Shown here: positions 1 through 64,000 of the stretch, in pieces | How the letters are laid out: every line of letters starts with the position of its first letter | Position numbering within the stretch: the stretch's first letter is position 1 | Assembly: GCF_000022065.1 (NCBI RefSeq) | Contig: NC_011898.1 | Location: forward strand, 3,475,501 to 3,539,500 | DNA: 64,000 nt | Origin: Ruminiclostridium cellulolyticum H10 | GTDB lineage: Bacteria > Bacillota > Clostridia > Acetivibrionales > DSM-1351 | Direction of reading: 5' to 3' | Position numbers and translations under genes: made by a program | Notes under the pieces: generated by a model | Databases searched by the model: none | Told to the model about the DNA's origin: nothing | What the model saw: the letters and a program-made list of their open reading frames with translations, nothing else

Positions 1-167
1 GGGTATTGTTCTGGGAATGGAATAACACATTCCACCAATTGTTGGCAGCTATTTCTTCCGATAACTTCAGGCACTTTAATACACTTTTCAGTGAATTTTT
101 TACCTCCATCATATTCAAAATCTCCACCACCGTATTGACCCTTTGCATTAGGTTCAAATTGTGACAT
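1..167 (-). CDS. Partial hypothetical protein, N-terminal 55 residues
   Basis: Reading leftwards from ATG at 167, an open frame continues to the window edge (55 codons, no stop). An AAAGGA ribosome site lies about nine bases upstream. The peptide starts MSQFEPNAKGQYGGG, is glycine-rich at first, and then has two cysteines about 18 residues apart (KCIKVPEV, VECVIPFPEQ). I do not recognise the family; the KVPEV and CVIPFP pieces faintly recall SPOCS/DUF3794-type domains, but this is too short to decide. It is divergent from cooS, with a 189-bp gap holding the cooS promoter. Confidence 0.6.
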   Translation of the reverse strand, partial: MSQFEPNAKGQYGGGDFEYDGGKKFTEKCIKVPEVIGRNSCQQLVECVIPFPEQY

Positions 168-283
168 TTTTTTCATTCCTTTCATAATATTTGTGGTCCT
201 AATGTATATTATTAAAAATTCCTCTAAAATGTGCATTATGTAAACTATTTTTATATTTTTTGTATTTATATGTAATTTTTGTG

Positions 284-312
284 TTCAACTTATGAATATT
301 AGATTCATAAAA
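284..312 (+). promoter_or_regulatory. Candidate cooS promoter with palindromic operator
   Basis: A perfect inverted repeat TTATGAAT-N5-ATTCATAA occupies 290-310, 47 bases before the cooS start. It fills the spacer of a plausible sigma-A promoter (TTCAAC at 284-289, 17 bases, ATAAAA at 307-312). The size and symmetry suit a dimeric CRP/FNR-type or similar regulator, which is how CO genes are often controlled. The regulator's identity is inference. Confidence 0.45.
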
Positions 313-356
313 GTGCACCATAATAGATGAAAATTATAATTTTAGGAGGCCTTTTA

Positions 357-2489
357 ATGTCAGATAAGGATATAAAAAATTCTTTTGAAAAAAGTGCTGG
401 AACTATGAGGGGAGATAGTACAACCTTCGGAACAAAGCTTACACAAGAAGACTCAAATGACCCTAACACTCATTCAGACATTCATAATCGCATTAAAATT
501 GATTATGACAAGATTGAGAAATCACCTTCCATGGAGGAGGTTCACAAGTGGCAGAGAGAACATATTAAGAAAAATGATCAATCCAAGGAAGGATATCCTC
601 TTAACGTTATTATTGATCCTGCTATGAGGGAAATGTATCAGGTTGTACATGACTCGGGAATGACCAATGTATTTGACAGATTCAGTCAACAACAGCCGAT
701 TCAATGTAAGTTTTGTATTGAAGGTCTTTCCTGTCAGCTTTGTGCAAACGGCCCCTGCCGTATTAACGATAAAGTACCAAGAGGAACCTGCGGCGTTGAT
801 GCACATACAATGGTTGCCAGAAATTTTATGTATCGTCATGTAACAATAGGTACTTCCGCAAATATATTTCACTGCCATCAAGCGGCAAGAACCTTGAAGG
901 CTGCCGGAGAACATCCTGACAGCGGTCTGAAAATAAGAGACCCGGAAAAGTTAAAGAAATATGCTGACATGGCAGGACTTAATGCAAACCAACCTATAGA
1001 AAAACTGGCGATAGAGTTTGCAACATGGGTTATGGATGATATCCATGCTCCGTTCCACGTTCCGTCAAAGGCTGTAGAAGCCTTTGCTCCTACTCAACGC
1101 AAGGAACTTTGGAACAAACTGGGATTGTTTCCCGGAGGCGGTTACAGCGAAGTTGCCTATGCACAGACACGTTGTATGACAAACTTCACTTCGGACCCTG
1201 TAGAATTTCTATTAAACAGTGTCCGTCTTGGTGTTGCAAACGAATATCAGGGATTGTTCCTGTTGGATATCATACAGGAAATTCTCATGGGAACTCAGGA
1301 AATAGTTCAAAAGAAGCAAAATATGGGACTTTTAAAGGAAAATATGATAAATGTTGTTACTAACGGACATATGCCCTTGCTTGCAGATGTTGCAATCGAT
1401 CTAGCATCAACCGATGAGTGGCAGCAAAAAGCCAAAGCAGCAGGTGCCGACGGAATTCAGATACTAGGCCATGTCTGTGAAGGTCAACAGTTGATGAACT
1501 ATAAGGGAACACATAATCAGAAGGGTTACGGAGGTCAGGAAGGTGAATGGCTATCCCAAGAATATCTCCTCGCAACCGGGGTTGTGGACTTGTTCATGTT
1601 CGACTATAACTGTACCGTACCTACCATGCCTCTGTTTGCAAAAAGATTTGGTACAAAGCTTTTGAGTACTCATCCAGTTATACAACTGCAAGGAACGGAA
1701 ACATTGGACTTCATTCCGGAAAAGATGAACCAGCAGGCTTCAAAAGCACTGGATATGGCAATTGATGCCTTCAAGCAGCGTAAATCGGAAAACAGAAAAA
1801 CCTATATCCCACCTCATGTTTCCGATTGTACAGTTGGTTTTAGTACAGAACCTATCAGAAATGCTCTCGGTGGTAGCTTTGACCCTCTTATTGAACAGAT
1901 AGCAAACGGTAATATCAGGGGTATTGCAACCATAGTTGGATGTACCACAGCCCGCTTTGGTCAGGGTGGAAGCAATATATTCAAGATAACAAAAGGACTT
2001 ATTGCTAATAACATTCTTGTTCTTTCAGGTGGATGTACTTCTTCTGTAATGGAATACACCGGCTTAACAGACCCAAAAGCTGCAGATGAATGTGGCGAGG
2101 GTTTAAAGGTAGTCTGCAAACAGCTTGGTATCCCCCCTGTGTTGTCCTATGGTGCCTGTGTGGATATCGGAAAAATGACTCATACTGCCAAAGAGCTTGC
2201 AGATGCCCTGAAAGTGGATACAAACAAGCTGCCGCTGGTAATCGGAGCTCCTGAATACCTTGAACAGAAGGCTGTGGCAGATGCATGTACCGCAGTAGCT
2301 CTTGGCTGGCTTGTGCATATCGCCCCCGTACCCTCTATTACGGGAAGTGATGTAGTTGTTAAAACCCTTACGGAGACAACAGAGACTCTTGGCTTGGGTA
2401 AAGTAGTAGTAGAGCTGGATGCCGAGAAAACTGTTCAAATTTATGTTGATCACATTGAAAAGAAACGTAAAGAATTGGGCTTGAGCTGA
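357..2489 (+). CDS. cooS: Anaerobic carbon-monoxide dehydrogenase catalytic subunit
   Basis: Ni-Fe-S CO dehydrogenase, interconverting CO and CO2 at the NiFe4S4 C-cluster. The start is ATG 357, placed by AGGAGG at 344-349, giving 710 residues, longer than the usual about 640 because of an N-terminal extension of roughly 80 residues. Candidate C-cluster ligands are His338 (NGHMP), Cys374 (GHVCEG), Cys419 (YNCTVP), Cys529 (VGCTTA), Cys560 (GGCTSS) and Cys601 (GACVD). B-cluster cysteines are C126, C129, C134 and C145. The D-cluster position reads C117-K-F-C120 (CX2C) with serine where the usual second cysteine would be, which points to a [2Fe-2S] D-cluster subtype. A cupin gene follows 30 bases later. 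No acetyl-CoA synthase or CooF partner is in view, so the electron acceptor is unknown. Confidence 0.95.
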   Translation: MSDKDIKNSFEKSAGTMRGDSTTFGTKLTQEDSNDPNTHSDIHNRIKIDYDKIEKSPSMEEVHKWQREHIKKNDQSKEGYPLNVIIDPAMREMYQVVHDSGMTNVFDRFSQQQPIQCKFCIEGLSCQLCANGPCRINDKVPRGTCGVDAHTMVARNFMYRHVTIGTSANIFHCHQAARTLKAAGEHPDSGLKIRDPEKLKKYADMAGLNANQPIEKLAIEFATWVMDDIHAPFHVPSKAVEAFAPTQRKELWNKLGLFPGGGYSEVAYAQTRCMTNFTSDPVEFLLNSVRLGVANEYQGLFLLDIIQEILMGTQEIVQKKQNMGLLKENMINVVTNGHMPLLADVAIDLASTDEWQQKAKAAGADGIQILGHVCEGQQLMNYKGTHNQKGYGGQEGEWLSQEYLLATGVVDLFMFDYNCTVPTMPLFAKRFGTKLLSTHPVIQLQGTETLDFIPEKMNQQASKALDMAIDAFKQRKSENRKTYIPPHVSDCTVGFSTEPIRNALGGSFDPLIEQIANGNIRGIATIVGCTTARFGQGGSNIFKITKGLIANNILVLSGGCTSSVMEYTGLTDPKAADECGEGLKVVCKQLGIPPVLSYGACVDIGKMTHTAKELADALKVDTNKLPLVIGAPEYLEQKAVADACTAVALGWLVHIAPVPSITGSDVVVKTLTETTETLGLGKVVVELDAEKTVQIYVDHIEKKRKELGLS

Positions 2490-2525
2490 TACTATTTGCA
2501 AAGTCATTAGAAAGGAGGAATGGGA

Positions 2526-2870
2526 GTGGAATTGAAAAACATTCAGGATAGTATGGTTTTCAATGAAAAAAACCTTACCAAACGAATACTATTTGCCAAT
2601 CCAAAAGTACTGGCTTTTGTATTAAATCTAAAGCCAGGACAAACCCTCCCTGTTCATAAACACGAAAACTCAGAACTGATTTATTATGTTCTCACAGGCA
2701 GCGGTCAGATCAGAGTAAATGATGAAGTACATGAAATATCTTTTGGATCGATAGGCTCTGCCAGTGGTCAGGATGATTTTAGTATACCGTTGGTTAAAGA
2801 AGATTTAAGTCTTTATGTTACTATTAGCCCTAACCCATCAAACGAGATGTATTCAAAAGGCATAGATTGA
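2526..2870 (+). CDS. Small single-domain cupin protein
   Basis: About 114 residues forming one cupin barrel. Motif 1 is intact (GQTLPVHKHENSE, then GSG), giving two His and a Glu as metal ligands. The second motif lacks the usual histidine (SASGQDD), so metal binding may be incomplete. AAGGAGG at 2512-2518 is only one base from ATG 2520 but seven from GTG 2526, so GTG 2526 is the better start. It lies just downstream of cooS and ahead of a shared terminator, so it is probably co-transcribed. A role in CO metabolism or sensing is inferred from position only. Confidence 0.75.
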   Translation: MELKNIQDSMVFNEKNLTKRILFANPKVLAFVLNLKPGQTLPVHKHENSELIYYVLTGSGQIRVNDEVHEISFGSIGSASGQDDFSIPLVKEDLSLYVTISPNPSNEMYSKGID

Positions 2871-2880
2871 TACTTGTAAA

Positions 2881-2936
2881 GAATAATAACCGGCATCTTC
2901 CTATTTTGAAGTAAACGGTTATTATTCTTTGTTTTT
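2881..2936. terminator. Bidirectional terminator between cupin and YitT genes
   Basis: Twelve-base perfect stem (2881-2892 with 2916-2927) followed by a T-rich run on the plus strand. The genes on either side converge on it, so it can serve both. Confidence 0.8.
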
Positions 2937-3847
2937 TATTTATAAATTGTACCGGTAAACCCCTCTCCCAGTACCTCACGTACATCAGTGAGTATCATAA
3001 AAGCATTTTTATCTATTTCATACACGATTTCCTTGAGCTGCTGAACCTGTGACCTTGCAGCTACACACAGCAGTATATTTTTATCTTTTCCCGAATAAAC
3101 TCCTCTTCCCTTTAATTCAGTGACTCCCCGGTCAAGTTCTACAAGCAATCTACGTGATATTTCCTCCTGCTTCTCTGAAATTATAAAAAAAGCTCTGGCA
3201 TAATTGACACCTTCAACTATAGCGTCAATTACTTTAATTGTTATAAAAAGACTTACAAGAGAATATAGCCCTATTAAAATACTGTTGAAGACAATAATAG
3301 CAAACATAATTATTATTGCATCTATGGCAAGCAGCATTTGTCCTATCGTCAGGCTATGGAACATCTTATTCAAAAGCTTTGCAGCAAGTTCAGTTCCTCC
3401 TGTGGTGGCATCCATTTTTAGAACAATACCCAGTCCGATCCCGCTTATAAACCCTCCGATTATACTATATAATAATATGTCAGGAGTCATTGAGCTTGGT
3501 GTTCCGCCAAGCAGAAGTATTTGTGCCATATTTCCGATATACTTTTCAGTTACATCAATGATAACTGATAAAATAACCGTTCCGTACAGGGTTCTTATAA
3601 AAAATTTCCTTCCTATAAACTTGTATCCCATGAGAAAAAGGGGTACGTTAATTGCGAGCATTGTAATTCCTATACTTAGTTTGCCGTTTGTCAGATAATA
3701 TAGAACTGTTGCCAGTCCGCTGAGTCCTCCGGGTGCTATCTTGTAAGGAACAAGAAATATGTTTATAGCCAAGGCAGTTATTCCTGCACCAAATGTTATC
3801 AGCAAATAGCTTCTAAGCGTAGATAGTATTTTTCCCATATTTAACAT
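2936..3847 (-). CDS. YitT family membrane protein (DUF161 + DUF2179)
   Basis: 303 residues: five to six hydrophobic segments in residues 10-210 (YitT/DUF161 region) and then a soluble C-terminal DUF2179-like domain (about 220-300, RGVTELKGRGVYSGKDKNILLCV). Members are widespread integral membrane proteins in Firmicutes, often present as several paralogues; their substrate is not established. ATG 3847 has TAGGAG about seven bases upstream and is preferred over the in-frame ATG three codons later. Single gene, convergent with the cupin gene. Confidence 0.85.
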   Translation of the reverse strand: MLNMGKILSTLRSYLLITFGAGITALAINIFLVPYKIAPGGLSGLATVLYYLTNGKLSIGITMLAINVPLFLMGYKFIGRKFFIRTLYGTVILSVIIDVTEKYIGNMAQILLLGGTPSSMTPDILLYSIIGGFISGIGLGIVLKMDATTGGTELAAKLLNKMFHSLTIGQMLLAIDAIIIMFAIIVFNSILIGLYSLVSLFITIKVIDAIVEGVNYARAFFIISEKQEEISRRLLVELDRGVTELKGRGVYSGKDKNILLCVAARSQVQQLKEIVYEIDKNAFMILTDVREVLGEGFTGTIYK

Positions 3848-3973
3848 GACTAACTCCTAACCGAATAAATATAAATAGCATATACATAATATATGTTTTT
3901 TTAAATTATATAAACAGCTATTTTATTTTATAAGGATATTCTTCCAAATGAAAGTGAAGTAGTTTGTACAACA

Positions 3974-4002
3974 TTGACAAATAAATATAGATATTTTAAA
4001 CT
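3974..4002 (+). promoter_or_regulatory. Sigma-A promoter of the WecG/TagA gene
   Basis: TTGACA at 3974-3979, a 17-base spacer, TAAACT at 3997-4002. Predicted start of transcription is near 4009, which rules out an in-frame GTG at 4008 as the start codon. Confidence 0.75.
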
Positions 4003-4043
4003 TTAAAGTGTTTTTAACAAACGATGGAGGTTATTTATTTTTT

Positions 4044-4787
4044 ATGAGAAAGCTAGTTAATATAGCAGGGATTAATATAGATAATATAACAATGGAACAG
4101 GCGGTTGAAAGAGTCTATTCTTTTATAGATTCAGGTAAAAACCATTCAGTATATACTCCTAATGCAGAAATTATGATGGACGGAATTACAAACAAACAGC
4201 TTAAAGAGATTCTTAATTCTGCAGATATACTGGTTGCAGATGGTGCCGGAGTGGTCCTTGCCTCAAAAATACTTGGCAAAAGTGTAGCAGAAAAGGTGTC
4301 AGGTTTTGATCTGGCTAAAAATCTCCTTATAGCTTCTTCAAAAAGACCTATAAAGTTCTTCCTGTTCGGTGGAAAGCCGGGTATACCTGAAAGAGCCCAT
4401 GCCAATGTTATATGTGATTATCCGGGAGCTGAAATCGTCGGTACCAGAAACGGCTACTTTTCACAGGAGGATGAAAGCGAAATAATCAACCAGATAAACA
4501 ATTCAGGAGCCGATGTCCTTTTTGTCTGCCTTGGAGCCCCAAAGCAGGAGCAGTGGATTCACAAGCATAAGGAACAGCTGAATGTTAAGGTATGTATGGG
4601 TTTAGGGGGGACAATCGATATTCTGGCCGAAAATGTTAAGCTTGCACCTGATTTTTTCAGAAATCATGGATTGGAATGGCTTTACAGACTTTACAAGGAG
4701 CCCTGGCGTTTCAAAAGAATGTTGAGGCTCCCCAAATTTATCCTCTATATTCTAGGTATTAAATTCGGATTAATCAAAGTTAAATAA
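4044..4787 (+). CDS. WecG/TagA/CpsF family glycosyltransferase
   Basis: About 247 residues of the WecG/TagA (GT26) family, which transfers N-acetylmannosamine or a similar sugar to a lipid-linked acceptor in teichoic-acid or polysaccharide synthesis. Family marks: TPNAEI near the N-terminus, the conserved aspartate in VADGAGV, the GAPKQEQW block, and a basic tail (LEWLYRLYKEPWRFKRM) that docks on the membrane. GGAGG at 4026-4030 is 13 bases from ATG 4044, a long but usable spacing. Its own promoter and terminator make it monocistronic. A UDP-ManNAc dehydrogenase-like gene lies 8 kb on, which suggests ManNAc chemistry in the envelope. Confidence 0.88.
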   Translation: MRKLVNIAGINIDNITMEQAVERVYSFIDSGKNHSVYTPNAEIMMDGITNKQLKEILNSADILVADGAGVVLASKILGKSVAEKVSGFDLAKNLLIASSKRPIKFFLFGGKPGIPERAHANVICDYPGAEIVGTRNGYFSQEDESEIINQINNSGADVLFVCLGAPKQEQWIHKHKEQLNVKVCMGLGGTIDILAENVKLAPDFFRNHGLEWLYRLYKEPWRFKRMLRLPKFILYILGIKFGLIKVK

Positions 4788-4790
4788 ATG

Positions 4791-4830
4791 AAGACCTTCT
4801 GCTAAATTAAGTTGGCAGAAGGTCTTTTTA
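4791..4830 (+). terminator. Terminator after WecG/TagA gene
   Basis: Twelve-base perfect stem AAGACCTTCTGC / GCAGAAGGTCTT (4791-4802, 4815-4826) with a following T run. Confidence 0.85.
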
Positions 4831-4847
4831 GCGTTAATTATATTCGA

Positions 4848-6725
4848 CTAATTCATTGGCTTTCCTGTTATCTTTTCAATAGCCTTAACAGCTGCATAAT
4901 ACATATCAGAGTACTCCACATGTGATTTATTCTTGAGCTTCTGTTCAAGAGTTTCATCAACAAGCCCTTGTTTACGGGCATCATCATAATAATTTTCGCC
5001 TGAAGTCTTCTTCCCCGCTACATCCAAAAGTATTTGTGCCAGCTTATCCTTGGTTAACGGCTCATCCTTTAGATATGCTCTAAGGATTGTATCAAAATCA
5101 TAATTGTATTTATCGGGTGAAGTCCTGACCACACCATTTAGTATTACATAGGCAAAATCCTGACTCTTTGCTTTCTTATTGAATTTCATGTCATTTGTGA
5201 TACCTGCACTAAGCAACCCTATGTTTATAAGCTTTTCTGCGTAAGGATAACTCCAGTTTTCCGTTATACTTGTCAAGTCCTCTGTAATATCTGACATGAA
5301 TATGCCCTTTTTCCGCAATACCTTCTCCAATTCAGCCTGCGTGTCCAGATTGTAATCCTCTACTATATGGGGAATATCTATACTCTTTGAAATGCTGTAG
5401 GCGGAGATTATCCCTGCGGCATATCCAGAACCGGACTTACTGGAATTTGAATTTATGGCACTCTGTACCAGAGATGAACAGGATATTTTGTCACCTGTCA
5501 TAAGTACATTAGTTAGACCTTGAGGAATTATGGACCGAAGAGGTATGTAAAATATCTTGGGATTACAGAGGATATATCCGTTTCCGTCCTCCATTGTCAT
5601 TGTTACAGGTCTTGATGCCGTGCTGATTCTGTCACTAAATCTCTTACCTGTAAGTATATCCCCAAGTGTTAGGTTATAAAGTCCCTTGAAGTGGTAGGCT
5701 GAAGGCTTAACAAATTGTGCCGCTACGCTGAATCCTCCAGCATCTTTAAATGGTTCCAGGTTTAGCTTTAGAAATTGGAACAAGTCCATACATTCTTTTG
5801 AAGCAATATTGTAATATTCCTGAATCTTCTTCTCATTTTGTAAATCTACATTTTTGACGGTAATTCCTTCAATCAGTACCTTACTGTTACCCTGATCTGA
5901 AATATTAAATCCTGAAACACTTACATTTGAATTACTTGTGTTATATTGTTTCAGAATGCTGTTAACAAGCATTTTCTGCTCCTTCATTAATTTTTCAATC
6001 TCTTTATAATCGACTCCCGATACCATAAAATTCAGGTAAATAGGGGGAAACAGCTGTTTTATGCCAATATCGCTATATCCGACGCTATACGGTACATTGG
6101 CACGTTTAAGAATTTCTCCATCGTTTGTAGCGTCTATGTACTGTTTTGCTTTTACAGTCCTTTTACCTTTAGGAGTGTCAAACTGTATATTTTGCACCTG
6201 ACCACTCTGAACTCCCATGTCAGTTATTTGGGATTCATACATTACGTCAAGGTTCTTTTTCTCAGAAACCATTTCCTTGATTGTTTTTAAATAATTACCT
6301 ATATTTATACCTTCACCGGATTTGTATCGGATTTCTTTGAATATGTCAGAGCTTACGTTATTACCTGTTGGAGTAACATCAGGTGACCAGCTAGTGTTAA
6401 AAGACTCTCCAATCTGACTTCCGAGCTCCTTATCGGAACATATAAGAATAGTTTTGGCACCCACACCAGCAGCTCCCAGCGCGGCACTTATTCCGTCAAT
6501 ACCATCACCAACTACAGCTATATCATAAATATCTGTACCTTTATCAGTTCCTAAATTTTCAAGGGTAACATCATCACCGGAGTCAAAGTAATAGTCTTTT
6601 TTAAAAATCATAGGCCGGATTGCGAAGAAAAAGACTATTATGGCAATTGACAGAACTAAAACAACTCTGACCAGATTATCAATTCTTTTATTAAGTTTAG
6701 GTGACGGCTTAGTTTTCTTTTTCAT
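4848..6725 (-). CDS. Membrane-anchored FAD-dependent oxidoreductase-like protein
   Basis: 625 residues. A basic N-terminus is followed by one membrane helix (about residues 20-44), then an FAD-binding Rossmann motif (YDIAVVGDGIDGISAA, near 67-83) and a long FAD_oxidored-type body. The third glycine of the GxGxxG fingerprint is kept, so flavin binding is likely. The last 120 residues (for example LTKDKLAQILLDVAG) look like a helical S-layer-homology-type tail, which is tentative. The catalytic part would lie outside the membrane. The substrate is unknown. It is separated by a terminator from the gene upstream. Start ATG 6725 has AGAGGA upstream at somewhat long spacing. Confidence 0.7.
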   Translation of the reverse strand: MKKKTKPSPKLNKRIDNLVRVVLVLSIAIIVFFFAIRPMIFKKDYYFDSGDDVTLENLGTDKGTDIYDIAVVGDGIDGISAALGAAGVGAKTILICSDKELGSQIGESFNTSWSPDVTPTGNNVSSDIFKEIRYKSGEGINIGNYLKTIKEMVSEKKNLDVMYESQITDMGVQSGQVQNIQFDTPKGKRTVKAKQYIDATNDGEILKRANVPYSVGYSDIGIKQLFPPIYLNFMVSGVDYKEIEKLMKEQKMLVNSILKQYNTSNSNVSVSGFNISDQGNSKVLIEGITVKNVDLQNEKKIQEYYNIASKECMDLFQFLKLNLEPFKDAGGFSVAAQFVKPSAYHFKGLYNLTLGDILTGKRFSDRISTASRPVTMTMEDGNGYILCNPKIFYIPLRSIIPQGLTNVLMTGDKISCSSLVQSAINSNSSKSGSGYAAGIISAYSISKSIDIPHIVEDYNLDTQAELEKVLRKKGIFMSDITEDLTSITENWSYPYAEKLINIGLLSAGITNDMKFNKKAKSQDFAYVILNGVVRTSPDKYNYDFDTILRAYLKDEPLTKDKLAQILLDVAGKKTSGENYYDDARKQGLVDETLEQKLKNKSHVEYSDMYYAAVKAIEKITGKPMN

Positions 6726-6778
6726 TTCGTCATTATCCTCTTTACTGTTTTATTTTATATACGATTTTCAATCAAATA

Positions 6779-6820
6779 AAAAAAGAAGCTATTTATATAT
6801 CGACTATTAGCTTCTTTTTC
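6779..6820 (-). terminator. Terminator after the anchored coiled-coil gene
   Basis: AAAAGAAGCTA (6781-6791) pairs with TAGCTTCTTTT (6808-6818). On the minus strand it ends in a T run, and it closes the mazEF-side transcript before the FAD protein. Confidence 0.7.
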
Positions 6821-6853
6821 TTAATAATTGTATTTTATATATAAGTTTAACAG

Positions 6854-7384
6854 TTATTTTATAGTGTATGTACCTTTTATCATTATATCTGCAGCTACAT
6901 TAGCCTTAATACCTCTTCCATCAGCTTTCGGAATAAGCAGTAGCTGATTATCAGGAATTACCTCTCCATTTTTAATATCTCTTCCTGATATCAGGTTTGA
7001 AATTCCGCCTGTTGCAGTAGAGGCTACATATGCGGTAACTCTGTTTTTATTCCTGACAATTATTTCACAACTTTCACTGCCAATAAGGGTCTGTCCGGCC
7101 TGAAGCTTAATTATTTTGAAGACCATACCTGCTTTCAGATCTTCAATTTCTTTTTCAAGCTCCGCTACCTTCTTTTGTGCATTGCTGGTCTGAATCAGAT
7201 TTTTAAGTTCAGTTTCCAAAGCATCTATGTAGGTTTTGTCATATAAGACCGGGGAGCTGCTTGTGGAAGTTGGCGTTGTAGAAGCCATAACAGCAGGAGC
7301 TATATGTAGCAATGCAAATCCACCGATTAGTATTAGAGCTGTAATTATATACCCTTTTTTTATTTTCTTTAACAATCCTCTCAT
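6854..7384 (-). CDS. Signal-anchored coiled-coil protein of unknown function
   Basis: 176 residues: a basic N-terminus (MRGLLKKIKKG), one hydrophobic segment (about 12-34), a Thr/Ser-rich linker, a coiled coil (about 48-85, LETELKNLIQ and VAELEKEIEDL), then a compact beta-rich domain (about 88-176). The protein probably faces the outside. GAGAGG precedes ATG 7384. It lies 28 bases downstream of mazF on the same strand. I know it only as a conserved hypothetical of Clostridia. Confidence 0.7.
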   Translation of the reverse strand: MRGLLKKIKKGYIITALILIGGFALLHIAPAVMASTTPTSTSSSPVLYDKTYIDALETELKNLIQTSNAQKKVAELEKEIEDLKAGMVFKIIKLQAGQTLIGSESCEIIVRNKNRVTAYVASTATGGISNLISGRDIKNGEVIPDNQLLLIPKADGRGIKANVAADIMIKGTYTIK

Positions 7385-7412
7385 AAAATACCTCTCTTTC
7401 GTAAATTATTGT

Positions 7413-7763
7413 CTATGTTTCAGAAAGTCCGAAGCTGACCTCCAGAGCATTGTTTACTTCTGTCATCAGTTCATCATCAAGGTGCCCTATTTTTTCTCTT
7501 AGCCTCTTCTTGTCAATAGTTCTAATCTGTTCAAGAAGGATAACCGAGTCTTTCGCGAGACCATATTCCAGAGCACCTATTTCAATGTGAGTCGGCAACT
7601 TAGCTTTATTAATCTGAGAAGTAATTGCAGCAGCAATTACCGTAGGACTATATTTATTGCCAACATCGTTCTGTACAATTAAAACCGGCCTTACACCGCC
7701 CTGTTCTGAGCCAATAACCGGACTCAGATCAGCGTAATAAATGTCTCCTCTTTTAATTACCAC
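7413..7763 (-). CDS. mazF: MazF/PemK-family mRNA interferase toxin
   Basis: 116 residues, very close to the B. subtilis EndoA/NdoA type. These are ribosome-independent endoribonucleases cutting at short single-stranded motifs. Family marks are visible: [18 protein letters not shown] at the N-terminus, the RPVLIVQND strand, the ITSQ segment, and [15 protein letters not shown] 7763 is the start, with GGAGGAAAC directly upstream. It overlaps the antitoxin stop by seven bases, so the pair is translationally coupled. Genomic position behind alr is the usual Firmicute arrangement. Confidence 0.95.
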
Positions 7764-8041
7764 GTTTCCTCCATCTCCCCAAGCCGTTCCTCATACTTGC
7801 ATTGCTGCTCATTGTCGGCTGCAAGGCAAACCTCAGCCAGCTTCAGATTTATTTCAGCCATTTCTTCGTAGCCAAGCTTCATTTCTTCCCTCAAACGAAT
7901 TTTGTGTCTTTCCTTTAAATAGAGTTTCATCGCTTCTCTGACAAGTTCACTTCTATTCGTTTTTTCGACGGTAACCATGTTATCTATTTCCTCAAGTAAA
8001 TTATCCGGAATACTGACCATTATCTTTTTATATTGAGACAA
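7757..8041 (-). CDS. mazE: MazE/EndoAI-type ribbon-helix-helix antitoxin
   Basis: 94 residues: a CopG/ribbon-helix-helix DNA-binding part (about 6-45, [18 protein letters not shown] and [13 protein letters not shown]) followed by an acidic toxin-binding tail ending [11 protein letters not shown]. It neutralises the downstream MazF and likely represses its own promoter. The start is TTG 8041, six bases after a GGGGG ribosome site; an ATG seven codons in is less well placed. Confidence 0.92.
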
Positions 8042-8193
8042 TTTAAACCCCCACTCTCTACTTAAAACCCTTTATTTATTCTATGCGGTTCAAAGAAGAT
8101 AATTATAGTTTATGTTATCATACAGATGTATTATAATATTCCGACATATGTGAGGTCAAATTAAGTTTTTATTACCAAATCCCCCAAAACCGC

Positions 8194-9363
8194 TCATATC
8201 AAATAATTCAGGATTTTCGATATCTTTCCATCTTTTACAAAAGCCCTTGGAATTCTTTTACCGACTATGCAAACCAATTCATAATTTATCATGCCGATTG
8301 TCTGTGCTACATCTTCTACCATAATATTATTTTGTCCCTGAGAACCAATTAATACAACTTCATCCCCTACTTCCACTTTGCTGCCAATATGGGTAACGTC
8401 TACCATACACTGATCCATGCATATCCTTCCTACTACAGGTGCAAGCTCACCATGGATAAGTACCTTCCCTTTATTGCTAAGCATGCGGGTAAAACCGTCA
8501 GCATAGCCAATAGGAATTGTGGCAATCTTTGAAGTCCTGTTGGTTGTAAATATTCTGCCGTAGCTTATAGAGGTATTTTTTTCAACCTCCTTTACCATAA
8601 TCACATTTGCTTTAAGTGTCATAGCAGGTTTTAGATCAATCTTTGACTTGTCGACTTCACTGGAAGGGTACATACCATAAAGTATAATACCCGGTCTCAC
8701 CATATCAAGATGCATCTCTGGGTATTCAATGACTGCTGCACTATTTGCACAATGCTTAACCGGAATATGTATTCCTATTCTCTGAAGCTCACAGCAAATA
8801 CTCATAAACCTTTCAAACTGTGTATAGGTGTAATCCCTGTTTTTTTCATCGGCAGTAGCAAAGTGTGTAAACAGTCCTTCAATTATAATATTGGGCAGCG
8901 TGCTTATATCAACAACATTTTTTACCGCACTGTATCCCGGCAGAAATCCTATTCTGGACATTCCGGTATCTATTTTTATGTGTATTTTTACCTTTTTACC
9001 CTGTCTCACTGCCTCATCGGACAATGCCTGTGCCAAATCATGGCTGAATACCGACTGCGTTACATCATTTTCTATTATCTCATTTGCTCTTATAGGATCG
9101 GTATATCCAAGAATTAGTATAGGAACCTCTATACCTGCTCTTCTTAGCTGTATTGCCTCATCCAGCATTGATACCGCAAACCGTGATGCCCCGTTCTCAA
9201 GAAGGGTTTTTGCCACCTCCATTACTCCATGTCCATAAGCATCCGCCTTGACTACTCCCATTATCTCTGCATTTTTGCCAGTAATTTTTCTTATTTCTCT
9301 GATATTGTGTGCAATATTGTCAAGGCTTATCTCTGCCCACGCTCTATTAAGTTTATATTCCAT
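8194..9363 (-). CDS. alr: Alanine racemase
   Basis: 389 residues. PLP enzyme supplying D-alanine for peptidoglycan. The PLP lysine is K39 in VVKADAYGHG; the catalytic tyrosine is in the SISYGRIF region; ICMDQCMVDVT near the C-terminus is the usual second-domain signature. Both the N-terminal alpha/beta barrel and C-terminal beta domain are full length. It sits in the nnr-alr-mazEF order typical of Clostridia and Bacilli. ATG 9363 has GGGGGC upstream. Confidence 0.96.
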   Translation of the reverse strand: MEYKLNRAWAEISLDNIAHNIREIRKITGKNAEIMGVVKADAYGHGVMEVAKTLLENGASRFAVSMLDEAIQLRRAGIEVPILILGYTDPIRANEIIENDVTQSVFSHDLAQALSDEAVRQGKKVKIHIKIDTGMSRIGFLPGYSAVKNVVDISTLPNIIIEGLFTHFATADEKNRDYTYTQFERFMSICCELQRIGIHIPVKHCANSAAVIEYPEMHLDMVRPGIILYGMYPSSEVDKSKIDLKPAMTLKANVIMVKEVEKNTSISYGRIFTTNRTSKIATIPIGYADGFTRMLSNKGKVLIHGELAPVVGRICMDQCMVDVTHIGSKVEVGDEVVLIGSQGQNNIMVEDVAQTIGMINYELVCIVGKRIPRAFVKDGKISKILNYLI

Positions 9364-9452
9364 TTTACTTTTGCCCCCACAAAACTTTATCTTTATGTGT
9401 GTTATTATCTCTTAGTATATCCAAATAATGTTTTTTGAAAACATATTATCCA

Positions 9453-11003
9453 TTAAATTGTTTCAAGTATGGCAGAAGGTATATTTTCTACTATATCCAT
9501 TGCAGTAAGTCCATATTCCCCCTTTGAACGGGCTGCTATATCTCCCGCAAGCCCATGGAGATAGACCCCTGCTACAGCCGCAAAAGTTGTCTGGGCTCCC
9601 TGTCCTGTCAGTGACGCTATTATACCTGTCAGGGAATCCCCGCTTCCTGCTGTGGCCATACCAGGATTTCCAGTAGAGTTAATATATATATGCCCACTTT
9701 TATCTGCAATAATAGTTCTTGCCCCCTTTAGTACGACTGTAACACCCCATAGAGCTGCATATTTTTTTGCTACCTCAATACGATTACTCTGAATGTATGG
9801 GATATCAAGTCCTGTAAGCCTTGCCATTTCACCTGGATGAGGAGTAATTACCACTTGGTTTTTAAAAGCTCCAAAAATGTCTGTATTTTCAGCAATTACA
9901 TTCAAAGCATCTGCATCAAGAATCACGGGTAAGTTTATAGCCTCTGCCAGCCTTCTGATTATATTATATAAACTTTTTTCAGAAGAAAGACCCGGACCTA
10001 TTGCGGCAACATCACATTTAGCCAACAATTCTGCAATGGTATCAATGCTTTCTCCTCTTATTACGCCCTGGCTGTCTTTGAGGTCTATTACAACTGCTTC
10101 AGGTACTACGCATTGATAAACATTTATAAGATTTGACGGTACAGCCAAATATACAAGTCCTGAGCCTGCACGAAGACATGCCTTTGCAGTAAGGCAGCCG
10201 GAACCGGCCATCCCGGTTGAGCCTGAAATAACGGCAACCTTTCCGCAGTTTCCTTTATTGTACTCTGCTTTTCTTGAGGGAATCAAAGACCTTACAAAAT
10301 TGCGGTCAACCCATGTTGTTGTTTCAGTAACATAGTCCACCGCTTTACCAGGCATACCTATACTTTCCACTGCCAATTCACCCGTATATTCTGCTCCGGG
10401 ATAAACCAGCTGCCCTATTTTCGGAAGCTGAAAGGTAACCGTTTTGTCTGCCTTTATACAGGACTCCGATATTCTTCCGGTGGCTGATTCAATACCTGAT
10501 GCAATATCTATTGAAATAGTATAGCGTGAATGTCTGTTTACGATGTCTGCAACCTGCTTAATTATCCCTTGTATTTCTCCCCTGAAGCCCGTTCCAAAAA
10601 TACCGTCCAGAACAAGCTCTGCTTTTTCTATATCATTGCAAAGCTCTTCAGTGGATGAGTTGACACCAATAAATTTTATCGGTACTCCCATAGCCTCAAG
10701 TATATCAAAATTTAGCTTAGCATCGCCTGTAAAGGTTTCCTTCCCGAAAAGGCAATACAACTCTATTTTATTGTCCTCAACCCAGAGGTGCCTTGCTACT
10801 GCAAAAGCATCGCCTGCATTATTTCCTTTTCCTGCGATTATTACTGTTTGAATGGGTAACCGAGGTCCCTTTGTCAGATAACCATTTATATGTTTCACTA
10901 CTTTTAAAGCCGCGTTTTCCATAAGTACAATACCAGGTATTCCGATATCTTTAATTGAATACTTGTCAATGTCCCCCATATCTTTTCCGGTAACAGCTTT
11001 CAA
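9453..11003 (-). CDS. nnr: Bifunctional NAD(P)HX epimerase / ADP-dependent NAD(P)HX dehydratase
   Basis: 516 residues that repair hydrated NAD(P)H. The N-terminal YjeF-N epimerase domain (about 1-215) has AGKGNNAGDAF and DGIFGTGFRGE. The C-terminal ribokinase-like dehydratase domain (about 235-510) has GSTGMAGSGCL, VITPHPGEMARL and the catalytic stretch NPGMATAGSGDSLTG. Both domains look intact. TTG 11003 follows AGGTGATAAGGA. It is upstream of alr in the same direction, 89 bases apart. Confidence 0.95.
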   Translation of the reverse strand: MKAVTGKDMGDIDKYSIKDIGIPGIVLMENAALKVVKHINGYLTKGPRLPIQTVIIAGKGNNAGDAFAVARHLWVEDNKIELYCLFGKETFTGDAKLNFDILEAMGVPIKFIGVNSSTEELCNDIEKAELVLDGIFGTGFRGEIQGIIKQVADIVNRHSRYTISIDIASGIESATGRISESCIKADKTVTFQLPKIGQLVYPGAEYTGELAVESIGMPGKAVDYVTETTTWVDRNFVRSLIPSRKAEYNKGNCGKVAVISGSTGMAGSGCLTAKACLRAGSGLVYLAVPSNLINVYQCVVPEAVVIDLKDSQGVIRGESIDTIAELLAKCDVAAIGPGLSSEKSLYNIIRRLAEAINLPVILDADALNVIAENTDIFGAFKNQVVITPHPGEMARLTGLDIPYIQSNRIEVAKKYAALWGVTVVLKGARTIIADKSGHIYINSTGNPGMATAGSGDSLTGIIASLTGQGAQTTFAAVAGVYLHGLAGDIAARSKGEYGLTAMDIVENIPSAILETI

Positions 11004-11024
11004 TCCTTATCACCTGCTCTTTTC

Positions 11025-11651
11025 CTATTTACTGAAATAAATTTCATCCAGCTTTTGCAATTCATCTTTCCCAAGCAAATCGTGGAAATACGAATATGTG
11101 TCCGAATAATCTTCTGCTAGAAGCTCCCTCTCATCGATCATTTTCTTGAGGCTCTCTCTGGCTTCTGCAATTTGCTTATCAAGTTCTGTAACTCTCAATT
11201 GATTTTCTCTTATTGAAAAATACACCTGTTTTACAGTGTACTCCAAAAGCAGAAGATTTTCTTCCCTGATTTCTTTAGGAATGTCCTGAAGCCGTTCTTC
11301 ATTTTCTTTAATTCTCTTATTTATAGCTACTATGGTTTTTTCACATTCCTGCATTTCAGTATGTGCTTCCTTGTTGTTTTTGTCAAAAACCTCTGTTGTA
11401 AGCTTAATAATGCTGTCCATACATTCTTTCTTTTTTATTGAAACTTCTTTGGATTCCGAAATTAATCGTGATTGTTCTTTCAGAAGTTCCTTTATTCGAT
11501 TTTCAGTTTCTATTATATCATTGGTTTTTTCCATATTTTTAAACAATCCATTCCACCTTTCATCAAGTGTAAGCAATGAAATATCATTCTTGAAAAGGAC
11601 TTTTAGGTCAAAACCATGAACTTTATTTTTTTTATTAAAAATGTTCCACAT
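11025..11651 (-). CDS. Cytoplasmic coiled-coil protein, function unknown
   Basis: 208 residues, strongly charged and almost all helical. Long heptad-like stretches run from about 40 to 190 (TENRIKELLKEQ, ECEKTIVAINKRIKENEERL, TELDKQIAEARESLKK). No signal peptide or membrane segment. GGAGGC precedes ATG 11651. It ends 21 bases before nnr and probably heads the nnr-alr-mazEF transcript. I do not recognise a named family. Confidence 0.7.
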   Translation of the reverse strand: MWNIFNKKNKVHGFDLKVLFKNDISLLTLDERWNGLFKNMEKTNDIIETENRIKELLKEQSRLISESKEVSIKKKECMDSIIKLTTEVFDKNNKEAHTEMQECEKTIVAINKRIKENEERLQDIPKEIREENLLLLEYTVKQVYFSIRENQLRVTELDKQIAEARESLKKMIDERELLAEDYSDTYSYFHDLLGKDELQKLDEIYFSK

Positions 11652-11824
11652 TTCAGCCTCCGCACATCAAAGCCTTATTCCTTAACTACAATTACAGCAT
11701 AATAAATAGTTAATTGTAAGGATTAATTTTGTAAATAATATATCGGTATAAACGGGAAAATATTTCAGTTTTTAATGTATATATTTTAAATGTGTAAAAC
11801 CGTTGGCATACAGCCTCTATTAAT

Positions 11825-11853
11825 TTGACATTGAAAAATGGAAATGATAAACT
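11825..11853 (+). promoter_or_regulatory. Sigma-A promoter of wecC
   Basis: TTGACA 11825-11830, 17-base spacer, TAAACT 11848-11853. The two hexamers and spacing are identical to those of the WecG/TagA promoter at 3974. A leader of about 85 bases follows. Confidence 0.7.
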
Positions 11854-11939
11854 ATTCAGTGTCAAAATATTGTCAAGACTAGTTTTTGGAGTATTTTTAC
11901 ATTTAAGTTTTGATATTTATTTTTTTAACAACAAGGGAA

Positions 11940-13214
11940 GTGATTGTCATTAACAATAAGAAAAAAATATGTATTATCGGTCTTGGTTATATCGGTTTGC
12001 CAACTGCCGCTATGTTCGCAACACATGGTCACAGTATTGTCGGCGTTGACGTAAAAGAAGAAGTTGTTGATTCACTTAACCAAGGAAAGATAATCATTGA
12101 GGAACCTTATCTGGACATTATGGTACAGGCAGCTGTCACATCAGGGAATTTGAGAGCACAGCTCACTCCTGAGGAAGCTGATGTTTTTATTATATCGGTA
12201 CCGACACCAATTAATGCTGACAAGACAGCTGATATGAGGTTTGTACGTTCGGCAACCGAATCTATTGTGCCTTATCTGCGTGAAGGCAACATTATAATAT
12301 TGGAATCTACATCACCGCCGGGAACAGTTGAAGGCCTGATGCTTCCTATTTTAAAGGAATCAGGACTTGAAATCGGAACTCAGCTTCTTGTTGCACACTC
12401 CCCAGAGCGTGTTTTACCCGGTAAAATTCTGGTTGAACTAGTAGAAAACAATAGAATTGTCGGAGGTGTAACTCCAGCATCCAGCAAAGCTGTACGTGAC
12501 CTTTACAAAACCTTTGTAAAGGGAGAAATTTTTCTTACAAATGCTACAACCGCTGAAATGTGCAAATTGATGGAAAACACCTTTAGAGATGTTAATATTG
12601 CACTGGCAAATGAACTTGCAAAACTTTGCGAAAAAATGGGTATAAACGCATGGGATGTTATTAAATATTCAAACAAACACCCCAGGGTCAATCTTCACCA
12701 ACCCGGCCCAGGCGTTGGCGGACACTGTCTTGCAGTTGACCCTTGGTTTATTGTTGAAAAGGAACCTGAGCTTGCTAAAATAATTAAGCTCAGCAGAATG
12801 ACCAACGACAGTATGCCTCATCATGTTTTCAATCGCTCAAAAAGTATTCTTTCAGCGGTTGATGGCATTAAAAAGGTAATAGTACTGGGGGCTACCTACA
12901 AGCCAAACATCGATGATATGCGTGAAAGCCCGGTTATGGAACTTATTGATTTATTTAAACAGGATCCAAACTTCGATGTTTGTATTTACGATCCGCATAT
13001 TGCTTCACACGAGCTTATCTGCAATAATCTGGTAGAAGCTGTTAGCGGAGGTCATCTGATAATACTTGGTGTTAACCATGATGAATTTGCTAAAATCGAT
13101 TTTTCAAAGCTGCAGCCGCTGATGGCAGAAGCCAACATATTTGATACAAGAAACTTCTATGACAGATCAGAATTGACAGCAGCAGGCTTTAATACTTATC
13201 TGCTTGGAGCATAA
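11940..13214 (+). CDS. wecC: UDP-N-acetyl-D-mannosamine dehydrogenase family protein
   Basis: About 422-425 residues of the UDP-glucose/UDP-ManNAc dehydrogenase family. It oxidises a UDP-amino-sugar C6 to the uronate using two NAD. An NAD-binding motif (CIIGLGYIGLPTA) opens the protein. The active-site cysteine lies in GVGGHCLAVDP, preceded by the lysine/asparagine helix (CKLMENTFRDVNIALANEL); the C-terminal UDP-binding domain includes GATYKPNIDDMRESP. No good ATG, GTG or TTG matches the AAGGGAAG ribosome site at 11933-11940. GTG 11940 overlaps it, while ATT 11949 is ideally spaced; an in-frame TTG lies at 11910. WecC is preferred over UDP-glucose dehydrogenase because of overall layout; substrate is inferred. 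Confidence 0.88.
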   Translation: MIVINNKKKICIIGLGYIGLPTAAMFATHGHSIVGVDVKEEVVDSLNQGKIIIEEPYLDIMVQAAVTSGNLRAQLTPEEADVFIISVPTPINADKTADMRFVRSATESIVPYLREGNIIILESTSPPGTVEGLMLPILKESGLEIGTQLLVAHSPERVLPGKILVELVENNRIVGGVTPASSKAVRDLYKTFVKGEIFLTNATTAEMCKLMENTFRDVNIALANELAKLCEKMGINAWDVIKYSNKHPRVNLHQPGPGVGGHCLAVDPWFIVEKEPELAKIIKLSRMTNDSMPHHVFNRSKSILSAVDGIKKVIVLGATYKPNIDDMRESPVMELIDLFKQDPNFDVCIYDPHIASHELICNNLVEAVSGGHLIILGVNHDEFAKIDFSKLQPLMAEANIFDTRNFYDRSELTAAGFNTYLLGA

Positions 13215-13227
13215 AAACAATAGACTG

Positions 13228-13258
13228 CCCTTCGGTTTTTAGGCTCCGGAGGGTTTTT
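13228..13258 (+). terminator. Terminator after wecC
   Basis: Eight-pair stem (CCCTTCGG 13228-13235 with CCGGAGGG 13246-13253) and five T. It may only partly block read-through into the GT4 gene, 20 bases on. Confidence 0.75.
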
Positions 13259-13278
13259 CTTGAATTTGAGAGGATTCC

Positions 13279-14526
13279 ATGAAAAAGGTACTTATGATCG
13301 CACACCAGTTTCCTCCTATTGGGGGCTCAGGTGTTCAAAGAACTGTAAAATTTGTTAAATATTTGAGAAATTTCGACTATGAACCGATTATTCTGACCAG
13401 GGATGCATCAAATGCCGCATTAAAGGACGAAACACTTTTATCTGACATTCCCAAAGGAATAAAGGTTGTCAGAACAAATGCTTGTGATTTTGCTGCTCTT
13501 CCGGGAATATTCAAATACTTTGGGAAGGTCGTCAACAAGCTTTTGATACCAGATTCCGAGAGAGTATGGCAGCATTTTGCCAGAAAACAGGCGTTGGATG
13601 CAGTAAAGGATAACAAAATAGATGTTATATATACCACTTCTGCCCCCTACAGCGATCATCTTCTTGGTGTATACCTGAAAAAGCACTACCCTGAAATTCC
13701 TCTGGTTTGCGATTTCAGAGATGAATGGACCAATAACCCCTATCATGTCAGGAAAGGGTTAAGGGCAAAAATTGAACGAGATCAGGAAAAAATGGTCCTC
13801 AAGTATGCTGACTGTCTTATTACCAATACTCCGGTAATGCTTTCAAATTTTCTAAGGGACAACCCTGAAACCAAAGGTAAATTTTATGTTATACCAAACG
13901 GCTATGACGATGAAGATTTTGTTGGTATGGAAGATATTAAACCTGCAAACGTCAGGTTTACACTGACCTATACCGGGCTTTTATATGGTAAGAGAAAGCC
14001 TGACAATTTCTTTGAAGCTTTAAAAAGAGCTATTGATGAAGGAAGTGTAGATAAGTCCAAAATAAATGTAAGGCTCATAGGAAATTATAAGGTTGATCAG
14101 CTTCAAGCAGTTATAGACAGCTATAATTTAAGCGATGTTGTTGCTCTTATGCCATACATGAAGCACAGGGAATGTCTATTGGAATTGGTAAAATCTGATG
14201 CACTTCTTCTTTTAGAACCGTCAGGCCCCGGTGCCGAAGCTTTTTATACCGGAAAGGTTTTTGAATATATGAATACCAAGCGGCCTATACTTGCATCAAT
14301 TCCTGAGCGAGGTGCCGCAGCACAGCTTATAACAGATACAAAAACAGGTCTGGTTTCAGACTTTAACGACATTGAAAATACTAAAAAGAACCTTATTCAC
14401 CTTTATAATTGTTGGGATAACGGCACGAACCCAATAAATCCGGTAATTGAAGAGGTAAAGAAGTTTGAAAGAAAAGAGCTTACAAAGGCATTGGTAGAAG
14501 TGTTAAATAATTCATTTAAAAAGTAA
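13279..14526 (+). CDS. Glycosyltransferase family 4 protein
   Basis: 415 residues with the two-domain GT-B layout. The N-terminal acceptor domain begins MKKVLMIAHQFPPIGGSGVQR, typical of GT4/GT1-like transferases with the glycine-rich PPxGGxG loop. The C-terminal donor domain contains VIPNGYD, LTYTGLLYGKRKPD and a Glu-rich donor site near LLEPSGPGAEAFYTGKVFEYM. AGAGGA precedes ATG 13279. Probably adds a sugar to the same surface polysaccharide served by wecC and the ligase-like protein downstream; donor and acceptor are unknown. Confidence 0.88.
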   Translation: MKKVLMIAHQFPPIGGSGVQRTVKFVKYLRNFDYEPIILTRDASNAALKDETLLSDIPKGIKVVRTNACDFAALPGIFKYFGKVVNKLLIPDSERVWQHFARKQALDAVKDNKIDVIYTTSAPYSDHLLGVYLKKHYPEIPLVCDFRDEWTNNPYHVRKGLRAKIERDQEKMVLKYADCLITNTPVMLSNFLRDNPETKGKFYVIPNGYDDEDFVGMEDIKPANVRFTLTYTGLLYGKRKPDNFFEALKRAIDEGSVDKSKINVRLIGNYKVDQLQAVIDSYNLSDVVALMPYMKHRECLLELVKSDALLLLEPSGPGAEAFYTGKVFEYMNTKRPILASIPERGAAAQLITDTKTGLVSDFNDIENTKKNLIHLYNCWDNGTNPINPVIEEVKKFERKELTKALVEVLNNSFKK

Positions 14527-14542
14527 CTTGGAGGATTTTAAA

Positions 14543-15037
14543 ATGAAACTAATTGATGAAAAAGGCAGATTATTCGGAAAGGTTAACATTATAGATCTGG
14601 TAGTAGTTTTACTGGTTCTATTATTGGCAGCCGCGGTAGGATACAAGGTTTTGAGTCCTAAAATAGCTTCTTCTCCGACAGCACAGGGGGAAGTAACAGC
14701 AGTTGTTAAGTGTACCTTCAGAACTGATACAGTTATCAGTCAGGTAAAGGCCGGCCAACAGCTTGTTTTTGGTACTGATTATGTCCCAAATGCAACTATT
14801 GCAGAAGTTAAAGTCGTACCCTCCGATTATACAACAACAGATGCACAGGGTAGGGTTCATATTGAGAAGCATCCTAATTTGAAGGATTTATATATAACAA
14901 TAAAAGCAAAAGTAAATACAAATGCACCAATATTAAAGGTTGGTACACAGGATCTTTGTCTTGGTAAGAAATTTACCGTTAAAACCCAAACTATGGAAAT
15001 GGACGGTAACGTTGAAATGGTCACTATCACCAAATAA
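14543..15037 (+). CDS. DUF4330 family single-pass membrane protein
   Basis: 164 residues: short cytoplasmic start (MKLIDEKGRLFGKVNIIDL), one membrane helix (about 16-38), then an extracytoplasmic beta-rich domain. This is the layout of DUF4330, a family found beside polysaccharide genes in Clostridia; its function is unknown. GGAGG at 14530-14534 puts the start at ATG 14543. It begins 16 bases after the GT4 stop. Confidence 0.8.
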   Translation: MKLIDEKGRLFGKVNIIDLVVVLLVLLLAAAVGYKVLSPKIASSPTAQGEVTAVVKCTFRTDTVISQVKAGQQLVFGTDYVPNATIAEVKVVPSDYTTTDAQGRVHIEKHPNLKDLYITIKAKVNTNAPILKVGTQDLCLGKKFTVKTQTMEMDGNVEMVTITK

Positions 15038-15072
15038 TTGAGTTAAAATAATTTAAACAGGTGGTGATATTT

Positions 15073-15594
15073 TTGGAACAGTTTACCGGTACAAGTGTTA
15101 TTTTTAAAGCAGCAAACGGCTTAACAGGCTGGTTTAAAGCTTCAGTTTTATTTAAAGTATTGTCTGTTATATTGGACTGGTGCAGAAACAGTCAGATCAA
15201 CCGATTTATATTATGGTATCTGGGTAGAAATTCATCCTTGAAGTATTCTGCTACCTACAGGGTTTGTTCACGCATTTTTGGATTTTTTAACAGGCTTTGG
15301 GACAAGCTCTGTAACTTTAGTTCAAATTGCGGAAGCTCCAGTATTTTTATTTCCTTTATAAGGAGTAACTTTACAGGTTACGGCAGCTTTGTAGCCTTCT
15401 CAATAGTAATACTGTTTTTCAGTATGGGATTTGGGGCAACAAGCTTGGCTTTAGGAACATTTAACACAATGAAAGCTGTCCTCATGTTATTAGGAATAAT
15501 TGTGTCTCTGCTGCTTTTACCTGGTAGGAAAAAATGGAAGGCCTGCCTTGAAAACAGTATGTTCTGGCACTTTGTGCAATACATTTTTGATTAA
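15073..15594 (+). CDS. Small membrane protein of the polysaccharide block
   Basis: About 173 residues. The N-terminal half is basic and amphipathic (about 1-95), with two closely spaced hydrophobic segments near 105-150 (SFVAFSIVILFFSMGF and MKAVLMLLGIIVSLLLL). AGGTGGTGA at 15059-15067 is a near-perfect ribosome site and is correctly spaced for TTG 15073 rather than the GTG codons inside it. It lies between DUF4330 and the ligase-like gene, so it probably assists polymer export or polymerisation. No family recognised. Confidence 0.65.
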   Translation: MEQFTGTSVIFKAANGLTGWFKASVLFKVLSVILDWCRNSQINRFILWYLGRNSSLKYSATYRVCSRIFGFFNRLWDKLCNFSSNCGSSSIFISFIRSNFTGYGSFVAFSIVILFFSMGFGATSLALGTFNTMKAVLMLLGIIVSLLLLPGRKKWKACLENSMFWHFVQYIFD

Positions 15595-15620
15595 AAAGTC
15601 AGTAAGGATAAACAAATACT

Positions 15621-16997
15621 ATGAATAAAAAAACTGCTGTAATATTATCAATATTGGGATTGCTGGCAGGGGTATGCGGAGCTTTTGCACCGACCTTTCT
15701 GCTGATTGCATTTATTGCAGGCGTAATATTTACTGCCGCAATGATGTTTGATTATTCAAAATTCCTATATGTTCTAGGGTTTTATGTTTTAATTGACTAC
15801 GTATTGAGGTATGTCATTTCAAGTGCTTTGCTTGCAAGCTTCTGGGATGAACTACTGTTTATATTTGCACTGTGCTTGTGGCTCTACAAATGGGTAGTTT
15901 ACCGTAAACAGGATGGCTATGTTGCAACACCTTTGGATATACCTCTTGTATTTTTTGTGGTAATCTCCATATGTTTGCTTCTTGTTAATTCACCTGTTAT
16001 GGCCATCGGAATTGCCGGATTCAGACAGGTTATACAGCAGATGCTATGGTATTTTATTGTTGCACAGCTTGTAACCTCCAGCAGAAACATCAGATGGTTT
16101 TTGTACATTATGGTTTTTATCGGAGGACTTCTTGGGCTTCATGGTATTTACCAATATGTTACCCATGCAGAGATGCCGTCTTATTGGGTTGACAGGCTTG
16201 AATCGGGTATAACAACAAGGGTTTTCTCCATTATTGGAAGCCCTAATATTCTGGGAAGCCTTATGGTACTGCTGATACCCGTTGCGATTTCATTTGTTTT
16301 CAGTGAAAGAAAGATTTTCAAGAAAATCATATTTACCGGAATAACCCTTGCAATGTCTGCAACCCTTATATTCACATCCTCAAGGTCCGCTTGGATAGGA
16401 TTTGTAGTAGCAATGGGCGTGTATTTCTGGCTTAAAGACAAGAGGCTTATTTTATTGCTGGCTCTGCTGGTTGTTGCCGCATATTTTGCAGTACCTACCA
16501 TTGCACACAGAGTAAACTATCTGTTAAGTCCTCAATATATGATAAGCAGTGCAGCTGGTGGAAGAATTGCAAGATGGTCCATAGGTATTGCGGCACTTCA
16601 GCAGCATCCATGGTTCGGCCTCGGACTTGGACAATTCGGCGGTGCAGTTGCACAGAACTTTAAGATACCGGGTGCATTCTATGTCGACAGCTATTTTTTA
16701 AAGATTGCTGTTGAAATGGGTATTGTTGGCTTAACATCCTTCTGTATTCTTATATATAACGCTCTGGCATGGGGAATACGTGCGGTTAAGAGAACAGCAG
16801 ACCGACAAAGCCTCAGCATGGCACAGGGTGTTTTTGCGGGAATGGTTGGCATTGTGGTTCCGAACTTTGTAGAAAATGTATTTGAGGTTCCAATGATGAC
16901 AGCTTATTTCTGGATGTTTGCAGCCGTCCTGATAGCCCTCGGCTTCACCCTTCCTAATAAGGGGTTAAACCGTCTTAACGTAGGAAGTATAAGATAG
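15621..16997 (+). CDS. O-antigen ligase / Wzy-like membrane protein
   Basis: 458 residues with about 11-12 membrane helices. A large extracytoplasmic loop near residues 295-355 holds the typical Wzy_C/WaaL features (GGRIARWSIGIAALQQHPWFGLGLGQFGG), including conserved Arg and His-Pro. Such proteins polymerise or ligate lipid-linked glycans on the outer face of the membrane. Last gene of the wecC-GT4-DUF4330 block. AAGGAT lies upstream of ATG 15621. Confidence 0.88.
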   Translation: MNKKTAVILSILGLLAGVCGAFAPTFLLIAFIAGVIFTAAMMFDYSKFLYVLGFYVLIDYVLRYVISSALLASFWDELLFIFALCLWLYKWVVYRKQDGYVATPLDIPLVFFVVISICLLLVNSPVMAIGIAGFRQVIQQMLWYFIVAQLVTSSRNIRWFLYIMVFIGGLLGLHGIYQYVTHAEMPSYWVDRLESGITTRVFSIIGSPNILGSLMVLLIPVAISFVFSERKIFKKIIFTGITLAMSATLIFTSSRSAWIGFVVAMGVYFWLKDKRLILLLALLVVAAYFAVPTIAHRVNYLLSPQYMISSAAGGRIARWSIGIAALQQHPWFGLGLGQFGGAVAQNFKIPGAFYVDSYFLKIAVEMGIVGLTSFCILIYNALAWGIRAVKRTADRQSLSMAQGVFAGMVGIVVPNFVENVFEVPMMTAYFWMFAAVLIALGFTLPNKGLNRLNVGSIR

Positions 16998-17010
16998 GGA
17001 AGATATAATT

Positions 17011-17326
17011 ACAAAGGGGCTGTTGCAAAACAGAAAGTTTTTCTGTTTTTACACCGGTACTCCCGTATAAAATTATATCAATGATTGCTTCCAAGATATT
17101 TGCAAGAGTTTCTAGCGGCTCATCTTAGGATATTTTACCGTCGCTCACATTCATCGTCCATGATTCATTGTTTCGCTAAAACCTACATCGTGTACGTTTT
17201 CCGGCAAAATATCCATATTCGCCGATAAACAACTGCAAATATCTTTAACCAAGCTTCCATTGATACAATTTATACTCGCGTAAGGTTAAAAAAGATAAAA
17301 ATAAAATTTTGCAACAGCCCCTTTGT
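17011..17326. repeat. 316-bp fold-back MITE-like element
   Basis: Perfect 20-bp terminal inverted repeats, ACAAAGGGGCTGTTGCAAAA and its complement, bound a 316-bp stretch with no gene. The interior is itself a long imperfect palindrome: blocks such as TATCAATG, AAGATATTTGCA and GGATATTTT recur inverted in the other half. The GGGGCTGTTGCAAA ends resemble termini of IS6/IS1182-type transposons, so this may be a non-autonomous relative. No clear target duplication is seen. It fills the gap between two convergent genes and could also act as a terminator. Confidence 0.8.
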
Positions 17327-17332
17327 TTTGCT

Positions 17333-18679
17333 TTAGTTGAGTGATTCTATTGACTTTTCTTCTTGTTTGAAGGAAATATCCTTCCTTCTATATATTCCTA
17401 ACAACATCCCTATGAGTGCCATATTCAGCAGATAGTTTTGACCTCCGTAGGATATAAAAGGCAGGGATATACCAGTCAATGGAAACAAGTTTAGATTTGA
17501 AAGTATATGGATTATCACTTGTATTGAAAACACACAGCATATACCTACTCCCAACAGTTTTCCGTACTCATTCCTTACCTTATTCGATGCCATAAACAAT
17601 CTGATTATTATTAAGCCCAATAGCCCTAATAGGACTACCCCAAAGAGCCAGCCAAATTGTCCTACCACAAAAGTAAAAACACAATCTGTTTCTGAACATG
17701 GTAGTGTCAATTCTTTTGTGTCGCTGCTCATCATCTCTTTGCTCATTCCGATAAATTGGGAACTGCTTTGAATTTTGTGAAGCATAATATTCATCCATCC
17801 AGAGCCCTGAGGGTCTCTCCAAGGATTAGCAAACATTGTAAGCACTTTAAATCTGTATGGTACATATATATAAGTGTAAAGTAAGGTTATTAATATAAAA
17901 CTAATAAGCCCTCCATAGAGTATAAAAAGAGTCTTTTTTCTGTTCCCTTTAAAGCTTTTGCTAACAACGCCGTATGTAACCATTATCGCAAAACCTGCCC
18001 CCAGTATACATGAAAACATTAGTGAGGGTTCCATGAATATTAGTATTAACGGAAGCAATGAACTTAATACCAGTTTCAATAGGTTTCTCGGGGTTCCGTC
18101 ACACCACCTTCTTATAAGACCTGAATAGCTTATTAGAAGTACAGGAATGGCTACAAAGGACGGTGTTATACTAAATCCTCCCAGGACTATAGCTGCTCTG
18201 CCGTATGTGTCAGACCCAAAAAAAGTAATGACTAACAGTAAAAGACATACCGAATAGTATATTGGTAGAGAATATTTTTCAAATCCTACGAAATCAACGA
18301 AATAAAGGATTAATGTAAGAAATGCTCCGGCAACTACAAAGATGATTTGTCTTTTAAAATTAAATGAGTGTGTAGTAATTTGTGAATACTGAAACATTAT
18401 GTAGAGTCCAAATAAAACTATTGACCCCAAAAGTATAATAATAGACCATTCTGTTTTTGGTTTATGAGTATTATGGAGTTGTTTCCCTATTGCAATTGGA
18501 TCTCCCATTTTACGTACAGCTTTTTTGACTGCTTCATCTTCTGACATTCCATCTGATATATGTGTTTCAGTCAACTCCTCAATATGATTTTGCAGTTCCT
18601 CCTGTATTATCCTATGGGCCTTTTTGTACTTGACCTGCCCCAGCACTCTATCAATAAAATTAGCGACACATTGGTTCAA
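17333..18679 (-). CDS. FtsW/RodA/SpoVE-family protein with N-terminal HAAS-type domain
   Basis: About 448 residues. The first 75 (AHRIIQEELQNHIEELTETHI, GMSEDEAVKKAVRKMGDP) match the cytoplasmic permease-prefix/HAAS domain that accompanies PadR regulators. About ten membrane helices of a SEDS protein follow, including the C-terminal GISLPFISYGGQNYLLNMALIGMLL signature. SEDS proteins polymerise peptidoglycan. Start: GGGAGGTG in the end of padR is well spaced for TTG 18679 (GTG 18688 overlaps it). The gene overlaps padR by about 20 bases, so the two are coupled. It is probably a stress- or signal-regulated SEDS paralogue rather than the housekeeping one. Confidence 0.85.
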   Translation of the reverse strand: MNQCVANFIDRVLGQVKYKKAHRIIQEELQNHIEELTETHISDGMSEDEAVKKAVRKMGDPIAIGKQLHNTHKPKTEWSIIILLGSIVLFGLYIMFQYSQITTHSFNFKRQIIFVVAGAFLTLILYFVDFVGFEKYSLPIYYSVCLLLLVITFFGSDTYGRAAIVLGGFSITPSFVAIPVLLISYSGLIRRWCDGTPRNLLKLVLSSLLPLILIFMEPSLMFSCILGAGFAIMVTYGVVSKSFKGNRKKTLFILYGGLISFILITLLYTYIYVPYRFKVLTMFANPWRDPQGSGWMNIMLHKIQSSSQFIGMSKEMMSSDTKELTLPCSETDCVFTFVVGQFGWLFGVVLLGLLGLIIIRLFMASNKVRNEYGKLLGVGICCVFSIQVIIHILSNLNLFPLTGISLPFISYGGQNYLLNMALIGMLLGIYRRKDISFKQEEKSIESLN

Positions 18680-19010
18680 CTTCCCCACCTCCCAATACTT
18701 TTTTTACGGCATCAGCATATTTACTCCACTCTTTTTGTTTATCTTCTAAAAGTTTTCTTCCTTTGACAGTAATCCTGTAGTACTTCCTCTTGCGAGCAGA
18801 ATCAGTTTCTTCCCAGTAGGCCTCAATCATTCCGTCACTTTCCAGAGAATGAAGAATGGGGTACAGAGTTCCTTCCTTGAGTGTAAAAGTATTATCCGAC
18901 CTAAGTTCCAATTCCCTAGTCATCTGATATCCGTACATATCCTCTTTCTCTAGAAGTTTAAGAATGAGCATTGTTGTACTTCCCTTTAACAATTCCTTGT
19001 CGATCTTCAT
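18660..19010 (-). CDS. PadR family transcriptional regulator
   Basis: 116 residues: winged-helix domain (about 10-85, with MLILKLLEKEDMYGYQMTRELE and LKEGTLYPILHSLESDGMIEAYW) and a C-terminal dimerisation helix (GRKLLEDKQKEWSKYADAVKKVL). PadR proteins usually repress a neighbouring membrane-protein gene and release it on ligand binding. GGAGGTAAAT precedes ATG 19010. It heads a two-gene operon with the HAAS-SEDS gene, and a symmetric site lies just after its promoter. Confidence 0.93.
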   Translation of the reverse strand: MKIDKELLKGSTTMLILKLLEKEDMYGYQMTRELELRSDNTFTLKEGTLYPILHSLESDGMIEAYWEETDSARKRKYYRITVKGRKLLEDKQKEWSKYADAVKKVLGGGEVEPMCR

Positions 19011-19030
19011 ATTTACCTCCGAATCCTATG

Positions 19031-19078
19031 CATAGTATATCTATGTATTAATTTACACTTATTTACTAATTATGTCAA
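19031..19078 (-). promoter_or_regulatory. padR promoter and candidate PadR operator
   Basis: On the minus strand: TTGACA (19073-19078), 17 bases, TAAATT (19050-19055). Directly downstream is the symmetric CATAG-N5-CTATG (19031-19045), overlapping the expected transcription start. This fits autorepression. Confidence 0.6.
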
Positions 19079-19164
19079 GAGAAGTAAATGTCGATCAACC
19101 TCAAACAAATAATGACAGCGACTAATTTACTATAATGAGCCGCTGCCATTTAAATTCTTATTTC

Positions 19165-20628
19165 TTATATCTCATATCTCTTTCCTGCTTCAAGAAAACC
19201 CGTCCCAAAGACAATCAGTAATGGGATAACAGGCATATGATACCTTGACTGAACCTCCAGAAACGTGTATGAAAGCAACAGTCCTCCAAATATCATTAGT
19301 ATAATCAGGGAATCATAACGTTTTTCCTTTAATGTATAAAAGCAAGTACACACAGCCATAAGAATAATCAGAATATAAAATACCTGAGATACGGCATAGA
19401 ATATCCTCGGATGCGACTTTATAGTATTTTCAGCTGTGGAGTTCTGTGCAGATATGGTACTCCAGTAATATCCATAATTCTCATTTCCCCATTGTATTTC
19501 AAATTTTTTAAGTGCGAGCTTTGCAAAGCCCACGGGATCGTTTTTTATTCTACTAAAGGCTATGTCCTTGGCTTCCTTTTGAACCTTTTCAAAATTGAAA
19601 TTATTCTTTTTAATTAATGAAAAATCCTCATTGTTAAACATACCATTAGCTTTGCTGTTTGTTCCAATCATCAGATTAAAGCCTGAATCCGATTTGGTAA
19701 TATCAACACCTGTTACCTTCTGTACAGGCAAATTTATAAGGTTAACAACTGCAAAATATACCGCTACAAAAAGCACTACTGACTTAATACTCAATGCTAA
19801 ACTGGTAAGGCTATCTGCTCTGTAACGTTTGTACAGAAGTATGAACACTGCGAAAACAGGCAGCATAATCATTGCCATAGGCCTGATAAGCTGAGCTAAA
19901 GCCGTAATAAAGCCCGCTCCCAGCACCATAAGGTTACCATTCCAAAACCCATGATTTTTGTAAGTGTATTTTTTAATAAAGTAAAGTGTAAGTAATACTG
20001 CCCCTGTAAAAAGTACCAGAAATACATGTTCGGAAGCTATTACAGAGGTATACATAATCTGTGCAGGCCACAAGGCACACAACAATGAAGCCACTCTACC
20101 TGCTTTCTCTCCGTACAGCATTGTACCTCCGGCATATATAATAAAAACAAGCGTCAATGAAAATAGAATATTAAAGATTTTAATTGTCCATAAACCCGAA
20201 CCGAAAATTGAAAAAAGTCCTGCCAATATCATTCCAAAACCGATTTTAAAAGGAAATACTGCATAGAAATCCACGAATCCTTTGAAATCTCCCTGGCTTG
20301 CATTAACACCATAGTTATACAAGTGCAGGAAGTCCGAAAACGGCTGCGTTTGAATATACAAATTCCATATCAAACGTGGGACTATGGCAGCCAAAACCAG
20401 CAGCATTACGAAAACTGCCTTATTTAACTTTGCCAGAATATTCAGCCTATACATTATAAATAAACCTATTCCGGCACCTATAAAGTATACAATGCCTGCA
20501 AAAAAAGGCAGTTTCAGCGTTGAAGTCCCCGACTTAAAGGCGGCAGTCAAAGCTATAGCTGACAGAAGTACAATAGCCCCAAAAACTATAATATAAAATA
20601 TAATATCCTTAATTTTTGTTTTTTTCAA
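19165..20628 (-). CDS. Glycosyltransferase family 39 (ArnT/PMT-like) membrane protein
   Basis: About 487 residues with around 12 membrane helices. The first extracytoplasmic loop contains the expected acidic/aromatic region (LIWNLYIQTQPFSDFLHLYNYG, with the conserved Asp in PFSDF). Members transfer sugars from polyprenyl-phosphate carriers to proteins or glycans outside the membrane. AGGAG at 20638-20642 is better spaced for TTG 20628 than for ATG 20643, which overlaps it. Single gene; acceptor unknown. Confidence 0.8.
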   Translation of the reverse strand: MKKTKIKDIIFYIIVFGAIVLLSAIALTAAFKSGTSTLKLPFFAGIVYFIGAGIGLFIMYRLNILAKLNKAVFVMLLVLAAIVPRLIWNLYIQTQPFSDFLHLYNYGVNASQGDFKGFVDFYAVFPFKIGFGMILAGLFSIFGSGLWTIKIFNILFSLTLVFIIYAGGTMLYGEKAGRVASLLCALWPAQIMYTSVIASEHVFLVLFTGAVLLTLYFIKKYTYKNHGFWNGNLMVLGAGFITALAQLIRPMAMIMLPVFAVFILLYKRYRADSLTSLALSIKSVVLFVAVYFAVVNLINLPVQKVTGVDITKSDSGFNLMIGTNSKANGMFNNEDFSLIKKNNFNFEKVQKEAKDIAFSRIKNDPVGFAKLALKKFEIQWGNENYGYYWSTISAQNSTAENTIKSHPRIFYAVSQVFYILIILMAVCTCFYTLKEKRYDSLIILMIFGGLLLSYTFLEVQSRYHMPVIPLLIVFGTGFLEAGKRYEI

Positions 20629-20767
20629 AACATCACTCCTCATAATTAAATACTTAGCGATTACAATTTATTTTAGCATAACTGGATAAATAATACCTTA
20701 TAATTTGATTTTCGTATATTCATATGATAAGCTAAAGTTCAATATATATTTTTCAAGAGGTAGGATA

Positions 20768-21610
20768 ATGCATACACAGAATATATACAAGAATTATGAA
20801 CCGGCTGTTACTGCTCCTGACAAGGATTACAAATGCGGCTACTGGTTTATTTTTTGTTCAAATAAACTGCTTATTGTTAACAATGAAAATGAAGCAAAAA
20901 TTCCGCAATACAATGAATTATCAGAGCTTAGTCAGGTATTAACTTCCCCATTGTATCTTGGAAGGTTTTATGGTCTGCCTGCATATTGTATTGGGCTCGC
21001 CGACAGCACACAAGCACCGTCGGGAATGTCTTTTGTCGATTTGAGGTCAACCTTCGGTGTATTGGATGAGGCCTCTTTTTTGCTGGCAAGTAAGGCTGTG
21101 CAGGTAGTGGCTTGGGAGCAGACCCACCGCTTTTGCGGAAAATGTGGTTCTTTAACGCAAGACCTTTCCGGCGAGCGTGCAAAGGTCTGTCCTAAATGTG
21201 GTTTTATAAGCTATCCCAGAATATGTCCCGCAGTAATTACCGCAGTTTTTAAGGAAAATAAGATATTGCTGGCTCATGCACGCTCCTTCAAAGGTGACAT
21301 ACACAGCTTGATTGCCGGATTTGTGGAGGCAGGAGAAACACTTGAGGAAGCTGTTGAAAGGGAGATAATGGAGGAAATCAGTATAAAGGTGAAAAACATA
21401 AAGTACTGGGGCAGTCAGCCTTGGCCCTACCCTAACTCACTTATGCTTGGATTTACGGCGGAGTATGAGGGCGGAGAAATAAACGTAGACGGAGTCGAAA
21501 TATCCCACGCACATTGGTATGACGTTGAAAACCTTCCCGAACTGCCCCCCAAGGTCAGTATCGCCAGAAAGATAATCGATTGGTACACAATGGAACACTC
21601 ATCAAGCTAA
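20768..21610 (+). CDS. nudC: NAD+ diphosphatase (NudC-type Nudix hydrolase)
   Basis: 280 residues. Order: an N-terminal NUDIX-like domain, a four-cysteine zinc ribbon (FCGKCG and CPKCGF) and a C-terminal Nudix domain with the full box GFVEAGETLEEAVEREIMEEI. The SQPWPYPNSLMLGF segment after the box is diagnostic for NudC, which cuts NAD(H) and can decap NAD-capped RNA. Start ATG 20768 follows AGAGGTAGGAT; an in-frame upstream extension lacks a ribosome site. Confidence 0.93.
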   Translation: MHTQNIYKNYEPAVTAPDKDYKCGYWFIFCSNKLLIVNNENEAKIPQYNELSELSQVLTSPLYLGRFYGLPAYCIGLADSTQAPSGMSFVDLRSTFGVLDEASFLLASKAVQVVAWEQTHRFCGKCGSLTQDLSGERAKVCPKCGFISYPRICPAVITAVFKENKILLAHARSFKGDIHSLIAGFVEAGETLEEAVEREIMEEISIKVKNIKYWGSQPWPYPNSLMLGFTAEYEGGEINVDGVEISHAHWYDVENLPELPPKVSIARKIIDWYTMEHSSS

Positions 21611-21624
21611 TTTATATATTTACT

Positions 21625-21670
21625 GAAAAATGGCCGCATCCCCGTCTGATACAGGGTTGCAGCCATTTTC
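21625..21670. terminator. Bidirectional terminator between nudC and hsp20
   Basis: AAAATGGC (21627-21634) pairs with GCCATTTT (21662-21669) and extends inward. Each side has A/T tracts suited to one direction. The flanking genes converge here. Confidence 0.7.
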
Positions 21671-21675
21671 TATTT

Positions 21676-22113
21676 TTATTGAATTTCTATTCTGTTTTTA
21701 ACCTTTTTGGTTTCACTCTTCGGAAGAACAATTGTGAGAATACCGTTTTCGTATTTTGCGGAAACATCCTCATTTTTAACGTTCTCAACATAAAAGCTTC
21801 TGCTGAAGGAGCCATATCTTCTTTCTTTTCTTATATAGTTATCTCTCTCTTCATTTGATTCCTGATTCTGTTCAACTGCGATAGTAAGTGTATCGTCTCT
21901 CAAATCCAGCTTGATATCTTCTTTTGTAACACCTGGAATTTCAGCTTCTACGATAAATTCCTTATCGTTTTCCTTGATATCTGCTCTTATAGGATTTCCA
22001 CCTGTAAATCCTATAAAGGAATCGTTAAATAAACTATTGAACATGTTCTCAATATCAAACAGGCTTCCTCTTTCTTGTAATTTGTGATTTCTAAATGGAA
22101 CTATTCCAAACAT
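21676..22113 (-). CDS. Hsp20/alpha-crystallin family small heat-shock protein
   Basis: 145 residues: short N-terminal arm (MFGIVPFRNH), alpha-crystallin beta-sandwich (about 45-135, VEAEIPGVTKEDIKLDLRDDTLTI), and the family signature near the end (YENGILTIVLPK). It acts as an ATP-independent holdase. GGGAGGTG precedes ATG 22113; the GTG three codons earlier overlaps the ribosome site. Its promoter carries two CtsR-type operators. Confidence 0.95.
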   Translation of the reverse strand: MFGIVPFRNHKLQERGSLFDIENMFNSLFNDSFIGFTGGNPIRADIKENDKEFIVEAEIPGVTKEDIKLDLRDDTLTIAVEQNQESNEERDNYIRKERRYGSFSRSFYVENVKNEDVSAKYENGILTIVLPKSETKKVKNRIEIQ

Positions 22114-22150
22114 ACAAAACACCTCCCAAATAATTTTATTTATTTTTAAC

Positions 22151-22231
22151 TTTGACTTTCCTTGACCTTGTGATTATATTTTACTATCTATAATTTAATC
22201 TTTCAATATTCTATTTTGACTTTCTCTGACC
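22151..22231 (-). promoter_or_regulatory. hsp20 promoter flanked by two CtsR-type operators
   Basis: On the minus strand the sites GGTCAGAGAAAGTCAAA (22215-22231) and GGTCAAGGAAAGTCAAA (22151-22167) each match the CtsR heptad repeat RGTCAAA-NAN-RGTCAAA with one mismatch. Between them lies a promoter: TTGAAA (22201-22206), 17 bases, TAAAAT (22178-22183). Bound CtsR at both sites would clamp the promoter. Confidence 0.85.
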
Positions 22232-22280
22232 TTAGTGCATTATAAAACCTTGTTTTCCTAAAATACATTCCAAATTCTTA

Positions 22281-23849
22281 TTATCTCTTTAAATTCCTCA
22301 CTCTTTTGTTTTTGATACCAAGCAGTTGCAGCAGTTCACGCCAGTCTATAACCCCAACCAAAGCCATTAGAAAAACTGCTATTATAATATATGCACATAC
22401 AGCGAATAATGTTTGCCATGCAAATGAGAGGTTCATAAAATTAAAGAAGCTATATATGTATTTACTGAATAGTACAAGAATTGCGGTAACTCCTGCCGGC
22501 AGTACTACCCACCTTCTTAAATCTATCATCATTCCAGTATTTTTGGTTATTATTATAAAATTAAGGATACAGAAAATTAAATAGCTGATTATAATACCAA
22601 AAACATATGCTGGTATCCCATATACGGGTATCAGATAATATACACAGAGAATCCGGATAACCGAACCTATTATAGAATTCGTAAGTAAAAGCCCCTGTTT
22701 TCCCAAGCCGTTCATGATTCCGGTCAATATCTGCTGAAGATAAATAAATATGCAGGTAAATGATAATAGAAACATTGTACTTCCAACGTTCTGTCCGGGA
22801 TATACCATATCTGATATTTTGTTTGGGTAGCAGGCAAATAGTGCCATAAATATAAAACCAACTACCATGGTAATCTGAATTGATTTCGATATTCTGAAAT
22901 TAACTCTGCTATAATTCTTTAGTGACATTGATTCAGATATAGCAGGAACAAGTGTTGTTGCAAGTGATGTTGTTACCAATGCAGGAAAAAATATCAGCGG
23001 CATCGCCATTCCGGCCAATTTTCCATACTCTTCCATACACTGTATGTAATTCAGTCCTCCTACAAGAAGTCTTCTCGGAATAAGAATTACTTCTATTGCC
23101 TGCATAACGGACATTATAAACCTATTAAAGGAAATGGGTACTGCACAGTTTAAAATAGATTTTACCAGTTCTCTTTTTCTTGTACGGCCTTTATTATTTT
23201 TTGCAATAGTATGCGGATATTTTTTATATCGGTAATAGACTGCCAGCACAAATAAATTGGACATTTCACCCAATGCCATACCCAAGGTAGCCAATGCACA
23301 AGCATATTCAAGGCCTGCTTCTAAAAACTGTGAGGCGAATACCAATACTATAACTATTTTAACAAGCTGCTCAACAATCTGAGATACAGCTGTAGGCGTC
23401 ACTTCCTGTATTCCGTAAAAATACCCCTTATAGGCTGAAGCTGCAGCTATAAAAGGTATGCAGGGCAGTAATATCCACACTGAAAAATACGTTCTGCTGT
23501 CCTTTAATAAAACATTTACTATGAAATCAATATTAAAATATAATACTAGTGATACAAATACACTTGTAACAAAAACTGCAAACAATCCTACCTTGGATAT
23601 TCGTTTTATGTTAACAGCATTACCTTTTGCAAGCTCTTCAGCTACCATCTTTGAGACTGCAATGGAGACACCTGAGGTTAATGTCAGAATTATCAAGGCA
23701 TAAAGCGGTACAATAAGCTGATAAACTCCCATGCCCTCTGCACCAATAAGATTGGACAAATATATTCTATAAACGAAACCTATAATTCTTGTTACCAAGC
23801 CTGCGGCCATCAAAATTATTGCACCAGTTATAAACGTTTTTTTGGTCAT
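22281..23849 (-). CDS. spoVB: SpoVB/MurJ-type polysaccharide flippase of the MOP superfamily
   Basis: 522 residues with about 14 membrane helices. The N-terminus (FITGAIILMAAGLVTRIIGFVYRIYLSNLIGAEGMGVYQL) is the classic SpoVB/YtgP start. Such proteins move lipid-linked glycan precursors across the membrane; SpoVB serves spore cortex synthesis in Bacillus. GAGGT precedes ATG 23849. Assignment as SpoVB rather than a vegetative MurJ paralogue is by similarity of the opening residues only. Confidence 0.85.
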   Translation of the reverse strand: MTKKTFITGAIILMAAGLVTRIIGFVYRIYLSNLIGAEGMGVYQLIVPLYALIILTLTSGVSIAVSKMVAEELAKGNAVNIKRISKVGLFAVFVTSVFVSLVLYFNIDFIVNVLLKDSRTYFSVWILLPCIPFIAAASAYKGYFYGIQEVTPTAVSQIVEQLVKIVIVLVFASQFLEAGLEYACALATLGMALGEMSNLFVLAVYYRYKKYPHTIAKNNKGRTRKRELVKSILNCAVPISFNRFIMSVMQAIEVILIPRRLLVGGLNYIQCMEEYGKLAGMAMPLIFFPALVTTSLATTLVPAISESMSLKNYSRVNFRISKSIQITMVVGFIFMALFACYPNKISDMVYPGQNVGSTMFLLSFTCIFIYLQQILTGIMNGLGKQGLLLTNSIIGSVIRILCVYYLIPVYGIPAYVFGIIISYLIFCILNFIIITKNTGMMIDLRRWVVLPAGVTAILVLFSKYIYSFFNFMNLSFAWQTLFAVCAYIIIAVFLMALVGVIDWRELLQLLGIKNKRVRNLKR

Positions 23850-24232
23850 GTGTACCTCGGCATATTATAATCTTAAACTATAATATTGATGTTGTTAACC
23901 TTTTATGACTCTAGGTTTCCGGCTGTATGGCATATATTACAGGTTGATACTCGGTAACAGGTAATTTATAATAACCCCATCAGCTGCAAATCCATTACGC
24001 ATTTATGTGTAAGCAGCATACAGCTTATATAAGCAGTCAGGCATGTGGCCTTAAAATGAATCTAGTGAACAATTTGTTCGTCACTAAACAGATCAAGTTT
24101 TTTTGAACATTTATTTAATTTGATAACGGACATTTAGATATAGAGAAAGACGATGACAGGGATTAAAAATAAGCCCGGAGTTCATTAGCCTTATTTTTTG
24201 TGCTTTTGAACAGGGGCTAAATGGAGGTCAAT
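23850..24232. other. Intergenic region between spoVB and NlpC/P60 gene
   Basis: 383 bases with no gene. The one clear element is a hairpin at 24167-24196 (AAATAAG / CTTATTT, 16-base loop) followed by six T, 25 bases before the NlpC/P60 ribosome site. It could be a terminator or attenuator in a leader. I looked for c-di-AMP (ydaO-type) and c-di-GMP riboswitch cores and did not see them. Confidence 0.4.
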
Positions 24233-25030
24233 ATGATTAATCTTAATAAGAGGTTTGTATCAAGTTTTATAGTTTTGTCTTTATGTGCGGTTACAGCTGT
24301 ACCTATTTACAATCTTACAGCTATAAAAGAGGAAAAAAAGGTATTTCCTGAAATCGAATTGAACATGTCTGAGACGGAGAAGACAGTAAAATCGGAACGC
24401 CAATTATTATATACTAGTTTAAACTACTCGGCGGTGGAAGCGACTAAAACAGAACCGACACAAGCGGTAACTAAAGCCGCACCAGCAAAAGAAACTGCAA
24501 GTTCTGTAAAAAAGACAACCACAAGTAAGACTAAAACAGCAACTACAAGCACCATTAAAAAAACATCCACAGTAAAAAAAGCAGCTGTGTCACAAACTAC
24601 AAGAAAAACTGTTACAAAGCCGTCCACAAGCAGAAGTAATACAAGTACGGCTCCTGCAACAACGTCAAAGGCTTCGGTTGTAATATCTACTGCAAAAAAA
24701 TATATAGGTGTACCTTATGTATGGGGTGGTACAACTCCAAGCGGCTTTGACTGTTCCGGTTATATTAAATACGTTTTTGCAAAACACGGAATAAGCCTTC
24801 CTAGAACTGCTGCAGAGCAATACAATGCCGGTTCATATGTCTCAAAGGCAAATCTTAAAGCCGGAGACTTAGTCTTTTTTACAACATATAAGCCAGGTCC
24901 GTCCCACTTGGGTATTTATCTGGGTAACGGAAGTTTTATTCATGCAAGTTCTTCACAGGGAGTTATTATCTCTAGCCTTAGCAACAGCTACTTTGCTGAG
25001 AGATATATAGGGGCTAGAAGAATTATATAA
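24233..25030 (+). CDS. Secreted NlpC/P60 peptidoglycan endopeptidase
   Basis: 265 residues. A signal or anchor segment (about 8-30), then a low-complexity Thr/Lys/Ser linker (about 70-145) that probably threads the wall, then a C40 peptidase domain with catalytic Cys174 (GFDCSGYIKYVF) and His225 (PSHLGIYLGNG). It cleaves stem-peptide bonds. GGAGG at 24223-24227 fixes the start at ATG 24233. A hairpin in the leader may attenuate transcription. Confidence 0.9.
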   Translation: MINLNKRFVSSFIVLSLCAVTAVPIYNLTAIKEEKKVFPEIELNMSETEKTVKSERQLLYTSLNYSAVEATKTEPTQAVTKAAPAKETASSVKKTTTSKTKTATTSTIKKTSTVKKAAVSQTTRKTVTKPSTSRSNTSTAPATTSKASVVISTAKKYIGVPYVWGGTTPSGFDCSGYIKYVFAKHGISLPRTAAEQYNAGSYVSKANLKAGDLVFFTTYKPGPSHLGIYLGNGSFIHASSSQGVIISSLSNSYFAERYIGARRII

Positions 25031-25075
25031 TTAATTATTTTTGTGTTACACAAATTTTACAAATAGGTTGCAGAT

Positions 25076-25101
25076 AACTGCAGCCTTTTTTGTTGTTCTT
25101 G
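25076..25101 (+). terminator. Terminator after NlpC/P60 gene
   Basis: GGTTGCAG (25076-25083) pairs with CTGCAGCC (25088-25095), four-base loop, six T. Confidence 0.8.
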
Positions 25102-25149
25102 TGGTAAAATGGTAATATGTCGCTTTTTAACGGAGGATGAGGATAGCGT

Positions 25150-25902
25150 ATGAAACTGGATAAACTGATCGAAAAATTAAGCCCTAGGCTTAGTCATAGA
25201 AGTCTCATAGCTATGATAGTTATCCTTTCAGTAGCCATTATTGCATTATTGGGTATAATTTTTAGAAATGATGTTATTTTACCTCTAAGCAGTCTCACAT
25301 CCCATAGTGAAGATTCAAATGTCGCTTCTATGCCTCCTTTGGTGGTAATAGACCCGGGACACGGAGGAAGCGAACCCGGAGCAGGCAGCGGTTCAATAAA
25401 TGAAAAGGAAATTACTCTTGCTATCTCATTAGAAGTAGAAAAAATACTTAATGAAAAAAATATTGACAATATACTCACCAGAAGTAATGACACTGCCGTA
25501 AGTCTGGAAGACAGGGCAAAGCTTGCCAACGAGAAAAAAAGCACACTGTTCATAAGTATACATAATAATTCTTTTACCGATCCGGCTTCTCACGGAGTCC
25601 TTACTACATATAACCCATATTCACCTATCGGCAAGAGTAATGCAGAAATTATGCAATCAAAGCTTAAAACTCTTGGGATGTATAATAGGAAAATCGTACC
25701 ACGCCCGAATTTGTACGTTCTTCGTCATACGAAAATGCCGTCATTGCTTCTGGAAATAGGTTTTATTTCAAATAAGAATGATCTAAAACTTTTAACCTCT
25801 TCCGATTTTCAAAAAAAATGTGCCATACAGATTGTAAAGGGCATAGAAGAAATTCTGGAGACAAATGCTACTGCCTCATCAGAAAGCTCCTCAGAAGTGT
25901 GA
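25150..25902 (+). CDS. N-acetylmuramoyl-L-alanine amidase (Amidase_3)
   Basis: 250 residues: one N-terminal membrane segment (about 19-40) and a zinc amidase domain (about 62-235). Zinc ligands are His in DPGHGG, Glu in NEKEIT and His in SIHNN; the catalytic Glu is in LLLEIGFIS. A CwlD-like role in spore cortex is possible from size and anchoring, but not shown. Its 3' end overlaps the end of dusB by 35 bases. Confidence 0.92.
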   Translation: MKLDKLIEKLSPRLSHRSLIAMIVILSVAIIALLGIIFRNDVILPLSSLTSHSEDSNVASMPPLVVIDPGHGGSEPGAGSGSINEKEITLAISLEVEKILNEKNIDNILTRSNDTAVSLEDRAKLANEKKSTLFISIHNNSFTDPASHGVLTTYNPYSPIGKSNAEIMQSKLKTLGMYNRKIVPRPNLYVLRHTKMPSLLLEIGFISNKNDLKLLTSSDFQKKCAIQIVKGIEEILETNATASSESSSEV

Positions 25903-26830
25903 TAATTTCTTCTTTACCTTTCATTTGGAATATTTTTTGTTTTGTATATGCTGCATCCCTCATACCTTTTATATACCACGCTATGTGTGAACGCATTTCC
26001 AGTATACCAGTTTTTTCTCCTTTTAAGTCAATTAGCATATCCATATGCCTTATAATTGTTTCAATTTTTTCTTTAGGTGAAGGGTCAGAAATTATTGTTC
26101 CATCCTCAAGAAATTTGACTATTTTTTTAAATATCCAGGGGTTACCCTGTGCACCTCTTCCAACCATTATTGCATCGCACCTTGTTTCTTCCAGAAGCTT
26201 TTGAGCTTCTTTAGGGCCAGTTACATCACCATTTCCTATTACAGGTATTGAAACAGCTTCTTTTACCTGCCTTATAATGTCCCAGTCGGCTTTTCCGCTG
26301 TAGTACTGTTCCCGAGTCCTTCCATGAACTGCAATGGCTCTGGCTCCGTTTTTCTCAGCGATACGTGCTATTTCAATCGCATTAATGGTGCTGTCATCCC
26401 AGCCTTTTCTAATCTTTACGGTTACGGGTTTTTGAGAAGCAGACACAACCGATTTTATTATTTCTGCAACCAGCTCAGGATTTTTCATCAATGCACTGCC
26501 CTCACCGTTTTTAGTTATTTTAGGTGCAGGACATCCCATATTGATATCAATTATCGCTGCATCGGATTTGTTCAGCTTCTCTGCAACCTCTGCCATGATT
26601 TTGGGATCAGAACCAAAAATCTGAACAGCTCCCGGCCTTTCTTTCTCATGCATCAATGTAAGCTTGTTGCTTTTATCATCATCATAGTGCATGCCTTTTG
26701 CACTTACCATCTCGGTATAAACAAGACCACATTCTTGCTCCTTGCAAAGTATGCGAAAAGGCATGTCCGTTACTCCCGCCATAGGAGCTAAAAATATATT
26801 GTTTTTTAATTCAACATTACCTATTTTCAA
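25868..26830 (-). CDS. dusB: tRNA-dihydrouridine synthase
   Basis: 320 residues, FMN TIM-barrel enzyme that reduces uridines in tRNA D-loops. LAPMAGVTDMPFR opens the barrel; the catalytic cysteine lies in NMGCPAPKITKNGEGSAL; IGNGDVTGP and MVGRGAQGNPW bind FMN phosphate. The start is TTG 26830, with GAGG about nine bases upstream. It converges on and overlaps the amidase gene, an uncommon tail-to-tail overlap. Confidence 0.94.
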   Translation of the reverse strand: MKIGNVELKNNIFLAPMAGVTDMPFRILCKEQECGLVYTEMVSAKGMHYDDDKSNKLTLMHEKERPGAVQIFGSDPKIMAEVAEKLNKSDAAIIDINMGCPAPKITKNGEGSALMKNPELVAEIIKSVVSASQKPVTVKIRKGWDDSTINAIEIARIAEKNGARAIAVHGRTREQYYSGKADWDIIRQVKEAVSIPVIGNGDVTGPKEAQKLLEETRCDAIMVGRGAQGNPWIFKKIVKFLEDGTIISDPSPKEKIETIIRHMDMLIDLKGEKTGILEMRSHIAWYIKGMRDAAYTKQKIFQMKGKEEIITLLRSFLMRQ

Positions 26831-26938
26831 AAATAGTACCTCATTTTATTTATTATTATAAATATATTATCTTGTGTATTCGCAATGATATTATAGCAAT
26901 TTATGTTTTTAGGGTCAATTTAGGTATCATTTGCATGT

Positions 26939-26996
26939 GTTTAATTGCAATATGCATAGATTATTACTAAAATATATTTGCATAATGCAATTAAAC
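26939..26996. repeat. 18-bp inverted repeat, unexplained
   Basis: GTTTAATTGCAATATGCA and its near-perfect complement are separated by 22 AT-rich bases. There is no T run. It could be an operator, a small mobile-element remnant or a cruciform site. Confidence 0.5.
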
Positions 26997-27162
26997 CAAG
27001 TGTAGGAGGCATCCTAAACTGTGGCTAATATACAACTTAACCAAGGACGAATCAATGAAATCCTCTTCCTCTTTCTGCAAAAGGTATATCTATTTGAAAA
27101 AAAGAGAAGCCGCTCTCTTCTCTGTGTCATGGGACTTCAGCATTTTTGACCAATAAAAAACA

Positions 27163-27184
27163 CCAGCATCCTTTCGGATACTGG
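27163..27184 (-). terminator. Original tRNA-Arg terminator, now stranded at the left prophage end
   Basis: On the minus strand CCAGTATCC-gaaa-GGATGCTGG is followed by a T run. It directly follows the displaced tRNA 3' half, as expected if the prophage split the tRNA gene from its terminator. A second hairpin with a T run lies at 27097-27123. Confidence 0.75.
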
Positions 27185-27185
27185 C

Positions 27186-27258
27186 ATTCTTAAAACTTTG
27201 GCGTCCCGGACAGGAATCGAACCCGTATCAGTGGAACCGGAATCCACCGTCTTATCCA
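27186..27258. other. Left attachment site with displaced tRNA-Arg 3' part
   Basis: 73 bases identical to 58253-58325. It includes the tRNA-Arg 3' region through the anticodon arm (27199-27258, minus strand) but diverges within the D-arm, so it is not a functional tRNA. Confidence 0.92.
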
Positions 27259-27310
27259 AATCCCCGAAAGCCTTATTATAAGCGAATTTGCCAGTTTTAC
27301 ATATCGTATA

Positions 27311-27370
27311 GTACAGTGGACTAACCAGTCTTAAGAATTGATTTTTTTAATAATATCCACTGTATTATAC
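27311..27370. promoter_or_regulatory. Candidate integrase arm-type sites, left end
   Basis: GTACAGTGGACT at 27311-27322 recurs, inverted and perfect, at 58136-58147 near the right end. A second, looser inverted copy lies at 27355-27370. Placement just inside both ends suits arm-type binding sites of the tyrosine integrase. Confidence 0.5.
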
Positions 27371-27420
27371 TATGTTATTTAGTACTGTATTTCAAGGCCT
27401 TTACCTCTAAATAAGCAAAA

Positions 27421-27462
27421 AAAATAAGTAAGGAATACTTTTATAGTATCCTTACTTATTTA
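27421..27462 (-). terminator. Late-operon terminator of the prophage
   Basis: A long AT-rich hairpin (AAATAAGTAAGG / CCTTACTTATTT plus inner pairs) follows the holin stop on the minus strand; a run of T follows. Confidence 0.8.
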
Positions 27463-27486
27463 GATATCCATCATATTTGACATGCC

Positions 27487-27954
27487 CTACTTATTATCTA
27501 CTATTTTATTCCCAGCGTCATCAACCGTGTTTTTAAATGCTACAATCATTTTTTGTAGAAAACTAGGAACAGGTGCTCCCATAAGTCCTGCATTTTCAAT
27601 AATACTGCCTAACTCTCCTACGATATACCATACTAACACAATAGGACATAATAAAACTGTATATGTAAAAGGTAATGTAACACTTGGTATATTATTAATG
27701 ACCATACCAATAACTATATCAACAACAGCAGCAACTAATACTGCTATAATACTTCCGAACTTATGCCATATTCCTTCTCTACTTGCCTTACTACTCCATT
27801 GACCGTTTTTACAAGCTACAAGTGTTCCTGTAATCCAATCAGATAAAAGACTTCCAACAAATATTACTACAAGCCAACCAAACCAACCAAGACAAGCTGA
27901 TATAGTTGCAAATACCGTAACTATCGAAGCTTTAATTGCATTTATATTATCCAT
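27487..27954 (-). CDS. Phage holin (holin 4 / toxin-secretion holin family)
   Basis: 155 residues with four hydrophobic segments (about 8-40, 65-90, 95-125). SDWITGTLVACKNGQWSSKASREGIWHKFG is typical of phage_holin_4 (Cph1-type) proteins. It permeabilises the membrane to release the endolysin encoded 27 bases upstream in the same operon. GAGG precedes ATG 27954. Looks intact. Confidence 0.9.
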   Translation of the reverse strand: MDNINAIKASIVTVFATISACLGWFGWLVVIFVGSLLSDWITGTLVACKNGQWSSKASREGIWHKFGSIIAVLVAAVVDIVIGMVINNIPSVTLPFTYTVLLCPIVLVWYIVGELGSIIENAGLMGAPVPSFLQKMIVAFKNTVDDAGNKIVDNK

Positions 27955-27980
27955 ATATCTTCCTCACTTCCTGTTTATTA

Positions 27981-28682
27981 CTACTTTCCGCTCAACTTAT
28001 TAACGATATTCATAACGAAACTATCAAAATACTTAGTTTTACTCATCAAATTTAACCAAGTACTAGGCTTTGTCATACACCCATTAATAGCCTCAGTAGC
28101 ATTTTTATAATTCTGTCCTAATATCTCCTGACAAACTTGTAACATTTCCTTAGCTTTATTTTTAGTATTAGTACCGACAATACCATCTGCTTGTAGACCT
28201 GTAATAGTTTGAAATTCTTTAACTGTCATATCATCATCAACCTTTCCTTTCAACACACTATCTCTAATCTGTTCTTTCTTAGCCTGTGAAATACCCTGAT
28301 GCTCAAGTAATTGAACATGCCAAGACTCATATGAAATAGGTTTAACAAGCCCATACTTTTTTAATTCAGCATTAGCCAGAGCTTTAAACCATTCATCTGA
28401 TATATCCATAGCAATACAATAGCAATGATTTGACTTACCATAAGCAGCAGCCCAACACTTACCGTCTTTTGTGTATACAGCACCGTTGGCTAATTGATAT
28501 GCTCCTTGACTTTTTCTTTGCTCTAAAGACTGAGCATTAATAATCTTTTGTTTCTCCACACTCCTATAGCCAGACGTACACAAGCAATCTTTACCTTTTG
28601 CAGTACATAGAATATTTACTGCATCTATGAGTTTCTGATAAACGAAACGTTCATCCTGATATTTAAATTTTACACTAGGCAT
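27981..28682 (-). CDS. Endolysin: M15 D,D/L,D-carboxypeptidase-like domain plus peptidoglycan-binding domain
   Basis: 233 residues. The M15 zinc-peptidase domain (about 10-130) has ligands His86 and Asp93 (SNHCYCIAMD) and His122 (ESWH), with catalytic Glu119. The family motif SxHxxGxAxD has Cys89 in place of Gly. A PG_binding_1-like repeat follows (about 150-185, VKEFQTITGLQADGIVG). ATG 28682 is preceded by GTGAGG; an in-frame ATG 12 codons upstream lacks one. It lyses the host wall with the holin. Confidence 0.88.
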   Translation of the reverse strand: MPSVKFKYQDERFVYQKLIDAVNILCTAKGKDCLCTSGYRSVEKQKIINAQSLEQRKSQGAYQLANGAVYTKDGKCWAAAYGKSNHCYCIAMDISDEWFKALANAELKKYGLVKPISYESWHVQLLEHQGISQAKKEQIRDSVLKGKVDDDMTVKEFQTITGLQADGIVGTNTKNKAKEMLQVCQEILGQNYKNATEAINGCMTKPSTWLNLMSKTKYFDSFVMNIVNKLSGK

Positions 28683-28716
28683 AAACTCGACCTCACTTTC
28701 TAAATTTCCGCACAAC

Positions 28717-28753
28717 AAAAAAAGGACTAGTTGTATGAGGTAACTAGTCCTTT
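28717..28753 (-). terminator. Terminator after the prophage MazF-like gene
   Basis: AAAGGACTAGT (28743-28753 read on minus) pairs perfectly with ACTAGTCCTTT (28721-28731) and runs into seven T. It isolates the toxin-antitoxin unit from the lysis genes. Confidence 0.85.
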
Positions 28754-28813
28754 AGGGTTATTAATATTTAATTTTGAATACAAGAAAATACTTAATGTAT
28801 AAAGTTTTATAAA

Positions 28814-29314
28814 TTAAGTTCTTGTGTAATTTGAAGTATGTATAATTTCTGCCATATCCTTTAATTGTTCAAATAACTCTTTATAAATATTAAATGTTGA
28901 TTCATATAAATCATAATTATGGATAATTGCTTTATCTACTTCATATGTATCTTTCAGATTCCCCATATACCATTCTTCACATAAATCACTTTTTTTAATT
29001 GTATAAACTTGGTCTAACAAAACTACACTATCTTTATCTAAAAAAGAATTATCCGTTTGAAAAATTGGTGCGTTACATGGATATTTTAATTGACCATTTG
29101 GGGTTTCTTCACAATGCTCTCTTCCAGTAATAGGAGAGACTGTAACTCTTTGAGAAGATGCTCTATATTGACTTATTATTACACATGGTCTAGCCTTTGT
29201 TGAACTAATAGCAGTGTCAGAATTTCGAGTATTATCAAACCAATGTACACACCCTTTTTCCAAATGTTCTTCTTTTATGCTAGTAGGAGTCTGTGGTTTA
29301 ATTGGACAAGGCAT
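28814..29314 (-). CDS. PemK/MazF-like toxin of the prophage
   Basis: 166 residues. A MazF-fold core is recognisable: HWFDNTR near the start in place of GDIxxVD, then STKARPCVIISQY, VTVSPIT and SVVLLDQVYTIKKSDL. An extra C-terminal helix (about 130-160) is not in standard MazF. It starts three bases after the upstream 82-codon gene, so the two form a pair. Predicted ribonuclease; sequence is far from the chromosomal MazF at 7413. Confidence 0.75.
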   Translation of the reverse strand: MPCPIKPQTPTSIKEEHLEKGCVHWFDNTRNSDTAISSTKARPCVIISQYRASSQRVTVSPITGREHCEETPNGQLKYPCNAPIFQTDNSFLDKDSVVLLDQVYTIKKSDLCEEWYMGNLKDTYEVDKAIIHNYDLYESTFNIYKELFEQLKDMAEIIHTSNYTRT

Positions 29315-29317
29315 TTC

Positions 29318-29566
29318 CTAATCGTCCTCTCTTCTTTGATATTCATCCCATTCATCAAAAATGGCTCTTTCTTCTTTTGATTCAACATAATCCTTATCTA
29401 GATGTTTATACATCTCTTTTCGATATTTAGAATCAACAAACATACGTAAAAAATCAAATGATCTTTGTTCTTTTTTATGTTGAGATAGATATAAAACATT
29501 ATTCATATCTTCATCCCCTTTGCAATCTTTAGCACTAGAATTTCTTTTTTTTCCATGCTTCTTCAA
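29318..29566 (-). CDS. Probable antitoxin partner of the prophage MazF-like toxin
   Basis: Up to 82 residues, highly charged, with an acidic tail (ERAIFDEWDEYQRREDD) of the kind that wraps a toxin. Two starts are possible: TTG 29566 after AGGTGA, or ATG 29506 after AAAGGGG (62 residues, MNNVLYLSQHKK). Identification rests on size, charge and its place directly upstream of the toxin; no DNA-binding fold is obvious. Confidence 0.6.
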   Translation of the reverse strand: MKKHGKKRNSSAKDCKGDEDMNNVLYLSQHKKEQRSFDFLRMFVDSKYRKEMYKHLDKDYVESKEERAIFDEWDEYQRREDD

Positions 29567-29619
29567 TGTAAGTCACCTCAAGAATAGTCTATACTATTTC
29601 CTAAGATTAATCTGTAATT

Positions 29620-29648
29620 ATCTTAACATATTTTGCCATTAATGGCAA
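29620..29648 (-). promoter_or_regulatory. Toxin-antitoxin promoter with palindromic operator
   Basis: Minus-strand TTGCCA (29643-29648), 17 bases, TAAGAT (29620-29625). The -35 lies in the perfect 16-bp palindrome TTGCCATTAATGGCAA (29633-29648), a likely antitoxin operator. Confidence 0.6.
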
Positions 29649-29894
29649 GTATAACTTTACTCTAGTTATCATATTTAGTAATAATATTGTTTATAATTAC
29701 AAATTATATCTCATACCTATTATCGAATTTTATCATATTAATAAAAATATTGTAATATAAATAATAATATTTGTATGTAATATAATTACAATAATGGGTT
29801 CTATATTCACTTATAAAGGCAATTTTGCTTAGGTTAATACAACTAAATAATAAAGAGGACTACCCATTCCCGAGTAATCCTATTAGCTATTATA
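29649..29894. other. AT-rich gap and weak terminator between tail remnant and TA unit
   Basis: Very AT-rich, no gene seen. A hairpin AGGACTAC / GTAATCCT (29856-29863, 29874-29881) can end the structural transcript after the XkdX-like gene on the minus strand, although its T run is weak. Confidence 0.45.
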
Positions 29895-30011
29895 TTATCC
29901 AATTATCTTCATTTTTTCCTCGGCGGTTATCCATCCCTTTGATACCGCAATATCAATCTGCTTTTCTGTGAGTTCATTTGCCTTATGTAAGTAATTCAAC
30001 CTTTCAAACAT
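29895..30011 (-). CDS. XkdX-like small phage protein
   Basis: 38 residues, MFERLNYLHKANELTEK followed by DIAVSKGWITAEEKMKIIG. The VxKGWITxEEK ending is the signature of the XkdX family, tiny proteins encoded at the end of PBSX-like tail-fibre operons. It lies four bases after the upstream gene's stop. Function unknown; too short for routine gene callers. Confidence 0.75.
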   Translation of the reverse strand: MFERLNYLHKANELTEKQIDIAVSKGWITAEEKMKIIG

Positions 30012-30015
30012 GCTT

Positions 30016-30411
30016 TTACCCCTGTAAATTTGATGTGATTAAAGTGTCAATTTGTGCTTGTAAATTTAAATTATCTGCAACCAATGTATCAACTGTTTCT
30101 TGTAAAATTTGCAATTCTGATTTAGGTGGTTCAGTGTGATTAATTAAATACAAATATTGTAAATATAAATGTCCTATAACTATAGGGTCTGTTTCATTCA
30201 CTGGCTTAAAAGAATCATGTGTGTTTAATATATTAACCAATGTGTTCGGAAATTGTATTTGATTTACATGTCCTGTATCTGGGTCTGAAAATAACAAAAC
30301 TACAGGTTCTTTTGCAATATCATCACAATAAGATAATATTTCTTCTGCTGAAACTCCATTAATGGGACTTTCTCTATCCCATATTGATATTGTTAAATTT
30401 TCTTCTTGCAT
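30016..30411 (-). CDS. Phage protein of the tail-fibre region
   Basis: 131 residues with an acidic N-terminal half and a C-terminal coiled coil (LQILQETVDTLVADNLNLQAQI). AGAGGA precedes ATG 30411. Together with the XkdX-like gene it forms the conserved end of a tail-fibre cluster. Likely a fibre-associated or chaperone-type protein; no named family recognised. Confidence 0.65.
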   Translation of the reverse strand: MQEENLTISIWDRESPINGVSAEEILSYCDDIAKEPVVLLFSDPDTGHVNQIQFPNTLVNILNTHDSFKPVNETDPIVIGHLYLQYLYLINHTEPPKSELQILQETVDTLVADNLNLQAQIDTLITSNLQG

Positions 30412-30431
30412 TTTTAATCCTCTCTTTCATT

Positions 30432-30600
30432 TTAATAAAAATATACACTTGTCGAATAATTGCCAGCGTAAGTCATACCGCCATACCAGTACAATTTATT
30501 GTTTATGTAACTTGCATTCCCCCCCATTTTCGGGGCAACCGCATTTGGATGACTGATATATGTATCTGTTGTAATATCATATAATTTAAAATATACGGTA
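30432..30600 (-). pseudogene. C-terminal remnant of a tail-fibre-type protein
   Basis: About 55 residues (TVYFKLYDITTDTYISHPNA then KMGGNASYINNKLYWYGG) lacking any native start, fused to the left end of the IS3 element at 30601. Repeated aromatic beta-strands suit a fibre or receptor-binding tip. The rest of the gene is gone; on the other side of the IS lies a different gene. Confidence 0.7.
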
Positions 30601-30676
30601 TGACCTTTCCCTGATAAATTAGACACAAAGAATGGCGAGATTTCTCCGTTTTTCTTTGTATCTTGTTAAATTTTAT

Positions 30677-31489
30677 TTAAGCCGCTTTGTTTTGCTTTTC
30701 GAATTCCACAGGTGACTTATAGCCAAGCTTTGAATGTAATCGTATCCGATTATAAAAGACTTCAATATATTCAAAGATAGCCAGACGGGCCTCAGCCCTT
30801 GTTTTGAACCTTGTTAAGTAAATAAGCTCCGTTTTAAGAGTACCAAAGAATGATTCCATACAAGCATTGTCGTAACAGTTACCCTTACGGCTCATACTTG
30901 CTGTGAAACCATTGCTGTTCAGCACTTTCTGGTATTCCTTGCTGGCATACTGAACCCCTCTGTCGGAATGATGAATAACCCCTTTGGGATGTCTTTGGCG
31001 ACCTATAGCTTGCTTTAAAGCATCTATACAAAGCTGTTTTGTCATAGTACTATCCATTGCCCATCCAACAACTTTTCTGTTATAGAGATCAATAATGGCA
31101 GCCAAGTAGAGCCAACCTTCATCTGTTGGTATATAAGTAATATCTGCAACCCAGATTTGATTAGGCTTATAAGCTGTAAAGTCCTGATTTAGGATATTAT
31201 CTGCAACTGGGTAATTGTGATTTGAATTAGTTGTAGCCTTAAATTTCTTCCTGGTTTTAGCAGCAATATTATTTTCCTTCATCAGTTTGGCTATACGATT
31301 TTTGCCACATTTTATGCCTTCATTCTTTAAGGCATTGGTTACTCGGGGGCTTCCGTAAGTTTCGCGGGATACCTTGTGAATTCTTCTGATTTTCTCAAGG
31401 AGTTCTGTATTCCTTTTCTTACGTAAGCTTTCAGGTCTTTTAACCCAAGCATAATAACCGCTTCGAGATATATTTAATAGTCGGCACAT
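30677..31489 (-). CDS. IS3-family transposase OrfB (DDE integrase)
   Basis: 270 residues as a free frame: HTH_21-like start (SRSGYYAW), then an rve integrase core with the DDE triad in WVADITYI, HHSDRGVQYAS and NACMESFFGTLKTE. It is expressed as OrfAB by a -1 shift on the A7 run in orfA (plus-strand T7 at 31570-31576); translated through, the fusion reads LLKK-SNGNLRERPEIIYP and on into this frame. Appears intact. Confidence 0.92.
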   Translation of the reverse strand: MCRLLNISRSGYYAWVKRPESLRKKRNTELLEKIRRIHKVSRETYGSPRVTNALKNEGIKCGKNRIAKLMKENNIAAKTRKKFKATTNSNHNYPVADNILNQDFTAYKPNQIWVADITYIPTDEGWLYLAAIIDLYNRKVVGWAMDSTMTKQLCIDALKQAIGRQRHPKGVIHHSDRGVQYASKEYQKVLNSNGFTASMSRKGNCYDNACMESFFGTLKTELIYLTRFKTRAEARLAIFEYIEVFYNRIRLHSKLGYKSPVEFEKQNKAA

Positions 31490-31536
31490 CTTCTCAACAG
31501 GGAATTTGAAGCGGTATTCGTGAATGATAGGATATA

Positions 31537-31836
31537 TTATTTCCGGTCTTTCGCGAAGATTGCCGTTACTTTTTTTAGTAATTCATTCTCCATCTCAAGG
31601 TCTGCAACACGCTTCTTAAGTTTCCTGAGTTCTTCATCTTCAGGTCTTAGATTGCCGCTACCTGGGAAAGCATTCTCTTTATGAGTTTTGTACTGGTCAA
31701 TCCATTTGTATAGGGTGTTTTCGTGGATTCCAATGTCATTAGCCACACTTGATACACTTTTACCTTGCTCTGTAACAAGACGGACAGCTTGTTCTTTAAA
31801 ATTACTATCATAACGTTTCATGATGGGTACCTCCAA
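31537..31836 (-). CDS. IS3-family OrfA (HTH_Tnp_1)
   Basis: 99 residues: helix-turn-helix (about 1-50, FKEQAVRLVTEQGKSVSSVAND) and a C-terminal leucine-zipper coiled coil (EELRKLKKRVADLEMENELLKK). The in-frame A7 slippery run comes right after ENELL. GGAGGTACC precedes the start. Confidence 0.9.
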   Translation of the reverse strand: MEVPIMKRYDSNFKEQAVRLVTEQGKSVSSVANDIGIHENTLYKWIDQYKTHKENAFPGSGNLRPEDEELRKLKKRVADLEMENELLKKVTAIFAKDRK

Positions 31837-31889
31837 CTGGTTTTATTATACCAGCCATTCGGTGTGTCCATCAAATCGGGGTAAGGTCA

Positions 31890-32004
31890 TTTTATTTGTA
31901 TCATCCTTAATAATTAAAACTACAATACCTCTTTCACTTCTTTGTACAAAGCTATTTGCCAACTGTTTGAACTGAATTTGCACATTAGGTAATGTTATAG
32001 CCAT
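31890..32004 (-). pseudogene. Tail sheath protein, N-terminal 38 residues only
   Basis: From ATG 32004 the frame reads MAITLPNVQIQFKQL and continues SFVQRSERGIVVLIIKDDTNK before entering the IS3 end, stopping at 31846. This is the opening of XkdK-type contractile-tail sheath proteins of clostridial PBSX-like phages. Around 90% of the gene is missing. GGGTGA precedes the start. Confidence 0.75.
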
Positions 32005-32008
32005 AATA

Positions 32009-32467
32009 TCAATCACCCTTTCCTAAATTTAAAATTAAATCTTCCATTGTTTCACTTGATTCGCTATCATCTGGTAACGATTCAATTGTTTGCATATCAA
32101 AACTACATATTAAAACACCATCTGTTACTTCACTTTCTACATTATCAATAGGTATAAAAAAACCTTCTTTGATAGTTATTCCATCAAAAAAGGCATTTTC
32201 TAATATATCCTGCATCTTTATATTGTCTAAATTATACTTTGTTCTATCTTTTGCGAAGAAATATATTCTACATATAAGCGTTTTTTGTCTGCAATTCGCA
32301 TTAAATTTACCATTTGAACTGTTTTCTATCGAAAATTTAATAGATGGTCTAATTATTGATTCTGTTACATCAATTGCAGGGATCGGAACATCACTATATT
32401 CAGTATCAGCTATAGCCTGTCTGATTTTAGAGGTTATAGCCTTGTTTATATCAATCAAAGTCACCAT
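32009..32467 (-). CDS. Phage tail completion / terminator-like protein
   Basis: About 152 residues (MVTLIDINKAITSKIRQAI...). Position between the gp10-like gene and the tail sheath, plus size, matches the tail-terminator (XkdJ-like/DUF6838) slot in such clusters. AGGTGA places the start at ATG 32467 rather than the overlapping GTG. Assignment leans on gene order. Confidence 0.65.
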   Translation of the reverse strand: MVTLIDINKAITSKIRQAIADTEYSDVPIPAIDVTESIIRPSIKFSIENSSNGKFNANCRQKTLICRIYFFAKDRTKYNLDNIKMQDILENAFFDGITIKEGFFIPIDNVESEVTDGVLICSFDMQTIESLPDDSESSETMEDLILNLGKGD

Positions 32468-32476
32468 ATATGTCAC

Positions 32477-32896
32477 CTATAGCCCTTTATCCAGCATATC
32501 ATCAATAAATTTCTGGACATCAGAATAATATTGTTGTTCAAATTCTTTTTGTGCCTCTTCAAAGACGTGTTCACCCTCTTTAAATCCATGTTCTACACCA
32601 TTTTTATCTACGATTCTGTGTCCGTTTTCAATGAGATGTGCTACAGGATTTCCAGAGTATGCTCTTACACTTAAGTCACCTTCATATTTGTAGACTTTTC
32701 CACGCTTTATTGATTTTTGATAGTTGCCAGAATCCTTTTTAACCTTCTGTTTAGCTTTTGCAATGGTTTTTTTCTTGAGTTTTGTACCTTCATCCCTCAT
32801 AAATTTCTTACTTTCTTTGGGCATCTTAGTAGTTGCAAGGTCAATAAGCTTCTTTTCAAAATCTGTAAGCTCTTTTATATCAAATCCATCACTCAT
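32477..32896 (-). CDS. HK97 gp10-family tail-completion protein
   Basis: 139 residues. A basic N-terminal helix (LKKKTIAKAKQKVKKDSGNYQKSI) is followed by the AHLIENGHRIVDKNGVEHG block that identifies HK97_gp10_like proteins. These sit at the head-tail joint. It abuts the head-closure gene (stop 32897) and the tail-terminator gene. Confidence 0.88.
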   Translation of the reverse strand: MSDGFDIKELTDFEKKLIDLATTKMPKESKKFMRDEGTKLKKKTIAKAKQKVKKDSGNYQKSIKRGKVYKYEGDLSVRAYSGNPVAHLIENGHRIVDKNGVEHGFKEGEHVFEEAQKEFEQQYYSDVQKFIDDMLDKGL

Positions 32897-33229
32897 TTAA
32901 CTCACCACCAGACTTACGAAAATCTCTATAGAATCCTGATACTTATAATTTGGATTGAAATATTTAATATCATATCTCTGTCCTTGATACATAAAGTACA
33001 TGTCATTAGCCAAGTCAGGTATAGCACCAGTTCTAACAACGATTTTGTGGTCGATGTCGGCATATGTTGTGTTACCTTGACTGTTTTTCAATGCACCTTT
33101 CTGCACAGTAATCTCTGCCCATACACTTTTAATTTTGCCATATTTGAAGTCATCTTCACCAAGTTCATTAATAAAAGGGACTTTACCATATACATCAATT
33201 CTGTTTTTTAGGCGGCTGCTTAAATTCAT
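32897..33229 (-). CDS. Phage head closure protein (SPP1 gp16-like)
   Basis: 110 residues, all beta in appearance: LSSRLKNRIDVYGKV at the start, KSVWAEITVQKG in the middle, MYFMYQGQRYDIKYFNPNYK near the end. This pattern defines the head-tail adaptor family that closes the portal channel. It overlaps the upstream connector gene by four bases. Confidence 0.9.
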   Translation of the reverse strand: MNLSSRLKNRIDVYGKVPFINELGEDDFKYGKIKSVWAEITVQKGALKNSQGNTTYADIDHKIVVRTGAIPDLANDMYFMYQGQRYDIKYFNPNYKYQDSIEIFVSLVVS

Positions 33230-33507
33230 AAGACTACCTCGTAACTACTTAATTTATCTAATATAGTAGTTACAATTTTATCCTGCTTAGTTTTGTCAGG
33301 AACTGTTGTACTTCTATTTTCATATAAATCACTAATTAACTTCTTTTGTAATAATGAAGCTAATTTAGCAGCTTTTTCATCCGATTTATAACCCTCTCCA
33401 GTGCAACTATCAATGTATATCTGAGAAGAATCAATTAATTCGTTTAAGAAATTGTCTTCCACATCAGTATCTATTCTCAAATATGATCTAACTTCATCTA
33501 AGGTCAT
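33226..33507 (-). CDS. Head-tail connector protein (gp6-like / gp15-like)
   Basis: 93 residues, helical: MTLDEVRSYLRIDTDVEDNFL with NELIDSSQIYIDSCTGE is the standard opening of phage gp6-like connectors. It forms the ring docked under the portal. Located directly after the capsid gene, overlapping the head-closure start. Confidence 0.9.
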   Translation of the reverse strand: MTLDEVRSYLRIDTDVEDNFLNELIDSSQIYIDSCTGEGYKSDEKAAKLASLLQKKLISDLYENRSTTVPDKTKQDKIVTTILDKLSSYEVVL

Positions 33508-33556
33508 GCTATCACCCTTTCACCTGTGAAAAGAGAAGGGATTTACCCTTCCCAAA

Positions 33557-34644
33557 TTAGAATTCAATCTTCTTAATACTTCTTGCAGAACCCTTAACAG
33601 GAATAAATCTTTCAAGTATTCTCAACTTGATTGTATCATCTGTGAATCCTGCTTCAGAACTTCTAGCAACTGTTATAGCATTTCTATCACAATATTTTAC
33701 CGCCTCTTTCATATTAGCTATGTAAAATACATTCTTGCCAACGGTAGCAGGAAGCATTGCATCTTCAACATGAACTATTGCGTGTCCATGGAAATATTCT
33801 ACACCATTTGCATCAACTGTAATAAGGTTTAAAGGTCTTTTCTGTGCATCTTTCCAGTTCTTTAGTTTTACATATCCACTTACATTAGTTATAGTAGTTA
33901 ATCCTGCTTTTACACTTGGAAGTGAACCATCAATTGCATTTTCAAGGTCAGTATAATCAACTGCACCTTCTATAACTGTTGCATTATCTGTAATAACCTT
34001 TAAAATCTTCGTATTTTCTTTAGCAGTTGCAATATTTGTAAAGTTCTTTTTAACCAAGTTTTCCATTTCAACTTCTGCATCTTCAACTGTTTCAGAAGTC
34101 AAAGACTGAATTAAACCTACCTTTGCACATTTAAATGGAACATCAGTACTTACAAATGTACCATCAACGATATCTGCTCCTTCTGCAACTTCAGCCATTT
34201 CATTTTGGTCTAGGTCTATTACAGGAATTGTACCTTCATTCTTTGTAACAGGAATAACGTCACATAATTGTTTTAGTGAACCATATCCTTTTTGTATTTC
34301 TATAACCTGATTTACAAACTGCTTTGGAATTACAGCAGAATTATCAACTGTTGTAATATTTGCTCTTTCCTCTGGTGTTGTATCTTTACCCATAACATGT
34401 TTTACTATTGCTCTAAATTCGTTAACTTTTTCTATATTATTTTTACCTCTTTCTTCATCATTTTTTTGATTTTTTAATGCTTCTCTTTCGTCTGTTTCTC
34501 TTTCTTCTGCAAGTTTCAACAATTCCTTTGACTGTCTGATTTCTTCCTTTAGTGCTTTTGCTCCATCACATCTCTAGCTTCAATTTTCTTTCCCATTTCC
34601 TCTGTCTTAGTTGTAATTTCACTTCTCAATTCATTTATGTTCAT
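33557..34644 (-). pseudogene. HK97-type major capsid protein gene, frameshifted
   Basis: The open part (33557-34522) encodes most of an HK97 major capsid protein: a charged delta-domain helix (EERETDEREALKNQKN) and the fold domain from about residue 60 on. The natural start is ATG 34644 (MNINELRSEITTKTEEMGKK, with GAAGG upstream), but that frame ends after 31 codons. Around 34566-34572 a single base appears to be missing (EARDV, then DGAKALKEEIRQSK in the next frame). Restoring one base joins them into a protein of about 360 residues. Either the gene is dead or the base was lost in sequencing. Confidence 0.8.
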
Positions 34645-34690
34645 AAATAAATACCTTCTTTCTTTAAAATTATAATTATAAAAAAACTTC

Positions 34691-35302
34691 TTATAATAGT
34701 TCGTTTCCTATTTTAAGAAGCTCCAAATCAGTTTTAAGTTCTGATAATTCCTTTTCCTGTTGAATTTTTAATTTCTCTTCAGTTACAATTTCTCTAGCCC
34801 TTGCAAATACATCTACCGAAGTGTCTTCATACTGTGGAATACATAATATTGAACCTTCGTATAATTCAACTTTCAATAATGTTCTAATGACAGTATTATC
34901 AACTGAATTATAATGTACATCTTCTTCTTTACAATAAAATCCGAATGAGCAGCCCTCGATAAGTCTTTGCCTTATTAACTCTATAGCATCTTTACCATAA
35001 GTAAGATTACTATTTATAGTTGCATTAAATCTCAATCCGATATTATCAATTTCAAGTAATAATGTACCTGTCTTTGTACTTGCTAAAGGCTTTGACCAAT
35101 CGTGATGATATAATAAAAATATATTATGTCCGTCAGATAATGTATCCTTAAATGCATTTCTATCAATTTGTTCCCAATATCCTTCCCACAATTCTGTTGG
35201 ACTATCAAATTTAGCTATGTAACCTGTTATTTCAACTGAATTATCATCGGTTATCTGTCTGATTTCATATTGGTCTATTTTTCTAAATTCCCTAGTTTCC
35301 AT
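34691..35302 (-). CDS. HK97-family prohead protease
   Basis: 203 residues of the U35 serine-protease family that matures the capsid. VEITGYIAKFDSPTEL, the catalytic-histidine region LLYHHDWSKPLAST and the serine region EGCSFGFYCKEEDV are all recognisable. A charged C-terminal coiled coil (about 165-203) may be scaffold-like. It overlaps portal by 11 bases. Confidence 0.9.
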   Translation of the reverse strand: METREFRKIDQYEIRQITDDNSVEITGYIAKFDSPTELWEGYWEQIDRNAFKDTLSDGHNIFLLYHHDWSKPLASTKTGTLLLEIDNIGLRFNATINSNLTYGKDAIELIRQRLIEGCSFGFYCKEEDVHYNSVDNTVIRTLLKVELYEGSILCIPQYEDTSVDVFARAREIVTEEKLKIQQEKELSELKTDLELLKIGNELL

Positions 35303-36539
35303 TTAAATTATCACCTCCCTCTCCTGATTTATTTTTTAGATAGCTTACATTACCGCTTAATAAATCTTTCAATAGAATTTGCCCGGAAGGCAGTGTGATA
35401 ATTGGTTCTCCACCTAATTTAGGAACACCAAGAATTCCCCTTGCGTAATCTAAATCATAAACCCCATTATTAACATAAGAATTAATAACTTCGGACTGGG
35501 TTTTACTATCAGTTCTAAGTAAGACATTTATGTTAAACCTTATCTTATAGCCCTGTTTTCTTTCTTTTTCAGTTAATAACTTCCAATCCATTTCCTGTTC
35601 TATGGCTTCAAAGATTATTAATAGGGTGTCAGAAAGAAATTTCAAATTATCCTGCTCCTCACTCTTGGCATTTTCTTTTACAAATCCTAACTTTGATAAA
35701 GGGACTCCCATCATACATGCAATTTCCTCTTTTGATAAACGACGAAGTTGCTCATATTGAGCATCTGCAAGGGACAGATTTAATGCATCAATTGAATATC
35801 CTGCCGGAACGGTAAATATCTTCCCATTGCTGCTGTAAATTCTATTAAATTTGTCCTGCATCTTCTTTATCTCTTTTTCATCTTTTATGTCTGATGAAAG
35901 CTGTACCACTACTTTGTTTGTCAATCCGTTTGTAAATAAGGTATTGAGATAATCTTGACTTTTTACAGATGTGTCCAAGCTTTCTGATAATATTTTTCGA
36001 GTAGCATTAGTCTTGATTCCATCCAGTGTAAAATCTCGTAATATTATTATATCTTTGTCAAAACAACTTCCAGTTTCACCCTCAACACATTCAAAATCAT
36101 ATAAAACCTTATTACTTTTAGTACCTTTTATTATCCCGGCGTTATCAATAGTTATTTGAGTTATTTTAACAGGATATAAACCTTCAATAGTGCCTTTTAC
36201 ATCCCTATTAATAAACAAACCGCTAATACCCTCATGCTTTGAAATTGCCACAAATGCTTTCATTGCATCAATTGATGACATATACGAATTAAATCGCAGC
36301 CTTAACTTATCAAATAAGTAATGATTCTTAGCTAAATCCTCACCTTTTTCAGACTCTAATTTAACTTGTAAACTACATTTTGCAACGCTTTTACTTATTA
36401 TTTTGATTGCACTATAATATGTACTTTCCTTTAAACTCCTATCATACGGTATAATTTCATAACCTTTTTCAAAGCTATAAATATCCTTCCAATCATTAAT
36501 AGGCGTATTCTCACGTTTTTCAATTTTATCAAATATCAT
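35292..36539 (-). CDS. HK97-family phage portal protein
   Basis: 415 residues. YYSAIKIISKSVAKCSLQV near the start, FVAISKHEGISGLFINRD, GIKTNATRKILSESL and RLSKEEIACMMGVPLSKLG are typical portal segments; the last is the conserved wing/crown region. It forms the dodecameric DNA gate of the head. Gene order terminase-portal-protease-capsid is canonical. Confidence 0.92.
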   Translation of the reverse strand: MIFDKIEKRENTPINDWKDIYSFEKGYEIIPYDRSLKESTYYSAIKIISKSVAKCSLQVKLESEKGEDLAKNHYLFDKLRLRFNSYMSSIDAMKAFVAISKHEGISGLFINRDVKGTIEGLYPVKITQITIDNAGIIKGTKSNKVLYDFECVEGETGSCFDKDIIILRDFTLDGIKTNATRKILSESLDTSVKSQDYLNTLFTNGLTNKVVVQLSSDIKDEKEIKKMQDKFNRIYSSNGKIFTVPAGYSIDALNLSLADAQYEQLRRLSKEEIACMMGVPLSKLGFVKENAKSEEQDNLKFLSDTLLIIFEAIEQEMDWKLLTEKERKQGYKIRFNINVLLRTDSKTQSEVINSYVNNGVYDLDYARGILGVPKLGGEPIITLPSGQILLKDLLSGNVSYLKNKSGEGGDNLNGN

Positions 36540-36550
36540 TGTTCTTCACC

Positions 36551-36754
36551 TCATTTCCCGTTAAATTTATATAGGAATATACTATAAGCGACTAAGATGA
36601 ATCCTGAAAAGTATAATCCTAAATACAAATTCACTAGGAAATTGGTAAAAATAATGATAAAAAGACCAATAAAAAAGACCGTTTCAATAAGAAAAAACTT
36701 ACCAGAAACCGTCTTGTTAATGATTTTATTCAGTTTTTCCTTCAATTTTATCAC
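36551..36754 (-). CDS. Small two-helix membrane protein in the head operon
   Basis: 67 residues with two hydrophobic helices (about 22-42 and 44-60) and lysine-rich ends. It fits exactly between terminase and portal. Function unknown; small hydrophobic proteins sometimes occur here. Confidence 0.55.
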   Translation of the reverse strand: MIKLKEKLNKIINKTVSGKFFLIETVFFIGLFIIIFTNFLVNLYLGLYFSGFILVAYSIFLYKFNGK

Positions 36755-36757
36755 CTC

Positions 36758-38425
36758 TTACCAATCCGTCTTCTCTAATTCTTGCATTGCATTGTAATGT
36801 CCAATGCCGTTTTCTTCAATTGCCAATAGTAACCCCATTAACATTGCAATAATACCGTCAATTACGAACTTTGATTTCTTTTTACTATACTTAACATCCA
36901 TGTTCTCGTTGTAACAAGCAATACAATTTTTAGCCATGAAATGTAAAACATCATTATTGGCAATTATTAATTTTTTATCAATTAATAAATTCTCAAAATC
37001 TCTTATTGCTCCTGTCATAGTTCCAGTTCCTTGACCAAGTGGAACAACATTCCATACATCTTCAAGCCTATTCATTATAGTTGGTGAACCAAATCTATCA
37101 AATCCTATTTCTTGAATATCAAATTCTTTGTCTAGTTCATGTATTTTTTCTAATACATCTTCAAAGCTGACATATCTACCTTTAGTAGATAATAAGAATT
37201 TTTGTCTAACCCATGTACTATATGGATTTTTATCTTTTTCTTCCCTTTCAATTAAAGTCTCTTTTGCTGTAAATAAGTATGGGACAACAATATATTTTTG
37301 TGTGTCTTCATTGAAGAATATCAAAACAAAAGCAGTTATATCATGTTGAGAACTTAAATCCAGACCGCCCCAACACTTGCATCCTTTAAGTTCATCAATA
37401 TTTATATCCTTAACACATTCATACCATAAGTCCATATTTATTGCGTTTTTAATATGGTCTGTTGCTACATGTTGATTTAAAAACATTCTACGGAACATAT
37501 TTTCTTGAAGTGGCATTAACTTAACTCTGTTTGCTAAATTGATAATATCATCGGGTTTTCTAAAATCTCCGAGGGCGGGATTAGCTTTAAACCATTGATT
37601 GTAATCATCAACCTCACAATTTGGTTCAGCTTCATATATCTTATAATAAAAAGTTTTATCTTTTTCCATACTATCGTCTTCCTCCAGTTTCTTACACATC
37701 GTATATAATTGCATTTCTAAATTATTAGGGTCTTCTCCCGATGAAGAAGTAGTAATGGTAAATGTCAGTGGGTCATCCCATATGCCAGAACCAGTTTTTA
37801 ATTTTCCATAGATTTCATCTCTTGCATATTCGTGAATTTCATCCAAAGCACAAGAATAAACAGCATATGAATCGGCACCCCCACCATCGTTAGAAAGTAC
37901 AATTAATTTATTTTTATTATCTTTTCTAATGATTGTTTTTGTACTGTCAAGAATTTTGCATTTTTTACGAAGTGCCTTATTACCTTCAACAAAGGTTTTA
38001 AATGTATTGTATAATTCTGTAGCTTGCTTCGTCGTATTACCTGTAATAATAAATAATGCACCAAATATTTTTTTTTGACAGAAAAATAAGTACGAAAGGA
38101 TAATCCCGATTAAAAAGCTCTTACTGTTCTTTCTGTCTATGTTTATGTGTCCTTCTCGAAATTTTCTGAGATTAGTACTCCTGTCTTTAACACATAATAT
38201 TTCTGTTATAATTTCAAACTGAAATTTAAGAATTATAAATCGTCTTGATGTGCCTTTATCATTTTTTAATAGACTGATATATTTAAAGATTTTTCTAGCT
38301 TCGTTTACGTCATAATAATAATTTTCATCATCCCATTTTTCCTGCATACCTATAAGAAATGGTTCTAAATCTAATGTCTGTTTTATTTTATTTTCTTCAA
38401 GTAACTTTTTTAATATAGGGTTCAT
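36758..38425 (-). CDS. Terminase large subunit
   Basis: 555 residues. ATPase motifs: Walker-A-like INIDRKNSKSFL (about 96-107), Walker B with catalytic acid SCALDEIHEYA; the C-terminal RuvC-like nuclease starts near CWGGLDLSSQHDITAF, with further acidic residues at EIGFDRFGSP and FVIDGIIAML. It packages DNA through the portal. ATG 38425 lies only four bases from an IS481-family copy, so its native upstream region (normally the small terminase) is gone and no phage ribosome site remains. Confidence 0.9.
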   Translation of the reverse strand: MNPILKKLLEENKIKQTLDLEPFLIGMQEKWDDENYYYDVNEARKIFKYISLLKNDKGTSRRFIILKFQFEIITEILCVKDRSTNLRKFREGHINIDRKNSKSFLIGIILSYLFFCQKKIFGALFIITGNTTKQATELYNTFKTFVEGNKALRKKCKILDSTKTIIRKDNKNKLIVLSNDGGGADSYAVYSCALDEIHEYARDEIYGKLKTGSGIWDDPLTFTITTSSSGEDPNNLEMQLYTMCKKLEEDDSMEKDKTFYYKIYEAEPNCEVDDYNQWFKANPALGDFRKPDDIINLANRVKLMPLQENMFRRMFLNQHVATDHIKNAINMDLWYECVKDINIDELKGCKCWGGLDLSSQHDITAFVLIFFNEDTQKYIVVPYLFTAKETLIEREEKDKNPYSTWVRQKFLLSTKGRYVSFEDVLEKIHELDKEFDIQEIGFDRFGSPTIMNRLEDVWNVVPLGQGTGTMTGAIRDFENLLIDKKLIIANNDVLHFMAKNCIACYNENMDVKYSKKKSKFVIDGIIAMLMGLLLAIEENGIGHYNAMQELEKTDW

Positions 38426-38429
38426 TATG

Positions 38430-39722
38430 TGTCCTGAACGGTACTTGGGTTGACACTCCTCTGGGAAATATTAAGTTTTGTTTATTCGGCACTTCCAATA
38501 TGGAGGTGCCTTTCTATGTCAAACCGGCGCCTGGTCTGATATCTTTTTTGCCCTCATCGCCGGGCGGGCTAGACCCTACAAATTAACTCGCAGGATCATT
38601 CAGGAGCTTCTCTCGGGCAAGAGGCAAGCTGTCAAGAAATGTCTGCATCGGCGTCTTGCCTTTACACCTTTTCCCCTGATGTGTTCGCTCTTCGTTGTAT
38701 TCCAGCATATAAAAATCCAAATCCTCCTGCATTTGTTCAACTGATTTATACATTGTCCTTCGGAATGCGGGTTTATAAAATTCATTCAGAATTGTTTGGT
38801 TAAAACGCTCGCATATACCGTTTGTTTGAGGGCTTTTAGCCTTTGTCATTGTGTGCTCAATGTCGTTCATCTGCAGAAATAACTCATACAAGTGTTTCTC
38901 AGGTGCTCCACAGTACTCCGTTCCTCTGTCTGTGAGTACTCTCATTATCGGTATCATATGATTCTCAAAGAACGGTAAGACTCTGTCATTTAATATATCT
39001 GCTGCTGTTACTGGTACCTTGGCTGTATATAATTTTGCGAATCCCACTGCCGAATAAGTATCTATGGCAGTTTGCTGATATATACGTCCAACACCTTTGA
39101 TATAGCCCACATAGAAAGTGTCCTGTGCCAGCAAATATCCCGGGTGCTGGGTATCTATCTCGTCTATGGATATATTCTTTTCCTGCTGTGCCTTTTCCAG
39201 AGCAGCGAGCTGATCTTCAGTGTAAAGTATGCCTTCCTTGGCAGCCTTTTCTTCAAGCTTTTTGAGTCTCTTGTCAAAGGTTTCTATATTATATCTCTGC
39301 CAGATTGATCTTACCCCTCCGGCTGATACAAGAACTCCTTGTTTTCTCAGTTCGTTACTTGCCCTGAGCTGCCCGTATGCCGGCTTTTCATATGCTATTC
39401 TTAATACGGCTTCCTCAGTTTCTGGAGCAACCCTGTTTTTCATACAAGGCTTTCTTCTGGTCTTGTCCTTTAATCCTTCCAGACCATTTTCCTCGTAAGC
39501 TTTCTTAATATCATAGAAGTGCTGTCTGCTGACTCCATGAATTTTACATGCTTCACTTACGTTTTGAAGATATTCGGCCAACTCAATCAGGCTCATTTTG
39601 TTTTTAACTATACGATCTTGTGCTGTCATAATTGAAATCTCCTCCTACAATTTAATTATTGTCCAGAGGAGATATTGCCCAACATTATTCAGATACTGTC
39701 AAGTGAAGTCAATTCTCTAGCA
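38430..39722 (-). mobile_element. IS481-family element, copy 1 (no target duplication)
   Basis: 1,293 bp, ends TGTCCTGAACGG and TCTCTAGCA. Coding content is the same as in copies 2 and 3. Flanks are CATTATG (left) and GTTATAG (right), which do not match, unlike the 7-bp duplications of the other two copies. It joins the terminase start to the end of the polymerase-like gene, so it probably marks a deletion between two former copies. Confidence 0.92.
38583..39629 (-). CDS. IS481-family DDE transposase (copy 1)
   Basis: 348 residues. N-terminal helix-turn-helix (about 15-60, CKIHGVSRQHFYDIKKAYEE), then an rve core with the DDE triad in LAQDTFYVG, RVLTDRGTEYCG and NGICERFNQT. The amino-acid sequence is the same as at 51164 and 54665, which indicates recent spread. 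Confidence 0.93.
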   Translation of the reverse strand: MTAQDRIVKNKMSLIELAEYLQNVSEACKIHGVSRQHFYDIKKAYEENGLEGLKDKTRRKPCMKNRVAPETEEAVLRIAYEKPAYGQLRASNELRKQGVLVSAGGVRSIWQRYNIETFDKRLKKLEEKAAKEGILYTEDQLAALEKAQQEKNISIDEIDTQHPGYLLAQDTFYVGYIKGVGRIYQQTAIDTYSAVGFAKLYTAKVPVTAADILNDRVLPFFENHMIPIMRVLTDRGTEYCGAPEKHLYELFLQMNDIEHTMTKAKSPQTNGICERFNQTILNEFYKPAFRRTMYKSVEQMQEDLDFYMLEYNEERTHQGKRCKGKTPMQTFLDSLPLAREKLLNDPAS

Positions 39723-41909
39723 GTTATAGATATTACTTAGTATCAATGCTCCGACATTAGTAACTTCACCTATTAATCTCTGGCTCTGTGATAATTTCGT
39801 GTCAATATGTGACATCCCAGTATTATTAATTGGATATGTTGTCTTTTCCATTCCGATACTCTTATCATCCTTCTCTACAGGAAAATATTTACCGATTACT
39901 TTAGCCTTAATTTCGCTCTGCAATGTGCCGAAATCAAAAATAACGGCACTATCTGAATCATAGTCGCAAGAATTTAAAATAGCCTGAATTGGGTATTTTA
40001 TTGCATTGCATACTACAATGTTTTTACTTAGCTTGAAATAATCCTTGAGCAGCTGCACATCTGTCTTTAGTATTCCAACATTAATATTTGATGGCGAATT
40101 GTGGGGGTTGCGGAACATACAATATTCCTTACCATGTTCCAAAAATAAGGTCGTATAAATTTCATTATCTTCAAGTACATCTTTATAACTTTCATCAATA
40201 ATACCATCTACTACAGGTAAATCACCAACAGCATGTTTGAGTAAACATAACGGATTCCCAAGCAAAATGCAATAGTCCCCTTTTTGTCTTAGTTTGGCAC
40301 TCTTTACATATTTACCATACCTACTGATTTCATCAGTCCTATAATCCTTAAACATACCTGTTTTCTCAACTAAGTTATTATGTTTATATAGGTCTATCAT
40401 CATATTGTTGTAATTCATTACGTTTGCTTCTGATTGCAAGTATTTAATGTAAGATTCCGTATTGTTTTTTAGGTCAGATATGTAGCCTTTTTCGATTTCA
40501 AGTAAAGATTGTATGTTGTCAGGCGATAAATCAATTGACCCTATCATTTGATAAGACATCTGTTGCAGAATATTACCATCTTTATCGTAGCCACGCTTAC
40601 TCTCTTTTTCATGCTTGACAACAGCAAAAATACATTCTTCTCCCTGCACCTTTTGTTGCCAATACTTGTACATATCCTCATCAGAACCAATTAGTTTGCT
40701 AAATTTCAATGCTTTGAGAGAGGTAGGGCAAAAGATGATTTTTATATCCTTTGCAAAAACTCTATTTTGGAACATATCTAGTATCTGCCAGTCCTCATAC
40801 TCTATACCCTTTATATTCTTTTTATGATACTCTATTAAATATTTTTGGATATAGGTAGCAAATCCTGCGGATTTAAACATATGCTGTCGTAGTAGTAACA
40901 TTGATTCATTTTCTTTAAAATAATCTGATTCAGCATCTAACAAACACTCTCCGTCAAACAATGATGATTCTATTTCCCAATTTTCTTCTACTTCTGAATA
41001 TAGATGCCCAGTAGTACTATCTTTCTTAGTAACATTACATTTAGTAGTAAATACAGATTTGACATCACTGACAATTAACATTGATTTTGTAGGAATAGTA
41101 ATAAATCTTTCCGCTGAGCTTCCTACTAAAAATTCGTAACTTAACAATGCAGGAAAATCTATTTTACTGTCCTTATTAATAGGTAATTTCATTCGCATCC
41201 AATCTAAGATTGGCTTTTTCAATGATTGTTTAATAAATAGTACATTCCCCGTCCTACTCTTTGAGCTACTTCTCCCCAGGACACAATATGTAGTATTGAC
41301 AGTTTTTCTTTCTTGTCCTCTTTTTTTAATAGTCTTTGTAAGTGTAAATCCATCCTCATATAGAATAGTTCTAATATTTTTATTGTTATCACTAACCTCA
41401 ATATTCTTAATTTCATTCCAACTTTCAGGATGTTCTACCATATCCTCTTTGATAAAAGAAACGAATTCAGTTAAAGAAATTATATATGCCATAGTATTAT
41501 AAGATTTCTTTTGAGTTTTCTTAATTTTCTTTTTCTTAAAGAAATCTTTAACTTTATACTTATTGGCAATATCTACTCCTTCAGATATCATCAAAGAATT
41601 TAACTTTTCAAATTCATCTTGAGGCATTGCCTTATCCATCAATTCAATAATCTTATTATTGGTGTCCTTTATAATCTCATCTGCACACTTAACCTTTTTG
41701 TCAAAGCTTACATTAATAATGTCATCAGTAATATATTTCTTGCCATTCTTCTTCTCTTGGATTACCATTCCCTCAGAGATTAGTTTTTGTGAGAGTAAAC
41801 TAAAAGGTAACATTCCAACATATTTTTCCTGTAAATCTTGACTTCTATATATATTGCTATAAATATCACTTGCTTCCAGACTTCTAATGTATATATTTTT
41901 ATTTTCCAT
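39717..41909 (-). CDS. RdRP/YonO-like (double-psi barrel) RNA-polymerase-type protein, 3'-truncated
   Basis: About 730 residues from ATG 41909 (GGAGGAG upstream). The C-terminal third resembles cores of single-subunit RNA polymerases of the YonO/eukaryotic-RdRP clan: LLGNPLCLL, then YCMFRNPHNSPSNI (compare the RxPxxxPGDI block), then NSCDYDSDSAVIFD, an aspartate triad D649-x-D651-x-D653 like the metal-binding DxDGD loop. The N-terminal half is Lys/Glu-rich and unassigned. The gene ends where IS481 copy 1 begins: TGCTAG of the IS supplies the last Cys and stop codon, 71 residues after the triad. Relatives run on much further, so the bridge-helix/trigger-loop part is probably missing. Family assignment is from motifs alone. 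Confidence 0.55.
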   Translation of the reverse strand: MENKNIYIRSLEASDIYSNIYRSQDLQEKYVGMLPFSLLSQKLISEGMVIQEKKNGKKYITDDIINVSFDKKVKCADEIIKDTNNKIIELMDKAMPQDEFEKLNSLMISEGVDIANKYKVKDFFKKKKIKKTQKKSYNTMAYIISLTEFVSFIKEDMVEHPESWNEIKNIEVSDNNKNIRTILYEDGFTLTKTIKKRGQERKTVNTTYCVLGRSSSKSRTGNVLFIKQSLKKPILDWMRMKLPINKDSKIDFPALLSYEFLVGSSAERFITIPTKSMLIVSDVKSVFTTKCNVTKKDSTTGHLYSEVEENWEIESSLFDGECLLDAESDYFKENESMLLLRQHMFKSAGFATYIQKYLIEYHKKNIKGIEYEDWQILDMFQNRVFAKDIKIIFCPTSLKALKFSKLIGSDEDMYKYWQQKVQGEECIFAVVKHEKESKRGYDKDGNILQQMSYQMIGSIDLSPDNIQSLLEIEKGYISDLKNNTESYIKYLQSEANVMNYNNMMIDLYKHNNLVEKTGMFKDYRTDEISRYGKYVKSAKLRQKGDYCILLGNPLCLLKHAVGDLPVVDGIIDESYKDVLEDNEIYTTLFLEHGKEYCMFRNPHNSPSNINVGILKTDVQLLKDYFKLSKNIVVCNAIKYPIQAILNSCDYDSDSAVIFDFGTLQSEIKAKVIGKYFPVEKDDKSIGMEKTTYPINNTGMSHIDTKLSQSQRLIGEVTNVGALILSNIYNC

Positions 41910-41995
41910 GAAATTCATCTCCTCCATTTTATCACACGATTGTTAATAATGTTTTCTGCCGGTTGGCAGGGGTGAAGTAATATCACCCCCTGTGG

Positions 41996-43393
41996 TTATA
42001 GCCCCGAAGCTTTGTCTTTAAAATAATCCAAACTTTCATTATCCATTTGGTCATCAATTAGATCATCACTATCAAATCCTTCTGGGTCTTGTTTAGAACG
42101 AATATGCTTTGTAAGGCTAGACTTTTTCTGTGTTGAAATATTGATTCTACCTCTAGACTTAACTTTTATGATTTCATCTTCAGTAGGCATTTCGATTATT
42201 TCCTCTATTGGATACTCAAACATTGTATAATCTTCCATTGGGTTGCTTTCTCCCCAGGTATTATTAACATTATCTGTAGCATCCTGTATAGTCTCTTCAT
42301 CTTCATAAGCTCTATCTGCTTTAGCTTCATAACCCATTTCCTCATATACTTCAGAGAGTTTTTTATCAGGATTATCTTTTTTCAACTTTTCTTCTTCCAG
42401 TTTGCGAACATCAACATTATCATCATATTGCCATTTTTCTCTCTGGCGTTTTAGTTTTAATAGTTCTTTCTTTTGTGATTGAGTTAAAGATTTTCCATCA
42501 GATTGTAACTTCTCAAGCATATGGATTTTTTGAGTAATTGACCTCTTTTCATCAGCAGAGACTTCTTTCACCTTAGAAATGAAACTCCATCCGTCTTTGC
42601 GTTTATTACTCTTATACTGACTGATACTATTTTCAAGTTCAATTTCCCAACCAGGTCGAAATAAAGTATATGTAAAATTAGCTTTTCTTCTTATTGGTTT
42701 CTGACCTTCTAACTTGAATATCATATCTCCTGCACAATCTTTTCTAATTAAATCCATTTCTTCTAAAGTAGTAATATATAATGCCAAAGTCTTATCAGAC
42801 TCTATAAAAATATCTTCTTTTATAGTTTCATATGTTGGATAGCATACTTCAGGAACTCTCTCAGAAATATGAATATCTGATGAACTTCTTTTCATTCTGC
42901 TTTTCAGATTACAAAACAAGTTTAATAAATTATATTTGTTTAAATCTCCTGAATAATTTATTAACTTATTCCATTCTGAATCATTGAGCTGAAAATAATT
43001 TTGAACCTGTCCATTTTCATTGTATTCGTAGATGTTTAATTTGAAAACAATATAGTCATCAAAATTCAAATTATTTATGTCATTGCATGGAATGTTATTT
43101 ATAGAGATAATTTCTATTAATTTATCCTTAACCAAAGCTGATATAAACTCATTGAGATATTTTCTCTCACGATAAATATTTTTATCAATGCCAAGAGTTT
43201 TTAATAAAAAATTTATACTTATATTTACCTGAGACTTTTTGTTTTGTAGCATAAGCATCTGTCTTATGTATGCTAACGATTTTCTACCATATAACTGAAT
43301 ATAACTGTTTATGGTAGTACTATTTTGAACAACTATATTAGGTATCATAATATAGCTATCTTCTAAAACTATTTTATTACTATTTTCTTCCAA
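41996..43393 (-). CDS. Replication-initiator-like winged-helix protein
   Basis: About 465 residues. The N-terminal 200 (YGRKSLAYIRQMLMLQNKK, LLKTLGIDKNIYRERKYLNEFI, VKDKLIEII) have the helical, wing-bearing look of plasmid or phage Rep proteins. The middle is Lys/Arg-rich coiled coil (KRSITQKIHMLEKLQSDG) and the last 100 residues are acidic and probably disordered. GGGAGG at about 43401-43406 is spaced for TTG 43393. It lies upstream of the polymerase-like gene in the same operon and downstream of an iteron-like tract. The Rep role is inferred. Confidence 0.5.
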   Translation of the reverse strand: MEENSNKIVLEDSYIMIPNIVVQNSTTINSYIQLYGRKSLAYIRQMLMLQNKKSQVNISINFLLKTLGIDKNIYRERKYLNEFISALVKDKLIEIISINNIPCNDINNLNFDDYIVFKLNIYEYNENGQVQNYFQLNDSEWNKLINYSGDLNKYNLLNLFCNLKSRMKRSSSDIHISERVPEVCYPTYETIKEDIFIESDKTLALYITTLEEMDLIRKDCAGDMIFKLEGQKPIRRKANFTYTLFRPGWEIELENSISQYKSNKRKDGWSFISKVKEVSADEKRSITQKIHMLEKLQSDGKSLTQSQKKELLKLKRQREKWQYDDNVDVRKLEEEKLKKDNPDKKLSEVYEEMGYEAKADRAYEDEETIQDATDNVNNTWGESNPMEDYTMFEYPIEEIIEMPTEDEIIKVKSRGRINISTQKKSSLTKHIRSKQDPEGFDSDDLIDDQMDNESLDYFKDKASGL

Positions 43394-43408
43394 ATTGTAT
43401 CCTCCCAT

Positions 43409-43860
43409 TTTTTGTAAGGTATATTTAAGTTTTAAATTTTGAATAAGAAAGTTAAGTCAAAAAATATGAATTGAAATCAAGAAGTTAAAACAAGAAAAGA
43501 AATCACATAAACAAAAAAAGAAAATGTTGCTTGCGTGATTTATCATGCAAGAATAATTACTTATTCTTATTTTGTTATTAATTATTCAATCTTATTATTT
43601 AATTATTTTAATTTTGTTATATATTATTCTTATCTTGTTACACTTATATGGAGTGCAATTTTCTATCTGCAACTTTTATTTTTTTATAACTTAGTGTTAG
43701 AATTCTTACTTTAGAAAAAATATTTATTTGACTTGGGGTTAAAATTTCAACTTTATGTTATAAAATATATTGAGCAAAAGTTGAATTTTTAACTTTCGCC
43801 AAAACACTTCCTAGTAGCAAGGGTTTTAGAGATTATAAATGTTTTTTACTTCAAAACAAA
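43409..43860. other. Possible replication origin / Rep operator: AT-rich repeats and inverted repeat
   Basis: 452 bases without a gene. A tract at about 43560-43640 has three similar 16-17-mers: TATTCTTATTTTGTTA, TTATTTTAATTTTGTTA and TATTCTTATCTTGTTA. Further on, GTTAAAATTTCAACTTT pairs with AAAGTTGAATTTTTAAC across about 22 bases (roughly 43738-43794). Repeats next to a Rep-like gene are what an origin or autoregulatory region would show; function is not proven. Confidence 0.4.
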
Positions 43861-44016
43861 ATGAAATTGCTTATTTGTAACCGGCTCGTCGGAACATTAT
43901 TCCGGCCACGTCTCAATCTGTTACTATCACCACCAGACCCAACCACTTACCCCACTGTCCATGCTCTATCTGACTCTTCGACCACTTGCTTGGAGTGCAA
44001 GAGGTCTGTATTAGGT
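43861..44016. ncRNA. GC-richer, structured non-coding stretch
   Basis: About 150 bases clearly richer in G+C than their surroundings, with no conserved frame. A ten-pair hairpin (GACCACTTGC 43980-43989 with GCAAGAGGTC 43997-44006) and a smaller CGGAA/TTCCG hairpin lie inside. It ends at the stop of the ADP-ribosyltransferase-like gene. Candidate structured RNA or DNA site; matches no class I know. Confidence 0.35.
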
Positions 44017-44589
44017 CTACGCTATTTTAAACTCATCCGAAGAAATCAGCATTAAATACTTATATCTAACAATAACCTCGGATTCATCCCTGCCATTATA
44101 GTAGCCTATCACATCATTTATTTTGACTTTTGCAGAATATACATAGCCCACATTATCACCAAATAAGAATCTTCTAGCAAACCACTCGGCACGATCTTTA
44201 TCTAAGCTCCAAGATAAAGCCTTATTAACTGGTGTTGACTTTGTACATTCACCACGATATATTGTTATATATCCTTTATCATCTGCATATTTGCTTAGTT
44301 CTTGAATTACACTATCTGGTCTTAATTTCTTTAAAGCGTCCAATATCTTTATAGTCAATGCTTTAAAGTTATATTCTGCACGAGTATATACATTAAAAAA
44401 CGCCTTATATTTAATATCATCAGGCAAATATTGAAATACATCTTTATATGCTTGAATAACATCACGTTTATGAATTGCAAAGAACATACCCTTTAAATCA
44501 TTTTTTACATACAGTTCTCTAAAATTATCTTCATCATAGTATGTATAATACTTTAATAGATAGAAAATAATTGGTTGTAACTGATCCAT
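44017..44589 (-). CDS. Small R-S-E-type ADP-ribosyltransferase-like protein
   Basis: 190 residues. The C-terminal 85 carry the three marks of arginine-type mono-ADP-ribosyltransferases: Arg112 in ITIYRGE, the S-x-S of ALSWSLDKDRAEWFA (Ser126, Ser128) and the E-x-E of DESEVIV (Glu169, Glu171). Spacing and the aromatic-rich strand after S-x-S suit the fold. The N-terminal 100 residues are helical and unassigned. No signal peptide, so it would act in the cytoplasm. Phages such as T4 use similar enzymes on host RNA polymerase; the target here is unknown. No clear antitoxin lies beside it. Confidence 0.6.
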   Translation of the reverse strand: MDQLQPIIFYLLKYYTYYDEDNFRELYVKNDLKGMFFAIHKRDVIQAYKDVFQYLPDDIKYKAFFNVYTRAEYNFKALTIKILDALKKLRPDSVIQELSKYADDKGYITIYRGECTKSTPVNKALSWSLDKDRAEWFARRFLFGDNVGYVYSAKVKINDVIGYYNGRDESEVIVRYKYLMLISSDEFKIA

Positions 44590-45263
44590 CTATTCTTCTC
44601 CCTTCATTCAAATTTTGGTTTTGCAATAACGGAGATACCATCCCCTCCATGCACAATATGTTGTTGCCAAAGTACATAATTTCAGTCCATAGAAAAAGGC
44701 ACAAAAAAATCAGTCTTCTTCTAAATTACTGGAAGATAAACTGCCTTTTATGCCTTGGTCTTGCTTATGCATTTTAAGCCCCTATCATGTCCAGTCGGTA
44801 CTAGGACAAGAGTGGAGCTATGCTATATAAAACTTACTTAAAAAATAAGCTATAGAATCACATAGTTATACTATTGTTTTGTCCTAGCACCGGAGTCTTA
44901 CTCCTATCATATTAAACAACCTCCTCTTGGATTTACTGCTTTAATCATCATAAAACAAAAAATTTATTGACAATATTTCTTTTTCTTGATATTATTAATA
45001 CTGACAATATGAAATAGTACACTTTACTTTAAATTAGCAAACCAAGTTATTAAGTAATTGTTAAAGCTATATAATCATGATACACCTTTTGGAATAGTTT
45101 GTCAAGAGGTTGTTTTTATGGTCTTTTTTTATTTGTCAAAGAACATTTGATTCCACCTAAGCATTATTTATCAAACAATTTTGCTCTGTCAAGTATTTTA
45201 AAGAAATTTTTATAATTTCCTTTTTCGAGTTTATTTTAATGTTCCCAATACCGTTGGGAATCT
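44590..45263. other. Large non-coding region with nested inverted repeats
   Basis: 674 bases without a supportable gene. At 44797-44891 a 13-bp outer stem (GGTACTAGGACAA / TTGTCCTAGCACC) encloses a second nested set of complementary pieces (CTATG/CATAG, CTATA/TATAG, CTTA/TAAG), and GGAG-N5-CTCC follows. On RNA this would form one long branched hairpin of about 100 nt. The rest is AT-rich and featureless. Confidence 0.45.
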
Positions 45264-45872
45264 TTAATAAATAAATTCCCTAACAGTTTCCCTATATAAC
45301 TGCCTGTGAGCCATCTTCTTACCTTTTGGTACTAGTATTGTCTGAATACTCATTTTAGCAGGAGTATTGCTACACTTTGTAAATTCTTCAATGTGGAACT
45401 TGGCATCGGTGAATCCTGCGATATCCTTTAGTTTATTTAATTTTTCTAATACTATTTGGGCATATTCTTTTGTTGGATACCTCAAGATACTGTTGATTTC
45501 TGTGCTGAAGCTTGTTAGCCACCATTCCAGCTGTTTACTATCATCGTTTGGTAAAAGGAATATACAGTTTGCATCAACAAAGCGGTTGTTTTGGTCTTTG
45601 ATAACGAAACACGTTGGTTTAGTTATTGGTTCAGATTTAATTGTAAAAACGTGATTTAGGTTTCCACATTTATTATGTAATTTCAAATTATCTAGAGCCT
45701 TTTGTGCTGCATCCATTGAAGGATATGCTCTCTCAGGTCTCGGGTATGAGGTATATGTATACTCCTCCCCTATTTTTTTGATTGAATCTGCATGTACGAA
45801 TTGGCTCGATTCATCCATTATGTAGTACCTAGTATTGGTTTCCTCATTTACATTCCGATTTGTGTTAAGCAT
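45264..45872 (-). CDS. Protein built of two copies of one unknown domain
   Basis: About 202 residues with an internal duplication. Copy 1 (about 15-70) reads RYYIMDESSQFVHADSI and ends YPSMDAAQKALDNLKL; copy 2 (about 90-155) reads TCFVIKDQNNRFVDANCI and ends YPTKEYAQIVLEKLNKL. AAAGGGG is spaced for ATG 45872 (a TTG two codons earlier is too close). It is the first gene leftward from the divergent prophage switch, so it is expected to be under repressor control. Function unknown. Confidence 0.65.
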   Translation of the reverse strand: MLNTNRNVNEETNTRYYIMDESSQFVHADSIKKIGEEYTYTSYPRPERAYPSMDAAQKALDNLKLHNKCGNLNHVFTIKSEPITKPTCFVIKDQNNRFVDANCIFLLPNDDSKQLEWWLTSFSTEINSILRYPTKEYAQIVLEKLNKLKDIAGFTDAKFHIEEFTKCSNTPAKMSIQTILVPKGKKMAHRQLYRETVREFIY

Positions 45873-45925
45873 TTGCAAAACCCCTTTCGTTTTTGGTTAT
45901 GTCTCACTTGTTTTACTATGGTTTC

Positions 45926-46010
45926 ATTATACACTCTACAGTGTAATGCGTCAACACTTTATTAAATATTTTTACACTATATTGAATAAATAGTTTTATC
46001 AATGTATAAT
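45926..46010. promoter_or_regulatory. Divergent prophage switch: two back-to-back promoters with TACACT operators
   Basis: Leftward: TTGACG (45949-45954 on minus), 17 bases, TATAAT (45926-45931). Its spacer holds the palindrome TACACTCTACAGTGTA (45930-45945). Rightward: TTGAAT (45982-45987), 17 bases, TATAAT (46005-46010), with a TACACT half-site just before the -35 (45973-45978). The layout is that of a lysogeny-type control region in which a repressor blocks the leftward promoter. Confidence 0.75.
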
Positions 46011-46030
46011 AATCAAGTGGAGGTGAGCAA

Positions 46031-46246
46031 ATGAATATAAGAAATGAAATCAAATCATACATTGCTTCAAGTGGCTGGACTCTTACTGATATAGTTAAAA
46101 TAATGAATGATAAATATGAATTAGGAACTACTACTCAAAATATATCTAATAAATTAACAAGAGGTACAATAAAATACACAGAATGTAAAATAATAGCCCA
46201 AATTATCGGGTATAGCATTTCTTGGGAAAAGGAAAAAGAAGGGTGA
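46031..46246 (+). CDS. Small helix-turn-helix regulator (candidate prophage repressor)
   Basis: 71 residues, a single HTH domain: GWTLTDIVKIMNDKYELGTTTQNISNKLTRGTIKYTECKIIAQIIGY. Similar single-domain XRE-like proteins act as phage repressors. GGAGGTGA precedes ATG 46031 and a near-consensus promoter lies upstream. The adjacent TACACT palindrome is its most likely binding site. It probably shares a transcript with the 534-residue fusion gene. Confidence 0.75.
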   Translation: MNIRNEIKSYIASSGWTLTDIVKIMNDKYELGTTTQNISNKLTRGTIKYTECKIIAQIIGYSISWEKEKEG

Positions 46247-46368
46247 TTGCTCAAACTCTTCTTTTCCTTGCAAAATATACCACTCATATTTTTCTATAAA
46301 ATTATAAAAATAATCACCATAAGTAAACATTTTTACAAAAAATAATTTTATTCAAAGGAGAGGTTGGT

Positions 46369-47973
46369 ATGGATATATCAGAATTTAAAAAGTATCTTGC
46401 TGATACGAAAATTATATTGAGGGATTTAGGATATCCAAATATTAAAAACATCAGTGAAGAAGATACGAAAATTAAAATTATTAAGCCTTTACTATATCTA
46501 CTAGGCTATGATGAGTCATCTATGCGTCACGAAGAACAAGATGGTTTATCTCAAAATAGAATTGATATCTCATATTTTTATTCCAAGGCATTTGGCTCTA
46601 TTGATTACAAGATACCTATTGAAGCTAAAAATATATATTGTCCATTAAATAGGAATGATACTATAAGTTTTTTAAAGAAATATATGATTGATAAATACCC
46701 TTCTATTGGTATTTTAACTAATGGCAATATTTATAAGCTATTTGTTAAACCATTTAATAATTATTACAATGAATTAGAACTATACTCCGTGAATATAGAT
46801 ATATTTTCTATTGATTTAACTAATGATAATTCAATATGTGAAATATATAATTCTATATGTTTATTCTCAACAGATTTTATTATCAATTCCCCTAAACTAA
46901 TTTATATAAAGGTTTTATCTGACTTTTTATCATACAAAAAAAATCATTGTAAGAGTACAAATCCCTACGATACATTGAAAGCATATAAAGAAGAGATCGA
47001 GTGTTTTATTAATTTTGTTATTAATAAGTACCCTGACCTTAATTTTTCGGAAATAACAAACTTCCATGTAAGAGAATTTGGTTCCTATAGATTATCACTT
47101 GAAAAGAGAAAAGGATTTATAAATGATTCCAATAGACTAAAAACCGTGCTTAATTATATTTCATCATTTTTAAAATTCTGTAATCGGGAAAAAGCATTTG
47201 GATACAACAATCCAGAAATAAATGATATAGCAATACAAAAACTAGCTGAAGAAATATTTATAAAAAATAGAGGTATAAATCCTTCAACATCATCAATAGA
47301 GAATTCTCCCTTAACCCTTGATGAAATCAAACAAATAATTTCATATTGTAAAGAACGTATTATTTCGTCTAAACCTAAAAGCCTGGAATATTATTACGTT
47401 GCATTACGGAATTATATACTAATAATTCTTCCATTATTTCTTGGGTGGAAGAAAAATGAAATAATTAATATCAAATGGAAAGATATCAACTTAAGTGAGA
47501 ATTATATTATTACACCAAGTAATAAATATAAGCTAAATAGTTTTTTAATTAATGAACTTAAAAACTATAAACTTGTATACGACAAATATTATAAAGAAAA
47601 TACATTTAGAGTAAATGATAAATATTTATTCTTAACTTCTAGAAAATACTATGGAAAAAAGGGCATGAATGTCGTAGGCGTTCGTACACTTAATTACAAT
47701 TTAAGAATAACCCTAAAAAACTCAGGTCTGCCCGAGGAAAGAATAAATAAGATTACTATCGAAAGTCTAAAAAATACTAATATTGCATTATCATTAAATG
47801 AAATAAAAAACACATTTGCAATAATACTGAATACGGTAAAACCTAAAACTCTAGTTTATGACCTAAAAAATATGCTTCATGATCTAGGATATGACGTTGA
47901 TAGTCTAATTTATTCATCTATTGATTACCACCCTCTTAATAAATTAGAACCAATACTTGGTACAGAATATTGA
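46369..47973 (+). CDS. HsdR-N-type PD-(D/E)xK nuclease fused to a degenerate tyrosine-recombinase fold
   Basis: 534 residues. Residues 1-145 match the HSDR_N nuclease domain: EEDTKIKIIKPLLYLLGYD, Asp66 in NRIDISYFY, Glu85-x-Lys87 in PIEAKN, then IGILTNGNIYKLF. Residues 195-290 look like a SAM-like core-binding domain, and 315-490 like an integrase catalytic domain (LTLDEIKQII, FLGWKKNEIINIKWKDINL). The tyrosine-recombinase residues are replaced: Lys361 for the first Arg, EsLKN (465-469) for HxxRH, and no clear nucleophilic Tyr. Thus it can probably bind DNA but not recombine. AAGGAG precedes the ATG. Phage-borne, next to the repressor; function unknown, with defence or replication control possible. 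Confidence 0.6.
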   Translation: MDISEFKKYLADTKIILRDLGYPNIKNISEEDTKIKIIKPLLYLLGYDESSMRHEEQDGLSQNRIDISYFYSKAFGSIDYKIPIEAKNIYCPLNRNDTISFLKKYMIDKYPSIGILTNGNIYKLFVKPFNNYYNELELYSVNIDIFSIDLTNDNSICEIYNSICLFSTDFIINSPKLIYIKVLSDFLSYKKNHCKSTNPYDTLKAYKEEIECFINFVINKYPDLNFSEITNFHVREFGSYRLSLEKRKGFINDSNRLKTVLNYISSFLKFCNREKAFGYNNPEINDIAIQKLAEEIFIKNRGINPSTSSIENSPLTLDEIKQIISYCKERIISSKPKSLEYYYVALRNYILIILPLFLGWKKNEIINIKWKDINLSENYIITPSNKYKLNSFLINELKNYKLVYDKYYKENTFRVNDKYLFLTSRKYYGKKGMNVVGVRTLNYNLRITLKNSGLPEERINKITIESLKNTNIALSLNEIKNTFAIILNTVKPKTLVYDLKNMLHDLGYDVDSLIYSSIDYHPLNKLEPILGTEY

Positions 47974-48024
47974 AGCCCAACTTGTCAATTTTTTATTGAT
48001 TTATACTATTATATAAAGGAATCA

Positions 48025-48048
48025 TGACCACCCGTTTTAAGGTGGTCA
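48025..48048 (+). terminator. Terminator after the nuclease-recombinase fusion gene
   Basis: TGACCACC pairs with GGTGGTCA over an eight-base loop, then AATTATTT. Confidence 0.7.
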
Positions 48049-48168
48049 ATTATTTCGCATGGCTCATTTTATTCGAGAAACTAGCCTCATGCTCAACAAG
48101 CTAAAGACCACAACTGAAAAATACCCTCTTGATCGAAAGGCGTTGGATTCTTACTTATGTATATTAAG

Positions 48169-48242
48169 TTATTTTCTTAAATATTTTTCGTCTTTAATAA
48201 ATCTTAAAAAAGCTTCTAAATTGCTTTCTAATTCAGCTAAAC
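48169..48242 (-). pseudogene. 3' part of a small gene split by IS66
   Basis: Encodes the end (LAELESNLEAFLRFIKDEKY then LRK) of a 55-residue protein whose 5' part lies at 50738-50840. Removing the IS66 element and one copy of its 8-bp duplication restores one open frame. Confidence 0.75.
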
Positions 48243-48376
48243 GTAAGCGCTTAATCTTGGGGTGCATAGTAGTTTATCCATCTGTATGAGATAATCCTTT
48301 CAAATTGTCTTTAGACTTTTTAAAGTTTTTCGACTTTGTCTAAAAAGTCTGAAATCACCAAGGAGGCTATCCCCAA

Positions 48377-48715
48377 ATGGATAAAATAACAGATACTAAA
48401 ACTGAATTTAGACTCAAGCAGTGGACTCAGATAGTCCAGACGTGCCAAGCCAGTGGAATGACGGCTGTCAGTTGGTGTAATCAGAACAATGTAAATATCA
48501 AATCATATTACTATTGGTTACGCAGAATCCGCACTCTGACTATCGAAAATGGACCTCTTGAGCTTCAAAGTAAAGGACAGCAGATTGTACCCGTATCTTT
48601 CCGGCAGACAGCAGCAGTTACAATTCATATTAATTCCGTTTCTATAGATATCCCTGATGGAACTTCCAAAGATACAATTGCGGCAGTTCTGTCGGCATTG
48701 AAGACCATATGTTAG
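48377..48715 (+). CDS. tnpA: IS66 accessory protein TnpA
   Basis: 112 residues with an N-terminal HTH (FRLKQWTQIVQTCQASGMTA, VSWCNQNNVNIKSYYYWLRR), the signature of IS66 OrfA proteins needed for transposition. Overlaps tnpB by seven bases. Confidence 0.93.
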   Translation: MDKITDTKTEFRLKQWTQIVQTCQASGMTAVSWCNQNNVNIKSYYYWLRRIRTLTIENGPLELQSKGQQIVPVSFRQTAAVTIHINSVSIDIPDGTSKDTIAAVLSALKTIC

Positions 48716-49065
48716 GCGATATTTCAAAAGCAGAAGACATTTACATTGTATGTGGTTACTCTGATATGCGCAAGTCAATCGACGGATTCGCCGCCATCAT
48801 AAAGGGAACTTTTGGTATGGATCCGTTTTCACCGAGCCTGTTTTTGTTCTGCGGTAAAAGAAGGGATCGGTTAAAAGCTCTCTATTGGGAAGGGGACGGT
48901 TTTGTCCTGCTGTACAAGCGTCTGGAGAACGGGAGCTTCAAATGGCCTCGGACACCAGAGCAGGCAAGACGTCTTACAATGCAGGAATTTCGGTGGCTTA
49001 TGGATGGCTTGGCTATTGATCAACCTAAGGCAATCCGGGAAGCGAAACAGGGTGATATCTATTGA
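48709..49065 (+). CDS. tnpB: IS66 accessory protein TnpB (IS66 Orf2)
   Basis: 118 residues, closely matching TnpB of IS66: YIVCGYSDMRKSIDGFAAII, LFLFCGKRRDRLKALYWEGDG, FKWPRTPEQARRLTMQEFRW. Translationally coupled to tnpA. Confidence 0.95.
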   Translation: MLGDISKAEDIYIVCGYSDMRKSIDGFAAIIKGTFGMDPFSPSLFLFCGKRRDRLKALYWEGDGFVLLYKRLENGSFKWPRTPEQARRLTMQEFRWLMDGLAIDQPKAIREAKQGDIY

Positions 49066-49140
49066 TAAAAAGTGCTGAAAAGTGTGGGTTCTACTGTATT
49101 TTAGTTGGAATTTTCAGTCCAATAATGGTATAATTAACTT

Positions 49141-50730
49141 ATGCAAAAGATTGATATTACAGGGCTTTCGCCCAATCAAATTGAATATGTTTCCTCTTTG
49201 GAAAAAACAGTAGAAAACCAGCAAGTTCGTATTGAACAACTTACTGAGCTTCTTATTAAATCTCAAAAAGCTTTATATGGTCAATCCAGCGAAAAGCGGC
49301 GTTATGTTTTTGATGAAGACAGCGGTCAGCTTTCCTTATTCAATGAGGCAGAGGTCGAAGCTGGCAACAAGGCAGAAGAACCGACCGTGCAGACAATTGT
49401 GGCAGCACATACCAGAAAACCCAAGCGAACCAAGGAAGAACTGGCAGAAACGGTACCAGTGGTGGAAGTCGTTTGTGATCTGGATAAAGATAAACGCACC
49501 TGTAACATTTGCAACACTGATCTGAGATATCTCGGAAAGGAATATGTCCGGGACGAACTGGAGATTATCCCTGCCCAGGTACGCATATTGAGATATATTC
49601 GTTTAAATTATGTATGCAAGGAATGTGAGAAGGAGACCTGCGAAGCCAATATTGTTAAAGCTCCTGTCCCAAAACCTGTTATGAAGCGCAGCCTTGCTTC
49701 TGCCTCAACCGTAGCTTATGTAATGTATCAAAAATATGCAAATGGAATGCCTTTATACCGACAGGAAAAAGACTGGGCGAACCAAGGAGTGAAACTCTCC
49801 AGAGCTACTCTGGCCAATTGGATTATACGTCCAAGTCATGAATGGCTTGAACCAATGTATGATGCTATTAAGAAAAATCTGGTGACCGAACCGTTGATAC
49901 ATGCGGACGAAACCGTCCTGCAGGTATTGAAAGAACCGGGACGGAGAGCAACCACCGAATCTCGAATGTGGGTCTACACTTCCGGTCAAAGTCTGACTCC
50001 GGCGGTTTTGTTTGAATACCAGCCGACACGATCCGGTCAGCATGCCAGACGGTTTCTGGAAGGGTTTTCGGGTTATCTTCAAACAGATGGCTATAGTGGT
50101 TACAATGCAGTACCTAATGTCATACATTGTGGATGTTGGGCTCATTTACAGCGTAAATTTGAAGAAGCAATTCCTAATGGAGCAGATAACAAAAGCTCCA
50201 AGGCGGCTATTGGATATGATTACTGTAACCGCTTATTTGCCATGGAAAAGAAATGGATAGAATTATCCTCTGAAAATCGGCACCAAGAACGGCGAAAAAA
50301 TGCAAAACCTCTTCTTGATGAGTTCTGGCAATGGGTATCGCATTTAAATCCTCTCCAAAACTCAAATCTGGGAAAAGCAGTTACCTATGCGTTGAATCAA
50401 AAGGAAACTCTGATTAATTTTATGCTGGATGGGTGCATCGAAATTTCCAATAACCGTGCTGAAAATGCCATCAGGCCTTATGTCACAGGTCGGAAGAACT
50501 GGCTCTTTGCCGACACGACCCGTGGAGCCAAAGCCAGTGCCATTGTATACAGTATGATCGAATCAGCTAAAGCAAATCAACTCAATCCATATATGTATTT
50601 GGTGTATCTACTGTCAAAATTACCGGACTTGAAAGAATTAACGCAGAAATCTCTGACACCTTATCTGCCATGGTCACCCGAATTGCCATGCTGGTGTCAT
50701 AAAGATTCAAACAAGGCACCCCAAGATTAA
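49141..50730 (+). CDS. tnpC: IS66 transposase TnpC (DDE)
   Basis: 529 residues: N-terminal leucine-zipper coiled coil (LEKTVENQQVRIEQLTELL), the RRYVFDEDSGQLSLFNEAE segment, a zinc-finger region (CDLDKDKRTCNICNTDL), and a DDE core (LIHADETVLQVL, LQTDGYSGYN, NNRAENAIRPYVTGRKNWLF). Full length. Confidence 0.95.
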   Translation: MQKIDITGLSPNQIEYVSSLEKTVENQQVRIEQLTELLIKSQKALYGQSSEKRRYVFDEDSGQLSLFNEAEVEAGNKAEEPTVQTIVAAHTRKPKRTKEELAETVPVVEVVCDLDKDKRTCNICNTDLRYLGKEYVRDELEIIPAQVRILRYIRLNYVCKECEKETCEANIVKAPVPKPVMKRSLASASTVAYVMYQKYANGMPLYRQEKDWANQGVKLSRATLANWIIRPSHEWLEPMYDAIKKNLVTEPLIHADETVLQVLKEPGRRATTESRMWVYTSGQSLTPAVLFEYQPTRSGQHARRFLEGFSGYLQTDGYSGYNAVPNVIHCGCWAHLQRKFEEAIPNGADNKSSKAAIGYDYCNRLFAMEKKWIELSSENRHQERRKNAKPLLDEFWQWVSHLNPLQNSNLGKAVTYALNQKETLINFMLDGCIEISNNRAENAIRPYVTGRKNWLFADTTRGAKASAIVYSMIESAKANQLNPYMYLVYLLSKLPDLKELTQKSLTPYLPWSPELPCWCHKDSNKAPQD

Positions 50731-50737
50731 GCGCTTA

Positions 50738-50840
50738 CAGCTAAACTATGTACATCTATTTCCTCATTGCAATCTTTCAAGTCTTGAGTCATAAAAATAA
50801 TATTGGTCTTTAAGTTTACTATTTTTTGATTAATGTTCAT
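50738..50840 (-). pseudogene. 5' part of a small gene split by IS66
   Basis: From ATG 50840: MNINQKIVNLKTNIIFMTQD and then DLKDCNEEIDVHS to the IS end; it continues at 48242. The whole is a short helical protein of unknown function, third in a leftward chain of small prophage genes. Broken by the IS. Confidence 0.75.
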
Positions 50841-50860
50841 AATGTTATCCCTTCATTTAA

Positions 50861-51010
50861 TTAATTTTCATTTTCATCAGTTATTAACACAAGTCCATCA
50901 TAAGCTTTATTCAACCTACATATAAAAACATGTTTACCACCAGAACCAATACGATATTTTGCAAAATCTCTTGGGTGCTTATATACTTCTAAATACTCCA
51001 TTAATTTATG
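50861..51010 (-). pseudogene. 3' part of a small gene split by IS481 copy 2
   Basis: Encodes MEYLEVYKHPRDFAKYRIGS and GGKHVFICRLNKAYDGLVLI to a stop at 50861. The 5' part is at 52304-52409. Joined without the IS it gives an 82-residue protein. A frame running from inside the IS into this piece is an artefact of insertion, although the internal ATG could still allow a short product. Confidence 0.75.
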
Positions 51011-52303
51011 TGTCCTGAACGGTACTTGGGTTGACACTCCTCTGGGAAATATTAAGTTTTGTTTATTCGGCACTTCCAATATGGAGGTGCCTTTCTATGT
51101 CAAACCGGCGCCTGGTCTGATATCTTTTTTGCCCTCATCGCCGGGCGGGCTAGACCCTACAAATTAACTCGCAGGATCATTCAGGAGCTTCTCTCGGGCA
51201 AGAGGCAAGCTGTCAAGAAATGTCTGCATCGGCGTCTTGCCTTTACACCTTTTCCCCTGATGTGTTCGCTCTTCGTTGTATTCCAGCATATAAAAATCCA
51301 AATCCTCCTGCATTTGTTCAACTGATTTATACATTGTCCTTCGGAATGCGGGTTTATAAAATTCATTCAGAATTGTTTGGTTAAAACGCTCGCATATACC
51401 GTTTGTTTGAGGGCTTTTAGCCTTTGTCATTGTGTGCTCAATGTCGTTCATCTGCAGAAATAACTCATACAAGTGTTTCTCAGGTGCTCCACAGTACTCC
51501 GTTCCTCTGTCTGTGAGTACTCTCATTATCGGTATCATATGATTCTCAAAGAACGGTAAGACTCTGTCATTTAATATATCTGCTGCTGTTACTGGTACCT
51601 TGGCTGTATATAATTTTGCGAATCCCACTGCCGAATAAGTATCTATGGCAGTTTGCTGATATATACGTCCAACACCTTTGATATAGCCCACATAGAAAGT
51701 GTCCTGTGCCAGCAAATATCCCGGGTGCTGGGTATCTATCTCGTCTATGGATATATTCTTTTCCTGCTGTGCCTTTTCCAGAGCAGCGAGCTGATCTTCA
51801 GTGTAAAGTATGCCTTCCTTGGCAGCCTTTTCTTCAAGCTTTTTGAGTCTCTTGTCAAAGGTTTCTATATTATATCTCTGCCAGATTGATCTTACCCCTC
51901 CGGCTGATACAAGAACTCCTTGTTTTCTCAGTTCGTTACTTGCCCTGAGCTGCCCGTATGCCGGCTTTTCATATGCTATTCTTAATACGGCTTCCTCAGT
52001 TTCTGGAGCAACCCTGTTTTTCATACAAGGCTTTCTTCTGGTCTTGTCCTTTAATCCTTCCAGACCATTTTCCTCGTAAGCTTTCTTAATATCATAGAAG
52101 TGCTGTCTGCTGACTCCATGAATTTTACATGCTTCACTTACGTTTTGAAGATATTCGGCCAACTCAATCAGGCTCATTTTGTTTTTAACTATACGATCTT
52201 GTGCTGTCATAATTGAAATCTCCTCCTACAATTTAATTATTGTCCAGAGGAGATATTGCCCAACATTATTCAGATACTGTCAAGTGAAGTCAATTCTCTA
52301 GCA
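51011..52303 (-). mobile_element. IS481-family element, copy 2
   Basis: 1,293 bp with the same ends as copy 1, and a clean 7-bp target duplication ATTTATG (51004-51010 and 52304-52310). A simple transposition event into a small gene. Confidence 0.95.
51164..52210 (-). CDS. IS481-family DDE transposase (copy 2)
   Basis: 348 residues, same protein as copies 1 and 3 with an intact HTH and DDE triad. It is oriented leftward, like copy 1. Confidence 0.93.
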   Translation of the reverse strand: MTAQDRIVKNKMSLIELAEYLQNVSEACKIHGVSRQHFYDIKKAYEENGLEGLKDKTRRKPCMKNRVAPETEEAVLRIAYEKPAYGQLRASNELRKQGVLVSAGGVRSIWQRYNIETFDKRLKKLEEKAAKEGILYTEDQLAALEKAQQEKNISIDEIDTQHPGYLLAQDTFYVGYIKGVGRIYQQTAIDTYSAVGFAKLYTAKVPVTAADILNDRVLPFFENHMIPIMRVLTDRGTEYCGAPEKHLYELFLQMNDIEHTMTKAKSPQTNGICERFNQTILNEFYKPAFRRTMYKSVEQMQEDLDFYMLEYNEERTHQGKRCKGKTPMQTFLDSLPLAREKLLNDPAS

Positions 52304-52409
52304 ATTTATGAATTGTAATGTCAGGTATGTTATTTGCAAGTATTTCTAGATTTTTAAATATAGCTTTTTCATCTTCCTTAATTCCTTCTTCATATTCAAA
52401 TTTAAGCAT
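52304..52409 (-). pseudogene. 5' part of a small gene split by IS481 copy 2
   Basis: From ATG 52409: MLKFEYEEGIKEDEKAIFKN then LEILANNIPDITIHK, continuing into the piece at 50861-51010. The acidic helical start and compact C-terminal domain are unassigned. Confidence 0.75.
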
Positions 52410-52448
52410 GATTTGTCCCCCTCAGTATTAGTATTTATTTTATTTACA

Positions 52449-53318
52449 TTAAAAATCAAATTTACCACCTAAGGCCTCATACGCATCTAGTACATTTTTT
52501 AATCCTTGCTTTTCAGTTGATGTTATCACTCTATCAGAATAATGTTCATCACCTTGATGTCTAATGATTGTTTTTTTTGAAGAAATAATAGCCTTGATTA
52601 AATCATAATTCTCGTTACTTAATTCAACATCATACAATTCCCAGATTCCATCTCCATTATTATCTCTGGTAACTCCAAAGTCTCCGGTATCAATTTCAAA
52701 TGTTTTATTATCAACCTTAAAAATATACTTATTAATAAAAATCCAATCATCGGCAGTATATTGTATTTTCAGTCTTAATCCTGGAAGTGAATCTTTTTTT
52801 GTTCCTATGTAAACATAAAAGCTATTTACATTTGCATATTGAGGAGAACTCTTATCAAAATACCATGTTACTTCCTGAACTTCATCATACTGCTTACGCA
52901 TTTTTTTAGTTGATTCAGCCAATCGTTTTTTATCTGCATCTTTTTTTTGCTTTTTAATAAGCTGTGCCTTTTCTGCATCGTTTTTTATTTCTATATTTAT
53001 GGTTGATAGCAACTGTTTAGCTTTTTTAGCTTCTTCTGAGTCAGGGTGTTTTTGAAGTAAGTTATTAATCTCTTCTTTTGCCTTATCATATGACTTATCT
53101 TTATAATAGTTCTGAATATTATTGTAAAGGTTTTTAGCACCGTTTTTGATTTCATTTAACTGACTTTTTAATGATTGATTTTCTTGTTTAAGTGAAGTAA
53201 CCTGTGCTTGTAAATTAGTATTTTCTTGCTTAATTGTCTGAATACTTTCACCTAAAGAACAACCTGAAAACATAAATATAATAAGAATTAAAAAAAAGAA
53301 TAGACGAATTTTATACAT
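52449..53318 (-). CDS. Prophage-encoded lipoprotein with coiled coil
   Basis: 289 residues. A lipoprotein signal peptide ends in the lipobox FSGC (Cys20); a coiled coil follows (about 27-60, ENTNLQAQVTSLKQENQSL), then a TPR-like helical stretch (NNIQNYYKDKSYDKAKEEIN), a basic linker, and a beta domain (about 155-289). A lysogenic-conversion or superinfection-exclusion lipoprotein is plausible since phage lipoproteins often do this; no direct evidence. Divergent from the gene at 53445. Confidence 0.7.
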   Translation of the reverse strand: MYKIRLFFFLILIIFMFSGCSLGESIQTIKQENTNLQAQVTSLKQENQSLKSQLNEIKNGAKNLYNNIQNYYKDKSYDKAKEEINNLLQKHPDSEEAKKAKQLLSTINIEIKNDAEKAQLIKKQKKDADKKRLAESTKKMRKQYDEVQEVTWYFDKSSPQYANVNSFYVYIGTKKDSLPGLRLKIQYTADDWIFINKYIFKVDNKTFEIDTGDFGVTRDNNGDGIWELYDVELSNENYDLIKAIISSKKTIIRHQGDEHYSDRVITSTEKQGLKNVLDAYEALGGKFDF

Positions 53319-53408
53319 ATAGCCCCCAGCATTAACAATATTTTACTAATATTTTATCTTCAATAAGCGATAATTGCAAGAAAATGTAAAAAACGAACTG
53401 TTTTGTGG

Positions 53409-53414
53409 TATAAT
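53409..53414 (+). promoter_or_regulatory. Extended -10 promoter of the 53445 gene
   Basis: TGG-TATAAT gives an extended -10 element 31 bases before the start codon; no good -35 hexamer is seen. Confidence 0.45.
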
Positions 53415-53444
53415 TTACCTAACAAAAGAAGTGAGGTTGATATT

Positions 53445-54257
53445 ATGTTTAATTTTATATCTAAACTTTTTTCTAGGCAAAAAAACACGATAACGGATAA
53501 CCCCTATAGTAAGCCAAGTGTCAAAATAGAAGAATATATTGCAAAACCTAATATATTTCATGATTTAAACTATATTCCACAAGATGAGACCTTTAAAATT
53601 GATTTTATAAATGATAGAAATAACACTGTTAAAAATGCAACTGTCGTATTCCCAGCTAAAAATCAATACATTATTATTAACGATCAAAAATCCTATATAG
53701 ATGCTTATTTTGTTAAATATAAAGGTAAGAGTTCCGATAATATTTATCATAAATTTGCTACACCAGATTATATGTTCTGGGTAAAACCAGAAGATTATGA
53801 AAGGTTCAAAACAGTTTTAATTTATAGGCATAATATTAAGGTCAAAAATAAACAAGCAATGGCTGAATTTAACAAAGTAAACGCTACCAAATCATTTAAC
53901 TATGATATTATTTCTAATGATATTTATACTTGTTTTATTGCTTACAAATCTGGTATGTGTGATGCGATTGGTAAATGGGAGAATTTCTATAAAATTGAAG
54001 AAGCCCTTTCAAATATATGTAAGCAAAATAATGGAAGATACTATAAAACTGAAAACGCAAAAGCTAAATTTGCCATAATATTCAATCCATCTTATAGAAT
54101 ATTTACAACAGTTACAGAGCTAAAAAACAAAGGATTTAAAGTCACAACTTTTGAAGATGTAGTTGATTACTTTAAATTAAATAATCTATGGGACACTAAT
54201 AAAATAAGAACATATGCTAAAGAAAATCAGGAATATATGCAGAATCATTATAATTAA
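53445..54257 (+). CDS. Hypothetical prophage accessory protein
   Basis: 270 residues from ATG 53445 (GAGG upstream). Basic N-terminus (MFNFISKLFSRQKN), then an alpha/beta protein rich in aromatic residues (DAYFVKYKGKSSDNIYHKFA, MFWVKPEDYERFKTVL). No signal peptide or membrane helix. I do not recognise a family. It has its own promoter and opposite orientation to its neighbours, as morons in prophages often do. Confidence 0.6.
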   Translation: MFNFISKLFSRQKNTITDNPYSKPSVKIEEYIAKPNIFHDLNYIPQDETFKIDFINDRNNTVKNATVVFPAKNQYIIINDQKSYIDAYFVKYKGKSSDNIYHKFATPDYMFWVKPEDYERFKTVLIYRHNIKVKNKQAMAEFNKVNATKSFNYDIISNDIYTCFIAYKSGMCDAIGKWENFYKIEEALSNICKQNNGRYYKTENAKAKFAIIFNPSYRIFTTVTELKNKGFKVTTFEDVVDYFKLNNLWDTNKIRTYAKENQEYMQNHYN

Positions 54258-54313
54258 TTAATAATCAATCTATTTTTAGCTGTTTATCTCGAAAGTTATT
54301 ATACCGTAGTTCA

Positions 54314-54559
54314 TTAATTCTTTTTTATATTTAATAGTATGTTACAAAATACTGAAAAGGCTTGAGCAAAAAAACCTATCATTATTAATATAAAACCATA
54401 TACATTGAATTCTCTTTCTTTAAAGAACTCATCAACTTGCTTGTTTTTATTGTTAAATAAAAAAGTATTTGGAGACTTATAAATAATCGGTTTGAATATT
54501 AAAACAGTGCCAAAAAAGTTTAATATTAATCCAATCAATGCCATTAAGTTTATAATCAT
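54314..54559 (-). CDS. Small two-helix membrane protein with IS481 in its leader
   Basis: 81 residues from ATG 54559: hydrophobic helices at about 3-26 and 52-76, a charged loop between (FNNKNKQVDEFFKEREFN). AGAGG, partly from the target duplication, still precedes the start, but IS481 copy 3 sits six bases further up and has removed the native promoter. Expression now depends on the IS or is lost. Function unknown. Confidence 0.65.
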   Translation of the reverse strand: MIINLMALIGLILNFFGTVLIFKPIIYKSPNTFLFNNKNKQVDEFFKEREFNVYGFILIMIGFFAQAFSVFCNILLNIKKN

Positions 54560-54571
54560 AAAGCCCTCTAT

Positions 54572-55864
54572 TGCTAGAGAATTGACTTCACTTGACAGTA
54601 TCTGAATAATGTTGGGCAATATCTCCTCTGGACAATAATTAAATTGTAGGAGGAGATTTCAATTATGACAGCACAAGATCGTATAGTTAAAAACAAAATG
54701 AGCCTGATTGAGTTGGCCGAATATCTTCAAAACGTAAGTGAAGCATGTAAAATTCATGGAGTCAGCAGACAGCACTTCTATGATATTAAGAAAGCTTACG
54801 AGGAAAATGGTCTGGAAGGATTAAAGGACAAGACCAGAAGAAAGCCTTGTATGAAAAACAGGGTTGCTCCAGAAACTGAGGAAGCCGTATTAAGAATAGC
54901 ATATGAAAAGCCGGCATACGGGCAGCTCAGGGCAAGTAACGAACTGAGAAAACAAGGAGTTCTTGTATCAGCCGGAGGGGTAAGATCAATCTGGCAGAGA
55001 TATAATATAGAAACCTTTGACAAGAGACTCAAAAAGCTTGAAGAAAAGGCTGCCAAGGAAGGCATACTTTACACTGAAGATCAGCTCGCTGCTCTGGAAA
55101 AGGCACAGCAGGAAAAGAATATATCCATAGACGAGATAGATACCCAGCACCCGGGATATTTGCTGGCACAGGACACTTTCTATGTGGGCTATATCAAAGG
55201 TGTTGGACGTATATATCAGCAAACTGCCATAGATACTTATTCGGCAGTGGGATTCGCAAAATTATATACAGCCAAGGTACCAGTAACAGCAGCAGATATA
55301 TTAAATGACAGAGTCTTACCGTTCTTTGAGAATCATATGATACCGATAATGAGAGTACTCACAGACAGAGGAACGGAGTACTGTGGAGCACCTGAGAAAC
55401 ACTTGTATGAGTTATTTCTGCAGATGAACGACATTGAGCACACAATGACAAAGGCTAAAAGCCCTCAAACAAACGGTATATGCGAGCGTTTTAACCAAAC
55501 AATTCTGAATGAATTTTATAAACCCGCATTCCGAAGGACAATGTATAAATCAGTTGAACAAATGCAGGAGGATTTGGATTTTTATATGCTGGAATACAAC
55601 GAAGAGCGAACACATCAGGGGAAAAGGTGTAAAGGCAAGACGCCGATGCAGACATTTCTTGACAGCTTGCCTCTTGCCCGAGAGAAGCTCCTGAATGATC
55701 CTGCGAGTTAATTTGTAGGGTCTAGCCCGCCCGGCGATGAGGGCAAAAAAGATATCAGACCAGGCGCCGGTTTGACATAGAAAGGCACCTCCATATTGGA
55801 AGTGCCGAATAAACAAAACTTAATATTTCCCAGAGGAGTGTCAACCCAAGTACCGTTCAGGACA
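54572..55864 (+). mobile_element. IS481-family element, copy 3 (inverted)
   Basis: 1,293 bp, opposite in orientation to copies 1 and 2, with a 7-bp target duplication CCTCTAT (54565-54571 and 55865-55871). Recombination with copies 1 or 2 could invert the DNA between them. Confidence 0.95.
54665..55711 (+). CDS. IS481-family DDE transposase (copy 3)
   Basis: 348 residues, the same protein as copies 1 and 2, reading rightward. GGAGGAG lies upstream of ATG 54665. Confidence 0.93.
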   Translation: MTAQDRIVKNKMSLIELAEYLQNVSEACKIHGVSRQHFYDIKKAYEENGLEGLKDKTRRKPCMKNRVAPETEEAVLRIAYEKPAYGQLRASNELRKQGVLVSAGGVRSIWQRYNIETFDKRLKKLEEKAAKEGILYTEDQLAALEKAQQEKNISIDEIDTQHPGYLLAQDTFYVGYIKGVGRIYQQTAIDTYSAVGFAKLYTAKVPVTAADILNDRVLPFFENHMIPIMRVLTDRGTEYCGAPEKHLYELFLQMNDIEHTMTKAKSPQTNGICERFNQTILNEFYKPAFRRTMYKSVEQMQEDLDFYMLEYNEERTHQGKRCKGKTPMQTFLDSLPLAREKLLNDPAS

Positions 55865-55874
55865 CCTCTATATT

Positions 55875-55912
55875 GAATAAGACTTAACTTCAAGTACTCG
55901 AACAAATGTCTT
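55875..55912 (-). terminator. Terminator of the SieB operon
   Basis: AATAAGAC pairs with GTCTTATT across about 22 bases just after the YjcQ-like gene. The downstream T-rich side is short, so strength is uncertain. Confidence 0.5.
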
Positions 55913-55924
55913 ATTAGTTTAAGG

Positions 55925-56218
55925 TTATAGTGGAAGCCATTCTCTTATGGCTTTTAAACCTTTATAGGTTTTAGATAACGCACTATTACTTTTTAAATAA
56001 TTTAATCCTTCAAAAGTAATTTGTGAATTCTCAAATGCCACTCTAGGGTCTAATGTAAATCTTACGCCTTTCAATAATCCGGCATCTCTTATCATTATTG
56101 AAATATCCCAAAATAGGTCAAACTCTATATCGTAATCTTCATGTGTTAAGTTTTTATTACCCGATTCTACCTCTTTAAGTATGCTGTATATTATTTTTTC
56201 TCTTTTTGATATGCTCAT
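55925..56218 (-). CDS. YjcQ-like phage protein
   Basis: 97 residues from ATG 56218 (AGGAGTGA upstream): MSISKREKIIYSILKEVESG, then ITFEGLNYLKSNSALSKTY and KGLKAIREWLPL. The start and the FEGLxYLxxNS block match YjcQ-family winged-helix-like proteins common in Firmicute phages. Function not established. Third gene of the promoter at 57078. Confidence 0.75.
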   Translation of the reverse strand: MSISKREKIIYSILKEVESGNKNLTHEDYDIEFDLFWDISIMIRDAGLLKGVRFTLDPRVAFENSQITFEGLNYLKSNSALSKTYKGLKAIREWLPL

Positions 56219-56240
56219 AGAATCACTCCTATAAAAAATT

Positions 56241-56783
56241 TTATAAGTATCCACCAACAGAATAATTAGGATTAACTTGCAATAATTCAGGATGTTTATT
56301 TAAATAGTTCCAAGCCCAAGGCTGAATGTTATAAGATATTTTAAAATCCATATTGATAATATTAGAAGATCTGTATAGGATTTTGTAATATATAAGTTCA
56401 TTAACTACTCCATTACTATATGATAATCTCTGTGTTCTAGTTTGGTAATCAATATAATAAGATAAGATTTTTTTCTCTTCATATGTTAAATTTTCCAACC
56501 GCTCTTCTCTTTCACTTATTTTAAACTTTACTTTAGATTTTAACTTTCGTTTCTTTAACAAAATAACACTAATATCAGTAATCCAAAATCCAAAAGAAAT
56601 TAAAAATCCTATTCCTATCCATATCCTATATTTTGATATAAATAATTGTATCCCTAAACTATTTATGATATATTCTGGAGAAAATAATAATATCCCTGAT
56701 ATTAAACTTATAGCAAAAAGGTATCTTGGTGATTTAAAACAATTTATAAGTTTTGTAATTATATCAATATTTGTATCTGCCAT
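56241..56783 (-). CDS. SieB-like superinfection-exclusion membrane protein
   Basis: 180 residues. Two N-terminal membrane helices (about 22-45 and 53-76: YLFAISLISGILLFSPEYII and IWIGIGFLISFGFWI), a basic stretch, then a cytoplasmic winged-helix-like domain (YEEKKILSYYIDYQTRT, YNIQPWAWNYLNKHPELL). This is the SieB-family layout; P22 SieB aborts infection by other phages. GAGGGG sets ATG 56783. It overlaps the stop of the upstream gene. Confidence 0.75.
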   Translation of the reverse strand: MADTNIDIITKLINCFKSPRYLFAISLISGILLFSPEYIINSLGIQLFISKYRIWIGIGFLISFGFWITDISVILLKKRKLKSKVKFKISEREERLENLTYEEKKILSYYIDYQTRTQRLSYSNGVVNELIYYKILYRSSNIINMDFKISYNIQPWAWNYLNKHPELLQVNPNYSVGGYL

Positions 56784-56791
56784 ATTTCCCC

Positions 56792-57046
56792 TCACCTGTT
56801 TTTATGTTTCTTCAGATTATACGCTACAACAAATAAACTATATTTCCCATCAGGCTGCTTTGTTATCCTTATAGAAAAATCTCCATGTTTTCTAGTTCCA
56901 TTAATGTAATATGTGCCATATTCATCATCACTTAGCGTGATAGGTAATCCAGAGCTATTAACACTTCCTAAGTCATAGTATCTAACAATTTCATGTTCAA
57001 TTGTGCTATACCCTAAATCATCAATTTTTGTACACAAGCATTCCAT
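56792..57046 (-). CDS. Hypothetical 84-residue prophage protein
   Basis: Beta-rich small protein (EIVRYYDLGSVNSSGLPITL, DFSIRITKQPDGKYSLFVVA). First gene of the operon with SieB and YjcQ-like genes; its stop overlaps the SieB leader. GGGGGTC precedes ATG 57046. No family recognised. Confidence 0.65.
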   Translation of the reverse strand: MECLCTKIDDLGYSTIEHEIVRYYDLGSVNSSGLPITLSDDEYGTYYINGTRKHGDFSIRITKQPDGKYSLFVVAYNLKKHKNR

Positions 57047-57077
57047 ACTGACCCCCTATATTTGTACGTCATACTTA

Positions 57078-57106
57078 ATTATACCACCAAATATAGTATA
57101 TGACAA
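57078..57106 (-). promoter_or_regulatory. Promoter of the SieB operon
   Basis: Minus-strand TTGTCA (57101-57106), 17 bases, TATAAT (57078-57083). Near-consensus, so probably active in the lysogen, as expected for exclusion genes. Confidence 0.8.
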
Positions 57107-57173
57107 ACAAGTGTTTGGACAAATGGAAAAAAGAACCCTGCATATTGGCAAGGCTCTTAGATTGAATATAGTG

Positions 57174-58097
57174 TTATTTTCGAATCTTCCTAATGTTGGT
57201 CTTTTTCGGTGGCAGAATGTTTTTTATCGGTGTAAAAGACGAATGACTTTCTTTAACATCTGTATCACTTAATGCTACGTATTTTCGGGTCATATCTTGA
57301 GTTGTATGTCCCATTATTTTTTGTAACATCAGAGAGTTGCCACCATTACGTAAATAATACAAGGCAAAGCAATGCCGTAGTGAATAAGGTGTTATATCTG
57401 TGCCAAGTTTTTGAGAATACCTTTTAAATCTTCTGGAGAGTACTTCGCTATCCAATGTTTCCGCTGAACAACTGCAAAATACAGGTACATTATTATTCCA
57501 ATCCTTTGGTCTAGAACTAATTACCTTTGTGATAGGTCTTACTGTTTCAATACTAAGGGGTAATGTCCTTGAAACTCCTGTTTTTGCCAATTCAGCAGGG
57601 ATAGTTACACAATTATGTTTAATATCAAAATCAGATACCTTTAATGTAAGAGCTTCTTTGGGTCTTATACCGCAGTCCATCATGAGTAAAATGAGGCAAT
57701 GGTCTACTAAACCTGTGAAACTACTTTTATCTGGTAATGCTAAAAGCTGTTGAAGTACATCAACAGGAATATCAATTATTTTGTCTTGAGCCTTGCGTTT
57801 TGGTAACTTTATAATCGGATTACTTGTTATTATATCTTCTTCCTTCAGATAGTCAAAGAAACATTTAAGGTATGCTCTTCTAAGATTATACGTTGCTGGT
57901 TTAATATTCTCTCCCATATATCCCAATACTGATGCTTCAAGGTCAGCTAATGCATTAGGATATCTTTTGAAGAAGATATTTACATGTTTGTCATAATCCT
58001 TTATTGTCCTTTCACTTTTTCCTTCAGCTCTTTTTAAAAGAAGAAAATCACTGAGTGCTTTTTTCCAATCAGCCTTTTTGATTTGTTTGTTTTTCAT
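57174..58097 (-). CDS. int: Prophage tyrosine-type integrase
   Basis: 307 residues: SAM-like core-binding domain (about 12-95) and catalytic domain. Catalytic residues: Arg in DCGIRPKEAL, His-x-x-Arg in SLRHCFALYYLRNGG, His in IMGHTTQDMTRKY with nucleophile Tyr in the same stretch. AGAGGAGG precedes ATG 58097. It sits about 170 bases from the intact tRNA-Arg, the normal place for an integrase using that tRNA as attachment site. Apparently functional, so the defective element may still excise. Confidence 0.95.
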   Translation of the reverse strand: MKNKQIKKADWKKALSDFLLLKRAEGKSERTIKDYDKHVNIFFKRYPNALADLEASVLGYMGENIKPATYNLRRAYLKCFFDYLKEEDIITSNPIIKLPKRKAQDKIIDIPVDVLQQLLALPDKSSFTGLVDHCLILLMMDCGIRPKEALTLKVSDFDIKHNCVTIPAELAKTGVSRTLPLSIETVRPITKVISSRPKDWNNNVPVFCSCSAETLDSEVLSRRFKRYSQKLGTDITPYSLRHCFALYYLRNGGNSLMLQKIMGHTTQDMTRKYVALSDTDVKESHSSFTPIKNILPPKKTNIRKIRK

Positions 58098-58135
58098 TCA
58101 AAACCTCCTCTGAAATATCAATTGCAAAAGAGGTG

Positions 58136-58147
58136 AGTCCACTGTAC
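58136..58147. promoter_or_regulatory. Candidate integrase arm-type site, right end
   Basis: AGTCCACTGTAC, the inverse of the left-end site at 27311-27322, lies between int and the attachment site. Confidence 0.5.
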
Positions 58148-58213
58148 TTTAAGCACATTTGTTATAGTCTGGTGGATTCGTTACTTTTAAAGCAAATATC
58201 CAGACAAAATAAA

Positions 58214-58245
58214 AAGTGCCATAACCCTTATGATTACTGACACTT
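58214..58245 (-). terminator. Phage-supplied terminator for tRNA-Arg
   Basis: AAGTGTCA pairs with TGGCACTT (one G-T pair) followed by TTTTTATTTTG on the minus strand. It replaces the original tRNA terminator, now 31 kb away. Confidence 0.75.
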
Positions 58246-58252
58246 TCTACTT

Positions 58253-58325
58253 ATTCTTAAAACTTTGGCGTCCCGGACAGGAATCGAACCCGTATCAGTG
58301 GAACCGGAATCCACCGTCTTATCCA
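58253..58325. other. Right attachment site within the intact tRNA-Arg
   Basis: 73 bases identical to 27186-27258. Crossing-over restored the tRNA 3' part, so the host gene stays functional. Confidence 0.92.
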
Positions 58326-58340
58326 TTGGACTACCGAGAC
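58266..58340 (-). tRNA. tRNA-Arg (anticodon CCG)
   Basis: 75 nt with encoded CCA. Acceptor GTCTCGG pairs with CCGGGAC (one T-G pair), anticodon stem GTGGA/TCCAC, loop TTCCGGT giving anticodon CCG, T-arm with GTTCGATTC. Decodes CGG. It carries the prophage attachment site. Confidence 0.95.
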
Positions 58341-58466
58341 ATATTGATAAGTCCACCGATATATTATAGACTATTGTGGCTCATTTTACAACAACACAAG
58401 ATTGAATTCTTTTGATATGTCACTATGCGTAAAGTCACAATGTACTATTAAAAAATTTTGTTGTGA

Positions 58467-58583
58467 TCACACCAAGTGTTTTATTCTAGTTTCATCGAGT
58501 ATATTTAATCTTAAATCATACCCACATTCGCAATACCTGTCACTATTTTCACGTATAACTTTACAATTAGGACATTCTTTCAT
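58467..58583 (-). CDS. 38-residue zinc-ribbon-type protein
   Basis: MKECPNCKVIRENSDRYCEC continues GYDLRLNILDETRI to a stop. Four cysteines in a CxxC...CxC pattern, so it could bind one zinc. GGAGGGGGATTT is a very strong ribosome site for ATG 58583. It lies between amj and the tRNA on the same strand. Function unknown; too short for routine gene callers. Confidence 0.6.
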   Translation of the reverse strand: MKECPNCKVIRENSDRYCECGYDLRLNILDETRIKHLV

Positions 58584-58620
58584 AAATCCCCCTCCAACAC
58601 TTACTCAACTTTTTTTATTA

Positions 58621-59424
58621 TCATATCACCCTTGCAATACTTGCTATAGCCATTGCCGCCGGAACCAATAAAATCTGTGCCAGCATGGTTCCTACAATAA
58701 GCCCGCACACAATAAATATTACGCAGCGGCTGAAATCCAACTCTGTACAGTCACCTTTGATAACATCATCTGTCATCATTGATATGTAAGGGTCAATAAA
58801 CAAAAACATAAGTATTGTTGCAACACCATTTATGGCTGACGACAAGGTGCTGCAGGTTGTTCTGAACTCAGGGTAAAGGCATCCGGCATATAATGAGGCG
58901 AGTACACCGACAGTTGATATGGAGGATGTAATTACATTTAAAAACACTATTTTCTTTGGAATCTTTCTCAAACTTTTCAATTGGGATAAATTTTCTTTTT
59001 TCGGAATGGTAATACTCTTCTTGAACTGTTCAATACCCGATTTAGAAAATCCATGTAAAATGAGTCTGGGAACAGATCTGTAAACACTAAAAGATTCAAC
59101 TGCTTTGGTAAAAACTCTTATAAATGTAGGCAGGAGCATTGCACCGATAATTGTGGCAAGAGTAGCTGATAGTAATATCCACCTGAAAATGTACAGCATA
59201 CCGCCTGTATTTCCGCTTTCAATGCTCTTTTCAATGGTTTTTGCAAGCAACGGGGCTTGAAATGTATTGGCTGTCCTTGATAGCAATGCAAATACGTTAA
59301 ATATGGCAAAAGCAATAGCTATTCTCCCTGTCTTTACACCTACTATTCTGACACTGTAAGCAAGTGTTCCAACAACATATATCACAAGTGTAAGTACAAG
59401 AACGGCTATAACTTGTATGGTCAT
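58621..59424 (-). CDS. amj: Lipid II flippase Amj family protein
   Basis: 267 residues, about six membrane helices. ALLSRTANTFQAPLLAKTIE, IFRWILLSATLATIIGAMLLPTF and DPYISMMTDDVIKGDC are the family's conserved pieces. Amj of B. subtilis is an alternative lipid II flippase that can replace MurJ. GGAGG precedes ATG 59424. Monocistronic by appearance. Confidence 0.9.
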   Translation of the reverse strand: MTIQVIAVLVLTLVIYVVGTLAYSVRIVGVKTGRIAIAFAIFNVFALLSRTANTFQAPLLAKTIEKSIESGNTGGMLYIFRWILLSATLATIIGAMLLPTFIRVFTKAVESFSVYRSVPRLILHGFSKSGIEQFKKSITIPKKENLSQLKSLRKIPKKIVFLNVITSSISTVGVLASLYAGCLYPEFRTTCSTLSSAINGVATILMFLFIDPYISMMTDDVIKGDCTELDFSRCVIFIVCGLIVGTMLAQILLVPAAMAIASIARVI

Positions 59425-59582
59425 TTATAAATACCTCCATTATAAAATGTAAGTATTCTACATTTATCGGCCAATACCTTCTAAAGCAGTTAATATATTA
59501 CATTATAAGGCTATAAAAAAATCCGTCTAAGTAGTTCTTCTACATATACGGATAGTTTACGATAGCAATATAATAAATTAAC

Positions 59583-60224
59583 CTACAATCTCATTATAAC
59601 CAGCGAGAGCAAATATTGTATTGCGGAACTGATTAGTGCATTCCAGAAAAATACAAGTACAAACACCAATCCCCTTACATTGTTAGATAACCTGAACAAC
59701 ATGCAAAGTCCCCTAGTAATTACACCATTAAACCAGAAATATGACAATATTCCCATAACAGTTGTAATAAACAATAAAATCATTGAGTCAGTAGATAACG
59801 TCCACCTACTGCTAAAGTAAATTATAATATCCATAGGAGTTAATATAATGTTAGCTAGGATATAAACCTTCATAACCTTTGTAATAAGGCTGGAATACGT
59901 ATTCACCACAGAAGCATTATACCTCTCGCTCTTCTTCTTAAAATGCTTTATAACGTCAAAAACAGGGTATGAGAAGCAAAGAACATCTATAAACCCTATT
60001 AATAACGCAGTTATCAGTAAAATCGATGCAGTTTTAAGGTCAAAACTTAAATTAGTTATAAAAAAACCCTTAGGATTTTGGGGATTGAGTATATAAAAAA
60101 TAACATCCCGTAAACCTACAAAAACTATACCAATATAAAGCCACAGGCTTTTGTCTGTGAGCTTTGAATAAAAGTCTTTTTGCAGCAAAAAAAAGTCAAT
60201 GAATGTATTGTATTTCGATTTCAT
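59583..60224 (-). CDS. Multi-pass membrane protein, unknown
   Basis: 213 residues from ATG 60224 (TAGGAG upstream). Five or six membrane helices with a YIP1/DUF-type organisation: hydrophilic start (KYNTFIDFFLLQKDFYSKL), then helices from about 30 on. No enzyme motif. It lies alone between amj and a small anchored protein. Confidence 0.7.
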   Translation of the reverse strand: MKSKYNTFIDFFLLQKDFYSKLTDKSLWLYIGIVFVGLRDVIFYILNPQNPKGFFITNLSFDLKTASILLITALLIGFIDVLCFSYPVFDVIKHFKKKSERYNASVVNTYSSLITKVMKVYILANIILTPMDIIIYFSSRWTLSTDSMILLFITTVMGILSYFWFNGVITRGLCMLFRLSNNVRGLVFVLVFFWNALISSAIQYLLSLVIMRL

Positions 60225-60306
60225 TTCTGCTCCTATCACAAAACGCATTTATCATTTATATAATATATATTATTTAACAGAGTTCAATCAATATAGCAAG
60301 ACATTT

Positions 60307-60675
60307 TTAAAATATTTCTATTAAAATATATGCCACCGCTGCAATACTTCCTATAAGAGCAGAATTAATTATGAGAATTTTTATAAACCTAGATTCGTTG
60401 AGCTTTCTTTTTAATTGCTTTTTGCTCGGTGACTGTTTTCCTTCCTTTTGTAGGGTTGCCAGATTTCCCTTGTTTTCTTTAATATAGTTATTAATAATTG
60501 TCTCTGCCTCCCTTAGAATAAATTTGTTATTGGATACGGAACTTCCCTCACTTTGCTGTTTTTTTTCATTGTCACCATTTTGCGTATCTTGTTTCATTAC
60601 CAGTATAGCCTCCTCAAACAGGTTTGAATGTATGTCTCTTAGTACAATTACTCTCTTTTCCTTGCCATAGAACAT
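60307..60675 (-). CDS. Small C-terminally anchored protein, unknown
   Basis: 122 residues from ATG 60675, five bases after GGAGGATACT. A short N-terminal domain (MFYGKEKRVIVLRDIHSNLF and EEAILVMK), a charged Ser/Gln-rich linker, a helix (EAETIINNYIKENKG), then one membrane helix at the C-terminus. The tail-anchor would leave the domain in the cytoplasm. Located between spoIIE and the membrane protein; a sporulation link is possible but not shown. Confidence 0.65.
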   Translation of the reverse strand: MFYGKEKRVIVLRDIHSNLFEEAILVMKQDTQNGDNEKKQQSEGSSVSNNKFILREAETIINNYIKENKGNLATLQKEGKQSPSKKQLKRKLNESRFIKILIINSALIGSIAAVAYILIEIF

Positions 60676-60744
60676 AGTATCCTCCATAAAGAACATTTAT
60701 GGTTAGTTTGTGAATATTTTACAGGATTATTCAATGCTAACTCA

Positions 60745-63159
60745 CTATAATGGTTTCCAAATTTTAGAAACAATAACCATCATGTCATCTATGGGCTCTT
60801 TGTCCTTACAGCGTCTCAGAGCTTCTTCAATAAGATCATCTGCAATTTTTTGAGGATTCTTGCTTGTCATCTGGGAGATTACATTTTGGACTTCTATAAT
60901 GCTATCATCACTGGTTTTAAAGGAATCTACTATTCCATCTGATACCATTATGATATACTCTCCGCTATTAACATTTTTATGAATCAGCTCCAGTTCAACA
61001 TTGCTTAGTATTCCCGCAGGAAGTGAAGCAGCCCTTATAATCTCAACATAGTCCGCCCGTTTAATAAAGGTAGGAGCTGCACCCACCTTTACAAATTCAA
61101 CCTCTCCGTCATATAAGTCCACAACAGAGATATCAATAGTAGCAAAGGATTCATCATTAGATTTCAGCACAAGAATAGAGTTTATAAGTTTTACTGTTGT
61201 ATCCTTATCAAACCCCGATTCCATAAACTGCTCTATCAGGTTAACAGTTGCCTTGCTTTGCAGACATGCTTTGTGACCTGTTCCCATTCCATCGCTTAAG
61301 GCTGATATATATTTACCGTCATCGGCGTTTAGAAATGTATAATTATCTCCTGACACTTGCTTATCATCCTTTGCAATTCTTGCAACACCCGTTATTATTT
61401 TGAATGTTTCTTCTTTAACAAGCTTTATGCAACACATGTTAGTTTTGGTGTTAAGTCTGCAATCACTGCCGCTCTTAACCATTTTGCACCCTATAGCATC
61501 CGATACCACTTTTTCTACACAGCCGATACAGTTTCTTTTTCCTCCACAGCCTTTGTACGATAATGAGATTTCATAGTTTCCGGCTTTATTCTCATATACA
61601 ACTGCTTCCACATTACGTAAACCTTTTTTTGTTAGCTCCAAAATTATGTTATTTTCAATATCGTCCTTAAAAACGATATCTGTATTTAATTCAACCGCCA
61701 AATTAGAGACAATCGTTGACATACTCCTCATCTGTTGTGAAACCAAGCCTCTGCTTTCGCTGACTCTGCTTCTCCAAACTATATCTACCTTGAATAATTC
61801 ATAGGTATAGTTTATAGCCTTTACAAAGTCATCTATCCGTTCACACCTGTCCATAAAATACTGTGGAATATCCTGCTGGTCAATCCAACCTTTGCTGTCC
61901 AGTTTCTCGACTATTTTAAATAGTATCTGATATGTATTGCAGAAATTCTGCTCCCAACAATGGCTGCACAGGCTGCAGTCCTTGCAAACCCTGTCTGCGA
62001 CCCTGTCAAAAATGGCAGTAATGTCGTGCTTTTCGGTAATTGCCCTTGTTTCGGAAATTTCATCAAAAGTTTTAGCCATTTCTCCAAAGGCCTTTGAGAA
62101 TTTATTGAGTTTTTCTACTGTTATCTCTTTAATTCGTATACTGTAACCTTTTTTATCTCCTCTTGCTGACAATGCTTTATTGAACTTATTTACAATTACA
62201 TCAGTAATTTTATCCGGGATTAATATAAACAGTACAATGGCCCCAATTATCTCATACAGGTAAATAAGTACTTCCGTAGACCCGTTAGTGTAAAACGTTA
62301 AAACTGCATTTCCCATCAAAACACCTATACATGAGCCAACTTTCCCCATTTTTCTTAAAATTCCGGAAAGTAATCCGCAAAAAGCATATGAAGAAACCAT
62401 AAGGGGGGAAGAATTTGACGAAATACTTATTACGGTCCCAACAATTACTCCTATGGCAGCTCCGTTTCCAGCCCCTGTTCTATAGCTGAATACAAGAATT
62501 ATTAGAATACATAAAATATTTTTCAGACTGACACCAAGAACCGTCCATGTCCCCAACCCTCCAATAGAAAGTGCACAGGCTATAGCTATACTCAAGACCT
62601 CTTCATTTGTCAGGACGTACCTTTTAGTAGTACTTCCCAGAACATCAAGAACATTCTTAAATACAAAAACAAGTGCAAAAATTATAAATCCGTTCAGAAG
62701 CGATTTTAAAATATCATATAAAAGAAAACCTTGAAGATATGTTATAAGCATTTCAGGTATCAGAACGCCGACAAAAGCTGTCATAGCTGTTCGCAGTGAT
62801 GAACCTACGCTTTTTTTGAAAGGAATATTCATGGCATTAAACAGCAGCATGGACACCGCTGCTGTGTATATCTGGATTGTTGCCCCGGAAGTGAGCATTC
62901 CTGCAATTATAGCAAGTGCCATCAAAACCCTGCTTAAATTCAATCCCAGCGTGGCTGCATATAACGCTACGCCAAAAGGCATCAACCCTCCCATCAGGGA
63001 TATCCTGCCCAGCAGAAATGCTGCCGGAATAACAATCAGATTCAATTTATTTGTTTTATTCAAATAGTCAAGCAGTGCTGCTGCTTTTGAACTGCTGTTT
63101 TTATGAAGCTTATCCCTATATACCCCTAAACGGTTATATGAAAATGTTTCTGTTTTCAT
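60745..63159 (-). CDS. spoIIE: Stage II sporulation protein E (PP2C phosphatase)
   Basis: 804 residues. About ten N-terminal membrane helices (30-320), a central oligomerisation region with a cysteine cluster (CKDCSLCSHCWEQNFC), then a PP2C domain (about 590-800: ALSDGMGTGHKA, IIMVSDGIVDSF). It dephosphorylates SpoIIAA in the forespore and so releases sigma-F, and helps polar division. Strong evidence that the host forms endospores. Confidence 0.97.
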   Translation of the reverse strand: MKTETFSYNRLGVYRDKLHKNSSSKAAALLDYLNKTNKLNLIVIPAAFLLGRISLMGGLMPFGVALYAATLGLNLSRVLMALAIIAGMLTSGATIQIYTAAVSMLLFNAMNIPFKKSVGSSLRTAMTAFVGVLIPEMLITYLQGFLLYDILKSLLNGFIIFALVFVFKNVLDVLGSTTKRYVLTNEEVLSIAIACALSIGGLGTWTVLGVSLKNILCILIILVFSYRTGAGNGAAIGVIVGTVISISSNSSPLMVSSYAFCGLLSGILRKMGKVGSCIGVLMGNAVLTFYTNGSTEVLIYLYEIIGAIVLFILIPDKITDVIVNKFNKALSARGDKKGYSIRIKEITVEKLNKFSKAFGEMAKTFDEISETRAITEKHDITAIFDRVADRVCKDCSLCSHCWEQNFCNTYQILFKIVEKLDSKGWIDQQDIPQYFMDRCERIDDFVKAINYTYELFKVDIVWRSRVSESRGLVSQQMRSMSTIVSNLAVELNTDIVFKDDIENNIILELTKKGLRNVEAVVYENKAGNYEISLSYKGCGGKRNCIGCVEKVVSDAIGCKMVKSGSDCRLNTKTNMCCIKLVKEETFKIITGVARIAKDDKQVSGDNYTFLNADDGKYISALSDGMGTGHKACLQSKATVNLIEQFMESGFDKDTTVKLINSILVLKSNDESFATIDISVVDLYDGEVEFVKVGAAPTFIKRADYVEIIRAASLPAGILSNVELELIHKNVNSGEYIIMVSDGIVDSFKTSDDSIIEVQNVISQMTSKNPQKIADDLIEEALRRCKDKEPIDDMMVIVSKIWKPL

Positions 63160-63390
63160 TTATCTAGTGACCCCCCGCCTTTTTTATCTTCTGTGTGATT
63201 ACCCGGTTACGGTATGCAGAATTGATTATAAGGCAGGAGTATAAAAATATTTGTCACTTTTAGTATTTAGGAAATAAGATATTTTAGACAGTTATTTTCA
63301 AAATACCTTAATTTTATATCATTAATTAAAGTAATTATTCTTAAGAATAACTTTTAGTAAAATATAAATAATTTCATATTATGTCCATCG

Positions 63391-63397
63391 TGTCGAA
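63391..63397. promoter_or_regulatory. Isolated Spo0A-box-like heptamer upstream of spoIIE
   Basis: TGTCGAA, the exact 0A-box core, stands about 230 bases before the spoIIE start and just after the pncB stop. Spo0A activates spoIIE in Bacillus, but a single 7-mer at this distance is weak support. Confidence 0.3.
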
Positions 63398-63401
63398 ACT
63401 T

Positions 63402-64000
63402 TTAACTGTTTTCTTTAATAAGTTTATGCTTAATATCCCAGAGTTTTTGGGACAAGTCTACATAATATTTGTGAGGAAACTCAAAACGCTTTACCTCGTC
63501 CCACAGGAAATCAATTTGTTCCTTGCAATATTTTCTGGTTTCCCGGATTGACGGAACATCGTATACTTTTTTTCCGCCTATAAAAATTGGTACCATAATT
63601 TCCTTCGCAGTAAAATCTGTGATTGTCTTGCGTTTCCATGTAGCTTCCGAGTCAAAAATTTCCAGTTCCTTGGTTTGGTCTATAGTTTCATCATATACAC
63701 AAAGCTGGTCTGCAATAGCTTTACCGCTTTTATTTTCAAACAAGCGATATACCTTTTTGAAATGGGGATTAGTTATTTTGGTTACATTTTCACTAATTTT
63801 TATTTTTGGTATGATATCACCCTTTTCATTCTCAACGGCACACAGCTTATAAACCCCACCGAATACAGGCTCACTTCTTGAAGTAATCAACCTCTCCCCT
63901 ACTCCAAATATATCAATACATGCTCCCTGTGAAATCAAATCACTGATTATATATTCATCTAGAGCATTTGAAGCTACTATTTTACATTCCGTAAGTCCTG
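63402..64000 (-). CDS. pncB: Nicotinate phosphoribosyltransferase, C-terminal part (runs off the edge)
   Basis: About 199 residues visible, reading in from the right edge. SNALDEYIISDLISQGACID with IFGVGERLITS is the conserved phosphate-binding region of NAPRTase, followed by VFGGVYKLCAVE and the C-terminal helical domain. It makes nicotinate mononucleotide in NAD salvage. Start lies beyond the window. Confidence 0.92.
   Translation of the reverse strand, partial: GLTECKIVASNALDEYIISDLISQGACIDIFGVGERLITSRSEPVFGGVYKLCAVENEKGDIIPKIKISENVTKITNPHFKKVYRLFENKSGKAIADQLCVYDETIDQTKELEIFDSEATWKRKTITDFTAKEIMVPIFIGGKKVYDVPSIRETRKYCKEQIDFLWDEVKRFEFPHKYYVDLSQKLWDIKHKLIKENS

Follow-up and report, generated by a model that had tools for sequence, protein, structure and literature searches.

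The genome of Ruminiclostridium cellulolyticum H10 is a single contig of 4,068,724 bases, of which positions 3475501-3539500 form the 64,000-nucleotide stretch analysed here (the window; coordinates below count from its first base unless another contig is named). A prophage occupies 27186-58325, flanked by 73-bp perfect repeats in two tRNA-Arg copies (27186-27258 and 58253-58325) and containing holin, capsid, protease, portal and terminase genes, and its lysogeny arm carries a gene in which an HsdR-type nuclease domain is joined to a tyrosine recombinase-like region. ORF calling confirmed the coordinates that the initial annotation gave for this gene, as well as its strand, and the locus is laid out as follows.

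38583-39629, 51164-52210 and 54665-55711: three 348-aa transposase genes, identical by eye and IS481-like by our own reading
45931..45978, no strand assigned: four operator-like ACACT/AGTGT half-sites in the divergent promoter region
46031..46246, + strand: 71-aa small HTH-like protein, a putative repressor, 122 bp upstream of the fusion gene and co-directional with it
AAAGGAGAGG, + strand, immediately 5' of the fusion gene: ribosome-binding-site-like, from reading of the upstream sequence
46369..47973, + strand: fusion gene, 534 aa, a real and intact ORF by ORF calling
48025..48048, no strand assigned: terminator-like hairpin 3' of the fusion gene, scored on both strands
48243-50738: IS66 with an 8-bp target duplication, which starts past the fusion gene and leaves it untouched
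56241-56795, - strand: SieB superinfection exclusion protein of the same prophage (PF14163, 3.9e-44)
57174-58097: the prophage's own full-length integrase (PF00589, 2e-29), with Y-S-L-R at the HxxR position

The fusion gene shares its strand with the HTH-like gene, and the adjacent early genes and the head and tail genes run the opposite way. The co-direction with a repressor that was initially annotated is therefore borne out in position and strand, with weak matches of the 71-aa protein to Clr5 (0.0042) and to the phrog_3 repressor (0.028). The four ACACT/AGTGT half-sites compare with 0.27 expected per 150 bp at local composition. Promoter-like hexamers occur on both strands of the divergent region in a total that is no excess (29 versus 28.8 in shuffles), and the scan that scored the terminator-like hairpin returned 4 sites in 5 kb versus 2.3 expected. 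The prophage as a whole is riddled with insertion sequences. Among its other genes, one for a YjcQ-family protein (55925-56257) adjoins the SieB gene, and a protein with a PemK/MazF-like toxin domain (28814-29314, - strand; 1.5e-8) is encoded near the holin and VanY-like genes. A 190-aa protein (44017-44589, - strand) matches phrog_4776, a PHROG of unknown function (5.2e-16), and its YRG, SWS and ESE motifs look to us like those of an R-S-E ADP-ribosyltransferase.

The N-terminal part of the fusion protein, residues 1-190, has the following features.

46369..46938, + strand: residues 1-190, HSDR_N PD-(D/E)xK domain related to phrog_4225 endonucleases, by HMM and alignment
46456..46461, + strand: E30-E31, unchanged across 23 rows, within S-E-E-D-T-K (the consensus of the relatives reads T-E-E-A-T-K)
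46564..46566, + strand: D66, the likelier catalytic Asp, by sequence, alignment and HMM
46603-46605, + strand: D79, the competing catalytic Asp, in a column invariant in 23 rows
46621..46629, + strand: E85-A-K87, the ExK motif, with Glu and Lys unchanged across 23 rows

Searching residues 1-175 against 391 genomes of the class (E up to 0.1) matched 55 genomes, mostly by chance, and yielded nine relatives that stand alone and are about 360 aa long; their alignment led to the window's own locus in IMG/VR and to 22 others. An HMM of 22 relatives, built without the window protein, scored it at 30.1 bits versus 5.8 for the best shuffle (500 shuffled copies, 433 reported). Identity to the relatives is 27-35%, with E30, E31, E85 and K87 kept, and in the 23-row alignment E30, E31, D66, D79, E85, K87, L116, T117 and G119 are invariant; a nearly invariant Gln of the relatives, in the column of residue 99, is Ile in the window protein. 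A direct PHROG match to phrog_4225, labelled 'endonuclease', was obtained at 0.0015, and the Pfam match to HSDR_N_2 was weak (0.096, under the cut-off). Homology to phrog_4225 proteins stops near residue 190, and full-length membership of that family does not hold.

Residues 66, 85 and 87, which had been proposed as the nuclease motif, are indeed D, E and K in the translation, and the two aspartates compete for the catalytic role. In the MAFFT alignment the Asp of 'VDY' in the relatives pairs with D79 instead of D66, and in the HMM alignment it pairs with S68, two residues off D66; the Asp-to-Glu distance is 6 with D79 and 19 with D66, versus 14 in the relatives. Judged from the sequences, D66 is probably the more plausible catalytic Asp of the two. 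An AlphaFold model of this half (23 rows; pLDDT 74.8) has a helix and strand order that fits PD-(D/E)xK, and residues 54-76, D66 included, are poorly modelled. The model found no significant fold match in the PDB (best, the restriction enzyme DrdV, 0.074) or in BFVD (best 0.02), nor was any PDB profile match with alignment A6 significant (best 0.08), and phmmer with the window protein gave no match among PDB sequences.

HsdR of type I restriction belongs to the same nuclease domain superfamily (HSDR_N, PF04313 / PF13588). Unlike HsdR, the window protein has no helicase motor, since Pfam and NCBIfam scans showed no helicase family and hence no superfamily 2 motor, and the scanned prophage proteins, a set without some of the small ORFs, include neither HsdM nor HsdS, nor any methyltransferase. 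The host has type I hsdM and hsdR genes of its own, about 235 kb away from the fusion gene. On contig 1 of G000, a tyrosine recombinase gene is found near the host type I hsdM and hsdR (3281106-3287696; L082, L153 and L157), a layout known for invertible specificity genes, and three tandem tyrosine recombinase genes resemble a recombinase trio (78255-81321; L080, L083 and L084).

The stand-alone relatives share with the window protein the N-terminal HSDR_N domain, with its EE, ExK and LTNG-type motifs, and a location in a prophage's lysogeny arm, but they are some 355-380 aa long and have another C-terminal half, whereas the recombinase-like half of the window protein begins at about residue 176-190. 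One of them (L093:5935-6999) is a phrog_4225 example at 3e-140. A same-strand integrase gene lies downstream in 12 of the 22 IMG/VR loci; it is upstream at L108, upstream on the other strand at L091, and was not found in the remaining 8, in some of them owing to the end of the contig. Near-copies by look are present among the 22 (L087/L089, L103/L104 and L096-L099). By our own reading, a repressor-like HTH gene is upstream in 12 of the 15 loci for which neighbours were listed, and in some of the loci L087-L108 small lipoprotein-like genes adjoin the endonuclease gene. When two stand-alone relatives were compared with PADLOC models, one matched a type IIG restriction-methyltransferase (9.5e-6) and the second DruG only (0.0017). 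The PHROG category of phrog_4225 is DNA, RNA and nucleotide metabolism, and we know of no tested function for it beyond the label 'endonuclease'.

Downstream of the nuclease domain, the protein resembles tyrosine recombinases until the resemblance gives out in a tail.

46894..47649, + strand: residues 176-427, Xer-like core-binding (SAM-like) domain and first half of the catalytic domain, by HMM, PHROG, NCBIfam, model and tree
47449..47451, + strand: K361, replacing the catalytic Arg-I, by alignment to 14 recombinases
47650..47970, + strand: tail, residues 428-534, where HxxR, His/Trp and Tyr are expected; no recognisable relatives
47761..47772, + strand: E465-S-L-K468, where the lost HxxR may fall in one register, by our own reading of the translation
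47797..47808, + strand: N477-E-I-K480, with N-T-F-A after it, where HxxR may fall in the alternative register, the MAFFT choice
47857..47859, + strand: Tyr497, a possible remnant nucleophile, a role from our own reading
47911..47913, + strand: Tyr515, a possible remnant nucleophile and the MAFFT choice for the nucleophile column

An HMM of 14 recombinases aligned over residues 176-427 at 54.2 bits, versus 8.0 for the best of 484 shuffles reported, which together with the score of the nuclease half supports the claimed joining of an HsdR-N domain to a recombinase-like region. Matches were also obtained to PHROG integrases (2.8e-13), to NCBIfam XerA (7.8e-10, yet 38.8 bits against a cut-off of 220) and, weakly and under the cut-off, to Pfam Phage_integrase (0.0029). 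In the whole-protein AlphaFold model (15 rows), ten-residue block means of pLDDT are 55-93 over residues 181-460, most of which are modelled with confidence, 33-59 from residue 461 onward, and 24-60 before residue 181, where the alignment consists of the window sequence alone. Foldseek placed XerA first among the best PDB matches, followed by XerH, IntI4 and Cre (3.7e-7 to 2e-5); the XerA match at 3.7e-7 has a TM by target of 0.48 and an rmsd of 14.5, a poor superposition attributable to the poor quality of much of the whole-protein model, and the first nine rows span 0.45-0.59 and 6-16. A PDB profile search with alignment A2 mostly mirrors the 11 other recombinases in that alignment and was given no evidential weight. 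Structure prediction, which had been suggested as a check on both halves, thus brought a XerA match for the recombinase half and no significant fold match for the nuclease half.

A 27-row tree places the recombinase half within its Xer-like half (97/97), on a long branch, where it groups weakly with L004, L005 and L007 (83/75; long branches); the prophage's own integrase falls elsewhere in the same Xer-like half and is not paired with it. The frequent proximity of phrog_4225 and integrase genes suggested an origin by fusion of such neighbours, which the tree does not support for the usual neighbour: 10 of the 12 neighbouring integrases included lie outside the Xer-like half (long branches).

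Compared with Xer-like recombinases (XerA, XerD and XerH, and the nearest, L004, L005 and L007), the window protein keeps the core-binding domain and first catalytic half but has Lys at Arg-I, no HxxR, an unrecognisable tail and an added N-terminal nuclease. The G-x-R-x-x-E of the 14 recombinases reads G359-W-K361-K-N-E364, HxxR is absent from the whole protein, and no Arg follows residue 458, so that Arg-II is missing in any register. Neither the HMM of the 14 recombinases nor that of 6 nearest-subfamily members (6 of 17 loci passed the motif filter) reaches past residue 427. By eye, E465-S-L-K468 with Tyr497 fits the tail as well as MAFFT's N477-E-I-K480 with Tyr515, and residues 442-518 have a weak PHROG match to phrog_27588, of unknown function (0.012). 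The initial description of a catalytically dead tyrosine-recombinase fold accordingly needs trimming: the core-binding domain and first catalytic half are recognisable and the resemblance stops near residue 427, and the loss of Arg-I, HxxR and any later Arg stands, while the statement that there is no nucleophile gives way to two candidates, Tyr497 and Tyr515.

No second fusion came to light. In IMG/VR, searches with the whole protein, three pieces of it and the nuclease-half alignment found only a contig with the same gene; none was found in the phages or plasmids searched, or among genome contigs, where one relative (L112) was among the matches listed. The nuclease half alone had no match in phages and, in plasmids, matched 3 haloarchaeal HsdR-N proteins (annotation of 2 examined). 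Genomes of the family (11), order (58), class (391) and phylum (398) yielded none, with one search of the 391 class genomes scoring at most three candidates per genome. The nuclease-half profile gave 21 matches in the class genomes, and the architecture was read for the 12 strong ones, which were 11 stand-alone ORFs (356-384 aa) and the window protein, itself in the profile. The phylum search used PF13588, which misses the window protein in its own genome and would therefore miss equally divergent fusions; the longest ORF was read at ten loci and at three of these (L067, L068 and L073) is a neighbour of the match. The initial annotation knew of no described system of this kind, a statement that holds within word searches of the open-access literature and within PADLOC-DB, where no model matches the whole protein (E up to 10) or residues 1-195 (E up to 1). 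The available portions of PMC4619093 and PMC11318856 do not describe the fusion architecture.

Taken together, we tentatively favour an accessory nuclease of the prophage, made in the lysogen and directed against incoming DNA, with a dead recombinase as its DNA clamp. An HSDR_N PD-(D/E)xK nuclease would have had its C-terminal half replaced by an Xer-like tyrosine recombinase; the recombinase half, unable to break DNA alone, would clamp the DNA for cutting by the nuclease half. By analogy with stand-alone phrog_4225 endonucleases, which other prophages carry in the same region, the likeliest task would be to attack phage or mobile DNA that enters the cell; the position of these relatives lends a protective, anti-phage role indirect support. 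R225 of Tn1549 Int is, we presume, its first catalytic Arg. According to the available portion of PMC5871717, the R225K mutant, an inactive control, complexes with DNA but does not cleave it, so that a Lys-bearing recombinase is plausible as a clamp; like the window protein it has Lys for Arg at a catalytic position, but it is an engineered single change without a nuclease domain. In favour of this explanation we count the two homologies, far over shuffled controls; the kept motif residues, open frame, hairpin and clearance from IS66; the co-direction with the HTH-like gene and the operator-like repeats, the relatives' neighbourhoods and SieB; and the PADLOC matches of stand-alone relatives. 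Against it we count the single sequence, its lack of a PADLOC match and the label-only function of phrog_4225; the missing fold match of the nuclease half, its poor modelling at 54-76 and the Gln-to-Ile change; and the lack of a methyltransferase among the scanned prophage proteins, which leaves the sparing of host DNA unexplained.

The main rival, possible though on balance unlikely, is a chimera in decay: in a prophage riddled with insertion sequences, a phrog_4225-type endonuclease gene and an Xer-like recombinase gene would have fused by accident, and the nuclease may still work while the recombinase half, its selection relaxed, would be a remnant. Under A+T pressure Lys is one step from Arg and Asn one step from His, the tail is an orphan, no other copy of the fusion came up in the searches, an IS66 and three identical transposase genes lie in the prophage, and the GC content of the gene (25.5%, versus 29.6% for 39717-48242, a range that includes it, and 35.1% for the window) is below that of all five other prophage genes compared. 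Decay is harder to reconcile with a frame that stays open for 534 codons where each has a stop probability of 0.09, and with a GC content that drops across the codon positions, from first to third, in each of the three parts examined, the tail included; both point to a coding sequence under recent selection, as far as one sequence can tell. The confident model for most of residues 181-460 and the kept nuclease motif residues also speak against it.

Rather unlikely is a regulator of integration, excision or recombination, whose dead recombinase half would occupy core-type sites of its own or a competing element while the nuclease half cuts or marks them, for attachment-site control and not general phage defence. 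Such a role would suit a recombinase half in the same Xer-like half of the tree as the prophage's integrase, a separate full-length enzyme between the tRNA-Arg repeats that serves integration itself; the recombinase half pairs weakly with other recombinases and not with that integrase, and the core-type binding sites would be putative ones. We find it comparably doubtful that the protein is a nuclease of phage DNA metabolism, acting in replication or host takeover and expressed after induction, not in the lysogen: the PHROG category of phrog_4225 would fit, but the gene runs with the HTH-like gene and opposite the neighbouring early and head and tail genes. A natural site-directed nuclease, in which the disarmed recombinase would read rivals' core sites (att, dif or similar) and the fused PD-(D/E)xK domain would cut them, the resident prophage thereby destroying competing phages or mobile elements at their recombination sites, strikes us as very unlikely. 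A recombinase that is still active through unusual chemistry, using Lys in place of Arg and either Tyr515 or Tyr497 for the nucleophilic attack, has candidate tyrosines, one of them on MAFFT's nucleophile column, and is scarcely credible in a protein with no HxxR and no Arg past 458, given that one Arg-to-Lys change inactivates Tn1549 Int (available portion of PMC5871717).

From its sequence, the fusion protein is likeliest a variant of phrog_4225 with a new, putatively DNA-binding half. If the accessory nuclease is active, it would represent a natural re-use of recombinases as targeting modules for nucleases, the counterpart of engineered dead-enzyme fusions. The family phrog_4225 itself, lying between repressor-like and integrase genes, is a candidate for superinfection control.
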